The translations under genes and the position numbers were made by a program. The notes under the pieces were generated by a model. The model did not search any database. It was not told where the DNA came from and worked only from the letters and a program-made list of their open reading frames with translations. 64,000 nucleotides of DNA from Falsibacillus albus (GTDB lineage: Bacteria; Bacillota; Bacilli; Bacillales; DSM-25281): the NCBI RefSeq assembly GCF_003668575.1, contig NZ_RCVZ01000008.1, forward strand, positions 1 to 64,000, read 5' to 3'. Within the stretch, counting starts at the first letter, position 1; every line of letters begins with the position of its first letter. Of this stretch, positions 1 through 64,000 are shown piece by piece.

Positions 1-130
1 ATTATCGCCGGAAGTGATGGATAAAAAGCGATTAGTGATGGATAAATCGGCAAAAGTGATGGATAAATCCCCGGAAGTGTCGGAGAAACTCAGCTTAGTG
101 ATGGAAACACCGCAAATAGAGAAGAAATCC
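1..130. repeat. GTGATGGA-type short repeats, truncated by window start
   Basis: The motif GTGATGGA recurs roughly every 21 bp, separated by variable A-rich and CCGGAA words. The same repeat type fills 8200-9185. The spacing in multiples of three keeps a frame open, but no ribosome binding site or start supports a protein. I treat it as non-coding intergenic repeat. Confidence 0.6.
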
Positions 131-136
131 CTAATC

Positions 137-194
137 CAGGGTGACATCCAGGGTGACAGGCACCATCCAGAAAATGGATGGTGCCTGTCACCCT
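137..194. repeat. GGTGACAGGCACC palindrome, copy 1
   Basis: A perfect hairpin runs from 150 to 194, with arms AGGGTGACAGGCACCATCC and the complement around a GAAAA loop. Just before it, 137-149 repeats the first part of the left arm. It lies upstream of the ywzB-like gene. See the findings for the whole family. Confidence 0.85.
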
Positions 195-253
195 TTCCAC
201 CCTTAAAAATTTTTCCCCCTGGTTGAAATCTTCTAATATTTTCAATTATTATG

Positions 254-262
254 TGATACAAT
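254..262 (+). promoter_or_regulatory. Possible extended -10 promoter of the ywzB-like gene
   Basis: The string TGATACAAT fits an extended -10 element (TGn plus TACAAT) about 50 bp before the start codon. No good -35 element is visible at 16-18 bp, so the call is weak. Confidence 0.3.
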
Positions 263-311
263 GAACAATGGGTCGAAATTTAGCGAATATTAGAGAAAAA
301 GGAGGAGTAGG

Positions 312-563
312 ATGGTTTCGGATTTTGGTCAGCATGCATTGATCAGCATTATTTCGCACCTCGTGTTTATCGGTATTACGTTTTGGGCGCTTCAAGCATT
401 GAATTTTGAGAAATTCATAAGGGCGAATCACGTTTTCCAAGCCCGTTTATTATATATATTATTGACCATTGCGATCGGGTCTACGGTAAGTAATTTTTTC
501 CTTGATTACCTGCTATGGTCCCAGCAGCTTCCGTTGATGCTGCAACTTGTCACACTTCTGTAA
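312..563 (+). CDS. ywzB: DUF1146 family membrane protein, YwzB-like
   Basis: This 83-residue protein has two predicted membrane helices, at about residues 8-27 and 44-65. It begins at an ATG preceded by the strong binding site AAAGGAGGAG. Sequence and length fit the small DUF1146 family (B. subtilis YwzB), whose function is unknown. Its place directly ahead of ywmB and murAA is the same as in B. subtilis, which strengthens the call. Apart from the palindrome upstream, nothing about it is unusual. Confidence 0.8.
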   Translation: MVSDFGQHALISIISHLVFIGITFWALQALNFEKFIRANHVFQARLLYILLTIAIGSTVSNFFLDYLLWSQQLPLMLQLVTLL

Positions 564-734
564 AAAATAGGTCTTCCTGCATGTTCCCAACCGGAATATA
601 ATTGATTATGATTTGTTTTGCATTGATTTTTTAGACGTAAAAAACAGCCCGTTTACATATGTCTAAATGTGACGAGAATTCCCATGTATGCTCTGATTCT
701 TAGTGGAAAGAATGGTACTAAGAGGGGGAGAAAC

Positions 735-1496
735 ATGTATAAAAAATGGAGAAAAGCAGTCATTATTCCTATAGCGGCAGTGACTTTAGGTTTTATATAT
801 TTTTTATTGGGGAATACAACAACCAATGCAGCAAAACAAGGCATAGATCTTTGGCGAATGGCAGAGGCGGTTCAACATGACAACGGGAAGGTCATTGAAT
901 GGTCTCTACATACAAGAGAAACGTTAAACATTGAGAACGCTGGGCAATTCCGTGCAAAAATGGAAAAGCTTCAGGAGACATTTCCTCAATGGGACTGGAA
1001 GCAAGATGAAAAGAAAGACCGCTTTGCGGCGGTGGGAACTTCAGTTTCAGCAAATTCCAACTTCCATGAAAAAATTCAATTGCTCTCGACCCTCAAAAAT
1101 GGACAACGGTTTTCGTATATTCTCTATGAGGTCTCGGGTCAAAATTGGAGTAAAGAAGAAGCCCAATTGATCAAAGAAAAATTCCCGAAGCAATTGGCTC
1201 TAATTTACAAGGAAAAACCTGTGATTTTCTCTTGTATCAAAGGCGAATTCAATGATAAGATTGATCATGTTTTATCGAAATACGCCAGTGATATGCTCAA
1301 AGAATTCCATGCCGAAGAAAAAGAATCTTTGAAAGAAAAGGATTTCTATTCTGTTTCTGCATATTCACCAGATTTTACGCAAGCCGTTCCTTTAAGGAAC
1401 ACCGAGATGAATGTACAAATTGGCCTTAGGAAAAGTGGAATGGGCGCTAAGACGACCATCGTTATTGGCACACCCATCCTTACGATTGAATATTAA
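735..1496 (+). CDS. ywmB: YwmB family protein
   Basis: The product is 253 residues with an N-terminal membrane segment or uncleaved signal at about residues 8-27 and a mostly soluble remainder predicted to be outside the membrane. I chose the ATG at 735 because AGAGGGGGAG sits just before it; an upstream in-frame ATG at 669 has no such site. The family has a TATA-binding-protein-like fold in its B. subtilis member, and its role is not established. It lies 32 bp upstream of murAA, as in B. subtilis, so co-transcription with murAA is likely. Confidence 0.75.
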
Positions 1497-1528
1497 TATA
1501 TAGAAATTGGACGCGGAGGGGAATACTC

Positions 1529-2833
1529 TTGGAAAAGATCATCGTCCGCGGTGGTAATCAGTTGAACGGTACGGTAAAGGTTGAAGGAGCAAAAAATGCC
1601 GTATTGCCTGTTATTGCCGCAACATTATTAGCTAGTGAAGGTAAAAGCATTATACGTGATGTACCTACTCTCTCCGATGTATATACAATTAATGAAGTAT
1701 TGCGCTCTTTGAATGCGGACGTTGCGTTCAAGGATGATTATATTGTTGTGGATGCATCAAGAGAGTTGAATATTGAAGCACGATTCGAATATGTACGCAA
1801 AATGCGCGCTTCCGTCTTGGTCATGGGTCCTCTTTTGGCCCGCCAAGGAAAAGCACGTGTGGCGCTGCCAGGCGGTTGTGCAATAGGATCACGTCCGATT
1901 GATTTACACTTAAAAGGCTTTGAAGCAATGGGAGCGAAAGTGAAAGTTGGAAATGGATTTATTGAAGCCGAAGTCGAAGACAGACTTCACGGGGCGAAAA
2001 TCTATCTTGACTTCCCAAGTGTTGGAGCTACACAGAACATCATGATGGCTGCTGCTATGGCAAAAGGCACATCTACGATTGAAAACTGTGCAAAAGAACC
2101 TGAAATTGTTGATTTAGCTAACTATTTAAATAAAATGGGTGCCAAAGTGAAGGGCGCAGGTACGGGAACCATCCGTATCGAAGGTGTGGATCGTCTCGTT
2201 GGTGCCGATCATAACATTATACCTGACCGCATCGAAGCAGGAACGTTCATGGTAGCGGCAGCTGTGACAGGCGGAGATGTCCTTGTTCAAGGTGCAGTGC
2301 CTGAACATCTCTCTTCCCTTGTGGCAAAAATGGAAGAGATGGGTGTGACCATCATTGAAGAACAGGATGGATTGCGCGTCATCGGTCCGGATAAACTGAA
2401 GGCAGTCGATATCAAAACGATGCCTCACCCTGGATTCCCGACAGACATGCAGTCGCAAATGATGTCCCTTTTGCTATGTGCAGAAGGAACCGGCATGATT
2501 ACAGAAACTGTATTTGAAAATCGTTTTATGCATGTGGAAGAATTCCGCCGCATGAACGCAGATATTAAAATCGAAGGCCGTTCCGTCATCATGAATGGTC
2601 CAAGTCAGTTGCAGGGTGCTGAAGTTGCCGCAACGGATCTTCGCGCAGCAGCGGCATTGATCATTGCAGGATTGAAAGCGGATGGCTACACACGTGTAAC
2701 CGAATTGAAGCACTTAGACCGCGGTTATTTGAATTTCCATAATAAACTGGCTGCGCTTGGTGCAGACATCGAACGCATCAATGAAGCAGACGAAACGGTA
2801 AAAACCGATTATGTAAAAGACTTAAACGCATAA
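1529..2833 (+). CDS. murAA: UDP-N-acetylglucosamine 1-carboxyvinyltransferase
   Basis: MurA transfers enolpyruvate from phosphoenolpyruvate to UDP-GlcNAc, the first committed step of peptidoglycan synthesis in the cytoplasm. The 434-residue protein has the normal length. It shows the substrate-binding Lys22 in EGAKNAVLP and the loop [10 protein letters not shown] with the catalytic Cys at residue 117, the residue alkylated by fosfomycin in this family. Translation starts at TTG, supported by GGAGGGG seven bases upstream. The gene ends at a clear terminator. The position before spoIID matches B. subtilis murAA rather than the second copy murAB. Confidence 0.97.
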
Positions 2834-2839
2834 AGAGAA

Positions 2840-2884
2840 ACATCTCAGAACTTCATCGACGATGGATATCTGAGGTGTTTTTTT
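2840..2884 (+). terminator. Rho-independent terminator after murAA
   Basis: ACATCTCAGA at 2840-2849 pairs with TCTGAGGTGT at 2869-2878 (one G-U pair) and is followed by a run of T. Confidence 0.9.
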
Positions 2885-2943
2885 ATTGCTTGCAATCTAT
2901 GAAACTATTGATTGAAACGAAAATCAATTATTCTACTAAAAAT

Positions 2944-2970
2944 AAAAAAATCCGCTGTCGCCAGCGGATT
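2944..2970 (-). terminator. Terminator of the neutral protease gene (minus strand)
   Basis: AATCCGCT and AGCGGATT (2949-2970) form a perfect 8-bp stem. Read on the minus strand it is followed by seven T. It lies 100 bp past the stop of the minus-strand protease gene. Confidence 0.85.
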
Positions 2971-3069
2971 CCACATCTATAGTATTTTTAGGGAGAATAC
3001 TAGTTTTGAAGTCAAAATTGTAGGAAATTTATCAGAAAAAAATTACTTGTTATGCTTATCAATCAAGTC

Positions 3070-5238
<2,169 letters not shown>

Positions 5239-6264
5239 ATGAAACAAAACAAATTTATCCTTTTAATCGTCGCGGTCTTACTCGTCCTAACATTTGCTGT
5301 TCCATCCCTGCTCGTTCTTCCTTTCTCAGATGGAAACGCGAATGGCAAGCTTGATGAACGTCTATCACTGAAATCAAAAAAAGCTGATAACAGCTGGATG
5401 ACGAAGGGTCCGGCCGTAGCCGTATTTCGATCGGAACAGAAAAAGGTAGAGAAGCTGCCCATCGAAGAATATGTCATCGGGGTGGTGGCATCCGAAATGA
5501 GCGCTGAGTTCGATGAGGAAGCATTGAAGGCGCAAGCGCTTGCCGCCAGGACCTATATCATCAGCCATCTCATGAACAAGGATAGCGGCGGAGTCCCCGA
5601 TGGCGCGGACGTCACGGATACCGTCCAACATCAAGTATACAAAAATTTGGATGACTTAAAACGAATTTGGGGCAGCGACTACGATTGGAAGCTGAAAAAA
5701 GTAACCTCAGCGGTCAAAGCCACTGCCGGACAAATCATTACGTATAAAGATGAGCCGATCAATGCAGCCTTTTTCTCGACGAGCAACGGCTATACAGAAA
5801 ACTCGCAGGATTATTGGGAAAACACAGTACCTTATCTGCAAAGCGTAGCGAGCCCGTGGGATAAAGAATCTCCTAAATATACCGCACAGAAGACGATAAG
5901 CATCAGTGACTTTGAAAAGGAACTTGGCGTGAAGCTTGGTAACAGCGGATCCGTCGGCACCATCACTTCCAGAACACCAGGCAAACGCGTCGGCACCATC
6001 GAAATCGGTGGGAAGAAATTCACAGGACGCGAAGTCAGGGAGAAACTGGCATTGAACTCATCGGACTTCAGCTGGGTAAGAAAAGGCGATCACCTCATCA
6101 TCACCACCAAAGGCTATGGCCACGGGGTCGGCATGAGCCAATACGGCGCCGACGGCATGGCCAAACAAGGAAAAAACTACAAACAAATCCTCGCCTACTA
6201 CTATAAAGGCATCCAGATCACCTCAGACGACAAATACGTAACCAAAGTCACAGCCAGCAAATAA
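5239..6264 (+). CDS. spoIID: Stage II sporulation protein D, peptidoglycan lytic transglycosylase
   Basis: SpoIID is a membrane-anchored lytic transglycosylase that, with SpoIIM and SpoIIP, degrades septal peptidoglycan and drives engulfment of the forespore. The 341-residue product has an N-terminal membrane anchor at about residues 7-27. The SpoIID/LytB domain follows, including the IEEYVIGVVASEMSAEF segment with the catalytic Glu and the conserved GHGVGMSQYGADGMA block. The start at 5239 is set by TGGAGG 8 bases upstream. In B. subtilis the gene is transcribed in the mother cell by sigma-E. It is followed by a hairpin repeat that could end the transcript. Confidence 0.95.
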   Translation: MKQNKFILLIVAVLLVLTFAVPSLLVLPFSDGNANGKLDERLSLKSKKADNSWMTKGPAVAVFRSEQKKVEKLPIEEYVIGVVASEMSAEFDEEALKAQALAARTYIISHLMNKDSGGVPDGADVTDTVQHQVYKNLDDLKRIWGSDYDWKLKKVTSAVKATAGQIITYKDEPINAAFFSTSNGYTENSQDYWENTVPYLQSVASPWDKESPKYTAQKTISISDFEKELGVKLGNSGSVGTITSRTPGKRVGTIEIGGKKFTGREVREKLALNSSDFSWVRKGDHLIITTKGYGHGVGMSQYGADGMAKQGKNYKQILAYYYKGIQITSDDKYVTKVTASK

Positions 6265-6270
6265 CAAAAC

Positions 6271-6317
6271 TAGGGTGACAGGCACCATCCATTTTCTGGA
6301 TGGTGCCTGTCACCCTA
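6271..6317. repeat. GGTGACAGGCACC palindrome, copy 2
   Basis: A perfect hairpin with TAGGGTGACAGGCACCATCC arms and a TTTTC loop, i.e. the inverse orientation of copy 1. It starts 7 bp past spoIID and is followed by T-rich sequence, so it may serve as its terminator. Confidence 0.85.
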
Positions 6318-6452
6318 AATCTTTTTTAGATTTTTTTCCGAGTTTATACATATATAAATGGGTTTTGTCGAAAACTAAGAACTAAAAAATTTTTTTGAAA
6401 AATGTATATAATTTCTCACACCTGTTCAGAATGATTGCTGAGGTGATGGAAA

Positions 6453-7391
6453 ATGAGAGAGGAAGAAAAGAAACGATCTTCTCAAAGCTTCTTTAAAAAA
6501 CGTTGGGTATTCCCAGCAATGTATCTTGTAAGTGCAGCGATCCTAATTACAGCAATCCTATGGTATCAAGCTGCCAATAATGATGTCGCTCAGCCAAAGG
6601 GTAACGGGGATGACCAGTTAGCAAACAATGAGTATAACAATCCATCGGTAGAAGTTAATAGTGCTTTAGAAAACTTCAAAATGCCAGTGGAAGATCAAGA
6701 CGCAGCAGTCATCGAAAAGCAATTCTATGATTACAATGCATCTGAAGAAGATCAGGAAGCAGCACTCGTTGTCTACAACAATTCGTATCATCCAAACCGC
6801 GGAATCGATATCACAATGAAAGACAATAAAGGCTTCGATGTGGTAGCGGCCATGAGCGGTACAGTTACAAATGTTAAAGAAGATTCGTTATTAGGAAACG
6901 TCATAGAAATTGAGCATGAGAAAGGCGTAGTGACTCAATATCAATCCGTTAAGGACTTCAAAGTTCAGGTTGGCGACCAAGTGAAACAAGGCGATGTCAT
7001 CGCGAGTGCAGGAGAAAGTTTATACAATGAAGAAGCAGGTACACACGTACACTTCGAAATCCGTAAAGACAACAATCCTGTGAACCCAATTGAATTCTTT
7101 GGCAAATCTCTTGCTGATTTAGACGCAAAAGTGAAAGAAGACGCTGAAAAAGCAAAAGCCAATGTAAAAGAAGACCAATCAACTGGAAGCCAAACATCTG
7201 ACGACCAATCCGGCACTGATCAATCTTCAGATAAAAAATCAGATGATCAATCAGGCCAAACCGGAGATCAAAAATCAGATGACCAAAAGTCCGGTGATAA
7301 CGCTGACCAATCTGGCACAGACAACTCTGGTTCAGACAATGCTGGCCAAGACAACGGCGCATCAGACGAAACACAAGACAGCGGCAACTAA
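6453..7391 (+). CDS. spoIIQ: Forespore engulfment/channel protein SpoIIQ (degenerate M23 domain)
   Basis: SpoIIQ is made in the forespore and, with SpoIIIAH, forms the zipper and channel linking forespore and mother cell. The 312-residue protein has a short cytoplasmic tail, one membrane helix at about residues 20-40, and a LytM/M23 domain at about 105-215. The HxH part of the zinc site is intact (THVHFE). The His of the HxxxD motif is replaced by Asn in NRGID, so it is probably not an active peptidase; B. subtilis SpoIIQ is likewise degenerate at this site. A long Asp/Gln/Ser-rich tail of about 70 residues follows. The start is set by GAGGTGATGG. A sigma-F promoter is expected but was not clearly seen. 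Confidence 0.93.
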   Translation: MREEEKKRSSQSFFKKRWVFPAMYLVSAAILITAILWYQAANNDVAQPKGNGDDQLANNEYNNPSVEVNSALENFKMPVEDQDAAVIEKQFYDYNASEEDQEAALVVYNNSYHPNRGIDITMKDNKGFDVVAAMSGTVTNVKEDSLLGNVIEIEHEKGVVTQYQSVKDFKVQVGDQVKQGDVIASAGESLYNEEAGTHVHFEIRKDNNPVNPIEFFGKSLADLDAKVKEDAEKAKANVKEDQSTGSQTSDDQSGTDQSSDKKSDDQSGQTGDQKSDDQKSGDNADQSGTDNSGSDNAGQDNGASDETQDSGN

Positions 7392-7420
7392 TAACATCAA
7401 AATTAAACTTACCTGATTCA

Positions 7421-7493
7421 CCAGGGTGGCCCCCTGGTGACAGGCACCAAGGTAGATAGGTTAACCGAATGCGGTGGCTTATCTACCTTTTTT
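7421..7493 (+). terminator. spoIIQ terminator with an embedded half repeat
   Basis: AAGGTAGATA at 7449-7458 pairs perfectly with TATCTACCTT at 7480-7489 and is followed by T. Just upstream lie a small CCAGGG hairpin and one GGTGACAGGCACC core. Confidence 0.85.
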
Positions 7494-7542
7494 ATTGTGA
7501 AAATATGGTATAGTGGTGGAAAAAGAGGGGGGAGAACTTTCA

Positions 7543-8154
7543 ATGAAAACACTGCTATTAACGGGATTTGAACCATTTTTGGGCCATCCGATCAACCCAA
7601 CAGAACAAATCGTGAAGGAGCTGGATGGAAAAGAAACCGGAGACTATCAGATTAAAGGCAAGCTGCTGCCGGTCGATTTTGCGGAGGCGCAGGGACAGTT
7701 TGTTTCTTATATGAATGATCTTCAGCATGACGCGGTGATCTCGCTTGGGCTGGCAGCGGGCCGCGAATGCATCACTCCAGAGCGAGTTGCCATCAACATT
7801 CGCGACGGCGAACCTGACAACAAAGGAAATGCGCATCAGGACGCTCTCATTGAAGAAAATGGACCGGCTGCCTATTTCTCCACGCTGCCAATTCGAGCAA
7901 TGGTCGAAGAATTGAATGCTGCAGGACTTCCTGCCAAAATCTCCAATACAGCAGGCACCTACCTCTGCAACAACATCATGTACTCCATGCTCCATGAGTT
8001 AGAATCCCGCAATATGACCGTACCTGCAGGGTTCATCCATGTTCCGGCCTCACATGACCTTGTCGTCAAAGGCTCCAGGGCTATGCCAAGCTGGTCTCAG
8101 GCTGATTTGACGAAAGCGATTGAAATAATGATTGGTGTTTTAGCCGGTCCCTGA
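7543..8154 (+). CDS. pcp: Pyrrolidone-carboxylate peptidase (pyroglutamyl peptidase I)
   Basis: This cytoplasmic cysteine peptidase (family C15) removes N-terminal pyroglutamate from peptides. The 203-residue length is standard. The N-terminal GFEPF motif and the catalytic triad are all present: Glu in ECITPERVAINIRD, Cys in SNTAGTYLCNN and His in FIHVPAS. The start at 7543 follows GAGGGGGGAG at a spacing of 9. It is a single-gene unit with its own terminator, whose loop contains the stop codon. It sits between spoIIQ and spoIIID, where B. subtilis carries other genes. Confidence 0.95.
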   Translation: MKTLLLTGFEPFLGHPINPTEQIVKELDGKETGDYQIKGKLLPVDFAEAQGQFVSYMNDLQHDAVISLGLAAGRECITPERVAINIRDGEPDNKGNAHQDALIEENGPAAYFSTLPIRAMVEELNAAGLPAKISNTAGTYLCNNIMYSMLHELESRNMTVPAGFIHVPASHDLVVKGSRAMPSWSQADLTKAIEIMIGVLAGP

Positions 8155-8170
8155 GGGGACTGGCTTTTTT
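8142..8170 (+). terminator. Terminator of pcp
   Basis: AGCCGGTCCC (8142-8151) pairs with GGGACTGGCT (8156-8165), then six T. The pcp stop codon lies in the loop. Confidence 0.9.
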
Positions 8171-8199
8171 ATTTTGGAGAAAAATGAATTGGGGAAGGA

Positions 8200-9185
8200 G
8201 GTGATTGAAAAATTGCGGATAGTGATGGAAATATCGCCGGAAGTGATGGAGAAAATCCCGATTGTGATGGAGAAAATGGGTTCTGTGATGGAATTATGGC
8301 TGAAAGTGATGGAATCGACTCAAAATCGTCCCCGATCCGACGCAAATTCGCATAAATTTGTCTATTACTGAAGGTGGAGACTTGGGAAATTTCATTTAAG
8401 ATGCAAATGGAGTCGATCCGGAAAGAGGTTTTCATCAAAATGCTTTTGGACAAATTGAGGTGTGCCTCCAGGAGAAGCGAAATCGGTGGAGTGATGGAAT
8501 AAATGGCGGATAATGATAGAAATATCGCCGGAAGTGATGGAGAAATTCCCGATTGTGATGGAGAAAATCGGTTTTGTGATGGAATTATGGCTGAAAGTGA
8601 TGGAATCGCCTCAGAATCGTCCCCGATCCGACGCAAATTCGCATAAATTTGTCTATTACTGAAGGTGGAGACTCGGGAAATTTCATTTAAGATGCAAATG
8701 GAGTCGATCCGGGAAGAGGTTTTCAACCAAAAAGTCCTTGGACAAAATGAGGTGTGCCTCCAGGAGAAGCGAAACCGGTGGAGTGATGGAATAAATGGCG
8801 GATAGTGATGGAAATATCGCCGGAAGTGATGGAGAAAATTGGTTTTGTGATGGAATTATGGCTAAAAGTGATGGAATCGCCTCAAAATCGTCCCCGATCT
8901 GACGCAAATTCGCATAAATTTGTCTATTACTGAAGGTGGAGACTCGGGAAATTTCATTTAAGATGAAAATAGAGTCTATCCGGGAAGTGGTTTACATCAA
9001 AAATGCCTTTGGACAAATCTGAGGTGTGCCTCCAGGAGAAGCGGAATCGGTAGAGTGATGAAAAAAAAGCGGATAGTGATGGAAATATCGCCGGAAGTGA
9101 TGGAGAAATTCCCGATTGTGATGGAGAAAATCGGTTTTGTGATGGAATTATGGCTGAAAGTGATGGAATCGCCTCATCATTCATC
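8200..9185. repeat. Tandem ~295-bp repeats made of GTGATGGA heptad words
   Basis: Three copies and a fourth partial copy of a long unit begin at about 8207, 8501, 8798 and 9061. Each starts with four to five GTGATGGA words spaced about 21 bp, then a conserved tract with CGACGCAAATTCGCATAAA and TCTATTACTGAAGGTGGAG. The third copy lacks one internal word and the fourth stops early. The 21-bp period keeps frames open on both strands (heptads such as VMEKIPI or PSLSAIF), but none has a ribosome binding site or continuous coding. This 1.1-kb stretch between pcp and the NERD gene therefore holds no supported gene. Confidence 0.75.
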
Positions 9186-9293
9186 ACGGAATCCCCTTCC
9201 CCAACTTGTTCCTCTGGATTTTTTTGAGAGAAATAAAGGAATTTCATCAGCATTTAAAGAAAATAGATGAAAAACAATTAAAGGAGTGATGAT

Positions 9294-10295
9294 TTGATTG
9301 TAAAAGAGCTGCAAATCCCACGGAAGGTGATCATACTTGAAGCCTTACTAAGAAGACTTCCAAAAACCCATCCCCAAAGGTTGAAAATCGAGGAAGAAAG
9401 AGCTCGGAGTATGGCTGGATACAAGGGGGAGCAGACAATTGACTATCATCTTAGAAGTTTGGAAGACCAGAAATACTATATTTTTCATGATGTTCGGCTA
9501 AAGGAACGTAAAGACTACTATTTTCAAATTGATATCCTCATCCTTTCCCCATATTTCATCCTCATTCTTGAGGTCAAAAACATTTCCGGCACATTGACGT
9601 TCAATCAAAATTTTAAACAACTCATCAGAACAACAAGCGATGGGGTGGAAGACTGTTTTCCAGATCCGATCCTTCAGGTATCCGAACAGGAATATCAGTT
9701 GAAACATTGGCTTGAACAATTTAACTTCGCCTCCATTCCCGTCCTATCCCTCATTGTCATCACCAACTCATCTTCCCAAATCAGAATGGAGCCTTTTGAT
9801 AAAAAGGTGTTGAACAAAGTGGTCCGTAATAAAATGCTTCGGACGAAAATAAATGAATTTGAAAAGATTTATCGAGACGAAAAATTCTCAGGAAAAGAGA
9901 TGAGAAAGATAAAAAAGTTAATCTTAAAGCACCATACAGAGTACGATTACCCGGCTTTGGAAAAGTTCAACATTTCGCCATCAGAGCTTATCACAGGTAT
10001 ACATTGTCCGCATTGTTCAACATTGCCGATGGTCAGGGAAATGAGATCATGGTCCTGCAGCCATTGCCATCATCAATCGAAGGTGGCATTTTTACCATCG
10101 ATCATGGATTATGTGCTGCTCGTAAAACAGGAATTCACAAATAGAGATATCCGATATTTCCTCAATATCGCTTCAGAACAAACCTCCCTCAGACTATTGA
10201 CCTCAAACGGACACATTAAACCCATCGGCGACACAAAAAACCGAAAATATCATATGAAAATCTCGCCAACTCTCGACACATTTCTCAGGAAATAA
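9294..10295 (+). CDS. NERD domain protein with C-terminal zinc-ribbon-like motif
   Basis: The 333-residue protein carries a nuclease-related (NERD) domain at about residues 40-150. The pattern GEQTIDYHL ... QIDILILSPYFILILEVKN resembles the restriction-endonuclease-like core, with acidic residues and the EVK motif retained. Two CxxC pairs at about residues 238-262 (CPHC and CSHC) suggest a metal-binding ribbon. Translation starts at TTG after AAGGAG. The family has been linked to DNA processing, but the substrate is unknown. It has no operon partner and directly follows the repeat array. It could be an accessory nuclease; the exact role is unresolved. Confidence 0.8.
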   Translation: MIVKELQIPRKVIILEALLRRLPKTHPQRLKIEEERARSMAGYKGEQTIDYHLRSLEDQKYYIFHDVRLKERKDYYFQIDILILSPYFILILEVKNISGTLTFNQNFKQLIRTTSDGVEDCFPDPILQVSEQEYQLKHWLEQFNFASIPVLSLIVITNSSSQIRMEPFDKKVLNKVVRNKMLRTKINEFEKIYRDEKFSGKEMRKIKKLILKHHTEYDYPALEKFNISPSELITGIHCPHCSTLPMVREMRSWSCSHCHHQSKVAFLPSIMDYVLLVKQEFTNRDIRYFLNIASEQTSLRLLTSNGHIKPIGDTKNRKYHMKISPTLDTFLRK

Positions 10296-10304
10296 ACATG
10301 AGCT

Positions 10305-10435
10305 ATGCTCCTAGGTGCCTGTCACCAGAAGGGCATAGCTGCCAAATAACGACTTCAGCCCTGTACCAAAGTGACAGGCACCACCATTCAGCCCCACCAC
10401 TTGGTGCCTGTCACCAAAGTGCCACCCTTAAGGCT
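10305..10435. repeat. Cluster of GGTGACAGGCACC half-elements
   Basis: Three or more 13-bp cores in both orientations (about 10314-10325, 10371-10382 and 10411-10423) lie within 130 bp, without the full hairpin. Some can pair with each other over longer distances. Confidence 0.65.
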
Positions 10436-10692
10436 ATGATGAGAAAAAGATTAAAAATTTTCTAATAATCCTTGTCCTTATTGTGCTTTTCGTGCATATA
10501 TCGTCAACCAAGCTAATAAACTGATACAAACCTGACAATAAAAAGAGAGTGTTTGAGGTGAAGAGTCGTTAATAAGCAGAGCTCATTGGGTCGCAGACAT
10601 GTTTAATCCTTGTAATGACAGAAGGTTCGATCACTTCTGCCGCATACATATTTCGAAGTCGCTCCACCCCCATTTTTGATTGGGAGGGAGAA

Positions 10693-10770
10693 ATGCTTCG
10701 TCAATGCGGGATACAGTACTCCGTCGAAGTGAAAGCGGGTCTCATTTCACACTTCTCACATCCAATTTAG
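10693..10770 (+). CDS. usd: Short upstream ORF of spoIIID (usd-like leader peptide)
   Basis: A 25-codon frame starts at ATG 10693 after the strong site GGGAGGG and stops at 10770, immediately before the GGAGGTAG ribosome binding site of spoIIID. In B. subtilis, translation of a short upstream frame (usd) is needed to open the mRNA for spoIIID translation. The arrangement here is the same. Within the frame GTGAAA (10730-10735) and TTTCAC (10745-10750) can pair, and translation would melt that stem. The peptide itself need not have a function. I have not verified sequence identity with B. subtilis Usd. Confidence 0.6.
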   Translation: MLRQCGIQYSVEVKAGLISHFSHPI

Positions 10771-10784
10771 GGAGGTAGAGTGGT

Positions 10785-11057
10785 GTGCACGATTACATCA
10801 AAGAGAGAACTATCAAGATTGGAAAGTATATCGTGGAGACGAGAAAAACAGTTCGCGTGATTGCGAAGGAGTTTGGCGTGTCCAAAAGTACTGTCCATAA
10901 AGACCTCACAGAACGGCTGCCGGAAATTAACCCGGAGCTTGCCAACGAAGTAAAAGTGATCCTCGATTATCATAAATCAATCCGTCATCTACGTGGAGGC
11001 GAAGCTACAAAACAGAAGTATGCAAAAGAAGAATTTGAAGGGGAAGCAGTAAAATGA
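10785..11057 (+). CDS. spoIIID: Sporulation transcriptional regulator SpoIIID
   Basis: SpoIIID is a small DNA-binding protein that switches mother-cell transcription between the sigma-E and sigma-K stages. The 90-residue product begins MHDYIKERTIKIGKYIVET, as in other Bacillus, and contains the helix-turn-helix VRVIAKEFGVSKSTVHKDL. Translation starts at GTG 10785, 7 bases after GGAGGTAG and 14 bases past the stop of the leader ORF. It lies directly upstream of mbl, as in B. subtilis, but a terminator separates the two. Confidence 0.96.
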   Translation: MHDYIKERTIKIGKYIVETRKTVRVIAKEFGVSKSTVHKDLTERLPEINPELANEVKVILDYHKSIRHLRGGEATKQKYAKEEFEGEAVK

Positions 11058-11058
11058 G

Positions 11059-11102
11059 AAAAGGGAGGCAAACCGCGATTCGGCGGAATGCTCCCTTTTT
11101 TA
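11059..11102 (+). terminator. Terminator of spoIIID
   Basis: AAAAGGGAGGCA at 11059-11070 pairs with TGCTCCCTTTT at 11089-11100 with one bulge, followed by T. Confidence 0.85.
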
Positions 11103-11240
11103 TTTATCATAGATTGTTGTTTTACAAGTTATTTCGATTGGTGAGGTATGTGCGAGGCTTCGAAAATCAACAACCTTAACCTCTCACTCATATCAATAAA
11201 AACTTCAAAGTAACACAATTGTGAACATATTGAAAAATAT

Positions 11241-11268
11241 TTGTCAATTCATTCCTCTAAGACATAAA
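11241..11268 (+). promoter_or_regulatory. Possible sigma-A promoter of mbl
   Basis: TTGTCA (11241-11246) and CATAAA (11263-11268) are separated by 16 bp. The -10 is only 4/6. The rest of the 280-bp region before mbl shows nothing else recognisable. Confidence 0.35.
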
Positions 11269-11384
11269 TTTGTGATAAAATGTTCAATTAGGGAACTAAA
11301 CTTCTTTCATTGAAACAGAACATTAAAAAACAAATCATACCCTATAGATAAAGCGTTGATATGATCAGGAAGGAGCACTTTTGG

Positions 11385-12386
11385 ATGTTTGCAAAAGATA
11401 TTGGAATTGACTTAGGAACTGCGAATGTTTTGATTCATGTAAAGGGCCGCGGAATTGTTTTAAATGAACCATCTGTCGTTGCAATCGACAAAAACACAAA
11501 CAAAGTTTTGGCCGTCGGAGAAGAGGCGCGAAGAATGGTAGGGCGTACACCAGGGAACATTGTCGCCATCCGTCCATTGAAGGATGGGGTCATTGCAGAC
11601 TTTGATGTAACCGAATCCATGTTGAAGCACTTCATTAACAAATTGAATGTAAAAGGATTTTTATCCAAGCCCCGCATTTTGATTTGCTGCCCGACGAACA
11701 TCACAAGTGTTGAGCAAAAAGCAATCAGGGAAGCGGCTGAAAAAAGCGGCGGAAAGAAAATTTATTTGGAAGAAGAACCAAAAGTGGCTGCAATCGGTGC
11801 TGGAATGGACATTTTTCAGCCTAGCGGAAACATGGTCGTCGATATCGGCGGCGGAACGACGGATATCGCCGTTCTTTCCATGGGTGACATTGTCACATCG
11901 GCCTCCATCAAAATGGCCGGAGATAAATTCGACAGTGAAATCTTGAGCTATATTAAAAAACAGTACAAGCTTCTGATCGGTGAACGCACGGCAGAAGACA
12001 TCAAGATGAAAATCGGTACGGTCTTCCCAGGCTCCCGTTCGGAAGAAATGGAAATCCGCGGCCGTGACATGGTGACAGGTTTGCCGCGCACGATCACAAT
12101 CCATTCCGAGGAAATTGAAGGGGCTTTGCGTGAATCTGTAGCAATCATCGTTCAAGCCGCAAAGAATGTGCTTGAAAAAACTCCTCCTGAACTATCAGCG
12201 GACATCATTGACCGCGGCGTAATCGTAACTGGCGGCGGAGCACTGCTGCACGGCTTCGACCAGCTGTTGGCAGAAGAATTAAAAGTTCCAGTTCTAGTTG
12301 CAGAAAATCCGATGGACTGTGTCGCGATCGGAACAGGCGTCATGCTCGAAAACATGGACAAACTCCCAAGAAAATCATTGGCATAA
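11385..12386 (+). CDS. mbl: Cell-shape actin homologue Mbl (MreB family)
   Basis: Mbl forms membrane-associated filaments that direct lateral cell-wall synthesis. The 333-residue length equals B. subtilis Mbl. The actin-type nucleotide-binding motifs are present: IGIDLGTANVLI near the N terminus, VVDIGGGTTDIAV at about residue 152 and VTGGGALLHG near residue 285. I chose ATG 11385 because AGGAAGGAG is 10 bases upstream; the earlier ATG at 11361 lies ahead of that site. Position after spoIIID and before flhO is the conserved Bacillus order. The gene ends in a strong terminator. Confidence 0.97.
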   Translation: MFAKDIGIDLGTANVLIHVKGRGIVLNEPSVVAIDKNTNKVLAVGEEARRMVGRTPGNIVAIRPLKDGVIADFDVTESMLKHFINKLNVKGFLSKPRILICCPTNITSVEQKAIREAAEKSGGKKIYLEEEPKVAAIGAGMDIFQPSGNMVVDIGGGTTDIAVLSMGDIVTSASIKMAGDKFDSEILSYIKKQYKLLIGERTAEDIKMKIGTVFPGSRSEEMEIRGRDMVTGLPRTITIHSEEIEGALRESVAIIVQAAKNVLEKTPPELSADIIDRGVIVTGGGALLHGFDQLLAEELKVPVLVAENPMDCVAIGTGVMLENMDKLPRKSLA

Positions 12387-12394
12387 ACTTAAAT

Positions 12395-12431
12395 GAACGG
12401 ACAAGCAGGAAAACTGCCTGTTCGTTTTTTT
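12395..12431 (+). terminator. Terminator of mbl
   Basis: GAACGGACAAGCAGG pairs with CTGCCTGTTCGTT around AAAA, followed by a T run. A GGTGCCTGTCACC half repeat follows at 12450-12462. Confidence 0.85.
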
Positions 12432-12611
12432 GTTCAGCCCTACCCCTTTGGTGCCTGTCACCAACTCCGCTCCATCTTTCGATCGGAAACTTCACCTTTT
12501 CGCCAAAAAATGACAGAAGCAGTTGAAAAAAGGCAAATTTTCTGTGTCTTTGTCGACATCTATCCTTTATAATGGAAGGTAGGATATTTAGAACGTGTAT
12601 GAGGTGAGAGG

Positions 12612-13481
12612 ATGCTTCGAGGATTTTATACGGCAGCTTCAGGAATGATTGCGCAGCAGAGAAGGACCGAAATGTTGACGAATAATATGGCGAATGCAAA
12701 CACCCCTGGATTCAAAGCAGATCAGTCATCGATGAGGGCTTTTCCGGAGATGCTTTTGAGCAGGATTGAAAATGCATCGATCCCGACTGAGAAGACATTG
12801 AATTTGATGACTTCCAATCGACTTGATACCGGCAAGGATGGAACGGGGTTGAATCTGGGAGTTTACATGCAGGAGGCGAATCCTTTATTCAGTCAAGGCG
12901 ACCTGCAATCGACGGACCGCACTACCGATTTGGCCATTGAGGATATCAACATGCCAATGAATCAGGACACCGATAGACCTGGCAGTGTCTTTTTTGCCGT
13001 GCAAGATGCGGACGGACACCCCCGCTACACGCGAAACGGCAATTTTACAATTGATGCCAAGGGATTTTTGACGACGTCCAATGGGCTCTATGTCCTAAAT
13101 GATCAAGGGAAGCCGATCCAGCTCGACAGCGATCAATTCACCATCAATGAAAACGGCCAAATTGCAGCAAACGGCAAGAGTTACGGCAGAATCGGCATTG
13201 GCTACTCAGATAACCCTGAAATGATGAATAAGCAGGGGGACGGACTATTTTATCTGGATAAAAATGCAGCGCTGCCTTCTGCCTACGATCCAAAGAAAGC
13301 ACCGAATGTTGATTTTCAAATCAAGCAGGGCTTCATAGAGGGTTCGAATGTGGACTCATCGAAAACGATGACCGATCTACTGACGGCATACCGCGCTTTT
13401 GAAGCCAATCAAAAGGTGCTGCAGGCTTATGATAAAAGTATGGATAAGGCGGTCAATGAAGTGGGCCGCGTGAACGGATAA
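12612..13481 (+). CDS. flhO: Flagellar basal-body rod protein FlhO
   Basis: FlhO is a FlgF/FlgG-type distal rod protein of the Bacillus flagellum. The 289-residue product has the N-terminal rod signature AASGMIAQQRRTEMLTNNMA with NTPGFK, and the C-terminal helical block ending LTAYRAFEANQKVLQAYDKS, both typical of rod/hook proteins. The start at 12612 follows GAGGTGAGAG. It is co-transcribed with flhP, 27 bp downstream. Upstream, GTCGACAT at about 12551-12558 resembles a sigma-D -10 (consensus GCCGATAT), but the matching -35 is poor, so regulation by sigma-D is only suggested. Confidence 0.93.
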   Translation: MLRGFYTAASGMIAQQRRTEMLTNNMANANTPGFKADQSSMRAFPEMLLSRIENASIPTEKTLNLMTSNRLDTGKDGTGLNLGVYMQEANPLFSQGDLQSTDRTTDLAIEDINMPMNQDTDRPGSVFFAVQDADGHPRYTRNGNFTIDAKGFLTTSNGLYVLNDQGKPIQLDSDQFTINENGQIAANGKSYGRIGIGYSDNPEMMNKQGDGLFYLDKNAALPSAYDPKKAPNVDFQIKQGFIEGSNVDSSKTMTDLLTAYRAFEANQKVLQAYDKSMDKAVNEVGRVNG

Positions 13482-13508
13482 TAGTTGAAATGAAGGGAGG
13501 CGATCGGT

Positions 13509-14366
13509 TTGAATAGACAAATGATCACCGCGACAAATACGCTTGGACAAATCCAGAAGCAGATGGACATCCTTTCCAACAATATGGCCAACCTCCAGAC
13601 GAATGGCTATAAAAAACGGGAAGCATATTTTTCGGATATGCTGTTTCAACAATTTGATAATCAGCCGACTGAAAAAGATGAAGTTGAACAAGGCCAGAGC
13701 AAACGCCGGACTCCACTCCAAATCCGGCAGGGTACCGGTGCTAGACTGGGACAAGCGGAGATGAACATGTCGCAGGGAGCCCTGAAAGCAACCGATCGTC
13801 CGCTTGATATTGCTTTTACAAAAGCCGATCAGTTCTTGAAAGTACTGGTTCAAGACGATAAAGGGAGTAAGGTGCAGTTCACAAGGGATGGCGCACTGCA
13901 GCTTTCGCCGGTCAGTGGAAGCGAGACGATGCTGGTGAACAGTGACGGCAGACCGGTGCTTGATGAAAAGGAGCAGCCGATCATCATCAATGGCAGTGTT
14001 AAGGATACAAAGTTTACCGAGAATGGAGAGTTCATTGTCCATTTGGATTCGGGGCAAACGGAATCGTTCCAGCTTGGCGTGATTTCGGTGAAAAAACCGC
14101 AGTTCCTTGAGCAAAAGGGAAATAATTTAGTGGGGCTGCCGGAAAACATGAATTCATTAGGCGTAAAAGCAAATGATATATACACAGATATGACAGGTAA
14201 CAATCGCGGGAGTATTGCGATTCAACAAGGCAGCCTCGAGCAGTCGAACGTTGATTTAAGCAAAGAAATGTCACAGCTGATCAGTTTACAGCGGTCCTAT
14301 CAGTTCCAGGCAAGGGCGATCACGATGGCCGATCAAATGATGGGATTAGTGAATGGCATACGTTAG
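13509..14366 (+). CDS. flhP: Flagellar basal-body rod protein FlhP
   Basis: This second FlgG-type distal rod protein is 285 residues long. The N-terminal block QKQMDILSNNMANLQTNGYK and the C-terminal block EMSQLISLQRSYQFQARAI are characteristic. It starts at TTG 13509 after GGGAGG. It is paired with flhO, and in B. subtilis both proteins are needed to complete the rod before hook assembly. A small EpuA-like gene follows within 15 bp. Confidence 0.93.
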   Translation: MNRQMITATNTLGQIQKQMDILSNNMANLQTNGYKKREAYFSDMLFQQFDNQPTEKDEVEQGQSKRRTPLQIRQGTGARLGQAEMNMSQGALKATDRPLDIAFTKADQFLKVLVQDDKGSKVQFTRDGALQLSPVSGSETMLVNSDGRPVLDEKEQPIIINGSVKDTKFTENGEFIVHLDSGQTESFQLGVISVKKPQFLEQKGNNLVGLPENMNSLGVKANDIYTDMTGNNRGSIAIQQGSLEQSNVDLSKEMSQLISLQRSYQFQARAITMADQMMGLVNGIR

Positions 14367-14381
14367 AAGGAGTTTTGCAAT

Positions 14382-14666
14382 ATGACAGTCAAGGATATCC
14401 AACCACAGCAAGAATCAAAAACAAGGGAAGAGCATAGAAAACAATCCAAAAATACAGAGAAAACCGAATCAGCGAACCGCCGGAAAAAAGTGCGGATCCG
14501 TTTGATTCCTATTTGGCTGCGGATCATCATTGTCATCCTTCTCATTCTTCTTAGCGTTGGATCAGGCGCCGTCGTCGGATATGGAGTGATAGGGGACGGC
14601 AATCCAAAGGACACATTTAAAAAATCCACATGGACTCATATATACGACCTAGTCAACAAAAGATAA
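14382..14666 (+). CDS. EpuA-like small membrane protein (annotated as RNA polymerase subunit beta in some genomes)
   Basis: The product is 94 residues: a charged cytoplasmic N terminus rich in Lys/Glu to about residue 42, one membrane helix (about 46-69) and the short conserved tail GVIGDGNPKDTF. This fits the EpuA family, which databases often label DNA-directed RNA polymerase subunit beta although it is unrelated to RpoB. The function is unknown. It starts at ATG 14382 after AAGGAG, 15 bp behind flhP, and ends at a terminator, so it is the last gene of the flhOP unit. Confidence 0.8.
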   Translation: MTVKDIQPQQESKTREEHRKQSKNTEKTESANRRKKVRIRLIPIWLRIIIVILLILLSVGSGAVVGYGVIGDGNPKDTFKKSTWTHIYDLVNKR

Positions 14667-14693
14667 AGGGAGGCCCGCCGCCTCTCTTTATTT
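14665..14693 (+). terminator. Terminator of the flhO-flhP-epuA unit
   Basis: AAAGGGAGGC (14665-14674) pairs with GCCTCTCTTT (14680-14689, one G-U) around CCGCC. Confidence 0.8.
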
Positions 14694-14714
14694 ATGGCGG
14701 CGGAATGGTTAAGG

Positions 14715-14835
14715 GGTGGCCCTTTGGTGACAGGCACCAAGGTACATAGCTACCTAAACCGTTTTTTGATACAATAAGATAAGTCGAATCTAGGGTGACA
14801 GGCACCATCCAATTTCTGGATGGTGCCTGTCACCC
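14715..14835. repeat. Half-element plus GGTGACAGGCACC palindrome, copy 3
   Basis: A single GGTGACAGGCACC core is at about 14727-14739. A complete hairpin with arms TAGGGTGACAGGCACCATCC and loop AATTTC runs 14791-14835 and ends 13 bp before the fabZ ribosome binding site, so here it sits in a leader rather than at a gene end. Confidence 0.85.
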
Positions 14836-14861
14836 CCTTACAAAATCAGGAGGTTACATAC

Positions 14862-15296
14862 ATGCTAGATATTCAGCAGATAAAAGAGATTATCCCTCAT
14901 CGTTATCCGTTTTTGTTAGTGGATCGCATTTTAGAGGTTGAAGAGGGGAAAAGGGCGATTGGCCTGAAAAATGTATCGGCCAATGAGGAGTTCTTTAATG
15001 GCCATTTTCCGAATTACCCTGTCATGCCGGGAGTACTGATCGTGGAAGCGTTGGCTCAGGTTGGTGCCGTTGCGATGCTTAAAAAAGAAGACAATCGCGG
15101 CCGATTGGCGTTTTTCACGGGCATTGACAACTGCCGCTTCAAAAAGCAAGTGAAGCCTGGCGACCAGCTTCGTTTAGAAGTGGAAATGGTGCGTGTCCGC
15201 GGACCGATTGGGAAAGGAAAAGCCGTGGCAACCGTTGACGGCGAAATCGTCTGCGAAACAGAGCTCATGTTTGCCCTCGGGGATAAGCAGGAATAA
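14862..15296 (+). CDS. fabZ: 3-hydroxyacyl-ACP dehydratase FabZ
   Basis: FabZ dehydrates 3-hydroxyacyl-ACP in type II fatty acid elongation. The 144-residue protein has the usual length and the hot-dog-fold signature: [13 protein letters not shown], then the catalytic His in FFNGHFP and the Glu in [11 protein letters not shown]. The start at 14862 is set by AGGAGG 8 bases upstream. A longer reading would begin inside the repeat hairpin and is unlikely. The position after flhP matches B. subtilis ywpB. Confidence 0.96.
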
Positions 15297-15302
15297 TAAG
15301 CT

Positions 15303-15363
15303 ATGCACCCGGGTGCCTGTCACCAGGGTGCAGGGCTGTTGAGTGCCTGTCACCAAAGTGCCA
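15303..15363. repeat. GGTGCCTGTCACC half-elements downstream of fabZ
   Basis: Two cores occur (15311-15323 and about 15342-15354), plus a GCACCCGGGTGC palindrome at about 15305-15316. The remaining space to 15548 shows no gene. Confidence 0.6.
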
Positions 15364-15548
15364 GGGTTGATATTTGTATTGCTCATTTTGTGAATTTACA
15401 GTAAAATTCAATAATGGATTAAAAATTCTATTCTTCCATAATTTTTATGGTTGCACTTCTGTCTGTTTATGCTCAGGCAGGTTTACATATATGATATAGT
15501 AATAATAAATTTGCGTGGATAATATTTTAATAGGGGGGTACTTTACAG

Positions 15549-16120
15549 ATGTTTAAAGGTTTATCTCAGGGTGTTAAGATAAGTATCACTCGCTCAATTT
15601 CAACCGCGTTTGAACAATATATGTCGAGAATTGAATGGGCTGAAGATAGATTCAATCTACAGGATTTTATTCAGGACTGGAAAGAGTACATACATACAAA
15701 TTCCTCATGGTACGGCAAAATTGATGAGCAAACCAAGAATGACCCTGTCTTTCATCAGGAATTAGCCAATAAAATCAACGAGACGATCGAAAAGATTCTT
15801 TCCGAAGAACCTACCAAGGAACAAATTGAAGAAATTGAAGAACTCCAATCGCAATCGGGGAAAGAATTTTCTTATTCCTGCAAAGCAGAAGCGAAATATG
15901 TGGCTGAGCAGTTGAATGAGGAATTAAAAAAAAAGCAGAACAGCTAGGGCCTGCCTCTGAAACGGATCTCGATTATGCGTCGCTTTTATATAATCTAATA
16001 TACGGCGAAGAACTGCCTCAAAGAAATTATCAACAAAGAGATATCCAATATATTATTAAGATGCTTTTACACAATCATAAATTTAATGAGGATCAGTTGT
16101 ATTCAAGTGTTGTTCATTAG
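15549..16120 (+). pseudogene. Frameshifted gene of unknown family, paralogue of the gene at 22756
   Basis: The first frame gives 132 residues and stops at 15947 just after a run of nine A (15926-15934). From 15935 the next frame continues to a stop at 16120 and reads DLDYASLLYNLIYGEELPQR, which aligns with DLEYASKLYRYVYNQGLPKR of the intact 196-residue paralogue at 22756-23346. One added A would restore a 190-residue protein. Both proteins look helical and soluble; no function is recognised. The start is set by AGGGGGGT 8-10 bases upstream. Alternatives to a true pseudogene are a sequencing error in the homopolymer, phase variation, or transcriptional slippage on A9. Confidence 0.75.
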
Positions 16121-16140
16121 ATTTAAGCATGCAATATGTT

Positions 16141-16177
16141 AAACAGCTGTCATCAATCAAGAAGGCAGCTGTTTTTA
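16141..16177 (+). terminator. Terminator after the frameshifted gene
   Basis: AAACAGCTG (16141-16149) pairs with CAGCTGTTT (16166-16174), followed by T. It lies 20 bp beyond the restored stop at 16120, which supports the longer reading frame as the original gene. Confidence 0.8.
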
Positions 16178-16352
16178 GTTAGGCTTGATTTTTTGTGGTC
16201 TGGTTGGGAGCCTCCTTGGATAAGAGCTCCAGGTTTTCATGACTCTGCTTTTTCTCTACGACAATCACTCCAATAAACAGCGGAAACGGGCAAAATATCA
16301 ACACCAAGCTTTAACATAGACTTAAATTAAAGGAATATACCAGTGGTCTTTA

Positions 16353-16680
16353 ATGCAGGAACTGCCGTTTTCGGACGTAGATAATAGGGCAAACTGGGTG
16401 GAAGCATATATTGAGAAACTTGCTTCCAAAGGAATCGTCTTTGGAAAAACAGCATCCAACTATGCTCCATCAGTATCAATGACCAGAGGAGAACTCGCAG
16501 TCATCAGAAACTTTCTGATTATCAAGATCACAACAGCTTTCCTGCCTGGGCAACAAAGGATATTGAAAAAATGCTTCAATTTAATATCATGACAGGTCAC
16601 GCAAATGGGACTTTTAGTCTTTATGAAAATACCGATCGCGCGCAAATGGCCAAAATCATTGCTCAATTCCTTGAATTCTG
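16353..16680 (+). pseudogene. SLH-domain protein remnant
   Basis: The first frame reads FSDVDNRANWVEAYIEKLAS then GIVFG and MTRGELAV, a recognisable S-layer homology repeat. A second SLH-like repeat (FPAWATKDIEKMLQFNIMTG, then TDRAQMAKIIAQFLEF) continues in another frame from about 16510. At least one frameshift, no signal peptide and no ribosome binding site mark it as a decayed piece of a cell-surface protein that bound secondary wall polymer. A terminator-like hairpin follows. Confidence 0.65.
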
Positions 16681-16681
16681 G

Positions 16682-16718
16682 AATACCTGCCGTCATTTAC
16701 TAGATGGCAGGTATTTAT
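16682..16718 (+). terminator. Terminator-like hairpin after the SLH remnant
   Basis: AATACCTGCC (16682-16691) pairs with GGCAGGTATT (16706-16715). Confidence 0.7.
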
Positions 16719-16765
16719 TTATGATAGAATCAATAAAAATCAAAAAACAAATGGAAATTTTTTGA

Positions 16766-17130
16766 TATTTTATAAGAAATAATTCATAATAGATAGTAAT
16801 ATGTAACCTGTTGAAATGAATTGATAAAAAGGAGGATTTCATTTTAAAGAATAAAAACCTGTGTGAAAATCCTGATTCAAAGATTGAATAAGTTGATTTC
16901 ATTTTACATTTATTGAACAAGAAAATAGAAAGGGAGAATGCAGGCTGAATTGATTGAAGAGGATGATGTGAATTCCATAGGTAAAATATACTGAATATTT
17001 CGCCTTATTCCTCCAGTATTCTACAAAAAAAATTTCCCGTTAGTACAGTTGCCTCCACAAGTTACGTTTTAGATTGTTTTTTAAATGGTTATTGTCAAAA
17101 AATACAATAAAAAAATGTTTTTTGGATGAC
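16766..17130. other. A+T-rich intergenic region upstream of the riboswitch
   Basis: A good AAAAAGGAGG ribosome-binding-like string at about 16826-16836 is followed by an approximately 15-codon frame without a standard start codon. I do not call a gene. Nothing else is recognisable. Confidence 0.3.
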
Positions 17131-17133
17131 AAA

Positions 17134-17168
17134 AAAGAACAAAAATCGAACGCGTATTCTTTTATAAT
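17134..17168 (+). promoter_or_regulatory. Promoter of the riboswitch-sinI unit with SinR half-site
   Basis: TATAAT at 17163-17168 is a perfect -10 about 15 bp before the riboswitch. There is no recognisable -35. The expected -35 position is adjoined by AAAGAAC (17134-17140), the complement of the SinR box GTTCTYT, so repression by SinR or dependence on an activator is possible. Confidence 0.5.
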
Positions 17169-17180
17169 TAGTAAAAAAGT

Positions 17181-17275
17181 GGGACGAGATACCAGAAAAA
17201 GGCAAACTTATTGAAAAGTAAGGACGCAAAGCTACAGATCTAAGGTGGTAATCACTAGGATGGCTGAGCTGCCTG
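17181..17275 (+). promoter_or_regulatory. Cyclic di-GMP-I (GEMM-I) riboswitch
   Basis: The region has the GEMM-I signatures in order: GGCAAA (17201-17206), a short stem CTTA/GTAAG capped by a GAAA-type loop, the highly conserved GGACGCAAAGC (17222-17232), ATCTAAGG and the P3 strand ATGGCTGAGCTGCC. GGCA (17201-17204) can pair with TGCC (17270-17273). Directly downstream, AAATACT and AGTATTT (17277-17293) form a 7-bp stem ending in the ribosome binding site of the next gene, a candidate expression platform. The only gene it can control is the sinI-like gene at 17309. Whether c-di-GMP switches it on or off cannot be read directly. Confidence 0.9.
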
Positions 17276-17308
17276 AAATACTATAAGTATTTTAGGAGGG
17301 GAAAACCT

Positions 17309-17425
17309 GTGGAGATAAAAGAACTGGATAAGGAATGGGTCGCATTGATTGATGAAGCATTGAAGATAGGTCTGACGGAGGAAGAAATTCGTTCTTTTTT
17401 ACAAACAGCTGCATTAAAAAAGTGA
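17309..17425 (+). CDS. sinI: SinI-type antirepressor peptide
   Basis: This is a 38-residue protein starting at GTG, 7 bases after AGGAGGGG. It reads MEIKELDKEWVALIDEALKI then GLTEEEIRSFLQTAA. The pattern ELDxEWVxLxxEA...EEIRxFL is the SinI fold, which in B. subtilis binds SinR and prevents it from repressing matrix genes. It lacks the longer C-terminal tail of B. subtilis SinI. It is encoded alone behind the c-di-GMP riboswitch and faces sinR tail to tail, unlike the B. subtilis tandem sinI-sinR. The two genes share a bidirectional terminator. Confidence 0.85.
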   Translation: MEIKELDKEWVALIDEALKIGLTEEEIRSFLQTAALKK

Positions 17426-17449
17426 GGGGGTGAAATGCCCCTCACTTTT
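17418..17449. terminator. Bidirectional terminator between sinI and sinR
   Basis: AAAAGTGAGGGG (17418-17429) and CCCCTCACTTTT (17438-17449) form a perfect 12-bp stem with A and T tracts on both sides. It overlaps the ends of both genes. Confidence 0.9.
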
Positions 17450-17762
17450 GATTTTGCTTCCATTTATTGAATTCAATGAATTCCTTGAATTCCTGTTTGG
17501 AAATCCCAGATTTCATAGCATCCTCTACGAGTCTCATCCAATCAGAATCCAAATCCTTTTCGTTGACTGTCTCTTGGATAAGTGAATCGATTGGCACATA
17601 TAAGGCTGCTGCCACTTTTTCTAAAAATTGAACAGAAGGATTCGTCTGCATATTCCGTTCAATAGAGCTAAGATAAGACTTCGCCACACCCGCTTTTTCA
17701 GCCAGTTCAGACATGGACATTTTTCTCTCTTTACGCAATTGGTTGATACGATCTCCAATCAT
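17442..17762 (-). CDS. sinR: Biofilm master repressor SinR
   Basis: SinR is a tetrameric DNA-binding repressor of matrix (eps, tapA-sipW-tasA) genes in B. subtilis. The 106-residue protein has an N-terminal helix-turn-helix domain (ELAEKAGVAKSYLSSIER then TNPSVQFLEKVA, about residues 14-48). Its C-terminal SinI-like dimerisation hook is DSDWMRLVEDAMKSGISKQE then FKEFIEFNKW (about 73-102). I chose the second of two adjacent ATG codons (17762), giving MIGDRINQLR as in B. subtilis. It is transcribed towards sinI. A 16-bp palindrome resembling a SinR operator lies about 65 bp upstream, suggesting autoregulation. Confidence 0.92.
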   Translation of the reverse strand: MIGDRINQLRKERKMSMSELAEKAGVAKSYLSSIERNMQTNPSVQFLEKVAAALYVPIDSLIQETVNEKDLDSDWMRLVEDAMKSGISKQEFKEFIEFNKWKQNQK

Positions 17763-17825
17763 CATGGTCCATCATCCTCATTCCCTTTTTTTGTTAACTT
17801 AAATTTTAGCATAGAAAACATAGTT

Positions 17826-17841
17826 GTTCTATATATTGAAC
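17826..17841. promoter_or_regulatory. SinR operator-like palindrome upstream of sinR
   Basis: GTTCTATATATTGAAC has two 6-bp arms separated by 4 bp, the same geometry as the B. subtilis operator GTTCTC-TAAA-GAGAAC, with one arm mismatch. Confidence 0.5.
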
Positions 17842-17875
17842 GATAATTTTACAAAAATATTTCCAGAATCGAAAG

Positions 17876-18310
17876 TTATTGTTTGACCTTTTTAGGGATT
17901 TTTGGTTTTGAGATCATTTTTTCCTTGAATTCATGCAAAAGTTCGTCTCCACTATATCCCCTTTCCATGAGATCCCCCAAAAGCAGTTCAGCATATTCAC
18001 TGCGCGGCTTCTTCAAATGACCTTCTAATAACACGCTGATATCGCCGTCCATTTTTTTGATGCATTGGATATGCATACTGAAAAAAGCCGGGTCGTTGGC
18101 TGGGTGTGTAATCACGACTTGAACATCGAGATCTTCGGGGTTTTCCTGAAGATCTCGAAAATAATCATAATGCTCCCCATCAAGGAAAGCCTCTGCAAGC
18201 CATGTATGATGCTCGTCCTCTTTATTGATGATCAAACCATCCTTGATCGGCAATTCCAAAAAATCTCCGTCCTCGGCTAATTGCAGCGTAATTAATTTAA
18301 AGGTTTTCAT
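17876..18310 (-). CDS. ywpF: YwpF-like family protein
   Basis: This 144-residue soluble protein begins MKTFKLITLQLAEDGDFLEL and has an acidic body with a basic tail (KPKIPKKVKQ). It matches the Bacillus YwpF-like family of unknown function. Next to ssbB it keeps the B. subtilis order. A minus-strand extended -10 (TGGTATAAT) lies about 35 bp before the start. The sinR-sinI block has been placed directly downstream of it. Confidence 0.75.
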   Translation of the reverse strand: MKTFKLITLQLAEDGDFLELPIKDGLIINKEDEHHTWLAEAFLDGEHYDYFRDLQENPEDLDVQVVITHPANDPAFFSMHIQCIKKMDGDISVLLEGHLKKPRSEYAELLLGDLMERGYSGDELLHEFKEKMISKPKIPKKVKQ

Positions 18311-18342
18311 AGCGCTGAACCCCCAATGATTGATTTATAAAA

Positions 18343-18351
18343 ATTATACCA
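18343..18351 (-). promoter_or_regulatory. Extended -10 promoter of ywpF
   Basis: On the minus strand TGGTATAAT (TGn plus a perfect TATAAT) precedes the ywpF ribosome binding site. The -35 is weak. Confidence 0.5.
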
Positions 18352-18552
18352 CACCGATTTCTCTAGAAAAAATTTTGTAAAACATGAAAATTGTATTATG
18401 AGTATTGTTTTGTCCATTATTTTTACTTTTTCCGTTCTAAAATGCAAGTATGTGCAGTTTTCCATATCCCAAAATTCAATTATCGCAATTTTACGAGGAA
18501 GTCCAAACTCGGTAAGCTAGTCTTACATTCTGAGAAAGGAGTTGAACCGAGT

Positions 18553-18921
18553 TTGATTAACCAAGTGACGTTAGTGGGAAGGTTAACCAAAAAGCCGGAT
18601 CTTAGGTACACCTCGGAAGGGAAGGCGGTTTTGAATGTAACGCTAGCGGTCAACCGGCCATACCGGAATAGCCAAGGGACTTCAGACGCGGACTTTGTGT
18701 TATGTACGTTGTGGAACCGTACAGCAGAGAACACGGCCAAGTACTGCAATAAAGGCTCTGTCCTGGGTGTGACCGGAAGAATACACACGAGGCACTATGA
18801 AAATTCACAGGGAAAACGGGTTTATGTGACAGAGGTGCAAGCGGATTCGGTTAAGTTTCTGGGAGGGAGACCCGCCGAAGACCGCGAGCTGCAGTCAGTG
18901 ATGACGGATGTGAAGAGGTGA
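18553..18921 (+). CDS. ssbB: Single-stranded DNA-binding protein SsbB type
   Basis: This OB-fold protein is 122 residues long. The N terminus MINQVTLVGRLTKKPDLRYT and the DADFVLCTLWNRTAENTAKY block are typical of SSB. It lacks the long Gly/Gln linker and acidic C-terminal tip of the replicative SsbA, so it matches SsbB (YwpH), which protects incoming DNA during competence in B. subtilis. The start is TTG 18553 with AAAGGAG 10 bases upstream; a longer ATG reading is not supported. ComK boxes were looked for upstream but no clear pair was found. The next gene overlaps its stop. Confidence 0.9.
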   Translation: MINQVTLVGRLTKKPDLRYTSEGKAVLNVTLAVNRPYRNSQGTSDADFVLCTLWNRTAENTAKYCNKGSVLGVTGRIHTRHYENSQGKRVYVTEVQADSVKFLGGRPAEDRELQSVMTDVKR

Positions 18922-19172
18922 ATAAGATAAAAGCTTGGCTTCAAGAGCATATAGGAGGTGGCTGGTTGGATAATCGACAGTATCAGCAAATAGCCAGAAT
19001 CGAACATTTAATTGAGGAACTCATCAGAATCATCGGCAATTCCAATCAACAAATTCATCAATTAACCTGCAAAACTCAGCTTCTGGAACAGGAGCTGCTT
19101 CACTTGAAACAAAACCCCATGAACCACAAACAATCATTTATGATGAAACCACGTCAAGCGCGAAAAATTTAG
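18918..19172 (+). CDS. Hypothetical coiled-coil protein
   Basis: The 84-residue product starts at a GTG that overlaps the ssbB stop by four bases (GTGA), which implies translational coupling. A helical stretch at about residues 20-65 (IARIEHLIEELIRIIGNSNQ followed by LLEQELLHL) looks like a coiled coil; the tail is basic. No family is recognised. Being coupled to ssbB, it may work with single-stranded DNA or competence, but that is a guess. A terminator follows 120 bp later. Confidence 0.6.
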   Translation: MNKIKAWLQEHIGGGWLDNRQYQQIARIEHLIEELIRIIGNSNQQIHQLTCKTQLLEQELLHLKQNPMNHKQSFMMKPRQARKI

Positions 19173-19291
19173 TAAAGGAGTAAGCTTTACCGCCATTTGT
19201 CCACGGCGTTAAAAGGACACCCCGCATTACAAACCAATCAACGAGACCCCCGACATAAAATTGCTGTACCCCCAAACCAACCTCAACCATT

Positions 19292-19321
19292 TAGCCGGTA
19301 ATCGTGCCCGGCTATTTTTTT
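19292..19321 (+). terminator. Terminator of the ssbB unit
   Basis: TAGCCGG (19292-19298) pairs with CCGGCTA (19308-19314), followed by seven T. Confidence 0.9.
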
Positions 19322-19340
19322 GTGTTATTTTGGGGTAAAA

Positions 19341-19370
19341 AAAGGTGACAGGCACCATCCAGAAAATGGG
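19341..19370. repeat. Truncated GGTGACAGGCACC element
   Basis: Only the left arm and loop remain (AAAGGTGACAGGCACCATCC plus AGAAAATGG). The right arm is missing exactly where the new promoter region of the next gene begins. Confidence 0.75.
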
Positions 19371-19418
19371 TATTAGAACGATTTATTGAAAATTAAAAAA
19401 GTGTGAGAAATTACGATT

Positions 19419-19434
19419 GTTCTTGATTAAGAAC
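19419..19434. promoter_or_regulatory. Perfect SinR operator-like palindrome
   Basis: GTTCTTGATTAAGAAC has perfect 6-bp arms and a 4-bp centre, the same 16-bp geometry as the operators bound by B. subtilis SinR. It lies about 60 bp upstream of the promoter of the Gln/Asn-repeat gene. Confidence 0.65.
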
Positions 19435-19477
19435 GAAAAAATAGATAAAACGAACGAAATTCGCCTGATTTGGGATT

Positions 19478-19505
19478 TTGATATTTATGAAAACGAGAAT
19501 ATACT
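19478..19505 (+). promoter_or_regulatory. Sigma-A promoter of the Gln/Asn-repeat gene
   Basis: TTGATA (5/6) and TATACT (5/6) are separated by 16 bp, giving a leader of about 45 bases before the start codon. Confidence 0.6.
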
Positions 19506-19557
19506 ATTTTTCGGAAGTGTATTCCATATATTATATCGATTCCTGGAGGTATGAAGT

Positions 19558-21084
19558 ATGAAAAAAAAGGTTGGCAGTATTGTAGGTGTTAGTGTTTTAG
19601 CGATTTCCATGATGGGAACTTCTGTGTTTGCAAATGAATTGGATTTAGTAAAACAAAACCAAAATTCAAATTATGGCTACGATATTTCATCACATTTCAA
19701 TGGATTGAATGTTCACCAAAAGCAAGATGGATACAGCCAGGTAGAGGAAAATCAACATGTAAGCGGCTTGGTATTTGGTTCACAAAATCAAAAGTCAACA
19801 GATTATTCAGTTGGTTCTCAAAATGCTGACTCCAAAAATCAGGAAGATAGCGAAATAACACAAAGTCAGAAATCACAAAGCTATAAATCCCAATCGGAAA
19901 GTACAGAAGGTTTCTTATTTGCATCAAGGCAAAATCAACAGAGCGAGAATACTTCTTTTGCAGATCAATATGCTAAAGGAAAAGCTGATAATCAAAAACA
20001 AACAGCATTCCATGATACAATGCAAAATGCTGCAAACTTTGGAATGTTTGGCATGGCTGATCAAAGGCAATCATCGATAAATGTTATGTTGGGTGAAGAT
20101 GGCCAACCTGGACAAAAACAAATTGCTAGAGGTTCGCACGATAACCAGGCACAATCCAACGTCAATTTAACTTCACAGGAAGCTTTAGCTGCATCAGGTT
20201 TAGGCATCACAAAGCAAAACCAAGGGTCATATAATGAATCGTCTGAAACGCAAAAGGCAAAAGGAAAATATAATTCACAAAAACAAAACACTCTAAATGT
20301 GACTTCTCAATCTGCAGCTGGAGCGGGAATCATATTTGGCGGCTCAAATCAAAGCCAGCAGTCTAGCAATTTTACGAAACTTAAACAAACTGCGAATGGC
20401 ATGAATAATAATCAAAAACAAAATACCATGAATGGAACCAGCCAAACGGCATTAGGGGCGGGAGGACTGTTAGGGCTAAATGAGCAATCCCAATCTTCGA
20501 TGAATGCAGGGCAACAGAAGCAAAAGGCAAAAGGAAATAATATTAATCAAAAACAAACTGGCATTAACGAAACATCCCAAACAGTACTAGGGGCGGGAGG
20601 TTTATTCGGGGCTAGTAAGCAATCCCAATCCTCAATGAATTTAGGAGGACAAAAACAGTATGCAAATGGTTCTAACATCAATCAAAAACAAACTGGCATT
20701 AATGAAACTTCTCAAACTGCAATGGGAGCAGGAGGATTAGTTGGTGCTAACAAACAAAATCAATCCGCAGCCAATGTTGAATGGGATAAGCAAACAGCTA
20801 CTGGAGTCGGGAATAAACAAAATCAAAATAGTTGGAATAATACTGAACAAAATCAAGTAGATTTAGCTATCGGTGGCTTAAATAAACAAAACCAAAATGT
20901 TGATAACTATGCTGAGAAAAAACAAAAAGCGGATGGAATGGGAATTAATCAAAATCAAGGTTCAATGGTTTATAATTCTCAGTCCCAATCCGGGGTAGGC
21001 GCTGGAAGCACTCAATCACAAAATTCCAGTTCAGTGGTAATCCAGAATCAATCCGCATCCAATACAGGGCTAATATTAGAATAA
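19558..21084 (+). CDS. Secreted Gln/Asn-rich repeat protein, curli-like (predicted amyloid)
   Basis: The 508-residue protein has a clear signal peptide (residues 1-26, ending TSVFA). The rest is a cysteine-free array of imperfect repeats of about 20-25 residues. Each opens with QxQ and carries a conserved pattern close to QxQxxxNxxxxxQxAxGxxxNxxQ, for example SQSSMNLGGQKQYANGSN and NQKQTGINETSQTAMGAGG. Gln, Asn, Gly and Ser spacing resembles curlin repeats (CsgA: Ser, Gln, Gly, Asn, Gln at fixed steps), which stack as a beta-solenoid amyloid. No transmembrane or sortase anchor is seen. A good ribosome binding site (GGAGGT) and promoter precede it, with a SinR operator-like palindrome upstream. 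A second Gln-rich secreted gene follows. I know of no Bacillus matrix protein (TasA, CalY) of this type; function as an extracellular fibre is inferred. Confidence 0.7.
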   Translation: MKKKVGSIVGVSVLAISMMGTSVFANELDLVKQNQNSNYGYDISSHFNGLNVHQKQDGYSQVEENQHVSGLVFGSQNQKSTDYSVGSQNADSKNQEDSEITQSQKSQSYKSQSESTEGFLFASRQNQQSENTSFADQYAKGKADNQKQTAFHDTMQNAANFGMFGMADQRQSSINVMLGEDGQPGQKQIARGSHDNQAQSNVNLTSQEALAASGLGITKQNQGSYNESSETQKAKGKYNSQKQNTLNVTSQSAAGAGIIFGGSNQSQQSSNFTKLKQTANGMNNNQKQNTMNGTSQTALGAGGLLGLNEQSQSSMNAGQQKQKAKGNNINQKQTGINETSQTVLGAGGLFGASKQSQSSMNLGGQKQYANGSNINQKQTGINETSQTAMGAGGLVGANKQNQSAANVEWDKQTATGVGNKQNQNSWNNTEQNQVDLAIGGLNKQNQNVDNYAEKKQKADGMGINQNQGSMVYNSQSQSGVGAGSTQSQNSSSVVIQNQSASNTGLILE

Positions 21085-21118
21085 CTCTGGAAATCCCCTG
21101 ATAGGGAAAAAATTTTTA

Positions 21119-21150
21119 GACGAATCGTTCTTATTAAAGAATGATTCGTC
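21119..21150. promoter_or_regulatory. Long inverted repeat with SinR-like core between the two repeat genes
   Basis: GACGAATC and GATTCGTC flank GTTCTT-ATTA-AAGAAT (21127-21142), again the SinR-type geometry with one mismatch. As RNA it would form a 14-bp stem, but no T run follows on the + strand, so it is not an ordinary terminator. It could be an operator or a stabilising or processing hairpin. Confidence 0.5.
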
Positions 21151-21187
21151 CTCAATAAAGACAAATTATAAGAGATAGGTGAAAAAT

Positions 21188-22615
21188 TTGATCAAACGTT
21201 TGCTGGCAATCTTATTCTCATTTCAAATCGTTTTTTATGGAGCAATATCTGCTTCAGCTGCCGAACCACCAGGAAATTCACAATCACAAGAGAAGGATGC
21301 AGTCTCTGCTCAAAATACGAGCACCACGCTAGACAATGGCAGTCAAGTCAATCAGGGTCAAGATACAAGTTTAAATGCCTCCCAAAACCAATCATCTAAT
21401 TCAAGTGATCAAGGAAACTCACAAAATCAAACTGTGAACAGTGGGATAATACAGGATCAGCAAAGTGATGGAAGCCAGGCTGGCCAGGGGCAATCCACTG
21501 GAGTTGTTGCCGGGCAAGAGCAGATGATCCACTCAAATGATAGTACAGATGCAGATCAAAACCAAAACGTTGAAACCAACTCTACACAAAACCAGGAAGT
21601 TTCGAATGCAACTCTTGATTCTGAAGGACAACAAACATCCATTAAGACTGGCCAGGGCCAGAATGTCACTACTGAACAGGGTGCGAGTATTGGTCAGATG
21701 CAGGTAACTGGGATCAATAATACTCAAATTCAAAATACAAACGGGAGTCAAGCGAATCAAAATCAAGAAAGCAATGCGGTTCTGTTCGAGCAGCAATATA
21801 CTGCTACTGATGGAGCGGCATCGCTGGAGCAGAAGCAGTCATTGGAAGCCGCTTCAGAAAATGGCACAAGCACATCTTCCAAAAAGGCATCAGCTGAGAT
21901 CAAAGCTGAAACAGAAAATAAATTGGATATTGTAAAATCTGCTGTCGACACAACGATTAAAGTTTTACAAGCGATAAAAATCAATGGTTCCGTGACCAAA
22001 TGGTTTGAAAAGGAGTTCACACTTGGAGGCGATGAACAAAATTTTCAGCAGGAATATCGCCAAAACTATAATTGGGGATATTTATTGATTAGAAATATTG
22101 CTTCTGTGAAAAAGTTAGAAGATGATGCGATAGAAGCCCTTATGGAAAGTCTAATTGTGTTAGAACGATTCAAACCAGTTTCCCCAAGAGCAGTAGATAA
22201 ATGCAGTATGGATAATGACAATGACTTATTAAATAATTGCTTGGAAGAGACTTATGGAACTGATCCAAATAAAGCTGATTCGGATGGGGATGGTTTGACT
22301 GATGGTATGGAGATATTGATCTATAAAACAAATGCATTGAAAAAGGATACAGATGATGACGGCTTAACAGATTACTTTGAAGTTCAATACTATTTGCAAT
22401 GGAATGGAAGCTTTGACAAAGAGAAAGGGTTCTTGCCAAATGCCCCATTCAATCCATTAAAAGTTGATGCAAATAATAATGGAATAGCCGATGGAAAAGA
22501 CGATGCAGATGGGGATGGAGTCCAAAACTCGCTAGAACAAAAATTCAAAACCAACCCATTGAAAACTGACTCAGACAACGACGGAATCACGGACTATGAT
22601 GAAATATTTATTTGA
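21188..22615 (+). CDS. Secreted Gln-rich protein with C-terminal calcium-binding TSP3-type repeats
   Basis: The product is about 475 residues with a signal peptide (MIKRLLAILFSFQIVFYGAI, cut near SASA). Residues about 30-225 are Gln/Asn/Ser-rich with recurring QxQ words, as in the preceding protein. A helical, less repetitive middle follows (about 230-330). The C-terminal 130 residues contain five or more DxDxDGLTD or DANNNGIAD motifs, the signature of thrombospondin type-3 Ca-binding repeats. I prefer TTG 21188 over GTG 21179 because AGGTGA is correctly spaced for it. It lies 100 bp behind the first repeat gene. A partner role, such as nucleating or anchoring the fibre, is an inference. Confidence 0.7.
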   Translation: MIKRLLAILFSFQIVFYGAISASAAEPPGNSQSQEKDAVSAQNTSTTLDNGSQVNQGQDTSLNASQNQSSNSSDQGNSQNQTVNSGIIQDQQSDGSQAGQGQSTGVVAGQEQMIHSNDSTDADQNQNVETNSTQNQEVSNATLDSEGQQTSIKTGQGQNVTTEQGASIGQMQVTGINNTQIQNTNGSQANQNQESNAVLFEQQYTATDGAASLEQKQSLEAASENGTSTSSKKASAEIKAETENKLDIVKSAVDTTIKVLQAIKINGSVTKWFEKEFTLGGDEQNFQQEYRQNYNWGYLLIRNIASVKKLEDDAIEALMESLIVLERFKPVSPRAVDKCSMDNDNDLLNNCLEETYGTDPNKADSDGDGLTDGMEILIYKTNALKKDTDDDGLTDYFEVQYYLQWNGSFDKEKGFLPNAPFNPLKVDANNNGIADGKDDADGDGVQNSLEQKFKTNPLKTDSDNDGITDYDEIFI

Positions 22616-22630
22616 GTAAAGAGGGGTAGA

Positions 22631-22677
22631 AAAGGCGACAGGCGCCATCCAGAAAATGGATGGCGCCTGTCGCCTTT
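22631..22677. repeat. Variant palindrome GGCGACAGGCGCC, copy 4
   Basis: A perfect hairpin in which two T/A positions of the usual arm are changed to C/G on both arms, so pairing is kept. It lies 15 bp past the second Gln-rich gene and may end its transcript. Confidence 0.9.
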
Positions 22678-22755
22678 ATCAGAAATAGTTCTTTATAACG
22701 AGACGGACAAATAGTAAAATATTATTAAATAACTAGAATTAGGTGGAATTAGGGT

Positions 22756-23346
22756 ATGCATGGAATAATCATTGGGAAGGCAAAGGAGTTGCTCGTCCGC
22801 TCCTTTAGATCGTCTTTTATTCGGTATATGGCAGGGAAAGATTGGGTCAAAGAAAACTATCGGTTTGAAGAGTTTTTTCTGCAATGGAAGGAAGAAAGCT
22901 TGAAGAATGACAAATGGCATAAGTTGATTGCAGAAGAACTTAAGACACAGGCCACTTTTTTTGCAGAAGTTATCGGCGCCTATGAAGAGACGGTATCGGG
23001 CATCTTTACAGAACAGCCTACAAAAAGGCAGGAAAGGACAATAAGCAGTTTGTCTGAAAAATTAAGGCAGGAGCCCACGTCATGCTTTTGCATGGAGCAC
23101 GCTTCTTACATGATCGCCAAATTGAAAAAGAAGCTGTTTGAATTGGAAAAAACGAAGCCTGCTGACAAAAAAGACTTGGAATATGCTTCAAAGCTATATC
23201 GCTATGTCTATAATCAAGGGTTGCCGAAGAGGAATTATCGAAACGAAGATATTCAATTCATAACAGATGAGCTGAAGAAAATCATTTTCCGCACAATCGA
23301 CGTCCATTTCAACGACCCGTTCAAAAACTACGAAACCGTTCATTAG
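22756..23346 (+). CDS. Unknown-family protein, intact paralogue of the frameshifted gene at 15549
   Basis: This 196-residue protein is probably cytoplasmic and mostly helical, with many Lys/Glu and no signal peptide or membrane segment. It shares the N-terminal layout (SFRSSFIRYM...W...F..FFLQWKEE), the EQPTKRQ region and the C-terminal DLEYASKLYRYVYNQGLPKR block with the 15549 gene. The start at 22756 follows AGGTGGA. A GTTCTTT word (full SinR half-site) sits 62 bp upstream, which may be chance. No function is recognised. The two copies bracket the sinI/sinR and Gln/Asn-repeat region. Confidence 0.65.
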   Translation: MHGIIIGKAKELLVRSFRSSFIRYMAGKDWVKENYRFEEFFLQWKEESLKNDKWHKLIAEELKTQATFFAEVIGAYEETVSGIFTEQPTKRQERTISSLSEKLRQEPTSCFCMEHASYMIAKLKKKLFELEKTKPADKKDLEYASKLYRYVYNQGLPKRNYRNEDIQFITDELKKIIFRTIDVHFNDPFKNYETVH

Positions 23347-23353
23347 GTTTAAA

Positions 23354-23400
23354 AAAGGTGCCAGGCACCATCCAGAAAATGGATGGTGCCTGGCACCTTT
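23354..23400. repeat. Variant palindrome GGTGCCAGGCACC, copy 5
   Basis: A perfect hairpin with a single A-to-C change in the left arm matched by T-to-G in the right arm. It lies between the convergent 22756 gene and ywqA and could terminate both. Confidence 0.9.
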
Positions 23401-23406
23401 ATATTG

Positions 23407-26223
23407 TCATCCCAACGAAAGCAGATCCCGCAAATCGTGGTCGGAGAGTTCGGTGATCCATTGGTCGCTTTGGATGATTTCGTCGTTGAGCGCCTGCTTT
23501 TTCTCGAGCATGGCGTCGATTTTTTCTTCAAGTGTACCAGTGGTGATCAGCTTGTGCACATGGACAAAGCGTTTCTGGCCGATCCGGTACGCACGGTCGG
23601 TCGCCTGGTTCTCGACGGCTGGATTCCACCAGCGGTCGTAGTGGATGACGTGGTTCGCTGCGGTCAGGTTCAACCCGGTCCCGCCGGCCTTCAGCGACAA
23701 CAGGAAGATCGGAAATTCGCCGTCCTGGAAACGCTGGACATAGTCGTCGCGCTGTGCTTTCGGCATGCTTCCATTCAAGAATGGGATCTTCACCTTCAGG
23801 CGCTTCTCCAATATCCCGCGGATCATTTCGCCCATCGCCAAATATTGTGTGAAGATCAGGCAAGCTTCCCCGGCGTCGCGGAGGGCATCGACGAGATCGA
23901 CCAATTTATCGAGCTTCTCGGATCGCTCGAGCACCATCCGGGGATCCTCTTCCTTCAAATAAAGGGAAGGATGGTTGCAAAGCTGCTTCAACCGATTGAG
24001 CATCTGCAAGATCAAGCCCTTGCGCTCAAAGCCGTTCAGCTTCTCGAGCTGAGCGAACGTATCCTGCACAAGCTGCTGATAAAGCGAAGCCTGCTCAGCG
24101 GTCAACGGCACATATTCCTTCTGCTCCAATTTATCCGGCAGATTCAATTCCACATCAGGATCCTTTTTCGTCCTGCGCAGCAGGAACGGACGGATCATCC
24201 CTTGGAGCTGCTTGATTTTCCCTTTTGCTTCATCCTTTTCAATCGGCAGGATAAAGCGCTTCTGGAACTGGCCGAATGTCCCTAAATATCCGTGGTTGGT
24301 AAAATCAAAGATCGACCAAAGCTCGCTCAAACGGTTTTCCATCGGCGTCCCGGTGAGCGCGATATGGTGCCGGCCGTGCAGCTTCCGGATCGCGCCAGAC
24401 TGCTTCGTCTGCGAATTCTTGATGTTCTGCGCTTCATCAAGCGAAATCGATGACCATTCGACCTCGGATAATTCCTCGAAATCCAAATGAGAGATGCCGT
24501 AGCTCGTCAAAACGACATCCATCCCATCAATCGCCCCGGCAAAAGCTTCGCCTTTCGCACGATTTCCTCCGTAATGGAGCATGACCTTCAAGGTCGGAGC
24601 AAAGCGTTCGATTTCTTTTTGCCAGTTTCCGAGCACCGACGTAGGCGCTATGATCAGCGCTGGTGCTTCCGGCCTTTCGTGCTCCTTCACATGCAGCAGG
24701 TACGTGATCAGCTGCACCGTTTTTCCAAGTCCCATATCGTCGGCCAAAATCGACCCGAATCCGAATTCGCGCAAGAACAGCATCCAGCTCATCCCTTGCT
24801 GCTGATATGGCCTCAATGTCCCTTCAAAATAAGGGGAGACCATGACAGACGGAATCTCGGAAAAATCGCTGAGCTGGGTCATCATTTTCCGCATCGAACG
24901 GTTCAACTCGATCTGGACCTGTGCAAACGCACGCGGATCGAACTCTTCGTCCTCAGCACCATCCAGTTCACCCATCTCCTGCTGAAAAAGATCTTGAACG
25001 CGCAATCCTTCCTGTTTTGCCCGCTTCATCAAATCCTGGATACGCTTGATCATATCGGGATCGAGCTTCATCCACTCACCGTTGATCTTCACAAGCCGGC
25101 GCTGCTGTGCGACCATGTCGTGAAAATCATCCTCTGTCAGCTCGGCGCCGTTCATCGACAACCGCCAATCAAAATCCAGCATTGCATTCAGCCCGACAAA
25201 TGATGGACGGTAGCTCGTATTCGTCGAGCGGATTTTCGCCTTCAAGGTCAGCTTCTCATCCTGCATCGCCTGCCACCATGCAGGGAGGAGGATTTCCACC
25301 CCAACCTGCAGCAGCTTTTCGCTTGCATCCGTCAAGAAATCCCATGCTTCCATCTCGTTCAGCTCACGGCGGATCATGCCATCCTCACCAAGCCATGGAA
25401 TCAAACGGATCCAGCGTTCTTCTTCATCTTCGACTTCTGCCAAATATAGACGCCAGCTTTTCGGAAACGGACCTTCTTCCTCTACACCGATCAAAATCGT
25501 CGGATCCTTCACGTCGCGCAGCACCGTTTCGAGCGTCCACGGCTCCTCGTCGACTTCAGGCTCAGTCAGGCGCAGCCCGATTGTGAATGGAATGGTTCTT
25601 TCCGCGAATCCACTCCATTCGCTGAAGCGCTCTTCATCAAAATACGCGGCAAGCTCCGCATTCGTCAGCGGCCCATTTTGCAGCCGCTCAAGCTTCTCTT
25701 TCAAATCCGCCCCCTCGACGCTGTTGCCGATATAATGGGAAACAGCATGGTGAAAGAAGTCTTCGATCATGTCGGAAGCGGTCATCCCATCGACATGCTG
25801 CTCCCAGAAATCCGCGCCGAACTCATCCATCACCATCTGGGGCACTCGCCAGCGAATGGCCTTTTCGACATCTTCCATAAAGCTTGGCTGCCATTTTCCT
25901 TCGACAACCGCTTCATACATGATAGGGGCAGCAGCCAATAGCACCTCGGCTTTTTCATCCCATTCCCAAGTGAACAGCGAATTAAATCCTTCTTTTCCTA
26001 AAAGGGAAAGGAGGCACCAGCTGTCGATGCGCAGCCCAGGCACATGCTGCTCGGTCCCCATTTCCAATGTCGTCCCGTAATAGGACTCCTCATGCCACAT
26101 GAATAATTGCCTGCGCCAATTGGCTGGGTCCTGCACGAGGCCGTTTTCATCCAGCAGCGAAAGATGATGGTACCCATTATCCAATTTTTCAAGGTTCACC
26201 GAAAGTGTACGAGTCTTAAGCAT
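23407..26223 (-). CDS. ywqA: SNF2-family DEAD/DEAH-box helicase YwqA
   Basis: This is a large Swi2/Snf2-type ATPase of 938 residues. A long N-terminal region without recognised catalytic motifs precedes the motor. Motor motifs are Walker A LADDMGLGKTVQ (about residue 490), a DEAQ box (ISLDEAQNIKN, about 595), SLKAGGTGLNL and motif VI ATDRAYRIGQKR (about 880). It would translocate on DNA using ATP; the B. subtilis role is not settled. Its start overlaps the end of ywqB by 8 bp, so the two are translated together. The pair keeps the B. subtilis order, but the usual downstream ywqC is 28 kb away. Confidence 0.93.
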   Translation of the reverse strand: MLKTRTLSVNLEKLDNGYHHLSLLDENGLVQDPANWRRQLFMWHEESYYGTTLEMGTEQHVPGLRIDSWCLLSLLGKEGFNSLFTWEWDEKAEVLLAAAPIMYEAVVEGKWQPSFMEDVEKAIRWRVPQMVMDEFGADFWEQHVDGMTASDMIEDFFHHAVSHYIGNSVEGADLKEKLERLQNGPLTNAELAAYFDEERFSEWSGFAERTIPFTIGLRLTEPEVDEEPWTLETVLRDVKDPTILIGVEEEGPFPKSWRLYLAEVEDEEERWIRLIPWLGEDGMIRRELNEMEAWDFLTDASEKLLQVGVEILLPAWWQAMQDEKLTLKAKIRSTNTSYRPSFVGLNAMLDFDWRLSMNGAELTEDDFHDMVAQQRRLVKINGEWMKLDPDMIKRIQDLMKRAKQEGLRVQDLFQQEMGELDGAEDEEFDPRAFAQVQIELNRSMRKMMTQLSDFSEIPSVMVSPYFEGTLRPYQQQGMSWMLFLREFGFGSILADDMGLGKTVQLITYLLHVKEHERPEAPALIIAPTSVLGNWQKEIERFAPTLKVMLHYGGNRAKGEAFAGAIDGMDVVLTSYGISHLDFEELSEVEWSSISLDEAQNIKNSQTKQSGAIRKLHGRHHIALTGTPMENRLSELWSIFDFTNHGYLGTFGQFQKRFILPIEKDEAKGKIKQLQGMIRPFLLRRTKKDPDVELNLPDKLEQKEYVPLTAEQASLYQQLVQDTFAQLEKLNGFERKGLILQMLNRLKQLCNHPSLYLKEEDPRMVLERSEKLDKLVDLVDALRDAGEACLIFTQYLAMGEMIRGILEKRLKVKIPFLNGSMPKAQRDDYVQRFQDGEFPIFLLSLKAGGTGLNLTAANHVIHYDRWWNPAVENQATDRAYRIGQKRFVHVHKLITTGTLEEKIDAMLEKKQALNDEIIQSDQWITELSDHDLRDLLSLG

Positions 26224-27805
26224 TAATCAATTTACCCTTTCTGCACTCCTCGTGAAAGGCACGAAGACGTTTCGTTTTGTCCAGCAGCGAATCCATGAAG
26301 TACTCCCATTGCTCCATCTTTTTCTCTTTCCGGTACAAAGCACGCAGCTTTTTCAGGTGCTTCACGGCTTTTTTATAAGACTGGCGGTTCCGTTCCTCCA
26401 GCGCGCGGTCGATCGTCTCGTGGTACATCGGCATCAACAGCCGCGGCGCCTCGGTCGAAATCACCTTAATATCGCTTTTATCCAGGTCCTCAATGGAATT
26501 GCCGATATACTGCTCAAGTTCCATCCATTTTTTAAAATCCTTTTTGATGAGCAAAAATTCACTGTAATAGCGATAGCTATATGGCAGCAGCTGCAAATAC
26601 AGCTTCTCCAAAAATCCGGAATCTTCTTTTTCCAAAAAACCTTCATCTATTGTATCCAAGAAGAACCTTGTGAAAGAAATCCGGTTATAGTCCGTTTCAA
26701 ACCCGCCAAAGAAAGCGGGGATCAAGTCGATGCTGAATTGAAGCAATTGTTTATAGCGGCGCGCCTGCCCCAATCCGCCGAGCCATTTCAGCCAGAAGGG
26801 GACATACGGCATCGATTCTGCCCCGATTTCCTTCAGCAATGCCATAGCCTGATCATCTTCGCGCGACAATATATAATGATGGGAAAGCGCGACTTTTTCC
26901 TCAAAAGTCGTCAGATTCAGCTCGTCAAGCCGCTCCAGTTCTTGTTTTCGCCAGGAAGCCTTCTTGAACAGAGATGTCCACATCACCCGGTAAAGTTCAA
27001 GCGTCTCAAAAGGGAAGACCGCTTGATCGTCAATGAGCGTCGCCGTGTCGTCCTTCAAAAATTCGATATACTCATCAAACGCAAACGGCATCGTCGTCAC
27101 CGTCAGCCTGTAGACGGCGTCCTCCGCCTCGTCGAGCATATATTGGAAGAAGGAAAGAAGGTGGGAAAGGTCCGAACGATCCTCGACCTCCAAACCAAGT
27201 GCGATCTCATTCAATTTTTTAAATGAAAAATAAGAAGTGAACAGCTGATACAGCGGTTTCCATTCCCGTTCCACCGGCTCTTTCCGCATCAAATTCCGGT
27301 AGGTGTTCTGGGCATGGAGCTCGATCAAATAAAGGTTGCGGGTATCCAAGGACTTGAACGCTTCCTCGTAATGAGAGATCCATTTTTGATAACCGGTCAG
27401 CTGCGTCTGCTTCAGTAAATCCGATCCACGCTTCAGCCCTTTGATCATTTCGAGGGCCTGGGCCGATTTCCAGCGGTCCATCCATTGGGACACGCTATGA
27501 AATTGCGCAAACACAGCAAAAAAGACCGCCATCTGATGCCGGCACATTCCTTCTTGTGGGCAAGAGCACGTGTTCAAAACAGGAAATGTCAAATCAAGCG
27601 TGACCTCGACGGGGGTAACGTCCTGTACCCGGCCGTCGATGCGGCTGTCCGAAGGCTTGATCTGATACACAAGCTGCTGGCGGTATAAGTTCAGCCCTTT
27701 TTTGACAGTCTTTTGCATCTCATCCTTGGATGAATCAAGGAAATCCAATAGCTGTTCACTGTAGTGCTCCACCTGGTGTTTGATCTCTTCAAGCTCGACA
27801 GGCAT
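26216..27805 (-). CDS. ywqB: SWIM zinc-finger protein YwqB
   Basis: The 529-residue protein carries a SWIM-type zinc finger near residues 77-92: CSC, then CRH (CxCx5CxH), followed by a long helical region. SWIM domains bind DNA or protein partners. It is the first gene of the ywqBA pair, with an excellent AGGAGG site before ATG 27805. Fixed pairing with a SNF2 helicase suggests the two proteins work as one complex on DNA. Confidence 0.9.
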   Translation of the reverse strand: MPVELEEIKHQVEHYSEQLLDFLDSSKDEMQKTVKKGLNLYRQQLVYQIKPSDSRIDGRVQDVTPVEVTLDLTFPVLNTCSCPQEGMCRHQMAVFFAVFAQFHSVSQWMDRWKSAQALEMIKGLKRGSDLLKQTQLTGYQKWISHYEEAFKSLDTRNLYLIELHAQNTYRNLMRKEPVEREWKPLYQLFTSYFSFKKLNEIALGLEVEDRSDLSHLLSFFQYMLDEAEDAVYRLTVTTMPFAFDEYIEFLKDDTATLIDDQAVFPFETLELYRVMWTSLFKKASWRKQELERLDELNLTTFEEKVALSHHYILSREDDQAMALLKEIGAESMPYVPFWLKWLGGLGQARRYKQLLQFSIDLIPAFFGGFETDYNRISFTRFFLDTIDEGFLEKEDSGFLEKLYLQLLPYSYRYYSEFLLIKKDFKKWMELEQYIGNSIEDLDKSDIKVISTEAPRLLMPMYHETIDRALEERNRQSYKKAVKHLKKLRALYRKEKKMEQWEYFMDSLLDKTKRLRAFHEECRKGKLINA

Positions 27806-27974
27806 AGCGAAACCTCCTAAATAAACAATCCGTACAGGTAAAAAACCATATTCTTTTATTATATCGCAAATCGGTGTTTTTTAGGACCGTGGAGAAAAAA
27901 ATGTGAGGATTTGGATTAGCGGGGAGTTTAAATAGTAAAGGAGATACTGTTTAAAAAGGACCGCAGCCTGAATA

Positions 27975-28072
27975 CACTTCGATTTCCGTGGGAGCCCTGT
28001 GAGCCTCCTCGGCTTCGGGGTCTCATCTTGCCCGCTGATCCACCCAGAGTCTCGCACCTTCCGCTCCAATTA
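27975..28072. repeat. Bacillaceae intergenic repeat, short copy
   Basis: The stretch contains CTCGGCTTCGGGGTCTCAT, CCCGCTGATCC and GAGTCTCGCACCTTCCGCTC, blocks shared with 35901-36086, 45097-45282 and 57045-57109. Read on the minus strand it is the familiar GCGGAAGGTGCGAGACTC intergenic element of Bacillaceae. No gene is supported between ywqB and 28275. Confidence 0.75.
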
Positions 28073-28118
28073 AAAACATATGAACCAAAATCATTGAAGA
28101 AATAGAATTTTAACAGGC

Positions 28119-28160
28119 AACCCTGCGTGGAAACCAGGTCTTCCATCATGCAGGTTTTTT
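28119..28160 (+). terminator. Orphan terminator-like hairpin
   Basis: AACCCTGC and GCAGGTT pair, with an inner GTGGAA/TTCCAT stem, followed by six T. No plus-strand gene ends nearby, so it may end an unannotated short transcript. Confidence 0.45.
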
Positions 28161-28274
28161 GTCCACGTTTATGACAGGTGAAGCATTTCCGAAAATTGTC
28201 GAGAGGTCATGCCTCATTTCGAGTACTTTTTCAAAGAAAATTTCATAGAGTAGATTTAGGGGGCGGATCTATCT

Positions 28275-29447
28275 ATGAAAAAGATAAAAAAGATATTAGC
28301 AGCAGCATTATTATTCGTCATTGCAGGCACATTGTTGTGGTCGAAAGCAAGTGCATTGGAGCCGGTCAAAATGATCGCGGTAGGTGTGAATGATAGGATG
28401 GCAGCATTCCCGGATGCAAAGCCATACATAAAAGGTTCCACTGCGTACGTGCCCATCAGGTTTTTGGGAGAAGCATTTGGAGGCAATGTTACATATGATG
28501 CCAAAACGAATTCGGTTATCTATCAAAATAAAGAACAGAAAATGATTTTTGATATAAGGGGACAAAAAATCATCTATGGCCAAAAAATCATTTCGTGCAA
28601 GATTTTCGATCAAAATGGAAGAACGTATGCGGAACTGAGGCTAATGGGAGAAACTCTAGGTTACAAAGTTGATTATTTGTCGAAGCATCGTGTTGTACGA
28701 CTCTACAATAGCGAGCCTCACCTCAGCCATCCAGGTTTCATATCCCAATGGGGAAGCCGTATTCATGATTACATATATTCAAAAGGGCCGGTGGTGGTGC
28801 CACCGAGCAAACCAGCCAGCCAAAAGACCGTCTATTTAACCTTTGATGACGGTCCGAGTAAATTTACGAGTGAGCTGATTGCGATTTTGAATCACAATGA
28901 TATACATGCAACGTTTTTTCAAATCGGCCAAAATGTAAAGGAATATCCTTCTGCAGCCAAAAAAGTCGCCGATAACGGCAACTATATCGGGATCCATACG
29001 TATACCCATGATGCATCCAAACTTTATCATGGAACGGCTGGGTTTATGAATGAAGTCTCCATGACCCAAAAGCTGATCAAACAAACGACAGGGGTGGCGA
29101 CATCGTTAGTCCGGGCGCCGTATGGCAGCAAGCCATACCTGACCCAGGCTTATCGGGATCAATTGGCGGCAGGTCATTATAAATTATGGGATTGGGACAT
29201 CGATACGCGGGACTGGGAAGTAAGGGACAGAAGTGACCTTGTCCTAAATAATGTAAAATCAGGCGTGGTCAGCATCCAGCACAGGAGCACGAAAGAACCT
29301 ATGGTCATCCTGATGCACGAAAAATCCGTCACCGTTTCGATCCTGCAAAAAGTCATCGACTATTTGAAAACACAGGGCTACACCTTCGAAAAATACGACC
29401 CGGCCCACCACATCGTCAAAAACTTCTGGAACGACAAACGCCTTTGA
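28275..29447 (+). CDS. Polysaccharide deacetylase with copper amine oxidase-like N-terminal domain
   Basis: This 390-residue exported protein has a signal peptide (about residues 1-27, ending ASA). Next comes a CuAO-N stalk domain at about 30-135 with the PYIKGSTAYVPIRFLGEAFG pattern. The NodB carbohydrate esterase 4 domain starts at about residue 185, with TFDDGPS (metal/catalytic Asp), IHTYTHD (metal His pair) and RAPYGSKPY. It should deacetylate cell-wall or extracellular N-acetyl sugars. The start follows GGGGGCGG. It is a single gene ending in a UUCG-capped hairpin. The substrate cannot be decided. Confidence 0.88.
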   Translation: MKKIKKILAAALLFVIAGTLLWSKASALEPVKMIAVGVNDRMAAFPDAKPYIKGSTAYVPIRFLGEAFGGNVTYDAKTNSVIYQNKEQKMIFDIRGQKIIYGQKIISCKIFDQNGRTYAELRLMGETLGYKVDYLSKHRVVRLYNSEPHLSHPGFISQWGSRIHDYIYSKGPVVVPPSKPASQKTVYLTFDDGPSKFTSELIAILNHNDIHATFFQIGQNVKEYPSAAKKVADNGNYIGIHTYTHDASKLYHGTAGFMNEVSMTQKLIKQTTGVATSLVRAPYGSKPYLTQAYRDQLAAGHYKLWDWDIDTRDWEVRDRSDLVLNNVKSGVVSIQHRSTKEPMVILMHEKSVTVSILQKVIDYLKTQGYTFEKYDPAHHIVKNFWNDKRL

Positions 29448-29458
29448 CAAGCCCACCC

Positions 29459-29496
29459 CTTTTGGTGACAGGCACTTCGGTGCCTGTCACCAAAAG
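29459..29496. repeat. Short GGTGACAGGCAC hairpin with TTCG loop, copy 6
   Basis: CTTTTGGTGACAGGCAC and its complement are joined by TTCG, a very stable RNA tetraloop. It sits between the convergent deacetylase and phosphatase genes and probably terminates transcription from both sides. Confidence 0.85.
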
Positions 29497-29504
29497 TACA
29501 TAGC

Positions 29505-31148
29505 CTAATCCATCGGAACGAAGAAGTCCCGGCCGTTATAGACATTGACGCCGTTTAGTTTTTTTATTTTGCCGTTTTTGATCATGATGTTTTTGTTTTC
29601 GGGGTATTCGATTTTCAACTTTCTTTTCTTGGCCATGAATACCGGATTCTCTTCGTCCGAGCGCTCGATTTTTATCATGAATCCTTTCCTCCGATAATAC
29701 TCGGCTGCATTGACAAAGCGTTTTTTCGTTGTCATTGCTAAGTCGATCTGCAAATATTTGGCCATATACTTCGAAATGTCGATGTTATTGACGAGTCCCG
29801 TTGGCTTCCCTGGGCCGTAAGAATAAAGGAAGACGTCCTCGCCGGTGTGGCCATGGGTCGTGAATCCGAGGTGCGCACGTGCGGCAAGGAGCTTCACCAT
29901 TTCGCCTTCTACATCAACTGAACTTTCCACTTTCTTCATTTCCCCATTGGTTAGATCGTCCAACCCATATTCCTTCAATACCCCTTCAAGGTTGCTGCGG
30001 TCCTTCTTCAGCTGGGAGACGGCGCCGCTGACTGTAAGCTTTGCCTTTTTCAATGGGTTGATCACTTTGTCAATCGGCGTGTATGCATACGTTTTGTTGG
30101 TCGTTTTGGCCCCGATCGTCAGGCCGCTGTTCCCATGGTCGGTCACGGCGACGACCATCGTTTGCTTGTCTTGCTTGGCAAACTTCATCGCTTCGCCGAC
30201 TGCGTGATCAAAGGACAGCACTTCACTGATCATCCCGACCGGGTCGTTTTTATGCGCAGCCCAGTCGATTTTGCTTCCTTCAATAAAGAGGAAGAATCCT
30301 TTGTTCTTTTGTGACAGGACATCGATGGCTTTCTTCGTCATATCAGAGAGGGATGGCTGGTCCGGTGCAAGCTTTTTCCGATCGAAGTCATAGGCGATAT
30401 CGCCGTAAGCGAAGCTTCCCCACATTTTATCCCCCGGCATCCGCTCCATGTCCCATTTATTCTCCACATACGTGTATCCGTGCTTTTTGATGACATCGAT
30501 CAGGTTTTCGTGATCCTGGCGTGCCTCCTTCACACCAAAAGGAACTTTTTTGAGCTTGTCATCCTTTAAAATCGAAGCCGGGGCGAGCGATTGCTTACCG
30601 CCGCCGAGCACGACGTCCATCCCTTGATACACCTGCTGCTCGCCGATGTCGTCGAAGTCATTCCGCTTCACGGCATGGGCAGAGAATGCGGCGGGTGTCG
30701 CATGTTGGATAGGGGAGGTGGACACGATCCCCGTCGCCAGTCCTTTCTCCTGCGCGGCTTCCAATAAATTCGCCACAGGTTTGAATGTCCTTGGTGCTTT
30801 TTCACCGCTTGGCGGAAGGGCAGGATTTACCTCATTCGGCACCATTCCGATCGCATCCGTCACGGTTTTCTGGCCAGTCGCAAGCGCCGTACCGGCAGCC
30901 GCAGAGTCCGTGATGGATGATTCCAGCGAATACGTTTTCACCCCGCCGTTGATCAAATGGTCCATATTGAGCGACCTCCCGTTATACCAGCGGGCAAGCG
31001 TCACCACATCCGAATTCGTCCCGTCCATGACAAGGAAAATCACATTGCGGGGAACCGCCTTCGCCCCCTTGACCCCGACATCCGTCTTATGCGCCGTCAA
31101 CGAAAAAATCAATATCACACACACCACACTGCTCAAAATCCATCTCAT
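29505..31148 (-). CDS. Secreted alkaline phosphatase
   Basis: A 547-residue alkaline phosphatase superfamily enzyme that releases phosphate from phosphomonoesters outside the membrane. An N-terminal signal sequence spans about residues 1-25. Metal and catalytic motifs are in order: FLVMDGTNSD, the nucleophile Ser in SSITDSAAAGTALATGQK, VTDHGNSGL and TTHGHTGEDV. I chose ATG 31148 because GAAGGGGA lies 8 bases before it. The C terminus (about the last 80 residues) extends beyond the core. No PhoP box was identified. It stands alone between two palindromic repeats. Confidence 0.9.
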   Translation of the reverse strand: MRWILSSVVCVILIFSLTAHKTDVGVKGAKAVPRNVIFLVMDGTNSDVVTLARWYNGRSLNMDHLINGGVKTYSLESSITDSAAAGTALATGQKTVTDAIGMVPNEVNPALPPSGEKAPRTFKPVANLLEAAQEKGLATGIVSTSPIQHATPAAFSAHAVKRNDFDDIGEQQVYQGMDVVLGGGKQSLAPASILKDDKLKKVPFGVKEARQDHENLIDVIKKHGYTYVENKWDMERMPGDKMWGSFAYGDIAYDFDRKKLAPDQPSLSDMTKKAIDVLSQKNKGFFLFIEGSKIDWAAHKNDPVGMISEVLSFDHAVGEAMKFAKQDKQTMVVAVTDHGNSGLTIGAKTTNKTYAYTPIDKVINPLKKAKLTVSGAVSQLKKDRSNLEGVLKEYGLDDLTNGEMKKVESSVDVEGEMVKLLAARAHLGFTTHGHTGEDVFLYSYGPGKPTGLVNNIDISKYMAKYLQIDLAMTTKKRFVNAAEYYRRKGFMIKIERSDEENPVFMAKKRKLKIEYPENKNIMIKNGKIKKLNGVNVYNGRDFFVPMD

Positions 31149-31207
31149 TGCCAAAATCCCCTTCAAAATAAGTTACCCTCAGTTTTTGAAGAAAAAGGGA
31201 AAATATG

Positions 31208-31254
31208 TAGGGTGACAGGCACCATCCAAAAATTGGATGGTGCCTGTCACCCTA
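31208..31254. repeat. GGTGACAGGCACC palindrome, copy 7
   Basis: A perfect hairpin with TAGGG ends and an AAAAATT loop, between the divergent phosphatase and namZ genes, so it is not at a transcript end here. Confidence 0.85.
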
Positions 31255-31283
31255 AAGGTGTATATTGATTGTGAGAGGAGTGG

Positions 31284-32438
31284 ATGGATTTGAAGCTTGG
31301 GTTGGAGAATTTTTTGGAGCATCATGTCAATGAGTATAAGGGGAAGCGGATCGGGCTGGTGACGAACATGACAGGAGTGGATCATCGGTTGACGCCCACA
31401 ATTGATTTGTTTCATCAGCACCCTGACATTCGATTGACCGCTCTGTTTGGCCCGGAGCATGGTCTGCGCGGAGATGCGAAAGAGGGAGCGAAGGTCGGGA
31501 ATGAAGTCGATCCGAAAACGGGCCTCCCTGTCTACAGCTTGTACAGCGAAACACGCATCCCCTCAAAGGAAATGCTCGAAGATGTCGATGTGGTATTTTT
31601 TGACCTGCAGGATATCGGCGCCCGCTACTACACATTCATTTACACGATGGCCAACGTGATGGAGGCATGCGGGACATGCGGCAAGGAATTTGTCGTCCTC
31701 GACCGTCCGAATCCCATCAACGGAGTACAAGTCGAAGGGAATCTGGTGGAATCCGGTTTTACTTCCTTTGTCGGTCAATATCCATTGCCGAATCGGCATG
31801 GCCTTACGATCGGGGAGCTTGCCCATTGGTTCAAGCATGAAGGCCATATTTCATGTGATCTAAGGGTCATCGAAATGACGGGCTGGAAGCGGGAGCAATA
31901 TTTTGACCAAACCGATCTGTTCTGGGTGCAGCCGACGCCGAATACGACGACGATGGACATGATGCTTCTGTATCCAGGCACATGTTTAATCGAAGGGACA
32001 ACGCTATCGGAGGGAAGAGGGACGACGAAGCCGTTTGAATACATCGGGGCGCCTTGTATCGATGGGTATGATCTGGCAAAAAGGATCAATCAAACGAACA
32101 TCCCATCGATCATTGCCAGACCGGTTTCTTTCGTACCAACTTACCAAAAGCATATGAACGAAAGATGTGAAGGCGTGCAGCTTCATATCACGGACCGCCG
32201 CCGATTGAAATCTTTTTCAACGGGTCTTAAAGTCATCGAAACCATCGCAGAACTCTATCCGAAAGAGTTTGCATTCCGTGAGAAAAACGAGGAAGGCTTG
32301 GATTTCTTTAACCTGCTTGCCGGTACGGACCGGCTGAAAGACATGATCACCAACGGTAAAGTGGATGATTTTTTGGAAGAATGTGAAGAACTGTCTGCCG
32401 CCTTCAACAAAGAAGCAATAAAATATCATTGTTATTAA
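31284..32438 (+). CDS. namZ: Exo-beta-N-acetylmuramidase NamZ-like (DUF1343)
   Basis: This 384-residue DUF1343 protein is related to B. subtilis NamZ (YbbC), which releases terminal MurNAc from peptidoglycan fragments. Conserved stretches include GLVTNMTGVD, LFGPEHGLRGDA, FFDLQDIGARYYTF and RPNPINGVQVEGN. No signal peptide is visible; some relatives are exported, so the site of action is unclear. GAGAGGAG lies just upstream; TTG 31290 is an alternative start with better spacing. It heads a run of MurNAc-recycling genes on the same strand. Confidence 0.85.
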   Translation: MDLKLGLENFLEHHVNEYKGKRIGLVTNMTGVDHRLTPTIDLFHQHPDIRLTALFGPEHGLRGDAKEGAKVGNEVDPKTGLPVYSLYSETRIPSKEMLEDVDVVFFDLQDIGARYYTFIYTMANVMEACGTCGKEFVVLDRPNPINGVQVEGNLVESGFTSFVGQYPLPNRHGLTIGELAHWFKHEGHISCDLRVIEMTGWKREQYFDQTDLFWVQPTPNTTTMDMMLLYPGTCLIEGTTLSEGRGTTKPFEYIGAPCIDGYDLAKRINQTNIPSIIARPVSFVPTYQKHMNERCEGVQLHITDRRRLKSFSTGLKVIETIAELYPKEFAFREKNEEGLDFFNLLAGTDRLKDMITNGKVDDFLEECEELSAAFNKEAIKYHCY

Positions 32439-32574
32439 AAAGGGCAAAAGTTATGCCTATTTTGAAACAAAAGTTTAAAATTTTCAAAATATATTGACAT
32501 AAAATTTCAACTTCTTGTATGATTAGTTATAAATAATTATCGGAAAATTCTATCAAAAAGATAAAAGGAATGAA

Positions 32575-33435
32575 ATGATGATCAACGGTGGATTATCCCT
32601 GATCAGGGAATCAATTTCAACATTAAACAAACCAGAACAGCGGGCAGCCCAATATATTTTGGAGCAGCCACAGGAAATCGTGCGCCTTTCCATCCAGGAA
32701 TTGGCGAAGCGAAGCGATTCAAGCTCGTCTGCCATCATCCGGCTTTGCAAAAACCTTGGCATGGATGGCTTCCGTGAATTGAAGCTCAGGGTGACAGGGG
32801 ATCTGCAGCAGTCCGGAAACGGTGGGGAGGAATTCAAGGAAATCCAGCCGAACGATGATATCCCGACGCTGATTGAAACGATCACCAACAACAATATGTA
32901 CTCCTTGAAGGAAACGATGAAGGTGCTCGATTCCTTGAAGGTCGAAAAAGCAGTGGAGGCGCTGTACAACGCGAAGAGAATCGACTTTTACGCAGCGGGT
33001 GCATCCCAATTGGCGGCATTGGATGGACAGCATAAATTCATGCGGATCAACAAGCACTGCACGGCCTATGCCGATACGCATCTGCAGCTGACGTCCGCTG
33101 TGACATTGGGGCAGCAGGATGTGGCGATCGGGATTTCCTACTCCGGTGAGACCGTCCATGTCATTGACGCGATAAAAGAAGCGAAAAGCAACGGGGCCAT
33201 CACCATCGGCATCACGAAATGCGGGGCCAACGGGCTTTCCAAAGAAGTCGACATCCATCTCGAGACGATTTCATCCGAATCGGACATGCGAAGCGCCGCG
33301 ACTTCCTCCAGGATCGTTCAGCTCAATGTGGTCGACATTTTATTCATCGGGGTTGCCGGCAAAAACTTCGACGATTCGATCGCTTATTTACGAAAATCAA
33401 GGCAATCGCTGCAGCAAACATATCGAAAAAAGTGA
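32575..33435 (+). CDS. murR: RpiR-family transcriptional regulator MurR-like
   Basis: The 286-residue protein has an N-terminal helix-turn-helix domain (about 1-77, with ELAKRSDSSSSAIIRLCKNL) and a C-terminal SIS sugar-phosphate-binding domain (about 125-265, with GASQLAALDGQHKFMR and GISYSGETVHVIDA). This is the MurR architecture, a repressor that senses MurNAc-6-phosphate. Placement between namZ and the amidase-like gene supports that role. It starts at ATG 32575 or 32578 after AAAGGAAT. Confidence 0.85.
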   Translation: MMINGGLSLIRESISTLNKPEQRAAQYILEQPQEIVRLSIQELAKRSDSSSSAIIRLCKNLGMDGFRELKLRVTGDLQQSGNGGEEFKEIQPNDDIPTLIETITNNNMYSLKETMKVLDSLKVEKAVEALYNAKRIDFYAAGASQLAALDGQHKFMRINKHCTAYADTHLQLTSAVTLGQQDVAIGISYSGETVHVIDAIKEAKSNGAITIGITKCGANGLSKEVDIHLETISSESDMRSAATSSRIVQLNVVDILFIGVAGKNFDDSIAYLRKSRQSLQQTYRKK

Positions 33436-33444
33436 GGTGAGACC

Positions 33445-34506
33445 ATGAAGCTCATTCCGGAGCGGGTGGAAAAATTAAACGCTTTTATCCAGCAACAGAT
33501 TGACGAAAAGCAGATTCCCGGAGCGGCCGTGGCCATTTTGACAAAAGATCAAGTTTTAATGGAAAACTATTATGGACTGGCCCATGTGGATCAAAAGCTT
33601 CCAGTTCAGCGGGACACGATCTTTGACCTTGCATCACTGACGAAGGTGTGCGCCACACTTCCTGCGATTCTATCATTAATCGAATCTGGGAATCTCGATA
33701 TACATGACCGGCTATCGCGATATCTTCCGGAGTTTGCCGATCAGCCAATCACGATCAAACATTTATTGACCCACACGAGCGGACTGCCCGCCTCGCTGAA
33801 CTTTTATCGAAAAAACTACACGATTGAGGAAGCCGTCAGTGATATCGCGGAGCTGCACAAATCGATTGGCCCGGATGAAAAGGTGATTTACAGCGACTTG
33901 AACTTCATCCTGCTCGGGCATCTCGTCAAGGTGATCACATCGATGAAACTCGATGCCTTCACGCAAAAATATGTGTTTGATCCATTGGAAATGAAGGATA
34001 CATATTTCAATCCGCCGGACCACCTTCAAAACCGGATTGCTGCCACCGAGTATCGCGATCATCTGCAGGATTATCAATGGGGCACCGTCCATGACGAGAA
34101 TGCCAAAGCGTTCGGCGGCGTCAGCGGACATGCCGGCTTGTTCTCGACACTCGGCGATTTAGCCAACTATGCCAGCTGCCTGTTGAACAATGGCACCTTC
34201 AAAGGGAAGGAGATCTTTTCTTCGGCCACACTTCAGGCAAGCTACCGCAATTATACGAAAGGGCTGGAGCTGAACCGCGGGCTTGGCTGGCAGCTCGTGG
34301 ATGAAGATGTATCTCCGGTCGGCGCCATTTTCCCGCAGGACAGCGTCGGCCACACCGGGTTCACGGGGACGTCCCTCTGGTTCAATCCTGAGCGGGAATT
34401 TGCCGTCATCCTGCTGACGAATCGCGTCCACTTTGGCCGTCAGACCGATATCATCCGATTTCGAAAGATCGTCCATTCATTAGCGGCGATGTCCATAGCT
34501 TATTGA
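33445..34506 (+). CDS. amiE: Serine beta-lactamase-like hydrolase, AmiE (YbbE) type
   Basis: This 353-residue protein belongs to the class C beta-lactamase/penicillin-binding fold. It has SxxK as SLTK (about residue 54), YSD (about 152) and HTG (about 302) in place of KTG. No signal peptide is evident. In the B. subtilis MurNAc operon the YbbE homologue acts as an N-acetylmuramyl-L-alanine amidase, removing stem peptides from MurNAc. The neighbouring namZ, murR and murQ make the same role likely here. It follows murR by 9 bp with a GAGGTGAG site. Confidence 0.78.
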   Translation: MKLIPERVEKLNAFIQQQIDEKQIPGAAVAILTKDQVLMENYYGLAHVDQKLPVQRDTIFDLASLTKVCATLPAILSLIESGNLDIHDRLSRYLPEFADQPITIKHLLTHTSGLPASLNFYRKNYTIEEAVSDIAELHKSIGPDEKVIYSDLNFILLGHLVKVITSMKLDAFTQKYVFDPLEMKDTYFNPPDHLQNRIAATEYRDHLQDYQWGTVHDENAKAFGGVSGHAGLFSTLGDLANYASCLLNNGTFKGKEIFSSATLQASYRNYTKGLELNRGLGWQLVDEDVSPVGAIFPQDSVGHTGFTGTSLWFNPEREFAVILLTNRVHFGRQTDIIRFRKIVHSLAAMSIAY

Positions 34507-34595
34507 TCAAAGCCACTTGAAAGGGGTGATGGTTCAAGGGGGAAGGGCTTCACAAAGTTCCAAGATGACAAGATTCAAAACAAGGGGGAAATAGG

Positions 34596-35858
34596 ATGAA
34601 GAAATGGCTCACACTTATGCTTGCAGCAATTCTGGTCATGGCATCGATTGCCGGCTGCTCCAGCAAATCTTCGGGGGAAAAAGACGGCAAAACGGTTACG
34701 GTATGGAGCTGGCGTAAACAGGACAAAGACTTATGGGCAAAGGTACAGGAAAACTTGAAGAAAGATGGAAAAGATATCACGATCAAATTCCGCGGCGTCA
34801 CACCTACTCAATACGACGCAACGCTGCAGACAGCCATGAACGGCGGGAAAGGACCTGACATCCTGACACTTCGCGCAGGAAGCGGCATCACGAAGTATTC
34901 CGATGCGAAGCAAATCGTCGCACTCGATGAAATCGACGGCTTGAAGGATTTTTCAAAAGGGATCATCTCCCAGGTTCAATCCAATGGCAAAACCTATGCA
35001 GTACCGTTCGCGGTGCAAACCTCACAATTTTTCTACAACAAAGACATCTTCGACAAATACAATCTATCAGAACCAAAAACATGGGATGAACTCGTAAGCG
35101 ATTTTAAAACGTTGAAAGAAAATGGCGTTACACCGATGGCGGTTTCCGGACGTGAAGGCTGGGCGCTTAATTTGATCGTCGATGCCGTCGGAGCAACTTC
35201 TTTAGGCGACGACTGGGTCAAGGATTTGATCGCAGGTAAGAACAAGTTCAACGATCCTAAATTCGTCGACGTCCTCAAGCGGATCAATGATTTGAAGCCG
35301 TACTTCCAGGACGGATATTCCGCTTCAAGCTATGAAGATATGAAAACGTTATTCACGCAAGGGCAAGTCGCTGTCATTTTGGATGGAATCTGGTCGGCTG
35401 GTGAATATACGAAGCAAAATCCTGATTTGAAATTCGGCAGCTTCATGGCGCCGCCGGTGAATGCAGGGGATGAACCGCATATCTATGCCTTCCTCGATGG
35501 CGGATACGGCTTGAATGCGAAAGCCAACAACAAGGATAAAGCCATGGAAGTATTAAAATATGCAGCAACAAAAGATTTCGGCCAGCTTTACACGAACACA
35601 TTCGGTGAAATCTCTGCCTATCCGGGCGTGAAAGCGGAGAATGCTTCAGAAGCGTTGACGCAGGCAATGGACCGATTCGAGAACAACTCGATCAACCAGC
35701 TTTTCCGAATCCGTTCACCATTTGACACAGGAGATCCAGGAATCGCGACGATCCTTTCAGCAGGCATGCAGTCCATGCTCGCGGGCAAACAAACGCCGCA
35801 GCAGCTGGGCGACAAAGTGCAGAAGGATCTATCCAAGTGGTATAAGCCATTTAAATAA
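34596..35858 (+). CDS. ABC transporter sugar-binding lipoprotein
   Basis: This is a family 1 extracellular solute-binding protein of 420 residues. The lipobox is IAGC, with Cys21 as lipid anchor after a short signal peptide, followed by a Ser/Lys linker and the WSW...DKDLW periplasmic-binding fold. The two permeases downstream belong to the same importer. The context (namZ, murR, amidase, murQ) points to MurNAc or a muropeptide sugar as substrate, though sequence alone only says carbohydrate. The ribosome binding site is GGGGGAAATAGG. Confidence 0.85.
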   Translation: MKKWLTLMLAAILVMASIAGCSSKSSGEKDGKTVTVWSWRKQDKDLWAKVQENLKKDGKDITIKFRGVTPTQYDATLQTAMNGGKGPDILTLRAGSGITKYSDAKQIVALDEIDGLKDFSKGIISQVQSNGKTYAVPFAVQTSQFFYNKDIFDKYNLSEPKTWDELVSDFKTLKENGVTPMAVSGREGWALNLIVDAVGATSLGDDWVKDLIAGKNKFNDPKFVDVLKRINDLKPYFQDGYSASSYEDMKTLFTQGQVAVILDGIWSAGEYTKQNPDLKFGSFMAPPVNAGDEPHIYAFLDGGYGLNAKANNKDKAMEVLKYAATKDFGQLYTNTFGEISAYPGVKAENASEALTQAMDRFENNSINQLFRIRSPFDTGDPGIATILSAGMQSMLAGKQTPQQLGDKVQKDLSKWYKPFK

Positions 35859-35900
35859 TCGCTCTTTTCGTAATTGTTGCTATTCATCAAAGGTTGTGTA

Positions 35901-36086
35901 AGGTTGATTTTCGCTGCAGGATGCTCGCTTTCCGAGGGGCCTCACACGAAGTGAGGTCGTTCGATGTTGGCACACGACGTGCCGAACTTAATCGAACATC
36001 CGCCTGATATCTCCTCGCTTCGCTGCGGGGTCTCACTTGGCCCGCTGTTCCCTCCGGAGTCTCGCACCTTCCGCTACAATCAACAA
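35901..36086. repeat. Bacillaceae intergenic repeat, long copy
   Basis: A 186-bp element begins GGTTGATTTTCGCTGCAGG and ends CCTTCCGCTACAATCAAC, with internal inverted repeats (CCTCACACGAAGTGAGG; GGCACACGACGTGCC). It is nearly the same as 45097-45282. It separates the binding-protein gene from its permeases and may affect operon expression. Confidence 0.85.
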
Positions 36087-36187
36087 CATATGATGAGTTA
36101 TTTTAAAGAAAAACTGTTAAAAACAACAATCTTTGAGAAAAGAGCCTAAATAATTTCAGTTAAAATCAATAACTAACCTTGCAATCT

Positions 36188-36225
36188 TAACGAGGCTGGT
36201 CCATCGGGATCATCCTCGTTCTCTT
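36188..36225 (+). terminator. Attenuator-like hairpin before the permease genes
   Basis: AACGAGG and CCTCGTT (about 36189-36215) pair; the following T tract is interrupted. It could lower read-through from the binding-protein gene to the permeases. Confidence 0.4.
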
Positions 36226-36254
36226 CTATATATTCACCGAAAGGAGGAAAGGAA

Positions 36255-37235
36255 ATGGCAAATCCGGTTGAAGTGAATACGAGCCGACAGGTGAAGACGA
36301 AGCCGAAAGCAAAGCGGTCGTTTGGCGCCTTTATCAAAAACTATGCGTTTTTGCTCATGCTGCTGCCGGCCCTCGTCCTTTACGGGCTGTTTATCATTTA
36401 TCCCTTCGTAAGCAGCATCATCATGAGCTTTTTCCAATGGAGCGGGATCGGCCCGATGAATGATTTCGTCGGCTTTGACAACTACGTGAAATGGCTGACG
36501 GAGGAACCGTTCTCGACGATGTTCTACCGCGCGCTCGGGCACAACATCATTGTCTTTATCATCAATATCATCATCAGCATCTTTTTCGGGATGTTCATTG
36601 CCTATTTACTTTCTCAAAAAATCAGAGGGGCAGGCATTTATAAAACATTGTTCTTCATGCCGCACACCCTATCATTGGCGGTTGTCGCGTTCCTATGGGG
36701 CCTCATGCTGAATCCGCAGTGGGGCGTCATCAACAAATTATTGAAAGCAGTCGGCTTGAACGATTTGGCCCTGCCATGGCTTGGCGGAGAGCATACTGCG
36801 CTGCCGGTGATCATCTTGATCGGTCTTTGGCACAGCCTTGGATTCCCGATTCTCGTTTTCCTGGCTGCGATGATCAGCATTCCACGTTCCTTGATCGAAG
36901 CTGCGATCGTTGACGGGGCTTCATCGTTTAAAATTTTCACCAAAATTGTCTTCCCATTATTGATGCCGCCATTATTGACGATTGCCGTGCTGACGTTCAT
37001 CGGCAGCTTCGGGACATTTGAACTCATCTTCCTTCTTGAAGGGGCAGAGGCTGGCCCGTTTTATTCGACGGACGTATTGGGGACGTTGTTCTACCGGACG
37101 GCATTCGGCGGGATGGGCAGCACCGGGACCGGAATGGGGCTGGGCGCTTCATTGGCGACGATGATGTTCGTCATGGTCGTTCCTGTATCACTGCTGGCCG
37201 TGTATCTTCAACGAAAATACGATGTGAAATATTAG
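36255..37235 (+). CDS. ABC sugar transporter permease 1 (MalF type)
   Basis: A 326-residue inner-membrane permease with about six helices and the cytoplasmic EAA loop (EAAIVDGASSFKIFTKIVFP) that docks the ATPase. A Lys-rich N-terminal tail precedes the first helix. The start follows AAGGAGGAAAGG. It pairs with the permease at 37246, 10 bp downstream. No ATPase gene lies in this operon; in Bacillus such CUT1 importers commonly share the ATPase MsmX, so that is a reasonable inference. Confidence 0.88.
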   Translation: MANPVEVNTSRQVKTKPKAKRSFGAFIKNYAFLLMLLPALVLYGLFIIYPFVSSIIMSFFQWSGIGPMNDFVGFDNYVKWLTEEPFSTMFYRALGHNIIVFIINIIISIFFGMFIAYLLSQKIRGAGIYKTLFFMPHTLSLAVVAFLWGLMLNPQWGVINKLLKAVGLNDLALPWLGGEHTALPVIILIGLWHSLGFPILVFLAAMISIPRSLIEAAIVDGASSFKIFTKIVFPLLMPPLLTIAVLTFIGSFGTFELIFLLEGAEAGPFYSTDVLGTLFYRTAFGGMGSTGTGMGLGASLATMMFVMVVPVSLLAVYLQRKYDVKY

Positions 37236-37245
37236 GGGTGGTTAG

Positions 37246-38082
37246 ATGAATAGCTTATCTAAGAAAATCAAATTCAATTGGATCGTCGTCCACCTCTTAT
37301 TGATCGCGTATTCATTGACGGTGGTCTATCCAGCGATCCTGGTCATATTCAACTCATTCAAATCGACGAGTGAAATCTTTGCGTCACCATACGGCCTGCC
37401 AAAATCATTTTCTTTCACCAACTATATCAATGCCTGGAATGAAGCCAATTTTGGTGTTTATTTTAAAAACAGCATTTTCGTCACGGCGATATCCGTATTT
37501 CTGGTCCTGTTGATCGCTTCGTTGGCAGCGTATGTATTGGCCCGCTTCAAATTCAAAGGGAGCTTCGTCATTTACTTCCTATTCCTATTGGGCTTGATGC
37601 TGCCGATCAGGCTGGCGATCATTCCGCTTTATATTTTGATCCGCGACCTTGGACTGCTCGATACGTATACCGGGCTGATTCTGGTGTATGTCGCAAGCGG
37701 GCTTTCCTTCTCCATTTTCATTTTGTACACCTTTTTCAAAAGCATCCCGGATGAAATGGTGGAGGCGGCTCGGATCGAAGGGGCGAATTCCTTCCAGATC
37801 TATTATAAAATCATGCTTCCGTTAGTCCGGCCAGCATTGTCGACGGTAGCCATTTTCAATTTCATGTCCTATTGGAACGACTTTTTCTTCCCGTACATCT
37901 TGATCAAGGATGAAAGTCTATACACCGTCCCGGTCGGGATATCGAATTTCTTCGGCGAGTATACAACGGACTGGAGCTTGTTGTTTGCGGCACTTGCGCT
38001 ATCCATCATACCGGTCGTGATCGTCTTCTTCGTGATGTCGAAGCAATTCATTGAAGGCTTGACGGCAGGAGCGATGAAATAA
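37246..38082 (+). CDS. ABC sugar transporter permease 2 (MalG type)
   Basis: A 278-residue permease with six predicted helices and the EAA motif EAARIEGANSFQIYYKIMLP. It forms the second half of the membrane channel with the preceding gene. The binding site GGGGTGG precedes the ATG by 4-5 bases. murQ follows within 27 bp, tying transport to MurNAc-6-P metabolism. Confidence 0.88.
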   Translation: MNSLSKKIKFNWIVVHLLLIAYSLTVVYPAILVIFNSFKSTSEIFASPYGLPKSFSFTNYINAWNEANFGVYFKNSIFVTAISVFLVLLIASLAAYVLARFKFKGSFVIYFLFLLGLMLPIRLAIIPLYILIRDLGLLDTYTGLILVYVASGLSFSIFILYTFFKSIPDEMVEAARIEGANSFQIYYKIMLPLVRPALSTVAIFNFMSYWNDFFFPYILIKDESLYTVPVGISNFFGEYTTDWSLLFAALALSIIPVVIVFFVMSKQFIEGLTAGAMK

Positions 38083-38108
38083 AATTTCAGGGAGAGAGAG
38101 CATATGTT

Positions 38109-39008
38109 ATGGAAGTGTTGAATCGATTAGCGACAGAAAGAAGAGATAACGAAACCAAATATATCGATCGGCAAACAACCGAAAATATACTTTACTCCAT
38201 CAATAAGCACGATGAAACGGTGGCAGCGAAGGTGAAGGAAGAGATCCCAAAAATTTCGATGGTGGTCGATGCCATCGTCGGCGCCTTCCAAAAAGGGGGC
38301 AGGCTCCTATATGTCGGGGCTGGGACGAGCGGCCGACTCGGGATCCTGGATGCTTCGGAGTGTCCGCCGACGTTCGGGACCGGACCCGATATGGTCCAGG
38401 GCCTGATCGCCGGCGGGCCACCCGCCATTTTGACGGCAGTCGAAGGGGCAGAGGATAACGAGGAGCTTGGAAGAAAGGACATTGCGGCAAAAGAAGTAGA
38501 CAGCCGTGACATCATCGTCGGGATCGCGGCGAGCGGCAGGACGCCTTATGTGATCGGGGCGCTGAAGGAAGCAGGGGAACGAGGGGCTAAAACCGTTTCC
38601 TTTTCCTGCAACCGGAATGCAGCGATGAACGAATACAGCGACCACCAAATCAATGTCGAGGTCGGGCCAGAGGTCATCATGGGTTCGACGCGCATGAAGG
38701 CCGGGACCGCGCAAAAGCTCGTCCTTAACATGCTCACGACCGCCTCGATGATCAAAATGGGCAAAGTATACGAAAATCTCATGGTCGATGTCCAGCCCAC
38801 CAACCAGAAGCTGGTCGACCGCGCCAAACGCATCATCCAATTGGCATCAGGATGCACCCCGGACGAAGCCAAAGAACTATTCGATCGGGCAGGAGGCAAC
38901 CTGAAAGCCGCCATCATCATGCACAAAACGAAATGCAGCAAACCAACAGCAGAATCCCTCCTCCGCGAAGCAAACGGCTTTGTCTACCACGCGCTTGAAG
39001 GAATCTAA
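38109..39008 (+). CDS. murQ: N-acetylmuramic acid 6-phosphate etherase
   Basis: MurQ cleaves the lactyl ether of MurNAc-6-phosphate to give GlcNAc-6-phosphate and D-lactate. The 299-residue length is typical. The SIS fold signature YVGAGTSGRLGILDASECPP includes the conserved catalytic-region Glu; GIAASGRTPYVIGAL and GSTRMKAGTAQKL are also conserved. It is the last gene of the cluster and needs phosphorylated MurNAc, yet neither a MurNAc PTS nor a sugar kinase is present in the window. A palindrome follows 10 bp later. Confidence 0.96.
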   Translation: MEVLNRLATERRDNETKYIDRQTTENILYSINKHDETVAAKVKEEIPKISMVVDAIVGAFQKGGRLLYVGAGTSGRLGILDASECPPTFGTGPDMVQGLIAGGPPAILTAVEGAEDNEELGRKDIAAKEVDSRDIIVGIAASGRTPYVIGALKEAGERGAKTVSFSCNRNAAMNEYSDHQINVEVGPEVIMGSTRMKAGTAQKLVLNMLTTASMIKMGKVYENLMVDVQPTNQKLVDRAKRIIQLASGCTPDEAKELFDRAGGNLKAAIIMHKTKCSKPTAESLLREANGFVYHALEGI

Positions 39009-39017
39009 AAGGTTTTT

Positions 39018-39066
39018 AAAAGGTGACAGGCACCATCCATTTTCTGGATGGTGCCTGTCACCTTTT
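39018..39066. repeat. GGTGACAGGCACC palindrome, copy 8
   Basis: A perfect hairpin flanked by AAAA and TTTTTT between the convergent murQ and creatininase genes, well placed as a two-way terminator. Confidence 0.9.
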
Positions 39067-39070
39067 TTCT

Positions 39071-39898
39071 TCATTCGTGGTGGTTGACTCTTGGCGGGTT
39101 GGGTTCTCGTTCTTTGTAGATTTGGATGAATTCGATGAGGCCGTCGACGGCTGCGTCCATTAGTTTTTCGCCTTTTTCTTTGGTGGAGGAGGTAGGGTCG
39201 CCGAGTGTGCCGGTTTCGGAGATGGAGCTCCAATAAGGGACCATGACGACCGGTCTGCCTTCCCCGGTGCCGACGAGGTCAAGCCAAAAGTATTTGGACA
39301 TTTGATATTTATCGATGTCGCGGACGGCTTTATCCATTTGCACCAAGTCCTCATGGATGGCCAAGTACATGGATGTTTCGAGCTCGCAGGCATGGTTGAT
39401 GCCGCCGGGGTTCTCCGACTCGCGGATTTCAGCCGACAGCTTGACGACAGGCTCGAGATCCCAGTGTGAGATCGAAGCGCACTGCACATCAGGATAGTCC
39501 AGGATGGTCTGCCGTGCCGCGACCTTCAGCAAGGAAACGTTGCTGCCGTGCCCATTGAACAGGAGAATCTTTTTGAACCCTTGATGGGCGAGGCTGTTGC
39601 ATACATCCACGACATATCTGATGAACGTGTCGCTGCTGATGGAAATCACCCCTGGAAAGTCCATTTGATGGGGGGCATACCCATGATTGATGGCGGGAAC
39701 GACCACCATTTCATAGGGGATTTTCCTGCCTGCGCGTTCACAGATTTCATTGGCTAATACTAGATCTGTATCTACGGGAAGGTGATGCCCGTGTTCTTCG
39801 ATCATCGCGACAGGAACGACGGCAACCCGTTCTTCCTTCACGACCTGCTTGATTTCCGGCCAAGTCATTTCACCAAATCGATATTTATCCGTCTTCAT
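39071..39898 (-). CDS. Creatininase-family metallo-amidohydrolase
   Basis: This 275-residue creatininase-family protein has the metal-site motifs EEHGHHLPVDTD, FNGHGSN and HACELETS. The family hydrolyses cyclic amides or related amide bonds (creatinine, formamide intermediates); the actual substrate here is unknown. It is the last gene of a minus-strand operon that encodes a peptide importer and an M20 hydrolase, so an amide derived from an imported peptide is the likeliest substrate. The palindrome at 39018 follows its stop. Confidence 0.82.
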   Translation of the reverse strand: MKTDKYRFGEMTWPEIKQVVKEERVAVVPVAMIEEHGHHLPVDTDLVLANEICERAGRKIPYEMVVVPAINHGYAPHQMDFPGVISISSDTFIRYVVDVCNSLAHQGFKKILLFNGHGSNVSLLKVAARQTILDYPDVQCASISHWDLEPVVKLSAEIRESENPGGINHACELETSMYLAIHEDLVQMDKAVRDIDKYQMSKYFWLDLVGTGEGRPVVMVPYWSSISETGTLGDPTSSTKEKGEKLMDAAVDGLIEFIQIYKEREPNPPRVNHHE

Positions 39899-39940
39899 TT
39901 TAAAACAACCTTCCCTTAAGAAATTTCCTCTTGGATTGGA

Positions 39941-41116
39941 TTATGCGTGTGCAAAAGAATGAGCAAATTCATCTTTGATCTTTTTCTGAAGCTTCGGGTC
40001 CTGCAAAACGTGCCATGTCGTCAAGGCCATCGCTTCGCCAGCGAGCAGCATCGTTTCATAGGCTTTATCGGAATTGCATAAATCAGCAAATTCCTTTGTA
40101 TGGCCCGGAACCAATTGATCGGTAAGCGATAAGACAGGATGGATCGAAGGGACGACCCTGCTGACATTCCCCATGTCGATCGAGCCCATGCCTTCTTTAT
40201 GCTTGGCAAGGTTGACGAAGTCCAGGTCGTCCAGAGATTGTTTGAACAACTCGACCAATGCCTGATTGCTGACCATCGCGTCATACGGATGACCGACTTG
40301 CTGGATTTCGAGCTCTGTCCCGCTCGAGATCGCGGCACCCTTCGCACAATCGATGACTCGATCGACGACTTCCTGGAGATACACATTATCCTCTGAACGG
40401 ATACAAAATTCCGCCACGGCCCGGTGGGGGACGACATTGGTCACCTTTCCGCCTTCTTTGATGATCCCGTGTATCCTCACATCCGGTTTGACATGCTGCC
40501 GCAGACAATTGACGGCATGGAAGGTGAGCGAAACCCCGTCCAGTGCGTTCCGTCCGAGCCATGGCTCCGATGCGGCGTGTGCGTTCTGTCCGTGGAAGAT
40601 AAAATCAAAGCTTTTAAAAGCCAACGACTTTACGTCAATGATCGTGTCGTAGCCAGGGTGGAACATCATCGCCATGTCCACCTTGTCAAAGATGCCTTCA
40701 TTGATCAAATCGATCTTCCCGCCGATGCCTTCTTCATCATGTGTGCCGATCACGGTGATTTTACAAGGGAGATCGATGTCCACCTTGGAGAGGGCGACAC
40801 CGGCCGCAACGCTCGCCACCCCGATCAAATTGTGTCCGCACGCATGGCCGACATCCGGAAGGGCATCGTACTCTGCGCAAAAAGCAGCGTGAAAGCCACC
40901 TTCACCACGTTGATAAGAGGCAACGAATGCCGTCTCGAATTCACCCACACCGCGCTGTACGTCAAATCCTTGTTCCTCTAAATAATCACACAGCAGCTTG
41001 GACGCGAAATATTCGCTGCCTCCCAGTTCGGGGTTCTGCTGGATGCTTTTGCTTAAACGGATCAAATTCTCCTTTTCCTCTGCAATCGCAAATCTTAATT
41101 GCTCCAATATCTTCAT
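39941..41116 (-). CDS. M20-family metallo-amidohydrolase
   Basis: This 391-residue peptidase M20D protein resembles amidohydrolases of the AbgB/ACY1L2 type. Metal ligands are visible in AEYDALPDVGHACGHN, GTHDEEGIGGK and MMFHPG; the lid domain spans about residues 170-290. It cleaves an amide next to a carboxylate, for example N-acyl amino acids or dipeptides. It sits directly behind the oppF-type ATPase and ahead of the creatininase-family gene, so it should process the imported compound. Confidence 0.85.
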   Translation of the reverse strand: MKILEQLRFAIAEEKENLIRLSKSIQQNPELGGSEYFASKLLCDYLEEQGFDVQRGVGEFETAFVASYQRGEGGFHAAFCAEYDALPDVGHACGHNLIGVASVAAGVALSKVDIDLPCKITVIGTHDEEGIGGKIDLINEGIFDKVDMAMMFHPGYDTIIDVKSLAFKSFDFIFHGQNAHAASEPWLGRNALDGVSLTFHAVNCLRQHVKPDVRIHGIIKEGGKVTNVVPHRAVAEFCIRSEDNVYLQEVVDRVIDCAKGAAISSGTELEIQQVGHPYDAMVSNQALVELFKQSLDDLDFVNLAKHKEGMGSIDMGNVSRVVPSIHPVLSLTDQLVPGHTKEFADLCNSDKAYETMLLAGEAMALTTWHVLQDPKLQKKIKDEFAHSFAHA

Positions 41117-42127
41117 TCAACTAACCTCCTCTTTCAGTTCCTCGACAAAGTGGCAGGCCACATGGTGTCCATCGCCGAAGTCGCGGATCGATGGCTCGGA
41201 TTGCTTGCACTTTTCCTGTGCAAATGGACAGCGCGGATGGAAGCGGCACCCCGAAGGAACATTGGATGGATCGGGTGTCTCGCCTGTCAGAGTGAGGCGC
41301 TTTTCCCTTTTCTTCTTCACTTCCAATCGCGGCATCACGTTGATGAGCGCCTTTGTATACGGGTGCAGGCTCGCGTTCATGATCTTGTCATAGCTCCCGA
41401 CCTCGACGATTTTACCCAAATACATGATGGCAATCCGGTCGGAGATGAGCCAGGCAAGGGAAAGGTCATGGGTGATGAACAAATAAGATATGTCCTTATG
41501 ATCGCGCAATTGGATCAATACCCGCAGGATGTCGGAGCGGACGGACATATCCAGCATCGAAACCGGCTCGTCGGCGATGATCAATTTTGGATTCAAGATC
41601 AAGGCTGCCGCGATGGCAACGCGCTGCCTTTGACCGCCGCTCAGCTCATGGGGATATTTGGCCAAATATTTTTCAGCCGGCTTCAAACCCGACGATTCAA
41701 GCGCTGTCTTCACCTTTTCTTCCTTTTCTTGTTCAGAGCGGGCCATCTTGTTGACGACCAAAGGTTCTGCAACAATATCAAAAACGCGGTCTTTCGGATT
41801 CAAAGATTGATAGGGATCCTGATAGATCATTTGTGCATCCTGGCGAAATCCCTTTAACACCTTTTTCTCTTTCGTCGGAAGGGAAGTGCCGTTAAACTCG
41901 ATATCGCCCTCCACGTTATCCAAAAGCTGCAGGATCGCTTTGCCGGTGGTCGTCTTTCCGCTCCCGCTTTCACCGACAAGTGTCAGGATTTCACCTTTAT
42001 GAATCGTGAAGTCTACGCCATCGACCGCTTTGACATAGCTTTTTTCCTTGCTGAACAGCTCCTTGAACCAGCTTTGATGGAGATCATATTTCACTTTCAG
42101 ATTTTTGACGGTCAATAGCTCGTTCAT
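41117..42127 (-). CDS. Oligopeptide ABC transporter ATPase, OppF type
   Basis: 336 residues with Walker A GESGSGKTT, signature LSGGQRQR and Walker B LIIADEP, plus the C-terminal Opp-type Cys motif (PSGCRFHPRCPFAQEKC). It energises peptide import together with the OppD-type gene, whose stop it overlaps (ATGA). There is only one base between its stop and the M20 gene start codon. Confidence 0.9.
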   Translation of the reverse strand: MNELLTVKNLKVKYDLHQSWFKELFSKEKSYVKAVDGVDFTIHKGEILTLVGESGSGKTTTGKAILQLLDNVEGDIEFNGTSLPTKEKKVLKGFRQDAQMIYQDPYQSLNPKDRVFDIVAEPLVVNKMARSEQEKEEKVKTALESSGLKPAEKYLAKYPHELSGGQRQRVAIAAALILNPKLIIADEPVSMLDMSVRSDILRVLIQLRDHKDISYLFITHDLSLAWLISDRIAIMYLGKIVEVGSYDKIMNASLHPYTKALINVMPRLEVKKKREKRLTLTGETPDPSNVPSGCRFHPRCPFAQEKCKQSEPSIRDFGDGHHVACHFVEELKEEVS

Positions 42128-43086
42128 GCTAACTCTTCCTTTCTATGACAGGCTGCAAAATGACCTGCTCCCACCATTTCCAGCTTCGGAATCGCAGATC
42201 TGCACCTTTCTTCAGCGAATGCACAGCGATCGTGGAAATAACAGCCGGAGGGAGGTTCTGATAAATCAGGCGGGGTGCCGGGGATCGATTCAGGCAGCAC
42301 TCTTTTGCCTTTCATATTGGGAAAAGAGCTGATCAATTTTTTCGTATAAGGATGGGTGCCATTCTCGATGATCTGCTGAACGCTGCCGATTTCGACAATC
42401 TTCCCACCATACATGACGGCCGCTTTGTCGCACGTGTCGCTCATCACCGAGAGATCATGGGTGATCAAAATCATCGCCATCTTCAGCTCCTTGCGCAAAC
42501 GTTCCAGCAAATCGAGAATCTGTGCCTGAACCATGACATCCAGTGCGGTCGTCGGTTCATCCCCGATCAAGATTTTCGGGTCGCATGCCAGCGACATCGC
42601 AATCATGGCACGCTGCTTCATCCCGCCGCTGAATTCGTGAGGGTATTGGTCAATCCGCTTTGGATCGATTTCGACCAGTTCAAATAATTCCTTTGTCCTT
42701 TTCCGTGCGGCGGCATAGGACTTCCCGTGGTGATACATGATCGATTCGATGACTTGATCGCCAACTTTCATGACGGGATTCAAGGCATTCATCGCCCCTT
42801 GAAAGGCGATGGCGATATCGTTCCATCGATGGCGCCGCATTTGATTTTCGCTTAATGACAGAAGATCTTTCCCGTCCATCCGGACCGAACCGCCGATGAC
42901 CCGGCCGTTGTCGGGCAGAAGTCTTGTGATCGATAAGGCCGTCGTGGTTTTGCCGCACCCCGATTCACCGACCAGCCCGATCGCTTCGCCTTCTTCAAGC
43001 TCGAAGCTGACCCCGTCGACGGCTGTTACGACGCCTTTTTTTGTCTGGAATTGTGTGGTTAGATCTTGCACTTCTAATAGACTCAT
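42124..43086 (-). CDS. Oligopeptide ABC transporter ATPase, OppD type
   Basis: 320 residues with Walker A GESGCGKTT, signature FSGGMKQR, Walker B ILIGDEP and the Opp C-terminal Cys motif (PSGCYFHDRCAFAEERC). It is the second ATPase of the peptide importer. It is packed with a 3-bp gap behind the OppC-type permease. Confidence 0.9.
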   Translation of the reverse strand: MSLLEVQDLTTQFQTKKGVVTAVDGVSFELEEGEAIGLVGESGCGKTTTALSITRLLPDNGRVIGGSVRMDGKDLLSLSENQMRRHRWNDIAIAFQGAMNALNPVMKVGDQVIESIMYHHGKSYAAARKRTKELFELVEIDPKRIDQYPHEFSGGMKQRAMIAMSLACDPKILIGDEPTTALDVMVQAQILDLLERLRKELKMAMILITHDLSVMSDTCDKAAVMYGGKIVEIGSVQQIIENGTHPYTKKLISSFPNMKGKRVLPESIPGTPPDLSEPPSGCYFHDRCAFAEERCRSAIPKLEMVGAGHFAACHRKEELA

Positions 43087-43089
43087 CGT

Positions 43090-43962
43090 TTATCTCCTCT
43101 GTAGTTTTGGGTTGAATATTTCATCAAAGGCGTAGCCGATAAAAGTGAACCCGAGAACGGTCAGCACGACGCAAAGCCCAGGCGGGATCAAGTACCAATA
43201 GGCACCGAGGCTTGCTGCACCCGATTCGAATGCGTAGTGGAGCATCATGCCCCAGCTCGGCGTCGTCGTATCCCCCATTCCTAAAAAGCTCAATGTCGTC
43301 TCCGATAAAATCGCAATCGCTGATACAAGCACCGTATTGGCAAAAATCAGCGGGAACACATTCGGCAGGATATGCTTCCGCATGATATACCCTGGGCTCG
43401 ATCCGATCGCTTTCGCCCGTTCGACGAATTGCCGTTCACGCAATGTCAACGTTTGTGAACGGACAATGCGGGCAGTCCCAGGCCAGCTCGTCAAGCCGAT
43501 GACGAGGATGATGTTCCACAAACTCGCGCCTAAAATGGCTGTCAGTACCAATGCGAGCGGGAGCCATGGGATGACGAGAAAAATATCCGTCAATCTCATC
43601 AATACGGAATCCGCCCGTCCCCCGTAATAGCCCGATGCAATCCCGACGAGCGTCCCGATGATCATGGAGAGAAGGGTGGAGAGCACGCCGACGAGAATCG
43701 AAATCCTCGCACCGGAAATGACTGCTCCCAGCACGTCCCTCCCCATATCATCCGTTCCGAGCCAAAAGGAATGGGCAGGGGGGCTGAAAATGGGGCCGAC
43801 CCCGTAATTCTTCGGATCGTATGGGTATAATAAGGGGCCGAAAATGGCCATCAGGACAAAGAATCCCAACAAACAAAGCCCTGCCAATCCCATTTTATTT
43901 GTGATAAACGTCTTGAATAATCGACTGGTTTGTTTGATAAAATTTGTTTTTTTATAATCCAT
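43090..43962 (-). CDS. Oligopeptide ABC transporter permease, OppC type
   Basis: A 290-residue permease with six helices, the N-terminal OppC leader and the EAA-type loop (ERAKAIGSSPGYIMRKHILP). Of three consecutive ATG codons I chose the third (43962), which has AGGAG at a spacing of 7. Its ribosome binding site overlaps the end of the OppB-type gene, so the two are translationally linked. Confidence 0.88.
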   Translation of the reverse strand: MDYKKTNFIKQTSRLFKTFITNKMGLAGLCLLGFFVLMAIFGPLLYPYDPKNYGVGPIFSPPAHSFWLGTDDMGRDVLGAVISGARISILVGVLSTLLSMIIGTLVGIASGYYGGRADSVLMRLTDIFLVIPWLPLALVLTAILGASLWNIILVIGLTSWPGTARIVRSQTLTLRERQFVERAKAIGSSPGYIMRKHILPNVFPLIFANTVLVSAIAILSETTLSFLGMGDTTTPSWGMMLHYAFESGAASLGAYWYLIPPGLCVVLTVLGFTFIGYAFDEIFNPKLQRR

Positions 43963-43972
43963 CATCATTCTC

Positions 43973-44947
43973 CTACGTACTGCTTTTTATCCGTGGATCT
44001 AAGAAACCATAAATGATATCAGCGATGAAATTGGCCAGAACGACACAGATGCTGACGATCAAAAAGATTCCTTGAAGCAATGGGTAGTCGCGGTTGTTCA
44101 ACGCTTCGTACATGAGCCTGCCGAGTCCCGGCCAGGAAAAGACCGTTTCGATTTGAATCGCGCCGGCAATCATGAATCCGATATTGATGGCGATGATCGT
44201 CACCATCGGAAGCATCGCATTCGGCACCGCATGTTTCCTTGTCACAAGCTTTTCAGAAAATCCCTTCGCACGGGCCGTCGTGATATAGTCTTCGGTAAAC
44301 ACATCAAGCAATGAATTCCGCATGATCAACACGAATTGCCCGACCAGCACCAAGCTGAGCGTCAATGCCGGCAAGAAGAGGTGCTTGGCGACATCCAGCA
44401 TATGGCCGAACGAGCTCGAAAACACTTTGCCCGGCGTCGCCATCCCGCTTGTCGGGAATAGATTCAAGGAGACGCTTAAAAAGATGATCAGGACGATCCC
44501 GAGCCAAAATGTCGGCATCGAATAAGTGAAAAGGGAGAGTGTCAGCGAAATGACATCGATTTTCTGTCCCCGGCGGGAAGCGGCCACGATTCCGATGTAA
44601 ATCCCGACGACGATCGCGAGGATCGTTGCCACGCCGACCAATAGAATCGTAGGGAAGAGCTTTTCCCCGATCACCTGGATGACGGGCTGCTTGAACATGA
44701 AGGACATCCCGAGGTCGCCGTGAAAGAGCTGCTTGAAGTAAAGGTACAGCTGCACATACATCGGCTGGTCGATCCCGAACAGCTTTTTGATTTTCTCGAT
44801 CGCCTGTTCCGAGGCGTTCGGGTTCCTCATGATGGTTGAGAGGGGATTCCCCGGCATGACCCTGAATAAAAAGAAGTTGAATATGATCACGACAAAGATC
44901 GTAAACAAGGACTGAATGAACTTCTTGAGCATATAAAGTTTTTGCAT
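43973..44947 (-). CDS. Oligopeptide ABC transporter permease, OppB type
   Basis: A 324-residue permease with six helices and the conserved RVMPGNP motif near the N terminus and the EAA-type loop (TTARAKGFSEKLVTRKHAVP). AAGGGTG lies 11 bases upstream of the ATG. It is separated from its binding-protein gene by about 390 bp that contain a Bacillaceae intergenic repeat. Confidence 0.88.
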   Translation of the reverse strand: MQKLYMLKKFIQSLFTIFVVIIFNFFLFRVMPGNPLSTIMRNPNASEQAIEKIKKLFGIDQPMYVQLYLYFKQLFHGDLGMSFMFKQPVIQVIGEKLFPTILLVGVATILAIVVGIYIGIVAASRRGQKIDVISLTLSLFTYSMPTFWLGIVLIIFLSVSLNLFPTSGMATPGKVFSSSFGHMLDVAKHLFLPALTLSLVLVGQFVLIMRNSLLDVFTEDYITTARAKGFSEKLVTRKHAVPNAMLPMVTIIAINIGFMIAGAIQIETVFSWPGLGRLMYEALNNRDYPLLQGIFLIVSICVVLANFIADIIYGFLDPRIKSST

Positions 44948-45096
44948 GATCTTGTTATCACCCTTTGTTTGTGGACTCTATTTCCTTGCTGGTCGATGGG
45001 GCAGGGGACCGCTCTTGATCCCCTTGCCGCCATGAACCAAATTTTTAATAGAGTATTTTTTGAAGGCGTATTTTGCATAAATAAAAATAGAGTGCA

Positions 45097-45282
45097 GGTT
45101 GATTTCCGCAGAAGGATGCTCGCTTTCCGGGGGGCCTCACACGATGTGAGGTCGTTCGATGTTGGCACATGGACGTGCCGAACTTTATCGAACATCCACC
45201 TATTATCTCCTCGGCTTCGCTGCGGGGTCTCAACTGTCCCGCTGATCCCCCTGGAGTCTCGCACCTTCTGCTCCAATCAACC
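45097..45282. repeat. Bacillaceae intergenic repeat, long copy inside the opp operon
   Basis: A 186-bp element nearly the same as 35901-36086, with inner inverted repeats (CCTCACACGATGTGAGG). It lies between the binding-protein and OppB genes. The rest of the 390-bp gap shows no gene. Confidence 0.85.
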
Positions 45283-45340
45283 TATTGTAAGCTGGTGATT
45301 CCCTCTAGAGATCTCACCGAGCCCCTAATTCTTTCAGTGA

Positions 45341-47137
45341 TTACATATCATCATCAATCGTCGTACCTTTTCTCCGTCTTGCGAATAAGAAGACAATGAG
45401 TCCGATGACGATGACGCCTACAATGATGGATACGACTGCGGTTGTTGAGCTGCTGCTGTCTTTGCTTGTGCTTGAGGAAGATGAGCTTGCTTTCGTGTCT
45501 TCCTTGGCAGCGGCGCTTTCGGTTTTTGGTTTGACGTTTAAATAGTTGCTGTTATTGAAGGAATAGAAATAGGTGCCCCTTACTTTTGTCCATCCGTCCC
45601 ATTTGTCGGTGCGGACGGCTTGAAGGGCGTTGTCATATGTCAAGATGATATAAGGTGCTTCGTCATAAAGGATCTCCTGCATGCGATCGACGACTTCCTG
45701 CCGCTTTTGGCGGTCGAGAATGGTCGCCTGCTGTTCGAGCAGTTTGTCGTATTCGCTGTTGGAATAATAGGAATCACTTAAATTACCGATTTGCGAAGTA
45801 GACATAACCCGCAAAATTGTGGTCGGATCTGCATCCGTTCCCCAGCCCCAGATGAACATATCGAAATTGGCATTGTCGTAGATCTTATCCGAGAGCAAGC
45901 CGTCATCGACTGTGTCGATATCGATGGCGATGCCGACATTCTTCAGCATGCTTTGGATCATTTGCCCTGCGCGGACTTCTTCCGCTGTATCAGCCCTTAA
46001 ATATAAACGGAACTTCAGTTTCTTCCCGTCGGAGCTTTCGCGGATCCCGTCATTGTCGGTATCTTTGTAGCCGGCATCATCGAGCATTTTTTTCGCTCTA
46101 TCGGCATCGAATTCTCTCAATTCGTCCTTGGTCGGCTTGTAATGCCAGAAGTCCAGGCTTGGAGGGATCAGCGTGGTGCCCGGAGTCCCTTGCCCGGAGT
46201 ACGCGACATCGATGATTTTCTTTTTATCCAGCGCGTAGCTGATGGCTTGGCGGATGCTTTTGTCTTTTAAAAGTGGATTTCCTTTCGACTTTGGATCCCC
46301 CCAAGTATTGATGGCAAGCTCCGTGAATCCATGTGTGGATGCTGTGGCAACGTCGATGGAATCATCCGCTGAAAGGGGCTTCACTTGATTGGCATTGATG
46401 TTGATCGATGCATCGATTTCGCCTTTTTTCAGTGATTGAACCATCGTGTCATTGTTGGCATAAAGAACGAAAACGAGTTCGTCGATGTGAGGTTTTTGAT
46501 AAAAATAATCTTCATTTTTTGATAGCTTGATATATTCGCCTTTCTTGAACTCTTCAAATTTGAAAGGACCGGTCCCGATCGGCTTGTCATTCGGCCATTT
46601 TTCCAAATCCTTCATCGATACATCTTTCCAAATGTGTTCCGGCAGGATCGGGGTCGTCATTTGCAGCATGTTCGCCTTTGGATCCTTCGTCTTGATGACG
46701 ACCGTATAATCATCAGGCGTTTCAATGGACGTGATGCCATCCAAATAGCCGGCATATAGACCCAATCCGCTCTTCTGGATCGTTTCGTAGGTGAACTTGA
46801 CATCCTTGGAAGTGAATGGGACGCCGTCATGCCATTTCACATCTTTTTGCAGATGGAAGGTCCACGTCAGGTGATCGTCGCTGACGTCCCAGCTTTTCGC
46901 GAGTCTTCCTTCCGGCTCGACCTTGTCGTTGAAGGCAACCAATGGGTCATAAATCAGCTTGAAAATTTCCGTGGACGAAATGCTGTAGGCGATGAACGGG
47001 CTGATGCTGTCCGGCTCTGCCGTCCAACCGACCTTCAAGGTGACGGGATCTGCGGCTTTCGTCGTCATGCTCGCGAATGAGCTGAAAGTTGAAAAAAGTA
47101 GTAAACACATAATCATAATGGCAATCTTATTTTTCAT
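45341..47137 (-). CDS. Peptide-binding protein of ABC importer (SBP family 5) with C-terminal membrane anchor
   Basis: A family 5 solute-binding protein of about 598 residues. A signal peptide (about residues 1-28) lacks any lipobox Cys. Instead the C terminus carries a Ser-rich spacer, a hydrophobic helix of about 20 residues (TTAVVSIIVGVIVIGLIVFL) and the positively charged stop RRRK, so the protein is probably anchored by its C-terminal helix. This is unusual for a Bacillus binding protein. I chose ATG 47137, for which GAGGGGG is 9 bases upstream; the two earlier ATG codons overlap that site. It lies immediately after an LD-carboxypeptidase gene. Confidence 0.87.
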   Translation of the reverse strand: MKNKIAIMIMCLLLFSTFSSFASMTTKAADPVTLKVGWTAEPDSISPFIAYSISSTEIFKLIYDPLVAFNDKVEPEGRLAKSWDVSDDHLTWTFHLQKDVKWHDGVPFTSKDVKFTYETIQKSGLGLYAGYLDGITSIETPDDYTVVIKTKDPKANMLQMTTPILPEHIWKDVSMKDLEKWPNDKPIGTGPFKFEEFKKGEYIKLSKNEDYFYQKPHIDELVFVLYANNDTMVQSLKKGEIDASININANQVKPLSADDSIDVATASTHGFTELAINTWGDPKSKGNPLLKDKSIRQAISYALDKKKIIDVAYSGQGTPGTTLIPPSLDFWHYKPTKDELREFDADRAKKMLDDAGYKDTDNDGIRESSDGKKLKFRLYLRADTAEEVRAGQMIQSMLKNVGIAIDIDTVDDGLLSDKIYDNANFDMFIWGWGTDADPTTILRVMSTSQIGNLSDSYYSNSEYDKLLEQQATILDRQKRQEVVDRMQEILYDEAPYIILTYDNALQAVRTDKWDGWTKVRGTYFYSFNNSNYLNVKPKTESAAAKEDTKASSSSSSTSKDSSSSTTAVVSIIVGVIVIGLIVFLFARRRKGTTIDDDM

Positions 47138-47154
47138 CCTCATTTTCCCCCTCA

Positions 47155-48105
47155 TTAAGATACCCCTGTTTCCGTGACAAAGAGTTTTCCATTTGTTGCT
47201 TCAAGCCGTGCACCGACGCCGATTGGCAAGGTCGCCAAATCTTTCGTATGGCCGATCGGCAGTCCGTGGATGGCAGGGATCTTCAACGGCTCTAAAAATT
47301 CGTAAAGAATATCCTCTAGACTGAACGTGACATGGAACCCTGGATTATGCTTGAATGGCTCACAGTTGGTGCATTCCCCGATGACAATGCCGGCCGCTTC
47401 CTGCAATTTTCCGGCATTCAGGAGATGTGTGAAGGAATGGTCGAGGATCCAAGGCTCCGTCCAAACCTCCTCAAGGAACAAAATTTTCCCCTTTGTATCG
47501 ATTTCGAATGGGGTTCCCAAAGAGGCACATACAAGAGAAAGATTACCGCCGACAAGTTCTCCTTCTGCGTCCCCCTTGTTGATGATATTGATCCACTTTT
47601 TCTTGTCGGAAAGCGAGATTTCCCCGATGGGTTCTTCCTTTGTCAACGCCTTGAATAGGTGGTCCTTGCGGTATTCAGAAAGATCTTCCGGATTGAATCC
47701 AGCCATTCCGGGTCCGTGGAAGGTAACAAGATTTGTGAATTTATGAATGGCCAAGTGAAGGGAAGTGATGTCACTATAGCCAATGAAGATTTTGGGGTTT
47801 TGGCGGACGAGCTCGAAATCGATATACCTCATCATCCTGGCGGAACCATATCCGCCTTGGGTGACGAATATCGCATCGACTTCGGGATCGGCGAACATCT
47901 CATTGAAATCATGGGCACGCTCTTGATCGGTACCTGCCAAGTATTCGTATTTGTTGTTCACATTTTTCCCGACTTTGACACGGAATCCCCACTCTTCAAG
48001 GGTTTGGATTCCTCTCGTCAAATCGCTGCGGTTATACAAGGGGCTTGCGGGGGCGATAATGCCCACTGTCTGTCCTTTTTCCAGTTTCTTAGGCTTTATT
48101 TTCAT
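47155..48105 (-). CDS. ldcA: LD-carboxypeptidase family protein (peptidase S66)
   Basis: 316 residues of the S66 family, cytoplasmic serine peptidases. LdcA removes the terminal D-alanine from murein tetrapeptides; other members act on modified peptides such as microcin C. The nucleophile region GYSDITSLHLAIH, the Glu in FLEEVWTEPW and the His in HGLPIGHT form the Ser-Glu-His triad. I chose ATG 48105 for its upstream TGGAG site. It overlaps the end of the IclR-type gene and precedes the peptide-binding protein gene, so imported D-amino-acid peptides are a likely substrate. Confidence 0.85.
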   Translation of the reverse strand: MKIKPKKLEKGQTVGIIAPASPLYNRSDLTRGIQTLEEWGFRVKVGKNVNNKYEYLAGTDQERAHDFNEMFADPEVDAIFVTQGGYGSARMMRYIDFELVRQNPKIFIGYSDITSLHLAIHKFTNLVTFHGPGMAGFNPEDLSEYRKDHLFKALTKEEPIGEISLSDKKKWINIINKGDAEGELVGGNLSLVCASLGTPFEIDTKGKILFLEEVWTEPWILDHSFTHLLNAGKLQEAAGIVIGECTNCEPFKHNPGFHVTFSLEDILYEFLEPLKIPAIHGLPIGHTKDLATLPIGVGARLEATNGKLFVTETGVS

Positions 48106-48889
48106 TATCTGCTCCATTCCATTCTAGAATTTTTTGCTTCCCTCCAAGGCTGTTGGAAATATCATGCGCGGCCATCAGGAGAAGCTCCAGGAATTCCGCT
48201 TTCTTTTCTTCGGTAAAATAGTGCTTCGGTCCGGAAATGGCGATGCCGGCGACCATTTTATCTTCATAGTTGAAGACCGGCGCCGCGAAGGCCAGCACCC
48301 CAAGGGCAAGCTCTCCTTCTGATTTTGAATAGCCTTTTTCCCTGATGTCGTTCAAGTCCTGTAAAAGTTCTTCTTTTTGGGAAATGGTGATCGGTGTGTA
48401 TGTTTTGAGGTCTGTCGTTAAGATGTCGATTTCTCTTTGGGGTAGGTAAGCAAGGATCACCTTGGATAAAGCGCCGGCATAGATCGGGATCTTTTGTCCG
48501 ACCTTGATTTCATAGCCGAAATGATGAAAGGATTCAAAGTTGATGAGGCAAAGCGCTTCTCCTTCGTCATAAATGCTCAGGTTGATGTTCATTTCCGTCT
48601 GGCTCGATAATTTCTGCAGATGCGGGGTGGCCTTTTGGATCAGGTTGTACCCTTGGATGACGACCCCGGCGATGCGGACAAATTGTATGCCCAATCGATA
48701 CTTGCCGGTGCTGCTGTCCTGCTCCAAATACCTCCGCGCCGTCAAGGTCTGCAGATTCCGGTGCACAACCGCGAGCGCCAGGTCCGTCCGGGTCGAGATC
48801 TCCTTAAGGGAGAGCTCCTGATCACGATTCGTGAAGCATTCAATGATGTCGAATGCCCGCTCGACCGCTCGAATTCGATTCTCTGTCAC
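48089..48889 (-). CDS. IclR-family transcriptional regulator
   Basis: A 266-residue IclR regulator starting at GTG, with an N-terminal winged helix (about 8-70, SLKEISTRTDLALAVVHRNL) and a C-terminal effector-binding GAF-like domain (about 85-250). As first gene of the ldcA-opp-M20-creatininase operon it probably controls that operon in response to a breakdown product. No operator was identified. Confidence 0.87.
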   Translation of the reverse strand: MTENRIRAVERAFDIIECFTNRDQELSLKEISTRTDLALAVVHRNLQTLTARRYLEQDSSTGKYRLGIQFVRIAGVVIQGYNLIQKATPHLQKLSSQTEMNINLSIYDEGEALCLINFESFHHFGYEIKVGQKIPIYAGALSKVILAYLPQREIDILTTDLKTYTPITISQKEELLQDLNDIREKGYSKSEGELALGVLAFAAPVFNYEDKMVAGIAISGPKHYFTEEKKAEFLELLLMAAHDISNSLGGKQKILEWNGADNENKA

Positions 48890-49031
48890 TGTTTCACCTG
48901 CCTTTCGATATCAGTGTTTCCGTACAGCGGAAACACGTTTTCATTTTTAGCATATTAACCTACTTCAACAAAAATGCAGACAATCCTCTAAATTTTCTGA
49001 ATTTATTTGATATTTAAGTGAAAAGATCATG

Positions 49032-49080
49032 AAAAGGTGACAGGCACCATCCAATTTTTGGATGGTGCCTGTCACCTTTT
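49032..49080. repeat. GGTGACAGGCACC palindrome, copy 9
   Basis: A perfect hairpin with AAAA/TTTTT flanks and an AATTTTT loop. It follows the minus-strand 114-residue membrane protein gene and could terminate it. Confidence 0.88.
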
Positions 49081-49103
49081 TAGTTATCTTTTTATTCAAC
49101 ATA

Positions 49104-49448
49104 TTAATCTTCCAATGGCCGCCATATTAGCCTGTTTAATAAATTGAGATTGAAATAGATGATGGCTAACAAGCATATAAGAAGAAGCAGCTGAAATCCA
49201 ATGAGATAGAATAGTCGTTTTGGTGCCAAACGCATCCTGTGGAATACGTACGTCACTGGTACAGCGACAATCAAGCTGATAAGGATCACCCATACATCAA
49301 GGTTTGAGAAAAGATGAAAATAAAAATCCGGAAAAGCGCTTTGCAATTGTTGAGCGAAAAAGGAAAATAACAGCACAACTAAAGCAAACACAATTAAGGC
49401 ATTAATGATGAATATAAGAAAATAAACAGGTAAAGAGTTTCTTTTCAT
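49104..49448 (-). CDS. Hypothetical small membrane protein
   Basis: A 114-residue protein with three predicted membrane helices (about 8-32, 50-66 and 80-100) and few charged residues otherwise. The ATG has an excellent GGGAGGAT site. No family is recognised. It stands alone between two palindromes (copies 9 and 10), so nothing in the context suggests a role. Confidence 0.6.
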   Translation of the reverse strand: MKRNSLPVYFLIFIINALIVFALVVLLFSFFAQQLQSAFPDFYFHLFSNLDVWVILISLIVAVPVTYVFHRMRLAPKRLFYLIGFQLLLLICLLAIIYFNLNLLNRLIWRPLED

Positions 49449-49571
49449 GTTCCATCCTCCCTAGTCGATATTATTGAAGCCACCTTGTTACAGATATTAC
49501 CACAAACAAAATCTCTTCCATATACTTACACGCATTGTAATACTTGATAAGATTGAAAAGAATGGAAATTT

Positions 49572-49620
49572 ATAGGGTGACAGGCACCATCCACTTTCTG
49601 GATGGTGCCTGTCACCCTAT
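49572..49620. repeat. GGTGACAGGCACC palindrome, copy 10
   Basis: A perfect hairpin with ATAGGG/CCCTAT ends and a CTTTC loop, just upstream of the ECF sigma promoter. Confidence 0.85.
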
Positions 49621-49672
49621 ACAACCCGATACATACCACGTGACCTACGAAACTTTAAAAAATTCCCTTTTT

Positions 49673-49699
49673 TGAGACGGTTTTCTTGGATGATGCGTC
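49673..49699 (+). promoter_or_regulatory. ECF-type autoregulatory promoter of the sigma gene
   Basis: TGAGAC (49673-49678) and CGTC (49696-49699, within CGTCTAAGG) are separated by 17 bp. The same pair with the same spacing recurs at 51774-51800. It resembles the TGAAAC/CGTC pattern of Bacillus ECF sigma factors. Confidence 0.75.
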
Positions 49700-49733
49700 T
49701 AAGGGTCAGAGATCAAAAAAGGAAGTGAAGGGA

Positions 49734-50306
49734 TTGTTCAGCGCTATGCAAAGCAGCGGGTTAAGCAAGGGGGCAGATGTGGAGCTGGATGCAGCAGCGA
49801 TGCTGGAAAGCTTGATTGACCAGTACGAACGGGCAGTGACACAATTCGCTTATACGTATGTGAAGGATTGGGGAGCGGCCCAGGATATCTCACAAGAGGT
49901 CTTCATTAAAATCTATGAGAAATTGGATTCGTTCCAACATCGTTCGTCCATGAAAACATGGATTTTCAGCATCACGGCCAACCAATGCAAAGATTACTTA
50001 AGAAGTCTAGAGGGGAAAAAGAGGAAGCTTTCCTCTTTCGTTCAAAATATATTTACACAAAATGATGAAAAAACGCCAGAGCAAATCATAGAAGAGAAAC
50101 AATCAAACGACAGCCTGGCGCAGGACGTTTTATCACTCCCGGTGAAATATAGGGAAATCATCATTCTATACTATTATGAAGAACTCAATACGAATGAAAT
50201 CGCAAGCCTGCTAGACATCAGCGGATCCACCGTCAGGACAAGGCTGGACCGGGCACGAAAGCAGCTAAAGGACCTGAACGAAGGGAGAGAAGGTAATGGA
50301 AGATAA
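49734..50306 (+). CDS. ECF (group IV) RNA polymerase sigma factor
   Basis: This sigma-70 family protein has region 2 (YVKDWGAAQDISQEVFIKIY, about 40-65) and region 4 (LPVKYREIIILYYYEELNTN then STVRTRLDRARKQL, about 140-185) but no regions 1 or 3. An open frame begins at TTG 49686, but the promoter -10 lies at 49696-49699, so that start cannot be used from this promoter. TTG 49734 has AAGGAAGTGA at a spacing of 8; ATG 49746 is the alternative. It overlaps the next gene by 11 bp. It likely transcribes its own operon and the paralogue at 51923. It is not clearly one of the named Bacillus ECF factors. Confidence 0.85.
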   Translation: MFSAMQSSGLSKGADVELDAAAMLESLIDQYERAVTQFAYTYVKDWGAAQDISQEVFIKIYEKLDSFQHRSSMKTWIFSITANQCKDYLRSLEGKKRKLSSFVQNIFTQNDEKTPEQIIEEKQSNDSLAQDVLSLPVKYREIIILYYYEELNTNEIASLLDISGSTVRTRLDRARKQLKDLNEGREGNGR

Positions 50307-51693
50307 ACTTCAGAGGTTAAAAGAAGAACTATATGCAGAAGTATTCGCGAAAATGCCGAACGAATCGCAAAAACGGCAAATCATCAATAAAATTCAACGA
50401 AAACAAAAAAAGAAGTCCTTCCTGAATAATAAATGGCTTTATCCGGTCCTGGCAGTAGCAGCGATTTTTATCGCCGTCATCATGGCTTATCCGATGCTGA
50501 AGGAGCAGACCCCGAATTCTGCAAAGCAAACACCCAAGCCAAACCCGAATCCGGATCATCATGTGATCCTCCCTGATAAAGAAATGCCAAAAGAACATAA
50601 GGACGAACCGAAGCAGGAACAAAAACCGCCGGTGAAGCATGAAAAAACAGCAGAAGAGTGGAAGCAGGAGTTCAGGCAAATTTGGACATCCGAGCGTGAG
50701 CCATTTGATAAATTATTGATCAAATATAATCGGGATCGTCTAAATTACGGCGAGCATTACTTCCACGAAATGCAAGTGAAAAGCGAATTGCGGAATGGTG
50801 ATATATTTGCGAGAGTAGAAGGCTATAACAAAAATGTAGGAAATATTAAAGATCCCTTTGGAAGTATTATTAAAAATGACACTTTATATGACCTCAATCC
50901 ACATGCTGAGACAAAGACATATGAGGTGATCAAGTTGGAAGGATCGGCAAAAGACATTTTCAACTCACCGGAGTTCTCAAGTCCATACCCGCTCTTTCCT
51001 TCAGGAGCTGACTTGACCAGTGAAAGGTTCAAATGGACTGTTGATCGATACAATGAAAAGGAACATTGGATAAAAATTTCAGCAGAAAATACCAAGCCCA
51101 AAGAAGGACAATCCGAATTTGCGGATGAAGCCCGCTTCACAGCAGAGGTTGATACAACTTACGGAATCCTGATGGATTTGAAAATGTACGATGAGCAAAA
51201 TCAGCTCATTGATAATGTAAATGTGACGGAACTGAAAGTAAACAATGAAGTGCGAAACTTGAATCTTGATCTCAACATCCCAGCAGGGTATAAGAATATA
51301 GAAGAAGCCATGAAAGAAAGAGTAAAAATTAATGACAATTGGGTCCAATCTGCCAAAGCGAAAATCCAAAAAAATCACCCTGAAGTCAATGATGTCACCT
51401 ATTATGGTGAAGGAGGTGCACTCGTCTTTGCCATAAATTTTAAAGACAATACCGATTTAGACAAGGAAAAAACCATTGCGCAGGAATTCTCGGACCAATT
51501 CACGATCAATGCCAATGCCTCCGAAGAATATAAATCACGCAACAACACCGTTTGGGGAAAAGGACAATATGGTCTGAATGTCATGATCAGTAACAGCCTT
51601 ATACGATGCCAAGGAATGGGAAGCGGAAAAGAAGACGCATCTGGCACACCTCTTTTGAAATGGGAAGAACCAGATAAAATAATAAGCCATTAA
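50296..51693 (+). CDS. Putative membrane-bound anti-sigma factor
   Basis: 465 residues: a cytoplasmic N terminus of about 46 residues (helical LQRLKEELYAEVFAKMPNES), one membrane helix (about 48-66), a Pro/Lys-rich linker and a large extracellular domain from about residue 120 with the conserved blocks EEWKQEFRQIWTSEREPFDK and NVNVTELKVNNEV. Overlap with the sigma gene and the single-pass layout indicate a regulator that holds the sigma factor at the membrane. The canonical zinc anti-sigma motif HxxxCxxC is absent, so this is inferred from context. The extracellular domain is shared with the protein at 51923. Confidence 0.7.
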   Translation: MEDKLQRLKEELYAEVFAKMPNESQKRQIINKIQRKQKKKSFLNNKWLYPVLAVAAIFIAVIMAYPMLKEQTPNSAKQTPKPNPNPDHHVILPDKEMPKEHKDEPKQEQKPPVKHEKTAEEWKQEFRQIWTSEREPFDKLLIKYNRDRLNYGEHYFHEMQVKSELRNGDIFARVEGYNKNVGNIKDPFGSIIKNDTLYDLNPHAETKTYEVIKLEGSAKDIFNSPEFSSPYPLFPSGADLTSERFKWTVDRYNEKEHWIKISAENTKPKEGQSEFADEARFTAEVDTTYGILMDLKMYDEQNQLIDNVNVTELKVNNEVRNLNLDLNIPAGYKNIEEAMKERVKINDNWVQSAKAKIQKNHPEVNDVTYYGEGGALVFAINFKDNTDLDKEKTIAQEFSDQFTINANASEEYKSRNNTVWGKGQYGLNVMISNSLIRCQGMGSGKEDASGTPLLKWEEPDKIISH

Positions 51694-51694
51694 G

Positions 51695-51745
51695 AAAAAG
51701 GTGACAGGCACCATCCAGAAAATGGATGGTGCCTGTCACCTTTTT
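51695..51745. repeat. GGTGACAGGCACC palindrome, copy 11
   Basis: A perfect hairpin with five A and five T flanks, placed right after the anti-sigma gene stop, well suited as its terminator. Confidence 0.9.
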
Positions 51746-51773
51746 AAATTTATTACAATTTCACCCATTTTTA

Positions 51774-51800
51774 TGAGACGCTTTTCACCCCCGCTTCGTC
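51774..51800 (+). promoter_or_regulatory. Second ECF-type promoter, target of the sigma factor
   Basis: TGAGAC (51774-51779), 17 bp, CGTC (51797-51800, within CGTCTAAGG) matches the promoter of the sigma gene, including the shared TTTTC after the -35. It is about 120 bp upstream of the paralogous membrane protein gene. Confidence 0.75.
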
Positions 51801-51922
51801 TAAGGGGTGAAAGATATAAAGCAAAAAAAGGGATTGGTCGATTTTATGCATGACATCTTTCACTTACACAGGAACATACAAATATACAGTCACGGAAACA
51901 AGGATCTAAAGGGGATGAAATC

Positions 51923-53344
51923 ATGAAAGAAAAGAACAAAATGAGCAGATCAGAACGAAAGCAGAAATCTCCATACAAGAAATGGGGATATCCCTTCGCG
52001 GGAGCAGCCGTGCTGGCGATCGGGGCCATCACCGCTTATCCAATGATCCATACCGACAAACCGACAACAGCAACGAAGTCGGCCTATGAAAATAGAGTGG
52101 TGTCGAATCTTATGCAGCCCATCGAGGCAGCACCTTCAAACAACGCCGCACCGAAACCGGAACCAACAACTGAGAAACCAGCCGGATCCGGGCAAGAAAA
52201 TATCTCAAAACCCGAAGGAAAAACGGCACCTGACAAAGCCGTAAAGGAACAACCGAAAAAAGAAACACCCGACCAAACAGAAGCGCCCTCGATGACAGCG
52301 GATCAATGGAAGAATAAATTCAAAGAGCTATGGTCATCCCCGCGTGAGCCGTTTGAGAAGCTGATATTGGCATACGATAAGGACACCCTTGCCCAAGGGC
52401 ATCACTATCTATTTCAGGGAGAATTCAAATCGGAAATGAAAAATGGCCAATTACAAGCGGTATCCGAATACCAACATAATAAGGAAGGTGTAATGACGAA
52501 TCCTTCCCGCCTCATCTTAAAGGATCAGACGCTCCTACACTTGCATCCTAATATTAAAAAATATGACAAACAACAGGTGAAGGGAATGGCCAAGCAAATC
52601 TACAATTCAGCTGATTACTTTCATCCCGTACCGATTTTCCCTGGAAACTATGCACTGGCGAATGATAACTTCCACTGGACGGTCGTCGAAAATAACGAAA
52701 ATGAGCATTGGGTCAAAATCACTGCCAAAAACACCGAGCCTAATAAAGCGCCCGATGCTCCTTTTGCCTATAAGGATCATTTTACCGCCACAATTGATAC
52801 GGACAATGGAATATTGCTCGACCTGAAAATGTACGATGACCATAACCAAATCATCGAAAGCCTCAATGTGACCGAATTGAAAATCAATGATGAAGTGCAG
52901 AATTTAGATATGGACTTCACCATTCCATCCGACTATATGAATATGGAAGACTATTGGAACAACCTGGTCGAGTTTGATGACAACTGGTTTGGCACTGCAA
53001 AACAAGCAATCATGAAAGAATACCCTGTAGTCGAAGACGCATTCTATTCCGGTGAAGATGGAAATATCAGCTTTGTTCTATCCTTAAAAGACGGAATAGA
53101 CCCTGAAAAAGGAAAAGCCATCGCAAAAGAATTTATGGAAAAAGTGACTGAGAATGCCAACACTTCCGAAGGATATCAAAAACGAGGCATCACCATCTGG
53201 TCCAAAAACCAATACACATTCGATGTCCGGATCGATGTAGATCAACAAAGCTATGACGCCTATATCACGGAACACAACGATCAAACCGGTCTTCCGCCAA
53301 TGAAATGGAACAAACCAACCAAGCGGCTATCCCCGAAAATATAA
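51923..53344 (+). CDS. Membrane protein, paralogue of the putative anti-sigma factor
   Basis: 473 residues: a short basic cytoplasmic tail (about 1-23), a membrane helix (about 24-43, ending AYPM as in the paralogue), a long Pro/Glu/Lys linker and an extracellular domain. The domain shares DQWKNKFKELWSSPREPFEK, NENEHWVKITAKNTEP, GILLDLKMYDDHNQIIESLN and VTELKINDEV with the protein at 50296. It lacks the N-terminal helical segment that would contact the sigma factor. It could be a sensor, decoy or effector of the response. The start follows AAGGGGAT. Confidence 0.7.
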   Translation: MKEKNKMSRSERKQKSPYKKWGYPFAGAAVLAIGAITAYPMIHTDKPTTATKSAYENRVVSNLMQPIEAAPSNNAAPKPEPTTEKPAGSGQENISKPEGKTAPDKAVKEQPKKETPDQTEAPSMTADQWKNKFKELWSSPREPFEKLILAYDKDTLAQGHHYLFQGEFKSEMKNGQLQAVSEYQHNKEGVMTNPSRLILKDQTLLHLHPNIKKYDKQQVKGMAKQIYNSADYFHPVPIFPGNYALANDNFHWTVVENNENEHWVKITAKNTEPNKAPDAPFAYKDHFTATIDTDNGILLDLKMYDDHNQIIESLNVTELKINDEVQNLDMDFTIPSDYMNMEDYWNNLVEFDDNWFGTAKQAIMKEYPVVEDAFYSGEDGNISFVLSLKDGIDPEKGKAIAKEFMEKVTENANTSEGYQKRGITIWSKNQYTFDVRIDVDQQSYDAYITEHNDQTGLPPMKWNKPTKRLSPKI

Positions 53345-53355
53345 AAAAAGGTAAC

Positions 53356-53407
53356 AAAAAAGGTGACAGGCACCATCCAGAAAATGGATGGTGCCTGTCA
53401 CCCTTTT
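53356..53407. repeat. GGTGACAGGCACC palindrome, copy 12
   Basis: A perfect hairpin between the convergent 51923 and 53413 genes, with A and T flanks on both sides. Confidence 0.9.
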
Positions 53408-53412
53408 CAATA

Positions 53413-54210
53413 TCATTCAGCAATAAAATACTTTTCCAAATACTCCGCCCACAGTTTGTGCCCTTTTTCGTTCGGGGCGCTTTGCGAAGGTGTCAAATCT
53501 TCCTTCACGGCCGCAGTCGCCGGATCTGGCCAGGCTGTCCAATGATCTAAGTACGTAATAGATTTCGACTCGGCGAATTTCTTAATCGCCGCGACTTGCC
53601 TAGGGTAGTAAGTAGATTGATAGATCGGATGAGGCGGCTGCAGAATCATCACGGCATCACCTAGCGCTGCCTGGAACTTCTCAAAATTTTTCTCTTCACT
53701 CTCCACCGGCACATACCCATTATCATTCAACGTGAATGGCTCAAACAGCACCATATCCGGTTTGAAATCGGCAACCTCTTGATAATCGCTATACTTAATA
53801 AACTTGCTGGACCGAATACTATCATACTCAAAGATCTTCACCTGCAGTACATCGCTTCCAAAGGCCTGCTCCATTTTCGTCTTCAATTGCACCGACCATC
53901 CGTTAACATCCTTCCCCAATGACTGTGAACCCACAATACCCATCAAAAAGGGCTGATTGCTTTTCATCTTCGACTTCAAAGCTTCCTGTGCTTTCAATGA
54001 CCAATTTTTAGCCAACATGATAGCCCGTTTCTCTTGTTCAGACAATTCGAATTTATTAGGACTATCATCCGGAAGAGAGGGGGTGGTTCTATCATCATCA
54101 TTTTCTGATCCGGCTGCAGCCACACTCTCATTCCAATGAAGTGTCCCTAGCGCCAAGACTCCAACAAAAATGATGAGCAGCACACTGATTAGTAATATCT
54201 TCAATCGCAT
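53413..54210 (-). CDS. SGNH/GDSL-hydrolase-like exported protein
   Basis: This 265-residue protein has an N-terminal signal anchor (about 5-25) and an SGNH-like fold: MGIVGSQSLGKD in the block I position, with Ser/Gly, and the DHWTAWPD block near the C terminus with Asp. Such proteins next to exopolysaccharide loci often act as esterases or acetyltransferases on polysaccharide. I chose ATG 54210 because GAGGTGG precedes it; a longer frame to 54390 would run through the divergent promoter region. It is divergent from tkmA, which suggests a link with the polysaccharide operon. Confidence 0.7.
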   Translation of the reverse strand: MRLKILLISVLLIIFVGVLALGTLHWNESVAAAGSENDDDRTTPSLPDDSPNKFELSEQEKRAIMLAKNWSLKAQEALKSKMKSNQPFLMGIVGSQSLGKDVNGWSVQLKTKMEQAFGSDVLQVKIFEYDSIRSSKFIKYSDYQEVADFKPDMVLFEPFTLNDNGYVPVESEEKNFEKFQAALGDAVMILQPPHPIYQSTYYPRQVAAIKKFAESKSITYLDHWTAWPDPATAAVKEDLTPSQSAPNEKGHKLWAEYLEKYFIAE

Positions 54211-54355
54211 AAATATCCACCTCATTTGAAATTTATTCCATGACGTAAAAAGGCATCCTAAATTATAAAAATTTGTTATTATTAATAAATAAAGGACATT
54301 TTGTAACAAATCTATTAAAATTATGACAAGGTTACACGAAAAATACAATGTAATA

Positions 54356-54364
54356 TGGTATAAT
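54356..54364 (+). promoter_or_regulatory. Extended -10 promoter of the exopolysaccharide operon
   Basis: TGGTATAAT (TGn plus perfect TATAAT) lies 43 bp before the tkmA start. The -35 is weak. No SinR-type palindrome was found in the 196-bp divergent region. Confidence 0.55.
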
Positions 54365-54406
54365 TCATCAATAATTTCCAATTTATTCATAGTTTAGGAG
54401 GCACTT

Positions 54407-55150
54407 ATGGAAGAGACGATCAGTTTAAAAGAATTGATGCAGACATTAAGAAAGAGATTGGCTCTTATCACAACGATCACGCTTGTGGCAGCAATCGTCA
54501 GCGCAGTTGTCAGCTTCTTTGTATTAACCCCGATCTACCAAGCGTCCACACAGATTTTGGTGAATAAGACGAACGACCAAAATGCAATGTACAACACGAA
54601 TGAAGTGCAGACAAATCTCCAATTGATTAATACATACAATGTCATCATGAAAAGTCCCGCCATCTTAGATAAAGTCATCGACCAATTACATCTAGACATG
54701 ACCGCTGCCCAGTTAAATGGAAAAATCACGGTCCAAAGCGAAAAGGATTCGCAGGTGGTCAACGTTTCCGTGCAGGATCCAGATCCGAAAAAAGCTGCAA
54801 CAATCGCGAATAAAATCGCAGACGTATTCCAAACAGACATCGTACACATCATGAATGTCGACAATGTCAGCATCCTTGCCAAAGCAGATGCGAAAGGGAA
54901 ATCCCCCATCAAACCGAAGCCGCTGCTGAATGTTGCGATTGCGATTGTCGTCGGCCTGATGGCAGGTGTCGGACTCGCCTTCCTATTAGAGTACTTGGAT
55001 AACACAATCAAGACCGAGCAGGATATCGAAAGGGGATTGGAGCTCCCTGTATTGGGAGTCATTGCGAACATTCCGGATACCGACTCCACGCACGAATTGT
55101 CGCGTTCCGAGCGCAAGTCGAAAGTAAGGGGTGAAAGTTTTGGCGCCTAA
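54407..55150 (+). CDS. tkmA: Tyrosine-kinase modulator / chain-length regulator (Wzz family)
   Basis: 247 residues with two membrane helices (about 18-40 and 177-197) flanking an extracytoplasmic Wzz domain. TkmA (YwqC) activates the tyrosine kinase PtkA through its cytoplasmic C-terminal tail and helps set polysaccharide chain length. The gene overlaps ptkA, the classic Bacillus arrangement. The ribosome binding site is TTAGGAGGC. The EpsA paralogue cannot be excluded, but linkage with the ptpZ-type phosphatase favours ywqC. Confidence 0.88.
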   Translation: MEETISLKELMQTLRKRLALITTITLVAAIVSAVVSFFVLTPIYQASTQILVNKTNDQNAMYNTNEVQTNLQLINTYNVIMKSPAILDKVIDQLHLDMTAAQLNGKITVQSEKDSQVVNVSVQDPDPKKAATIANKIADVFQTDIVHIMNVDNVSILAKADAKGKSPIKPKPLLNVAIAIVVGLMAGVGLAFLLEYLDNTIKTEQDIERGLELPVLGVIANIPDTDSTHELSRSERKSKVRGESFGA

Positions 55151-55841
55151 GAAATCAAAGAAAGACGTGCTGAACAATAAGCGGAAGCTGATCACGAAGA
55201 ACGAACCAAAATCTCCTGTATCGGAGCAATATAAAACAATCCGGACGAATATTCAGTTCTCTGCTGTGGATCAGGAAATGAGATCGATCATGGTCACATC
55301 TGCAGGGCCTGGGGACGGGAAATCGACAACGGTCGCGAACCTTGCCGTCGTCTTTGCCCAGCAAGGAAACAAAGTCCTGCTCGTCGATGCGGATTTACGA
55401 AAGCCAACTGTGCACTACACATTTGGGGTGACGAATGTCCGCGGCTTGACGAACGTGCTTTCGAATCAGTTGGAAATCGAAGATGCCGCAGTTTCCACGG
55501 AAGTGGATGATCTTTTCATCCTGACGAGCGGTCCGATCCCGCCGAACCCTGCAGAACTGATGGGCTCAAGGCTGATGAAGAATTTCTTGGAAAAAGCCTA
55601 TGAGCAATTTGATATCGTCCTCTTCGACACTCCGCCTGTCCTGGTCGTAACGGATGGTCAGGTGTTGTCCAACCATTGTGATGGAACGGTGTTGGTCGTT
55701 TCAAGCGGACGGACAGAAATGGAAGCAGCGGGAAAAGCGAAGGATATACTCGAAAATACGAAAAGCAAGCTGCTTGGTGTCGTATTGAATAACAAAAAAG
55801 CTAAAGATACGTCATATTATTACTATTATGCTACCAAATAG
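55140..55841 (+). CDS. ptkA: Bacterial tyrosine kinase (BY-kinase)
   Basis: A cytoplasmic ATPase-like tyrosine kinase of about 233 residues with Walker A SAGPGDGKSTT, Walker A' LLVDADLRKP and Walker B IVLFDTPPV, and the C-terminal autophosphorylation cluster SYYYYY. It controls polysaccharide synthesis and phosphorylates other proteins, including UDP-glucose dehydrogenase and SSB in B. subtilis. TTG 55140 is preferred to GTG 55131 because AAGGGGTGA is correctly spaced. It overlaps the tkmA end. Confidence 0.9.
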   Translation: MAPKKSKKDVLNNKRKLITKNEPKSPVSEQYKTIRTNIQFSAVDQEMRSIMVTSAGPGDGKSTTVANLAVVFAQQGNKVLLVDADLRKPTVHYTFGVTNVRGLTNVLSNQLEIEDAAVSTEVDDLFILTSGPIPPNPAELMGSRLMKNFLEKAYEQFDIVLFDTPPVLVVTDGQVLSNHCDGTVLVVSSGRTEMEAAGKAKDILENTKSKLLGVVLNNKKAKDTSYYYYYATK

Positions 55842-55946
55842 GCAAAAATCGACAAAATACACCCGTTTACAAAAAAAGTAAACTTGATAGTATTAGATTA
55901 TAGGAACTTAAGACTATTGATTTGGAAATAAAAAGGAGGGGTTCGT

Positions 55947-56711
55947 ATGATTGATTTGCACTGCCATATCTTATCAAACGTTGACGATGGCGCCCAGAAC
56001 ATGTCTGAAAGCATCGAAATGGCGAAAGAGGCTGTTCGGGAAGGGATCCATACCATCGTTGCAACCCCTCATCATAAAAATGGAAGAGACGAGAATGCCG
56101 GTGGAGATATTTCGGCAGCAGTCAGACAGCTGAACGAAGTCCTTTCCGAGCAGCGGATTCCATTGACGGTGCTGCCAGGCCAAGAAGTGCGCATCTACGG
56201 CGAGCTCCTTGATGATCTTCATGACAGTGTCATCCCGTTGAATATCACCTCACAATACATATTTATTGAATTGCCTTCCAACCATGTTCCGCGCTATACG
56301 GAGCAGCTCTTCTATGACATTCAGATGCAAGGACTTGTACCGGTGATCGTTCATCCGGAGAGAAACGCAGAAATCATCGAGAACCCGGACAAACTTTATA
56401 AACTTGTCAAAAAGGGATCGTGCACCCAAGTGACAGCTTCAAGCGTCGTAGGGAGATTCGGGAAAAAGATCCAAAGATTCACCCATCATTTAATCGAAGC
56501 AAACTTGACTCATTTTGTCGCTTCCGATGCCCACAACGTTACGACCAGAAGCTTTCATATGAGAAAAGCCTATGACCTGATTGACAAAGAATTTGGGACA
56601 CAGATAAAGTTTATGCTTATGGACAACGCGCAGCTTTTGATTGATGGGCACAACATTTATAGGGATGTGCCGGAACGCATCAAGAGAAAGAAATTTTTAG
56701 GAATCTTTTAA
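55947..56711 (+). CDS. ptpZ: PHP-type tyrosine-protein phosphatase
   Basis: This 254-residue manganese-dependent phosphatase of the PHP fold (YwqE/CpsB) removes phosphate from the BY-kinase and its targets. Metal ligands are visible in MIDLHCHIL, ATPHHKNG, VIVHPERN and SDAHNV. AAAAGGAGGGG precedes the ATG. It completes the tkmA-ptkA-ptpZ regulatory trio; the polysaccharide enzymes follow after a structured intergenic region. Confidence 0.93.
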   Translation: MIDLHCHILSNVDDGAQNMSESIEMAKEAVREGIHTIVATPHHKNGRDENAGGDISAAVRQLNEVLSEQRIPLTVLPGQEVRIYGELLDDLHDSVIPLNITSQYIFIELPSNHVPRYTEQLFYDIQMQGLVPVIVHPERNAEIIENPDKLYKLVKKGSCTQVTASSVVGRFGKKIQRFTHHLIEANLTHFVASDAHNVTTRSFHMRKAYDLIDKEFGTQIKFMLMDNAQLLIDGHNIYRDVPERIKRKKFLGIF

Positions 56712-56780
56712 TGTGACAATAAGGGATTCTTTTTGTTTTGAATCTTTTTATATACGACCAAGGGTATAGAAAATATTGGT

Positions 56781-56890
56781 AATGCCTCCTCACCACTATC
56801 AATGGAGGCACTCGGCCATGCTGTGGGCCACAGCAGACCTTAGACGCGAGTCGTCGAGAGTATGGCGTGAGGGAGGGTTGGATGCCCTGA
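56781..56890 (+). promoter_or_regulatory. Structured leader RNA, possible EAR-type antitermination element
   Basis: A G+C-rich island in A+T-rich surroundings can fold extensively: GCCTCC/GGAGGC (56784-56807), TGCTGTG/CACAGCA (56819-56835) and GACG/CGTC (56843-56855). CCTCCTCAC (from 56786) can alternatively pair with GTGAGGGAGG (56867-56876) as a closing stem. Its position inside an exopolysaccharide operon, just ahead of the biosynthetic genes, is where EAR elements occur in Bacillales. I cannot confirm the EAR consensus by eye. A TAATGAA/TTTCATTA hairpin (about 56917-56956) follows, which could be the terminator it overrides. Confidence 0.5.
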
Positions 56891-57044
56891 ATTTTCAATA
56901 TTCCGAAATGAATATTTAATGAAGCTACCTGTCAAGACGCATGTCGTTTCATTAGATATTTATTTTTGAATGTCGATTTTATTTTAGTAGAGCAATAAAG
57001 AATGCTGTTTTTAAAAAAAATGTTTTTTTATGAAAAATGTGCAT

Positions 57045-57109
57045 TGTTGATTTACGCGGAGAGGTGCTCGCTTTCCGCGGGAGTCTCGCACCTTCCGCTC
57101 CAATCAGCC
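57045..57109. repeat. Bacillaceae intergenic repeat, internally deleted copy
   Basis: Only the two ends of the longer element remain: GTTGATTTACGCGGAG with GCTCGCTTTCCGCGGG, and GAGTCTCGCACCTTCCGCTC. It lies in the 490-bp gap before the dehydratase gene. Confidence 0.75.
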
Positions 57110-57205
57110 AACAAAACTAGTACCTATCCATGTTAAAACACATAAAACAACATTCTTTTAAAAAATGTTATAAAGAAAAACTTTTTAGAAAAGAAGGGAT
57201 ATTAG

Positions 57206-59026
57206 TTGAGCTATGAAAAGCGATTATCATTGTTGATCCTTTTGGATTCGATTATCGTGCTGACGGCCATATACATTGGCTATTTTACTCTTCACCCCTA
57301 TTTAAGCTTTTATACATTCCCGGTGCTGGTGATGAGTTCGATTACCCTATTGATTTCTCATCATGTATTTGCCTTTATTTATCGTTTATATCAAAAAGCA
57401 TGGGAGTATGCGAGTGTGGGGGAAATGATGGCGATCATCCGGGCGGTCACGCTCTCGATCATTGCTACCGGCATCGTTCAATACTTGCTGAATGGGGATA
57501 TTTATATCCGTGTCCTGGGCATCACGTGGATGCTGCATGTCATCCTGATTGGGGGATCAAGATTTTCTTGGCGGATGTACCGGGATCACTACATAAAACA
57601 AAAAACAGACAAAAAACGATCACTGATCATCGGGGCAGGGGCGGCAGGGACGATGCTTGTCCGTCAGCTGTTAAAAAGCAATGATACCGACATGCTGCCA
57701 GTAGGATTTGTCGATGATGATCCGATGAAGCAGAAACTGCAATTCTACGGTGTAACGGTTTATGGGAAAACAAAGGAAATCCCTATGATCGTTGAAAAAC
57801 ATAATATAGAGAATATTGTTATCGCCATTCCTTCGATGGGGCGAAAAGAGATTCAAAGAATATATCAGGAATGCAGCAAGACGAATGCAAAGACACAGAT
57901 TATGCCGATGATCGAAGATATCGCCTCTGGGAAAGTGTCCGTCAATCAATTCCGCGATGTACAGGTTGAGGACTTGCTTGGCCGTGAGCCGGTGGAATTG
58001 GACATACAGAGCATATCCAAGAGACTGGCGGGAAAGACGATTCTGGTCACTGGGGCAGGTGGTTCGATCGGTTCGGAAATCTGCCGCCAGGTAAGCAGAT
58101 TCAAACCGAAGAAACTGCTCCTATTAGGTCACGGAGAATATTCCATCTATCAAATCGATATGGAGCTCAAACAAAAACATCAATCCGAATTTGAAATCAT
58201 ACCTATTATAGCTGATGTACAAGATAGAGCCCGTATTTTTGAAGTGATGGAATACCACTCCCCGGATGTTGTCTACCACGCAGCTGCCCATAAGCATGTA
58301 CCGCTAATGGAATTCAATCCGAAGGAAGCCGTCAAGAACAACGTAATCGGAACGAAAAACGTGGCAGAAGCGGCAGATACGTTCGGTGTAAATACATTTG
58401 TCCTTGTGTCATCTGATAAAGCCGTAAACCCGACAAACGTAATGGGTTCGACGAAGAGGATCGCGGAAATGGTCATCCAAAACCTGGACAAACAAAGTCA
58501 GACGAACTTTGTCGCCGTCCGATTCGGGAATGTCCTAGGCAGCCGGGGCAGCGTCATCCCACTATTCAAAAAGCAAATCCAGACGGGCGGTCCCGTGACG
58601 GTCACCCATCCGGAAATGACGCGATACTTTATGACGATACCGGAAGCATCCAGACTTGTCATCCAGGCAGGCGCACTGGCGAAAGGCGGCGAGATCTTCG
58701 TCTTGGATATGGGAGAACCGGTAAAGATTGTAGATCTTGCCGAAAACCTGATCAAATTATCGGGATATACAATGGACGAAATCCCGATCAAGTTTGCCGG
58801 CATCCGTCCCGGGGAGAAGATGTTCGAGGAGCTGCTCGGTTCTGAGGAAGTCCATCCGCAAGAAATCTTCCCGAAAATTTTTGTCGGGAAAACGGTGGAG
58901 TTCGATTATTCCAGAGTCGATCATTTAATAGAGAAATATGCAGGGGAAAGTTCTGCTGCGATTAAGGAATATGTACTGGGGCTGGCGAATAAGAATGAAA
59001 AGCTGCTTGTCAAATATGTAAATTAA
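57206..59026 (+). CDS. Membrane-bound nucleotide-sugar 4,6-dehydratase (CapD/PglF/EpsC type)
   Basis: 606 residues: four predicted membrane helices (about 8-120), a first Rossmann segment (IIGAGAAGTMLVRQLL) and a second SDR domain with LVTGAGGSIGSEICRQ at about residue 280. The active-site block SSDKAVNPTNVMGSTKR has Met in place of the usual Tyr, as in this dehydratase family. It should convert UDP-GlcNAc to the 4-keto-6-deoxy sugar that the aminotransferase and acetyltransferase downstream turn into an acetylated diamino sugar. It starts at TTG after AGAAGGGA. Confidence 0.9.
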   Translation: MSYEKRLSLLILLDSIIVLTAIYIGYFTLHPYLSFYTFPVLVMSSITLLISHHVFAFIYRLYQKAWEYASVGEMMAIIRAVTLSIIATGIVQYLLNGDIYIRVLGITWMLHVILIGGSRFSWRMYRDHYIKQKTDKKRSLIIGAGAAGTMLVRQLLKSNDTDMLPVGFVDDDPMKQKLQFYGVTVYGKTKEIPMIVEKHNIENIVIAIPSMGRKEIQRIYQECSKTNAKTQIMPMIEDIASGKVSVNQFRDVQVEDLLGREPVELDIQSISKRLAGKTILVTGAGGSIGSEICRQVSRFKPKKLLLLGHGEYSIYQIDMELKQKHQSEFEIIPIIADVQDRARIFEVMEYHSPDVVYHAAAHKHVPLMEFNPKEAVKNNVIGTKNVAEAADTFGVNTFVLVSSDKAVNPTNVMGSTKRIAEMVIQNLDKQSQTNFVAVRFGNVLGSRGSVIPLFKKQIQTGGPVTVTHPEMTRYFMTIPEASRLVIQAGALAKGGEIFVLDMGEPVKIVDLAENLIKLSGYTMDEIPIKFAGIRPGEKMFEELLGSEEVHPQEIFPKIFVGKTVEFDYSRVDHLIEKYAGESSAAIKEYVLGLANKNEKLLVKYVN

Positions 59027-59041
59027 AGGAGGATTGGTGAA

Positions 59042-59935
59042 ATGCAAAAAATTAAAAAAGCAATCATTCCGGCAGCCGGCTTAGGGACGCGCTTCCTCCC
59101 GGCGACCAAGGCACAGCCGAAGGAAATGCTGCCAATCGTCGATAAACCGACGATCCAATATATCATCGAAGAAGCCGTTGCGTCCGGCATCGAAGACATC
59201 ATCATCGTCACGGGCCGCGGCAAACGGGCGATCGAGGATCACTTTGATAAATCGTATGAATTGGAAGAAACGCTTGCCAAGAAGGGGAAGCTTGAGCAGC
59301 TGGAAGAGGTCCAGGGCATATCGAAGATGGCCAATATCCATTACATACGCCAGAAGGAACCGCTGGGCCTCGGCCATGCCATCGCCTGCGCTAGCCGCTT
59401 CATTGGGGACGAACCTTTTGCCGTTCTTTTAGGGGATGATATCGTCCACTCACCGGATAACCCGTGCTTGAAGCAATTGATCGATGTGTATAGCCGTTAT
59501 AATTCGACGGTCATCGGTGTCAAAGAGGTGCCGGAAGAAGAAGTATCCAAATATGGCGTCATCTCGATTGCAAACAGCGGAAGCAATCAAGGTGTGTTCC
59601 ACATTAATGATCTTGTAGAAAAACCTAAACAGGAAGAAGCACCATCCAACTACGCCATCATGGGCCGTTACATCCTAAGACCGGAAATCTTTGACCTCCT
59701 TGATAATTTAACCCCGGGGGCAGGCAGCGAAATCCAACTGACCGATGCGCTCAAGAAGTTGAACGAAATGCAGATGGTCGTCGGCTGTGAGTTTGAGGGT
59801 CAGCGTTATGACGTCGGGGATAAGCTCGGCTTCATTAAAGCGACGGTAGAATTTGCCCTGCAGCGGGATGATTTGAAGGACGATGTGCTGGATTATTTTA
59901 AGAGTATTTTGAGTAAGGAGCAGGTGCAAAAGTAG
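59042..59935 (+). CDS. galU: UTP-glucose-1-phosphate uridylyltransferase
   Basis: A 297-residue pyrophosphorylase that makes UDP-glucose from UTP and glucose-1-phosphate. The N-terminal signature [20 protein letters not shown] and the [11 protein letters not shown] region are intact, as are LLGDDIV and [12 protein letters not shown]. It follows the dehydratase by 15 bp with AAGGAGG and ends at a terminator, closing the G+C-richer half of the locus. In Bacillus this enzyme is also called GtaB; here it supplies precursor to the polysaccharide. Confidence 0.93.
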
Positions 59936-59970
59936 GTTCTACACTTTAAATAGGTTGAGCTAAGAGAATG

Positions 59971-60004
59971 AGGCTGGAGCTTTGAGGGGATTCGGCCTTT
60001 TTTC
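59971..60004 (+). terminator. Terminator of the tkmA-galU segment
   Basis: AGGCTG (59971-59976) pairs with CGGCCT (59993-59998, one G-U) and is followed by T. The next 180 bp to the aminotransferase hold no gene; a TATAAT at 60051-60056 lacks a -35 partner. Confidence 0.6.
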
Positions 60005-60188
60005 TTTATTTGATGCTGCACATAAAGAAGGCGTTGATTGAATTGGTATATATAATAGGAAGAAACTCGGATAAAAGTGCTTATAGAGTTAATCGGATTT
60101 GTGGATTAGTAGTTGGTTGGATTAGAAGTTTGAAGATTCCAATCAAGTACTAATCTACTAAATAATGATCCATATGAGGAAGGAAGAC

Positions 60189-61325
60189 ATGAAGATGGAA
60201 ACGACAAAATTGAATGAAAGAATATTTCTTTCATCTCCACATATGAGTGATGAAGGTTATGAAATGAAATATGTCAAAGAAGCTTTTGATACAAATTGGA
60301 TTGCTCCTCTTGGAGAAAACGTGAATGAATTTGAAAAAGAACTGGCGGCTAAGGTTGGTTCGAAAGCGGCTGCTGCTCTATCTTCTGGTACGGCAGCAAT
60401 TCATTTAGCATTAAAAGGAGCAGGAGTTGGAGAAGGGGATGTTGTTTTCTGTCCGACCCTCACTTTTTCCGCAACTGCCAATCCGATCATCTATCAAAAT
60501 GCTAAACCGGTTTTCATCGATAGCAATCATGAAACATGGAATATGTGTCCAAAGGCTTTAGAAGAAGCGTTCGAGAGATATCCAGAAGTGAAAGCTGTCA
60601 TCGTTGTTCATCTTTACGGTTTATCTGCTGACATGGATAAGATAATGGAAATTTGTAAGAAACATAATGTAGTGGTAATAGAGGATGCTGCAGAGTCACT
60701 TGGAGGGTATTATAAAGGTCAGCACACGGGGACATTTGGTGATTATGGTATCTTCTCTTTTAATGGAAACAAGATCATTACTACTTCCGGTGGTGGTATG
60801 CTGGTTTCAAATGATGAAAAGAAGGTGGCAAAAGCAAGATTCTGGGCTACTCAGTCGAGAGATCAAGCTAGGCATTATCAACACTCTGAATTAGGGTTTA
60901 ATTACCGTATGAGCAATATTGTTGCAGGGATTGGTAGAGGGCAGCTAAAGGTATTAGATCAGAGAGTGGAGAAGAAAAAATATATTTTTGAGTTTTATAA
61001 GAGAGAGCTTAGTGACATAGAAGGAGTGCAATTCATGCCTGTTAATGATTGGGATGAACCGAACTATTGGTTAAGTTCCATGACATTAAATGGCCAGGTT
61101 AGGCCGAATGATGTTATGGAGGCTCTTGAAAAAGAGAATATCGAATCGAGGCCAATTTGGAAGCCGATGCATATGCAGCCGTTTTTTATAGAGTATGATT
61201 TCGTTGGAACGGATGTTGCTGAAGAGTTATTCGAGAATGGTATATGTTTACCCTCTGATACTAAGATGACGGATGTAGATTTGAAAAGGATCGTTAAGAT
61301 CATAAAAGGGTTGTGGTTAGATTAA
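60189..61325 (+). CDS. DegT/DnrJ/EryC1-family PLP aminotransferase (PglE/EpsN type)
   Basis: This aminotransferase of about 378 residues is typical of nucleotide-sugar amination. PLP-site features are ALSSGTAAIHLAL, EDAAESLGG and the Schiff-base Lys region FSFNGNKIITTSGGGML. It should aminate the 4-keto sugar made by the dehydratase at 57206. Several ATG codons are possible; 60189 follows AGGAAGGA. From here on the DNA is visibly more A+T-rich than upstream. It overlaps the next gene by one base. Confidence 0.9.
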   Translation: MKMETTKLNERIFLSSPHMSDEGYEMKYVKEAFDTNWIAPLGENVNEFEKELAAKVGSKAAAALSSGTAAIHLALKGAGVGEGDVVFCPTLTFSATANPIIYQNAKPVFIDSNHETWNMCPKALEEAFERYPEVKAVIVVHLYGLSADMDKIMEICKKHNVVVIEDAAESLGGYYKGQHTGTFGDYGIFSFNGNKIITTSGGGMLVSNDEKKVAKARFWATQSRDQARHYQHSELGFNYRMSNIVAGIGRGQLKVLDQRVEKKKYIFEFYKRELSDIEGVQFMPVNDWDEPNYWLSSMTLNGQVRPNDVMEALEKENIESRPIWKPMHMQPFFIEYDFVGTDVAEELFENGICLPSDTKMTDVDLKRIVKIIKGLWLD

Positions 61326-61972
61326 TGAATAATACAAAAGTTGGGATCTATAGAAGATTTTTAAAAAGGCCAATAGATTTCATTTTATCTTTAATTGCTA
61401 TCATTTTTCTTATTGTCATTCCAGTACTTCCTACAATAGCAATCCTAGTGAGAGTGAAGTTAGGGAGCCCCATATTATTTAAGCAAAGTCGGCCAGGACT
61501 TAATGAAAAGACTTTCATGATGTATAAATTTAGGACGATGACAGATGAAAGAGATAAGGATGGGGAATTACTTCCTGATCATATTCGTTTGACGAGGTTT
61601 GGAAGTTTTTTACGTTCTACATCACTTGATGAGCTTCCAGAACTTTTTAATATTCTCAAGGGGGATATGTCGATTATAGGACCAAGACCATTATTGGTTC
61701 AGTACCTTCCACTTTACAATAAACATCAAAAAAGACGACATGAAGTTAGACCGGGTTTGTCCGGTTTAGCTCAGGTGAGCGGAAGGAATGCAATTAGTTG
61801 GGAAGATAAATTCTATTATGATGTCGAATACGTGGATAATATAAGTTTCAGAAACGACTGTAACATTATTTTATTGACCATTAAGAAGGCTTTTGTAAGA
61901 GAAGGTATCAACTCCGAAACTGCAGCTACGATGGAAAACTTTAAAGGGACAAAGAAGGAAATGAAAATATGA
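61325..61972 (+). CDS. Undecaprenyl-phosphate sugar-1-phosphate transferase (PglC/EpsL type)
   Basis: This monotopic phosphoglycosyl transferase, about 215 residues, starts synthesis of the lipid-linked repeat unit. An N-terminal membrane-embedded helix (about 18-42) is followed by the conserved FKQSRPGLNEKTFMMYKFRT, the catalytic Asp-Glu in STSLDELPELFNIL and GPRPLLVQY. It starts at the ATG within TAATG, coupled to the preceding stop. It probably transfers the diacetylated amino sugar phosphate. Confidence 0.92.
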   Translation: MNNTKVGIYRRFLKRPIDFILSLIAIIFLIVIPVLPTIAILVRVKLGSPILFKQSRPGLNEKTFMMYKFRTMTDERDKDGELLPDHIRLTRFGSFLRSTSLDELPELFNILKGDMSIIGPRPLLVQYLPLYNKHQKRRHEVRPGLSGLAQVSGRNAISWEDKFYYDVEYVDNISFRNDCNIILLTIKKAFVREGINSETAATMENFKGTKKEMKI

Positions 61973-62592
61973 AAAACAAACTTTTGATAATTGGGGCCAG
62001 TGGACATGGGAAAGTTGTTGCCGACATTGCAATAAAAATGAATAAATGGAAAGAGATTTTCTTTCTTGATGATAATGAAAGCATCACTTCCTCAATGGGG
62101 ATAGAAGTGATCGGAACCTCAGATAAAGCATTCGATTACATAGACGAGTTTGAAATTTTCGTCGGTATAGGTAATAACTCTACTAGAGAGAACGTTCAAG
62201 AGAAGCTGGAAACAGCTGGTGCCAGCATCCCTATTTTAATTCATCCAAGTTCAGTGGTCGGAGAACAAGTGGAAATCGGGAACGGGACAGCTGTAATGGC
62301 AGGGGCCGTTATTAACTGCTGCACTAAAATAGGGAATGGCTGCATTGTTAATACAGGTTCTACAATTGATCATGATAATTGTATCGAGGATTTTGTACAT
62401 ATTTCACCAGGATCACATTTGGCAGGGACGGTCAAAGTTGGAAAAGGATCTTGGTTAGGAATTGGAAGTATTATAAGTAATAACCTTAACATTACTAGTG
62501 ATTGCCAAGTGGGAGCTGGTTCTGTTGTTATTCAGGATATTACTGAAACAGGGGTTTATGTTGGTGCACCAGTAAGAAAAATAGGCTCTTAA
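61969..62592 (+). CDS. Sugar O/N-acetyltransferase, NeuD/PglD family
   Basis: 207 residues: an N-terminal Rossmann-like part (LLIIGASGHGKVVADIA) and a left-handed beta-helix of hexapeptide repeats (about 90-195, e.g. VGEQVEIGNGTAVMAGAVIN). The catalytic His lies in STIDHDNCIEDFVHISP. With the dehydratase and aminotransferase it completes a route to an acetamido-dideoxy sugar of bacillosamine type. It overlaps the preceding gene by 4 bp. Confidence 0.9.
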   Translation: MKNKLLIIGASGHGKVVADIAIKMNKWKEIFFLDDNESITSSMGIEVIGTSDKAFDYIDEFEIFVGIGNNSTRENVQEKLETAGASIPILIHPSSVVGEQVEIGNGTAVMAGAVINCCTKIGNGCIVNTGSTIDHDNCIEDFVHISPGSHLAGTVKVGKGSWLGIGSIISNNLNITSDCQVGAGSVVIQDITETGVYVGAPVRKIGS

Positions 62593-62622
62593 TCATAATT
62601 GTTGTAACTGAGGTGTAAAGAA

Positions 62623-63882
62623 TTGAAGAAAAAAATATGGTTGTGGAATCATTACGCGACTGATATGTACAAAAATCGTGGAGGAAGGCACTATTGGTTT
62701 GCAGAGAACCTAATTAAACAAGGTTACGAACCAACGGTTTTTTGTGCAAATACTTTTCATAATAAATCAGATTTTATCGATACAAAAAATAAAAAATATA
62801 CTATAGATATCCTAGATAATATCCCCTTTGTTTTTGTTAGGACGACTACCGCATTAGGTAATGGCATTGATCGAGTGAAAAATATGGGGTTATTTTATTT
62901 AAACTTATTTTCTGTAGTAAAAGAATTTGTAAAGCTTAACGGTAAGCCGGATGTAATTCTTGCCTCTAGTGTACACCCATTAACTATGGTTGCAGGAATA
63001 AAAATTGCTAAAAAACTTGGTGTTCCTTGTATTTGTGAGATTAGGGACTTATGGCCAGAGGCTATCTTTTCATTTAACAAAGCAAAGGAAAGAAGTCTAT
63101 TAGGACGAGTCCTTACGGCTGGTGAACATTGGATTTATAGAAATGCAGCTGCTCTGGTCTTTACTAAAGAGGGAGATACTGATTATATTCTTGAAAAAAA
63201 TTGGGATACCGCACAAGGTGGAAAAATAAATCTTTCAAAATGCCATTATATTAACAATGGTGTAGATATAAATGCATTTGAGATTGCTTCTTCAGAAAAT
63301 AAAGTTGATGATGAAGATTTATGTGCAGATAAGTTCAATGTTGTCTATGTAGGAACAATTCGACCTGTTAATAATGTAGGGAACCTACTAGATGCTGCCG
63401 CACTACTAAAAGATGAAAACAATATTCAATTTTTAATATACGGTGACGGTAATCAAAGAGAAATGTTAGAAAAAAGAATTGCTGATGAAAATCTAACTAA
63501 TGTAAAAATGAAAGGCTTTGTAAATAAACGTTCCATACCATATATATTGAGCAAATCATCGGTGAACATCCTTAATTATTCACATACACAATACAACTGG
63601 GCAAGAGGTAATAGCTCTAACAAATTATTTGAATATATGGCATCAGGAAAACCTATTATTTCAACTGTGAAAATGGGGTATTCAATATTAGAAAAGTATA
63701 AGTGTGGAATAGAACTCGAAAATAGTAATCCCCAAGAACTAGCAAAGGCAATTTTAAATATAAAAAATATGTCCAAAGAAGAATATAACGTTATAGGTTC
63801 AAATGCTAAGAGGGGTGCAAATGATTTCGATTTCCAAAAGTTAACTAAAAAATTGATAGATGTTGTTGAAGAAGTAGACTAA
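62623..63882 (+). CDS. Glycosyltransferase family 4 protein
   Basis: A 419-residue GT-B fold glycosyltransferase with an N-terminal acceptor domain beginning WLWNHYATDMYKNRGGRHYW and a C-terminal nucleotide-sugar domain with VVYVGTIRPVNNVGNLLDAA and the EX7E-like NKLFEYMASGKPIIST. It resembles WbuB-type transferases that add the second sugar. The start is TTG 62623 after GAGGTG. The gene is distinctly A+T-rich, which suggests separate acquisition from the backbone. Confidence 0.85.
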   Translation: MKKKIWLWNHYATDMYKNRGGRHYWFAENLIKQGYEPTVFCANTFHNKSDFIDTKNKKYTIDILDNIPFVFVRTTTALGNGIDRVKNMGLFYLNLFSVVKEFVKLNGKPDVILASSVHPLTMVAGIKIAKKLGVPCICEIRDLWPEAIFSFNKAKERSLLGRVLTAGEHWIYRNAAALVFTKEGDTDYILEKNWDTAQGGKINLSKCHYINNGVDINAFEIASSENKVDDEDLCADKFNVVYVGTIRPVNNVGNLLDAAALLKDENNIQFLIYGDGNQREMLEKRIADENLTNVKMKGFVNKRSIPYILSKSSVNILNYSHTQYNWARGNSSNKLFEYMASGKPIISTVKMGYSILEKYKCGIELENSNPQELAKAILNIKNMSKEEYNVIGSNAKRGANDFDFQKLTKKLIDVVEEVD

Positions 63883-63898
63883 AAAATGAGGTATTGCA

Positions 63899-64000
63899 AT
63901 GATTAAATCTCTAATATCTGAATATGGATTGCCGTGGATTATTAACCGCTCACTATACTCAGCAAAACTGAAGATGATGAGAACAATGCCCAGCAGTGAA
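63899..64000 (+). CDS. Partial gene of the polysaccharide cluster, cut by window end
   Basis: An ATG at 63899 preceded by ATGAGG opens a frame running off the window (at least 34 codons, beginning MIKSLISEYGLPWIINRSLY). Too little is present for a family call. In similar clusters a heparinase II/III or alginate-lyase-like gene often follows a WbuB-type transferase, which would be one possibility. Confidence 0.45.
   Translation, partial: MIKSLISEYGLPWIINRSLYSAKLKMMRTMPSSE

Follow-up and report, generated by a model that had tools for sequence, protein, structure and literature searches.

Curli production is linked to c-di-GMP, and fibres of this type are known chiefly from diderms. In Bacillus, the secreted matrix fibre proteins TasA/TapA and CalY are controlled by SinI/SinR; to our knowledge TasA, the SinR-controlled fibre of Bacillus, is built without tandem repeats. 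The TasA/TapA and CalY matrix fibres are treated in related literature (excerpts of PMC6334530, PMC9674648 and PMC13082335). Among the curli systems surveyed, the available part of PMC3521004 has one Firmicutes strain only, and in that of PMC10192328 the curlin kernel is N-x-Psi-x-Psi-x-Q with Q-x10-Q, once per half repeat.

We analysed a 64-kb stretch of DNA (the window) in which two adjacent genes, ORF1 and ORF2, lie near sinI- and sinR-like genes. No description of this pair was found among the open-licence PMC papers listed, judged by title and start of abstract, and the ORF1 repeat protein is a protein family without a name. Our reading, to which we assign a probability of about 0.6, is that ORF1 and ORF2 form a c-di-GMP- and SinR-controlled two-subunit secreted matrix fibre, probably a functional amyloid; fibre formation is a prediction.

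The ORF1 repeats and the curlin family

ORF1 (19558..21084, + strand) is open across its whole span, has the ribosome-binding site GGAGG and encodes a QxQ-repeat protein of 508 aa, the proposed major fibre subunit. Its N-terminus is a Sec-type leader (MKKKVGSIVGVSVLAISMMGTSVFA, assigned by eye). The protein contains no Cys and is rich in Q (14.8%), S (12.6%), N (12.2%) and G (11.2%). No Pfam or NCBIfam family was matched at E<=1 and no PDB sequence at E<=10; profile A1, built from nine repeat pairs of ORF1, likewise had no PDB relative. Inspection by eye showed neither LPXTG nor a lipobox, and Pfam detected no anchor domain, SLH or otherwise. Promoter-like hexamers (TTGATA-16-TATACT; 19478..19505, + strand) lie 5' of the gene, a consensus match only, of a kind that shuffles give equally often. 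The first-pass annotation had described a secreted, Cys-free repeat protein with a patterned polar core, and the 508-aa frame, the leader and the motif counts against shuffles bear this out. Of the two locations it suggested, biofilm matrix and spore surface, nothing noticed in passing pointed to the latter. ORF2, sinI, the c-di-GMP riboswitch and the SinR-type operators were absent from that annotation.

Within residues 27-508 of ORF1, QxQ occurs 27 times (mean 11.5, maximum 21 in 2000 shuffles) and QxQxxxN 15 times (mean 1.4, maximum 6 in 2000 shuffles). Both counts far exceed the shuffles, so the repeats had been noticed correctly. A chain anchored on QxQ comprised 21 units at spacings of 21-28 residues. 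In the DNA, TRF detected a 135-base (45-aa) repeat at 20404-20736 (2.5 copies, 75% matches), a period indicating that repeats were duplicated there two at a time. The ORF1 proteins of the window and of genomes G152, G125, G410 and G575 (508, 781, 627, 267 and 355 aa, respectively) contain 21, 35, 26, 11 and 14 units, 107 in total. Their commonest spacing is 21 residues and their consensus unit x-Q-x-Q-x-S-x-N-x-T-x-Q-x-Q-x-A-x-G-x-x-[NI].

Conservation along the unit was scored by anchoring on the two leading Q only and counting the positions outside this anchor. Over the 107 units, entropy was 1.1-2.4 bits at even positions 6-18 and 3.2-3.7 bits at odd positions 5-17. The odd-even difference reached 1.64 bits for the five proteins (maximum 0.20 in 300 shuffles) and 1.11 for the window ORF1 alone (maximum 0.38 in 500 shuffles). 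Residues at the free positions vary by homologue, being E/D-rich in G152, commonly K in the window and G410, and G/S/T in G575. Alternation of conserved and free positions in these sequences is the pattern expected when beta strands stack into a core and the surface stays open.

Two unit types alternate along the chain: following G18, a polar turn in one unit gives way to a hydrophobic turn in the next. The mean number of hydrophobic residues at positions 19-21 in odd and even units, respectively, was 0.82 and 1.90 in the window, 0.39 and 2.00 in G152, 0.00 and 1.92 in G125, 1.83 and 0.20 in G410, and 1.14 and 1.43 in G575. The alternation is clear in the second half only of the G575 protein. 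By eye, the single string given at first pass, QxQxxxNxxxxxQxAxGxxxN, describes one of the two types.

The repeats had also been likened to those of curlin, with a HMMER search against PF07012 as the suggested check. ORF1 and ORF2 gave no match (E<=1), nor did the genome (E<=10) or the four ORF1 homologues (E<=0.1), while CsgA and CsgB of E. coli K-12 matched as controls. Counts of the curlin kernel were 4 (window), 6 (G152), 6 (G125), 0 (G410) and 2 (G575), against shuffle means of 2.4, 1.8, 2.5, 0.6 and 2.1 and maxima of 8, 7, 7, 3 and 7 in the same order. The kernel is thus absent from most units, and none of the five counts leaves its shuffle range. With PF07012 silent and the kernel at this level, membership of the curlin family does not hold. 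The motif QxQx[SAVTG]xN was found 14, 29, 13, 6 and 4 times in the same proteins, against shuffle means of 0.7, 0.5, 0.6, 0.2 and 0.5; the G575 count of 4 equals its shuffle maximum.

A genuine curlin (CsgA/CsgB) system, strongly diverged and housed in a monoderm, would account for the repeat length of 21-24, the Q/N-rich polar core and the two paired repeat proteins. It would also suit kernel counts that lie above the shuffle mean in the window, G152 and G125, albeit within the shuffle range. Such a system, already disfavoured by the missing PF07012 match despite a working control, is highly improbable: profile-profile comparison with the E. coli CsgA/CsgB repeats (two curlin proteins only) gave 0.5% probability over one aligned column, and the genes run major-minor, opposite to csgBA. 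Of the eight window proteins searched with Pfam, none was a csg protein. ORF1 is analogous to curli and, by the tests run, not homologous; it may work alike.

ORF2 and the spread of the pair

ORF2 (21179..22615, + strand; 478 aa, GTG start) lies directly 3' of ORF1 and encodes a putatively secreted partner, proposed as minor or anchor subunit. A leader is followed by a QxQ-repeat region (21278..21838, + strand, approximate limits) with spacings of 10-14 and 22-24 residues, and then by a core domain of about 99 aa (21890..22186, + strand) that has profile matches and belongs to no Pfam family. TSP3-type Ca-binding repeats complete the protein (22211..22612, + strand, approximate limits). They match PF18884 in four stretches (E 9.2e-16; 57.8 bits against a cut-off of 25), and these C-terminal D-x-D-x-D-G repeats are what ORF2 shares with PF18884 proteins. 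The C-terminal module differs among loci: Pfam finds TSP3 repeats in the window, and alignment places them in G152 and G125 as well, whereas the ORF2 C-termini of G410, G575 and G526 gave no Pfam match, one TSP3-like stretch being kept in G526. No wall anchor in ORF2 was recognised by Pfam.

Between the two genes is a hairpin with a 14-bp stem (21119..21150, + strand), overlapping a one-mismatch SinR-type box (21127-21142). A stable hairpin follows ORF1 in all five loci folded, a count made without shuffle control. The hairpin may raise the output of ORF1 above that of ORF2.

The pair is rare and scattered among the genomes sampled, since profile, BLAST and GTDB scans gave few members. BLAST with ORF1 recovered only its own genome of 101, and profile A1 three of 397 genomes of the order (its own, G125 and G152). 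At E<=0.001, the ORF2 core-domain profile had matches in five genomes among 398 sampled from the class, namely its own, G410, G526, G575 and G595. Of these, G595 (E 6.9e-4) was dropped as a chance match: 52 of the 99 positions align, and the frame resembles a lipoprotein and has no QxQ repeats. In the family of G152 the same profile found two of 17 genomes, both already known members, and a wider ORF2 profile found its own genome only among 398 of a phylum sample. Two small sets, from the orders of G575 and G410, returned known members only; the profile used there had been built including the hits themselves and the genomes were already sampled, so these searches add no new members.

BLAST with ORF2 gave relatives in 10 of 101 genomes at E<=0.001. 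The nine non-self relatives match only from residue 337 on, in the TSP3 part, and were left out of the count. Scanning GTDB contigs yielded no match with ORF1 and one with the front part of ORF2, in Fredinandcohnia quinoae SECRCQ15. The samples included one further genome from the genus of the window, G001; neither ORF1 nor ORF2 had a match in it.

Wherever both genes are visible, in five of five loci including the window, ORF1 precedes ORF2. The four loci outside the window, in G152, G125, G410 and G575, fall into three families, and in G410 and G575, too, the pair is complete. The G526 ORF2 sits at a contig start, so the presence of ORF1 there cannot be judged. A mobile-element origin was considered and set aside: ORF1 had no match in plasmids or phages, and the G410 ORF1 none in plasmids. 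No relative was found in viral contigs. With the ORF2 of G152, 26 plasmid records were obtained, and all 20 among the matches listed fall in the TSP3 part.

The SinI/SinR genes, the c-di-GMP riboswitch and the operators

A sinI-sinR pair lies 2 kb upstream of ORF1. The sinI-like anti-repressor gene (17309..17425, + strand; GTG start, 38 aa) matches PF08671 over the cut-off (48.7 bits), and the convergent sinR/slrR-like repressor gene (17442..17765, - strand; 107 aa) combines an HTH domain (PF01381) with a SinI-type domain (PF08671). These two genes, both at 17.3-17.6 kb, are the only ones in the genome over the PF08671 cut-off; the third-best match falls short with 23.8 bits. A hairpin with a T-rich tail between them (17418..17449) is likely a shared terminator. 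Directly 5' of sinI is a c-di-GMP-I riboswitch aptamer (17191..17276, + strand), matched by RF01051 with 83.7 bits (E 5.2e-15, gathering 35) and with no non-standard pair marked. For B. methanolicus MGA3, the available part of PMC4342826 lists a c-di-GMP riboswitch, as putative, 5' of sinI and names no fibre pair; the link between riboswitch and sinI thus has a printed precedent.

Riboswitch, sinI and sinR are all found beside ORF1-ORF2 in G410 and G575. A sinR-like neighbour is present at four of six loci, and riboswitch plus sinI at three of the six (three genomes, three families). In G526, a sinR-like gene lies 266 bases 3' of ORF2; the SinI domain of its product reaches 26.2 bits where the cut-off is 31.4, and no riboswitch was found in the 9 kb of this locus. 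G152 and G125 showed no riboswitch, and no sinR-like gene was seen by eye among ORFs of at least 80 aa in 16 kb. The SinR-like protein of the window is 51-57% identical to those of the three other loci. With the aptamer fold imposed, the sinI ribosome-binding site went from a mean unpaired fraction of 0.14 to 0.59 in G575, from 0.25 to 0.25 in the window and from 0.53 to 0.44 in G410. The forced aptamer frees this site in one of three leaders only (G575).

Exact GTTC-N8-GAAC palindromes, SinR-type operators, were located 5' of ORF1 (19419..19434) and 5' of the sinR-like gene (17826..17841). The window holds three exact copies, the remaining one at 9492 lying in a gene. Upstream of the five ORF1 genes we counted 13 matches with at most one mismatch in 2153 bp, at least one at each gene, for a motif chosen after viewing these regions. 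The rest of the same loci contained 56 in 128,351 bp, and shuffled upstream regions a mean of 0.6 and a maximum of 5 (1000 shuffles). Other spacings from 4 to 14 gave 0-4 matches in the ORF1 upstream regions, and other letter orders 0-6, the highest being TCGT-N8-ACGA.

The box 5' of ORF1 is exact in the window, G410 and G575 and has one mismatch in G152 and G125. In the gap between ORF1 and ORF2 it is exact in G575, G152 and G125, carries one mismatch in the window, inside the hairpin, and is absent from G410. A stricter motif, GTTCT-N3-9-AGAAC, occurs once in the window, a count reached by 23 of 100 shuffles. According to the available part of PMC3163267, SinR of B. subtilis binds the inverted-repeat duplex TTTGTTCTCTAAAGAGAACTTA, whose spacing is the same as that of GTTC-N8-GAAC. 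The operator motif was picked post hoc, yet its spacing agrees with that independent work.

The locus thus carries both sequence hallmarks of a SinR regulon: sinI- and sinR-like genes close by, and promoter-proximal SinR-type operators. Control of the repeat protein by SinR, proposed at first pass, is made much stronger by the sinI-sinR pair 2 kb away, which holds the only PF08671 genes over the cut-off, by the operators 5' of ORF1 and by the recurring neighbourhood. On these sequence features, ORF1-ORF2 are likely under SinR control. The EPS-type genes of the window (54-64 kb) showed no operator with at most one mismatch between 49942 and 59749. These genes, together with the two of six loci (G152 and G125) that show neither riboswitch nor, by eye, a sinR-like gene, count against the reading as a regulated fibre.

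PF12389, which we take to be the TasA/CalY family, matched neither ORF1 nor ORF2 and nothing genome-wide at E<=1, and the B. subtilis control matched. The earlier statement that the known Bacillus fibres TasA and CalY are unrelated to the repeat protein is supported by this result. Since the genome has no PF12389 match, ORF1-ORF2 may fill the TasA/CalY role, and the pair seems to take their place beside sinI-sinR.

A fibre model and known systems

The in-phase stretch of the ORF1 unit spans 17-19 residues. Positions 9-11 contain no P and just 11-15% G/P/N, so a single long strand per unit is possible. Such one-strand units could form an antiparallel sheet or a solenoid in which each turn takes up two units. 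Alternatively, the chain could bend over three residues past the conserved N8, as in a curli-like arch. All three arrangements fit the parity pattern: the two-strand solenoid (42 residues), the antiparallel sheet of long strands and the curli-like arch (21 residues). In the solenoid with two units per turn and in the curli-like arch, the large Q at one end would face the small A/G at the other.

AlphaFold2, given 180 residues of ORF1 with six rows, returned a poor model (mean pLDDT 41.8; eight strands of 15-18 residues), run with no control fold such as CsgA. For ORF2 minus TSP3 the mean pLDDT was 46.9; at such values the models show no fold. Residues 231-300 of the ORF2 model, in the core domain, had a pLDDT of about 62-78 and were almost all beta. 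Foldseek with this low-confidence model found nothing at E<=0.001, the top matches being beta-barrels and fluorescent proteins (best E 5e-3), and VIA-align gave a best Z of 5.8 (rmsd 3.0 over 100 residues).

The low pLDDT counts against a fibre, as does the prospect that a protein so rich in Q, S, N and G is disordered. ORF1 might accordingly be a mostly disordered, low-complexity secreted protein for matrix hydration or phase separation, with repeats left by drift after tandem duplication. Low AlphaFold2 confidence and the dominance of Q, S, N and G suit this explanation, but it is made quite improbable by a pattern shared between families, in which conserved positions strictly alternate with free ones along 17-19 residues. 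Alternation that is kept while the free positions have turned over points to selection on a strand-like structure.

A strand-like structure need not polymerise. ORF1 could be a stable beta-rod acting as a stalk, adhesin or glue, that is, a non-amyloid secreted matrix or surface protein under SinI/SinR control. The parity pattern suits any stacked beta-rod, the free-position residues differ widely among homologues, and TSP3 stretches are found in many unrelated proteins, one of them, among the matches listed, annotated as an adhesin. We consider a rod of this kind unlikely. Anchoring signals are missing from ORF1, both to Pfam (SLH or other anchor domain) and by eye (LPXTG, lipobox), near-identical core stacking along the whole chain is a requirement of open-ended polymerisation, and the paired repeat proteins appear to recall known fibre systems.

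We therefore return to the two-subunit fibre, for which the following course is proposed. ORF1 would be exported via the Sec route, and its 21 units would stack on one another, packing every second residue (Q,Q,S,N,T,Q,Q,A,G) into a compact polar beta core and leaving the intervening ones exposed to solvent. ORF1 molecules would join at their ends to build a fibre; a functional amyloid is its likeliest form. The QxQ stretch of ORF2, of the same kind, could template or cap this fibre; joined to this stretch are a beta domain and, in the window, calcium-type TSP3 repeats that could hold the fibre in the wall or matrix. The SinR-type repressor would keep ORF1-ORF2 off through the GTTC-N8-GAAC operators. 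By acting on the riboswitch in the sinI leader, c-di-GMP would affect SinI, which would remove SinR so that ORF1 and ORF2 are made. Because SinI would be made behind a c-di-GMP-I riboswitch and would remove SinR, we propose that c-di-GMP sets fibre production.

Taken further, the pair could define a new Gram-positive functional amyloid family. This would have a Q-Q-S-N-T-Q-Q-A-G core, strands of about 17-19 residues, two alternating unit types that set a polar turn at one edge of the ribbon and a hydrophobic turn at the other, and a dedicated major/minor pair, would stand in for TasA as the matrix fibre under SinI/SinR in scattered Bacilli and would be wired to c-di-GMP via the sinI riboswitch. 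We hold this tentatively, at somewhat less than an even chance. If ORF1 polymerises, it would be an independent monoderm solution to the curli problem, without an outer-membrane exporter, and its simple 21-residue code could be used in designed fibres. For a c-di-GMP route to the matrix switch in Bacilli, the candidate sensor is the RNA 5' of sinI, which has the repressor gene and that repressor's likely target as neighbours.

With curli, ORF1-ORF2 share secreted repeats of about 21-24 residues, an alternate polar Q/N/S core, a pair of related subunits and a link to biofilms and c-di-GMP. The ORF1 core is, however, Q-x-Q-x-S-x-N-x-T-x-Q-x-Q-x-A-x-G and not N-x-Psi-x-Psi-x-Q, and its in-phase run of 17-19 residues lacks the mid-repeat X-G-X-X arc. 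The partner ORF2 carries a core domain and TSP3 repeats, and gene order is reversed relative to csgBA (major, then minor). TasA/TapA and CalY are likewise secreted matrix fibre proteins under SinI/SinR, as is proposed for ORF1-ORF2, whereas ORF1 and ORF2 have no Pfam relation to them and PF12389 is missing from the genome. The switch itself resembles sinI-sinR of B. subtilis in its small SinI-domain protein, its repressor with HTH and SinI domains and its GTTC-N8-GAAC operator spacing, but differs in that sinI and sinR of the window are convergent and sinI lies behind a c-di-GMP-I riboswitch. Set against these systems, the pair is best read, from its sequence, as a SinR-controlled matrix fibre of curli-like design, with a c-di-GMP wiring that is directly testable.

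Surface and C-termini of the homologues

The homologue of the secreted QxQ-repeat protein (ORF1) in genome G152 (locus L047, 6976-9321, minus strand) carries mostly E or D at its free positions, the variable positions that alternate with the conserved core of the repeat unit. E and D make up 26% of the whole protein, and its surface is predicted from this composition to be very acidic. The gene adjoins a homologue of ORF2, the secreted partner, with TSP3-like repeats. The ORF2 homologues of G526 (L056, 54-1934, plus strand) and G410 (L057, 7197-8645, plus strand) have a common C-terminal region, LNGPEFQDN...HTLVKEDG, which in G526 follows a TSP3-like stretch and was assigned to no family by Pfam in either protein.

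Genes around the window pair

The sinI-sinR-ORF1-ORF2 stretch is flanked by two small protein genes, at 15549-15947 and 22756-23346 (both plus strand). Their products are paralogous (30% identity over 115 aa), and neither matched a Pfam family over the cut-off when the window proteins were scanned. A short ORF at 16353-16592 (plus strand) encodes a single SLH domain (PF00395, 42 bits) in surroundings of 33-38% GC, and may be the remnant of an S-layer protein gene.

Structured RNAs and EPS-type genes

Two Bacillaceae-1 RNAs (RF01690) lie on the minus strand of the window, at 36007-35941 and 45203-45136. An EPS-type cluster occupies 54407-63882 (plus strand), with Wzz-like, tyrosine kinase, PHP phosphatase and sugar enzyme genes named by eye, and contains an epsC/EAR RNA (56777-56888, RF01735). 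No SinR-type box (GTTC-N8-GAAC) was found upstream of this cluster. In G410, apparent EPS/capsule genes, also recognized by eye, were observed close behind the ORF1-ORF2 pair (L057, 9503-15504, plus strand).
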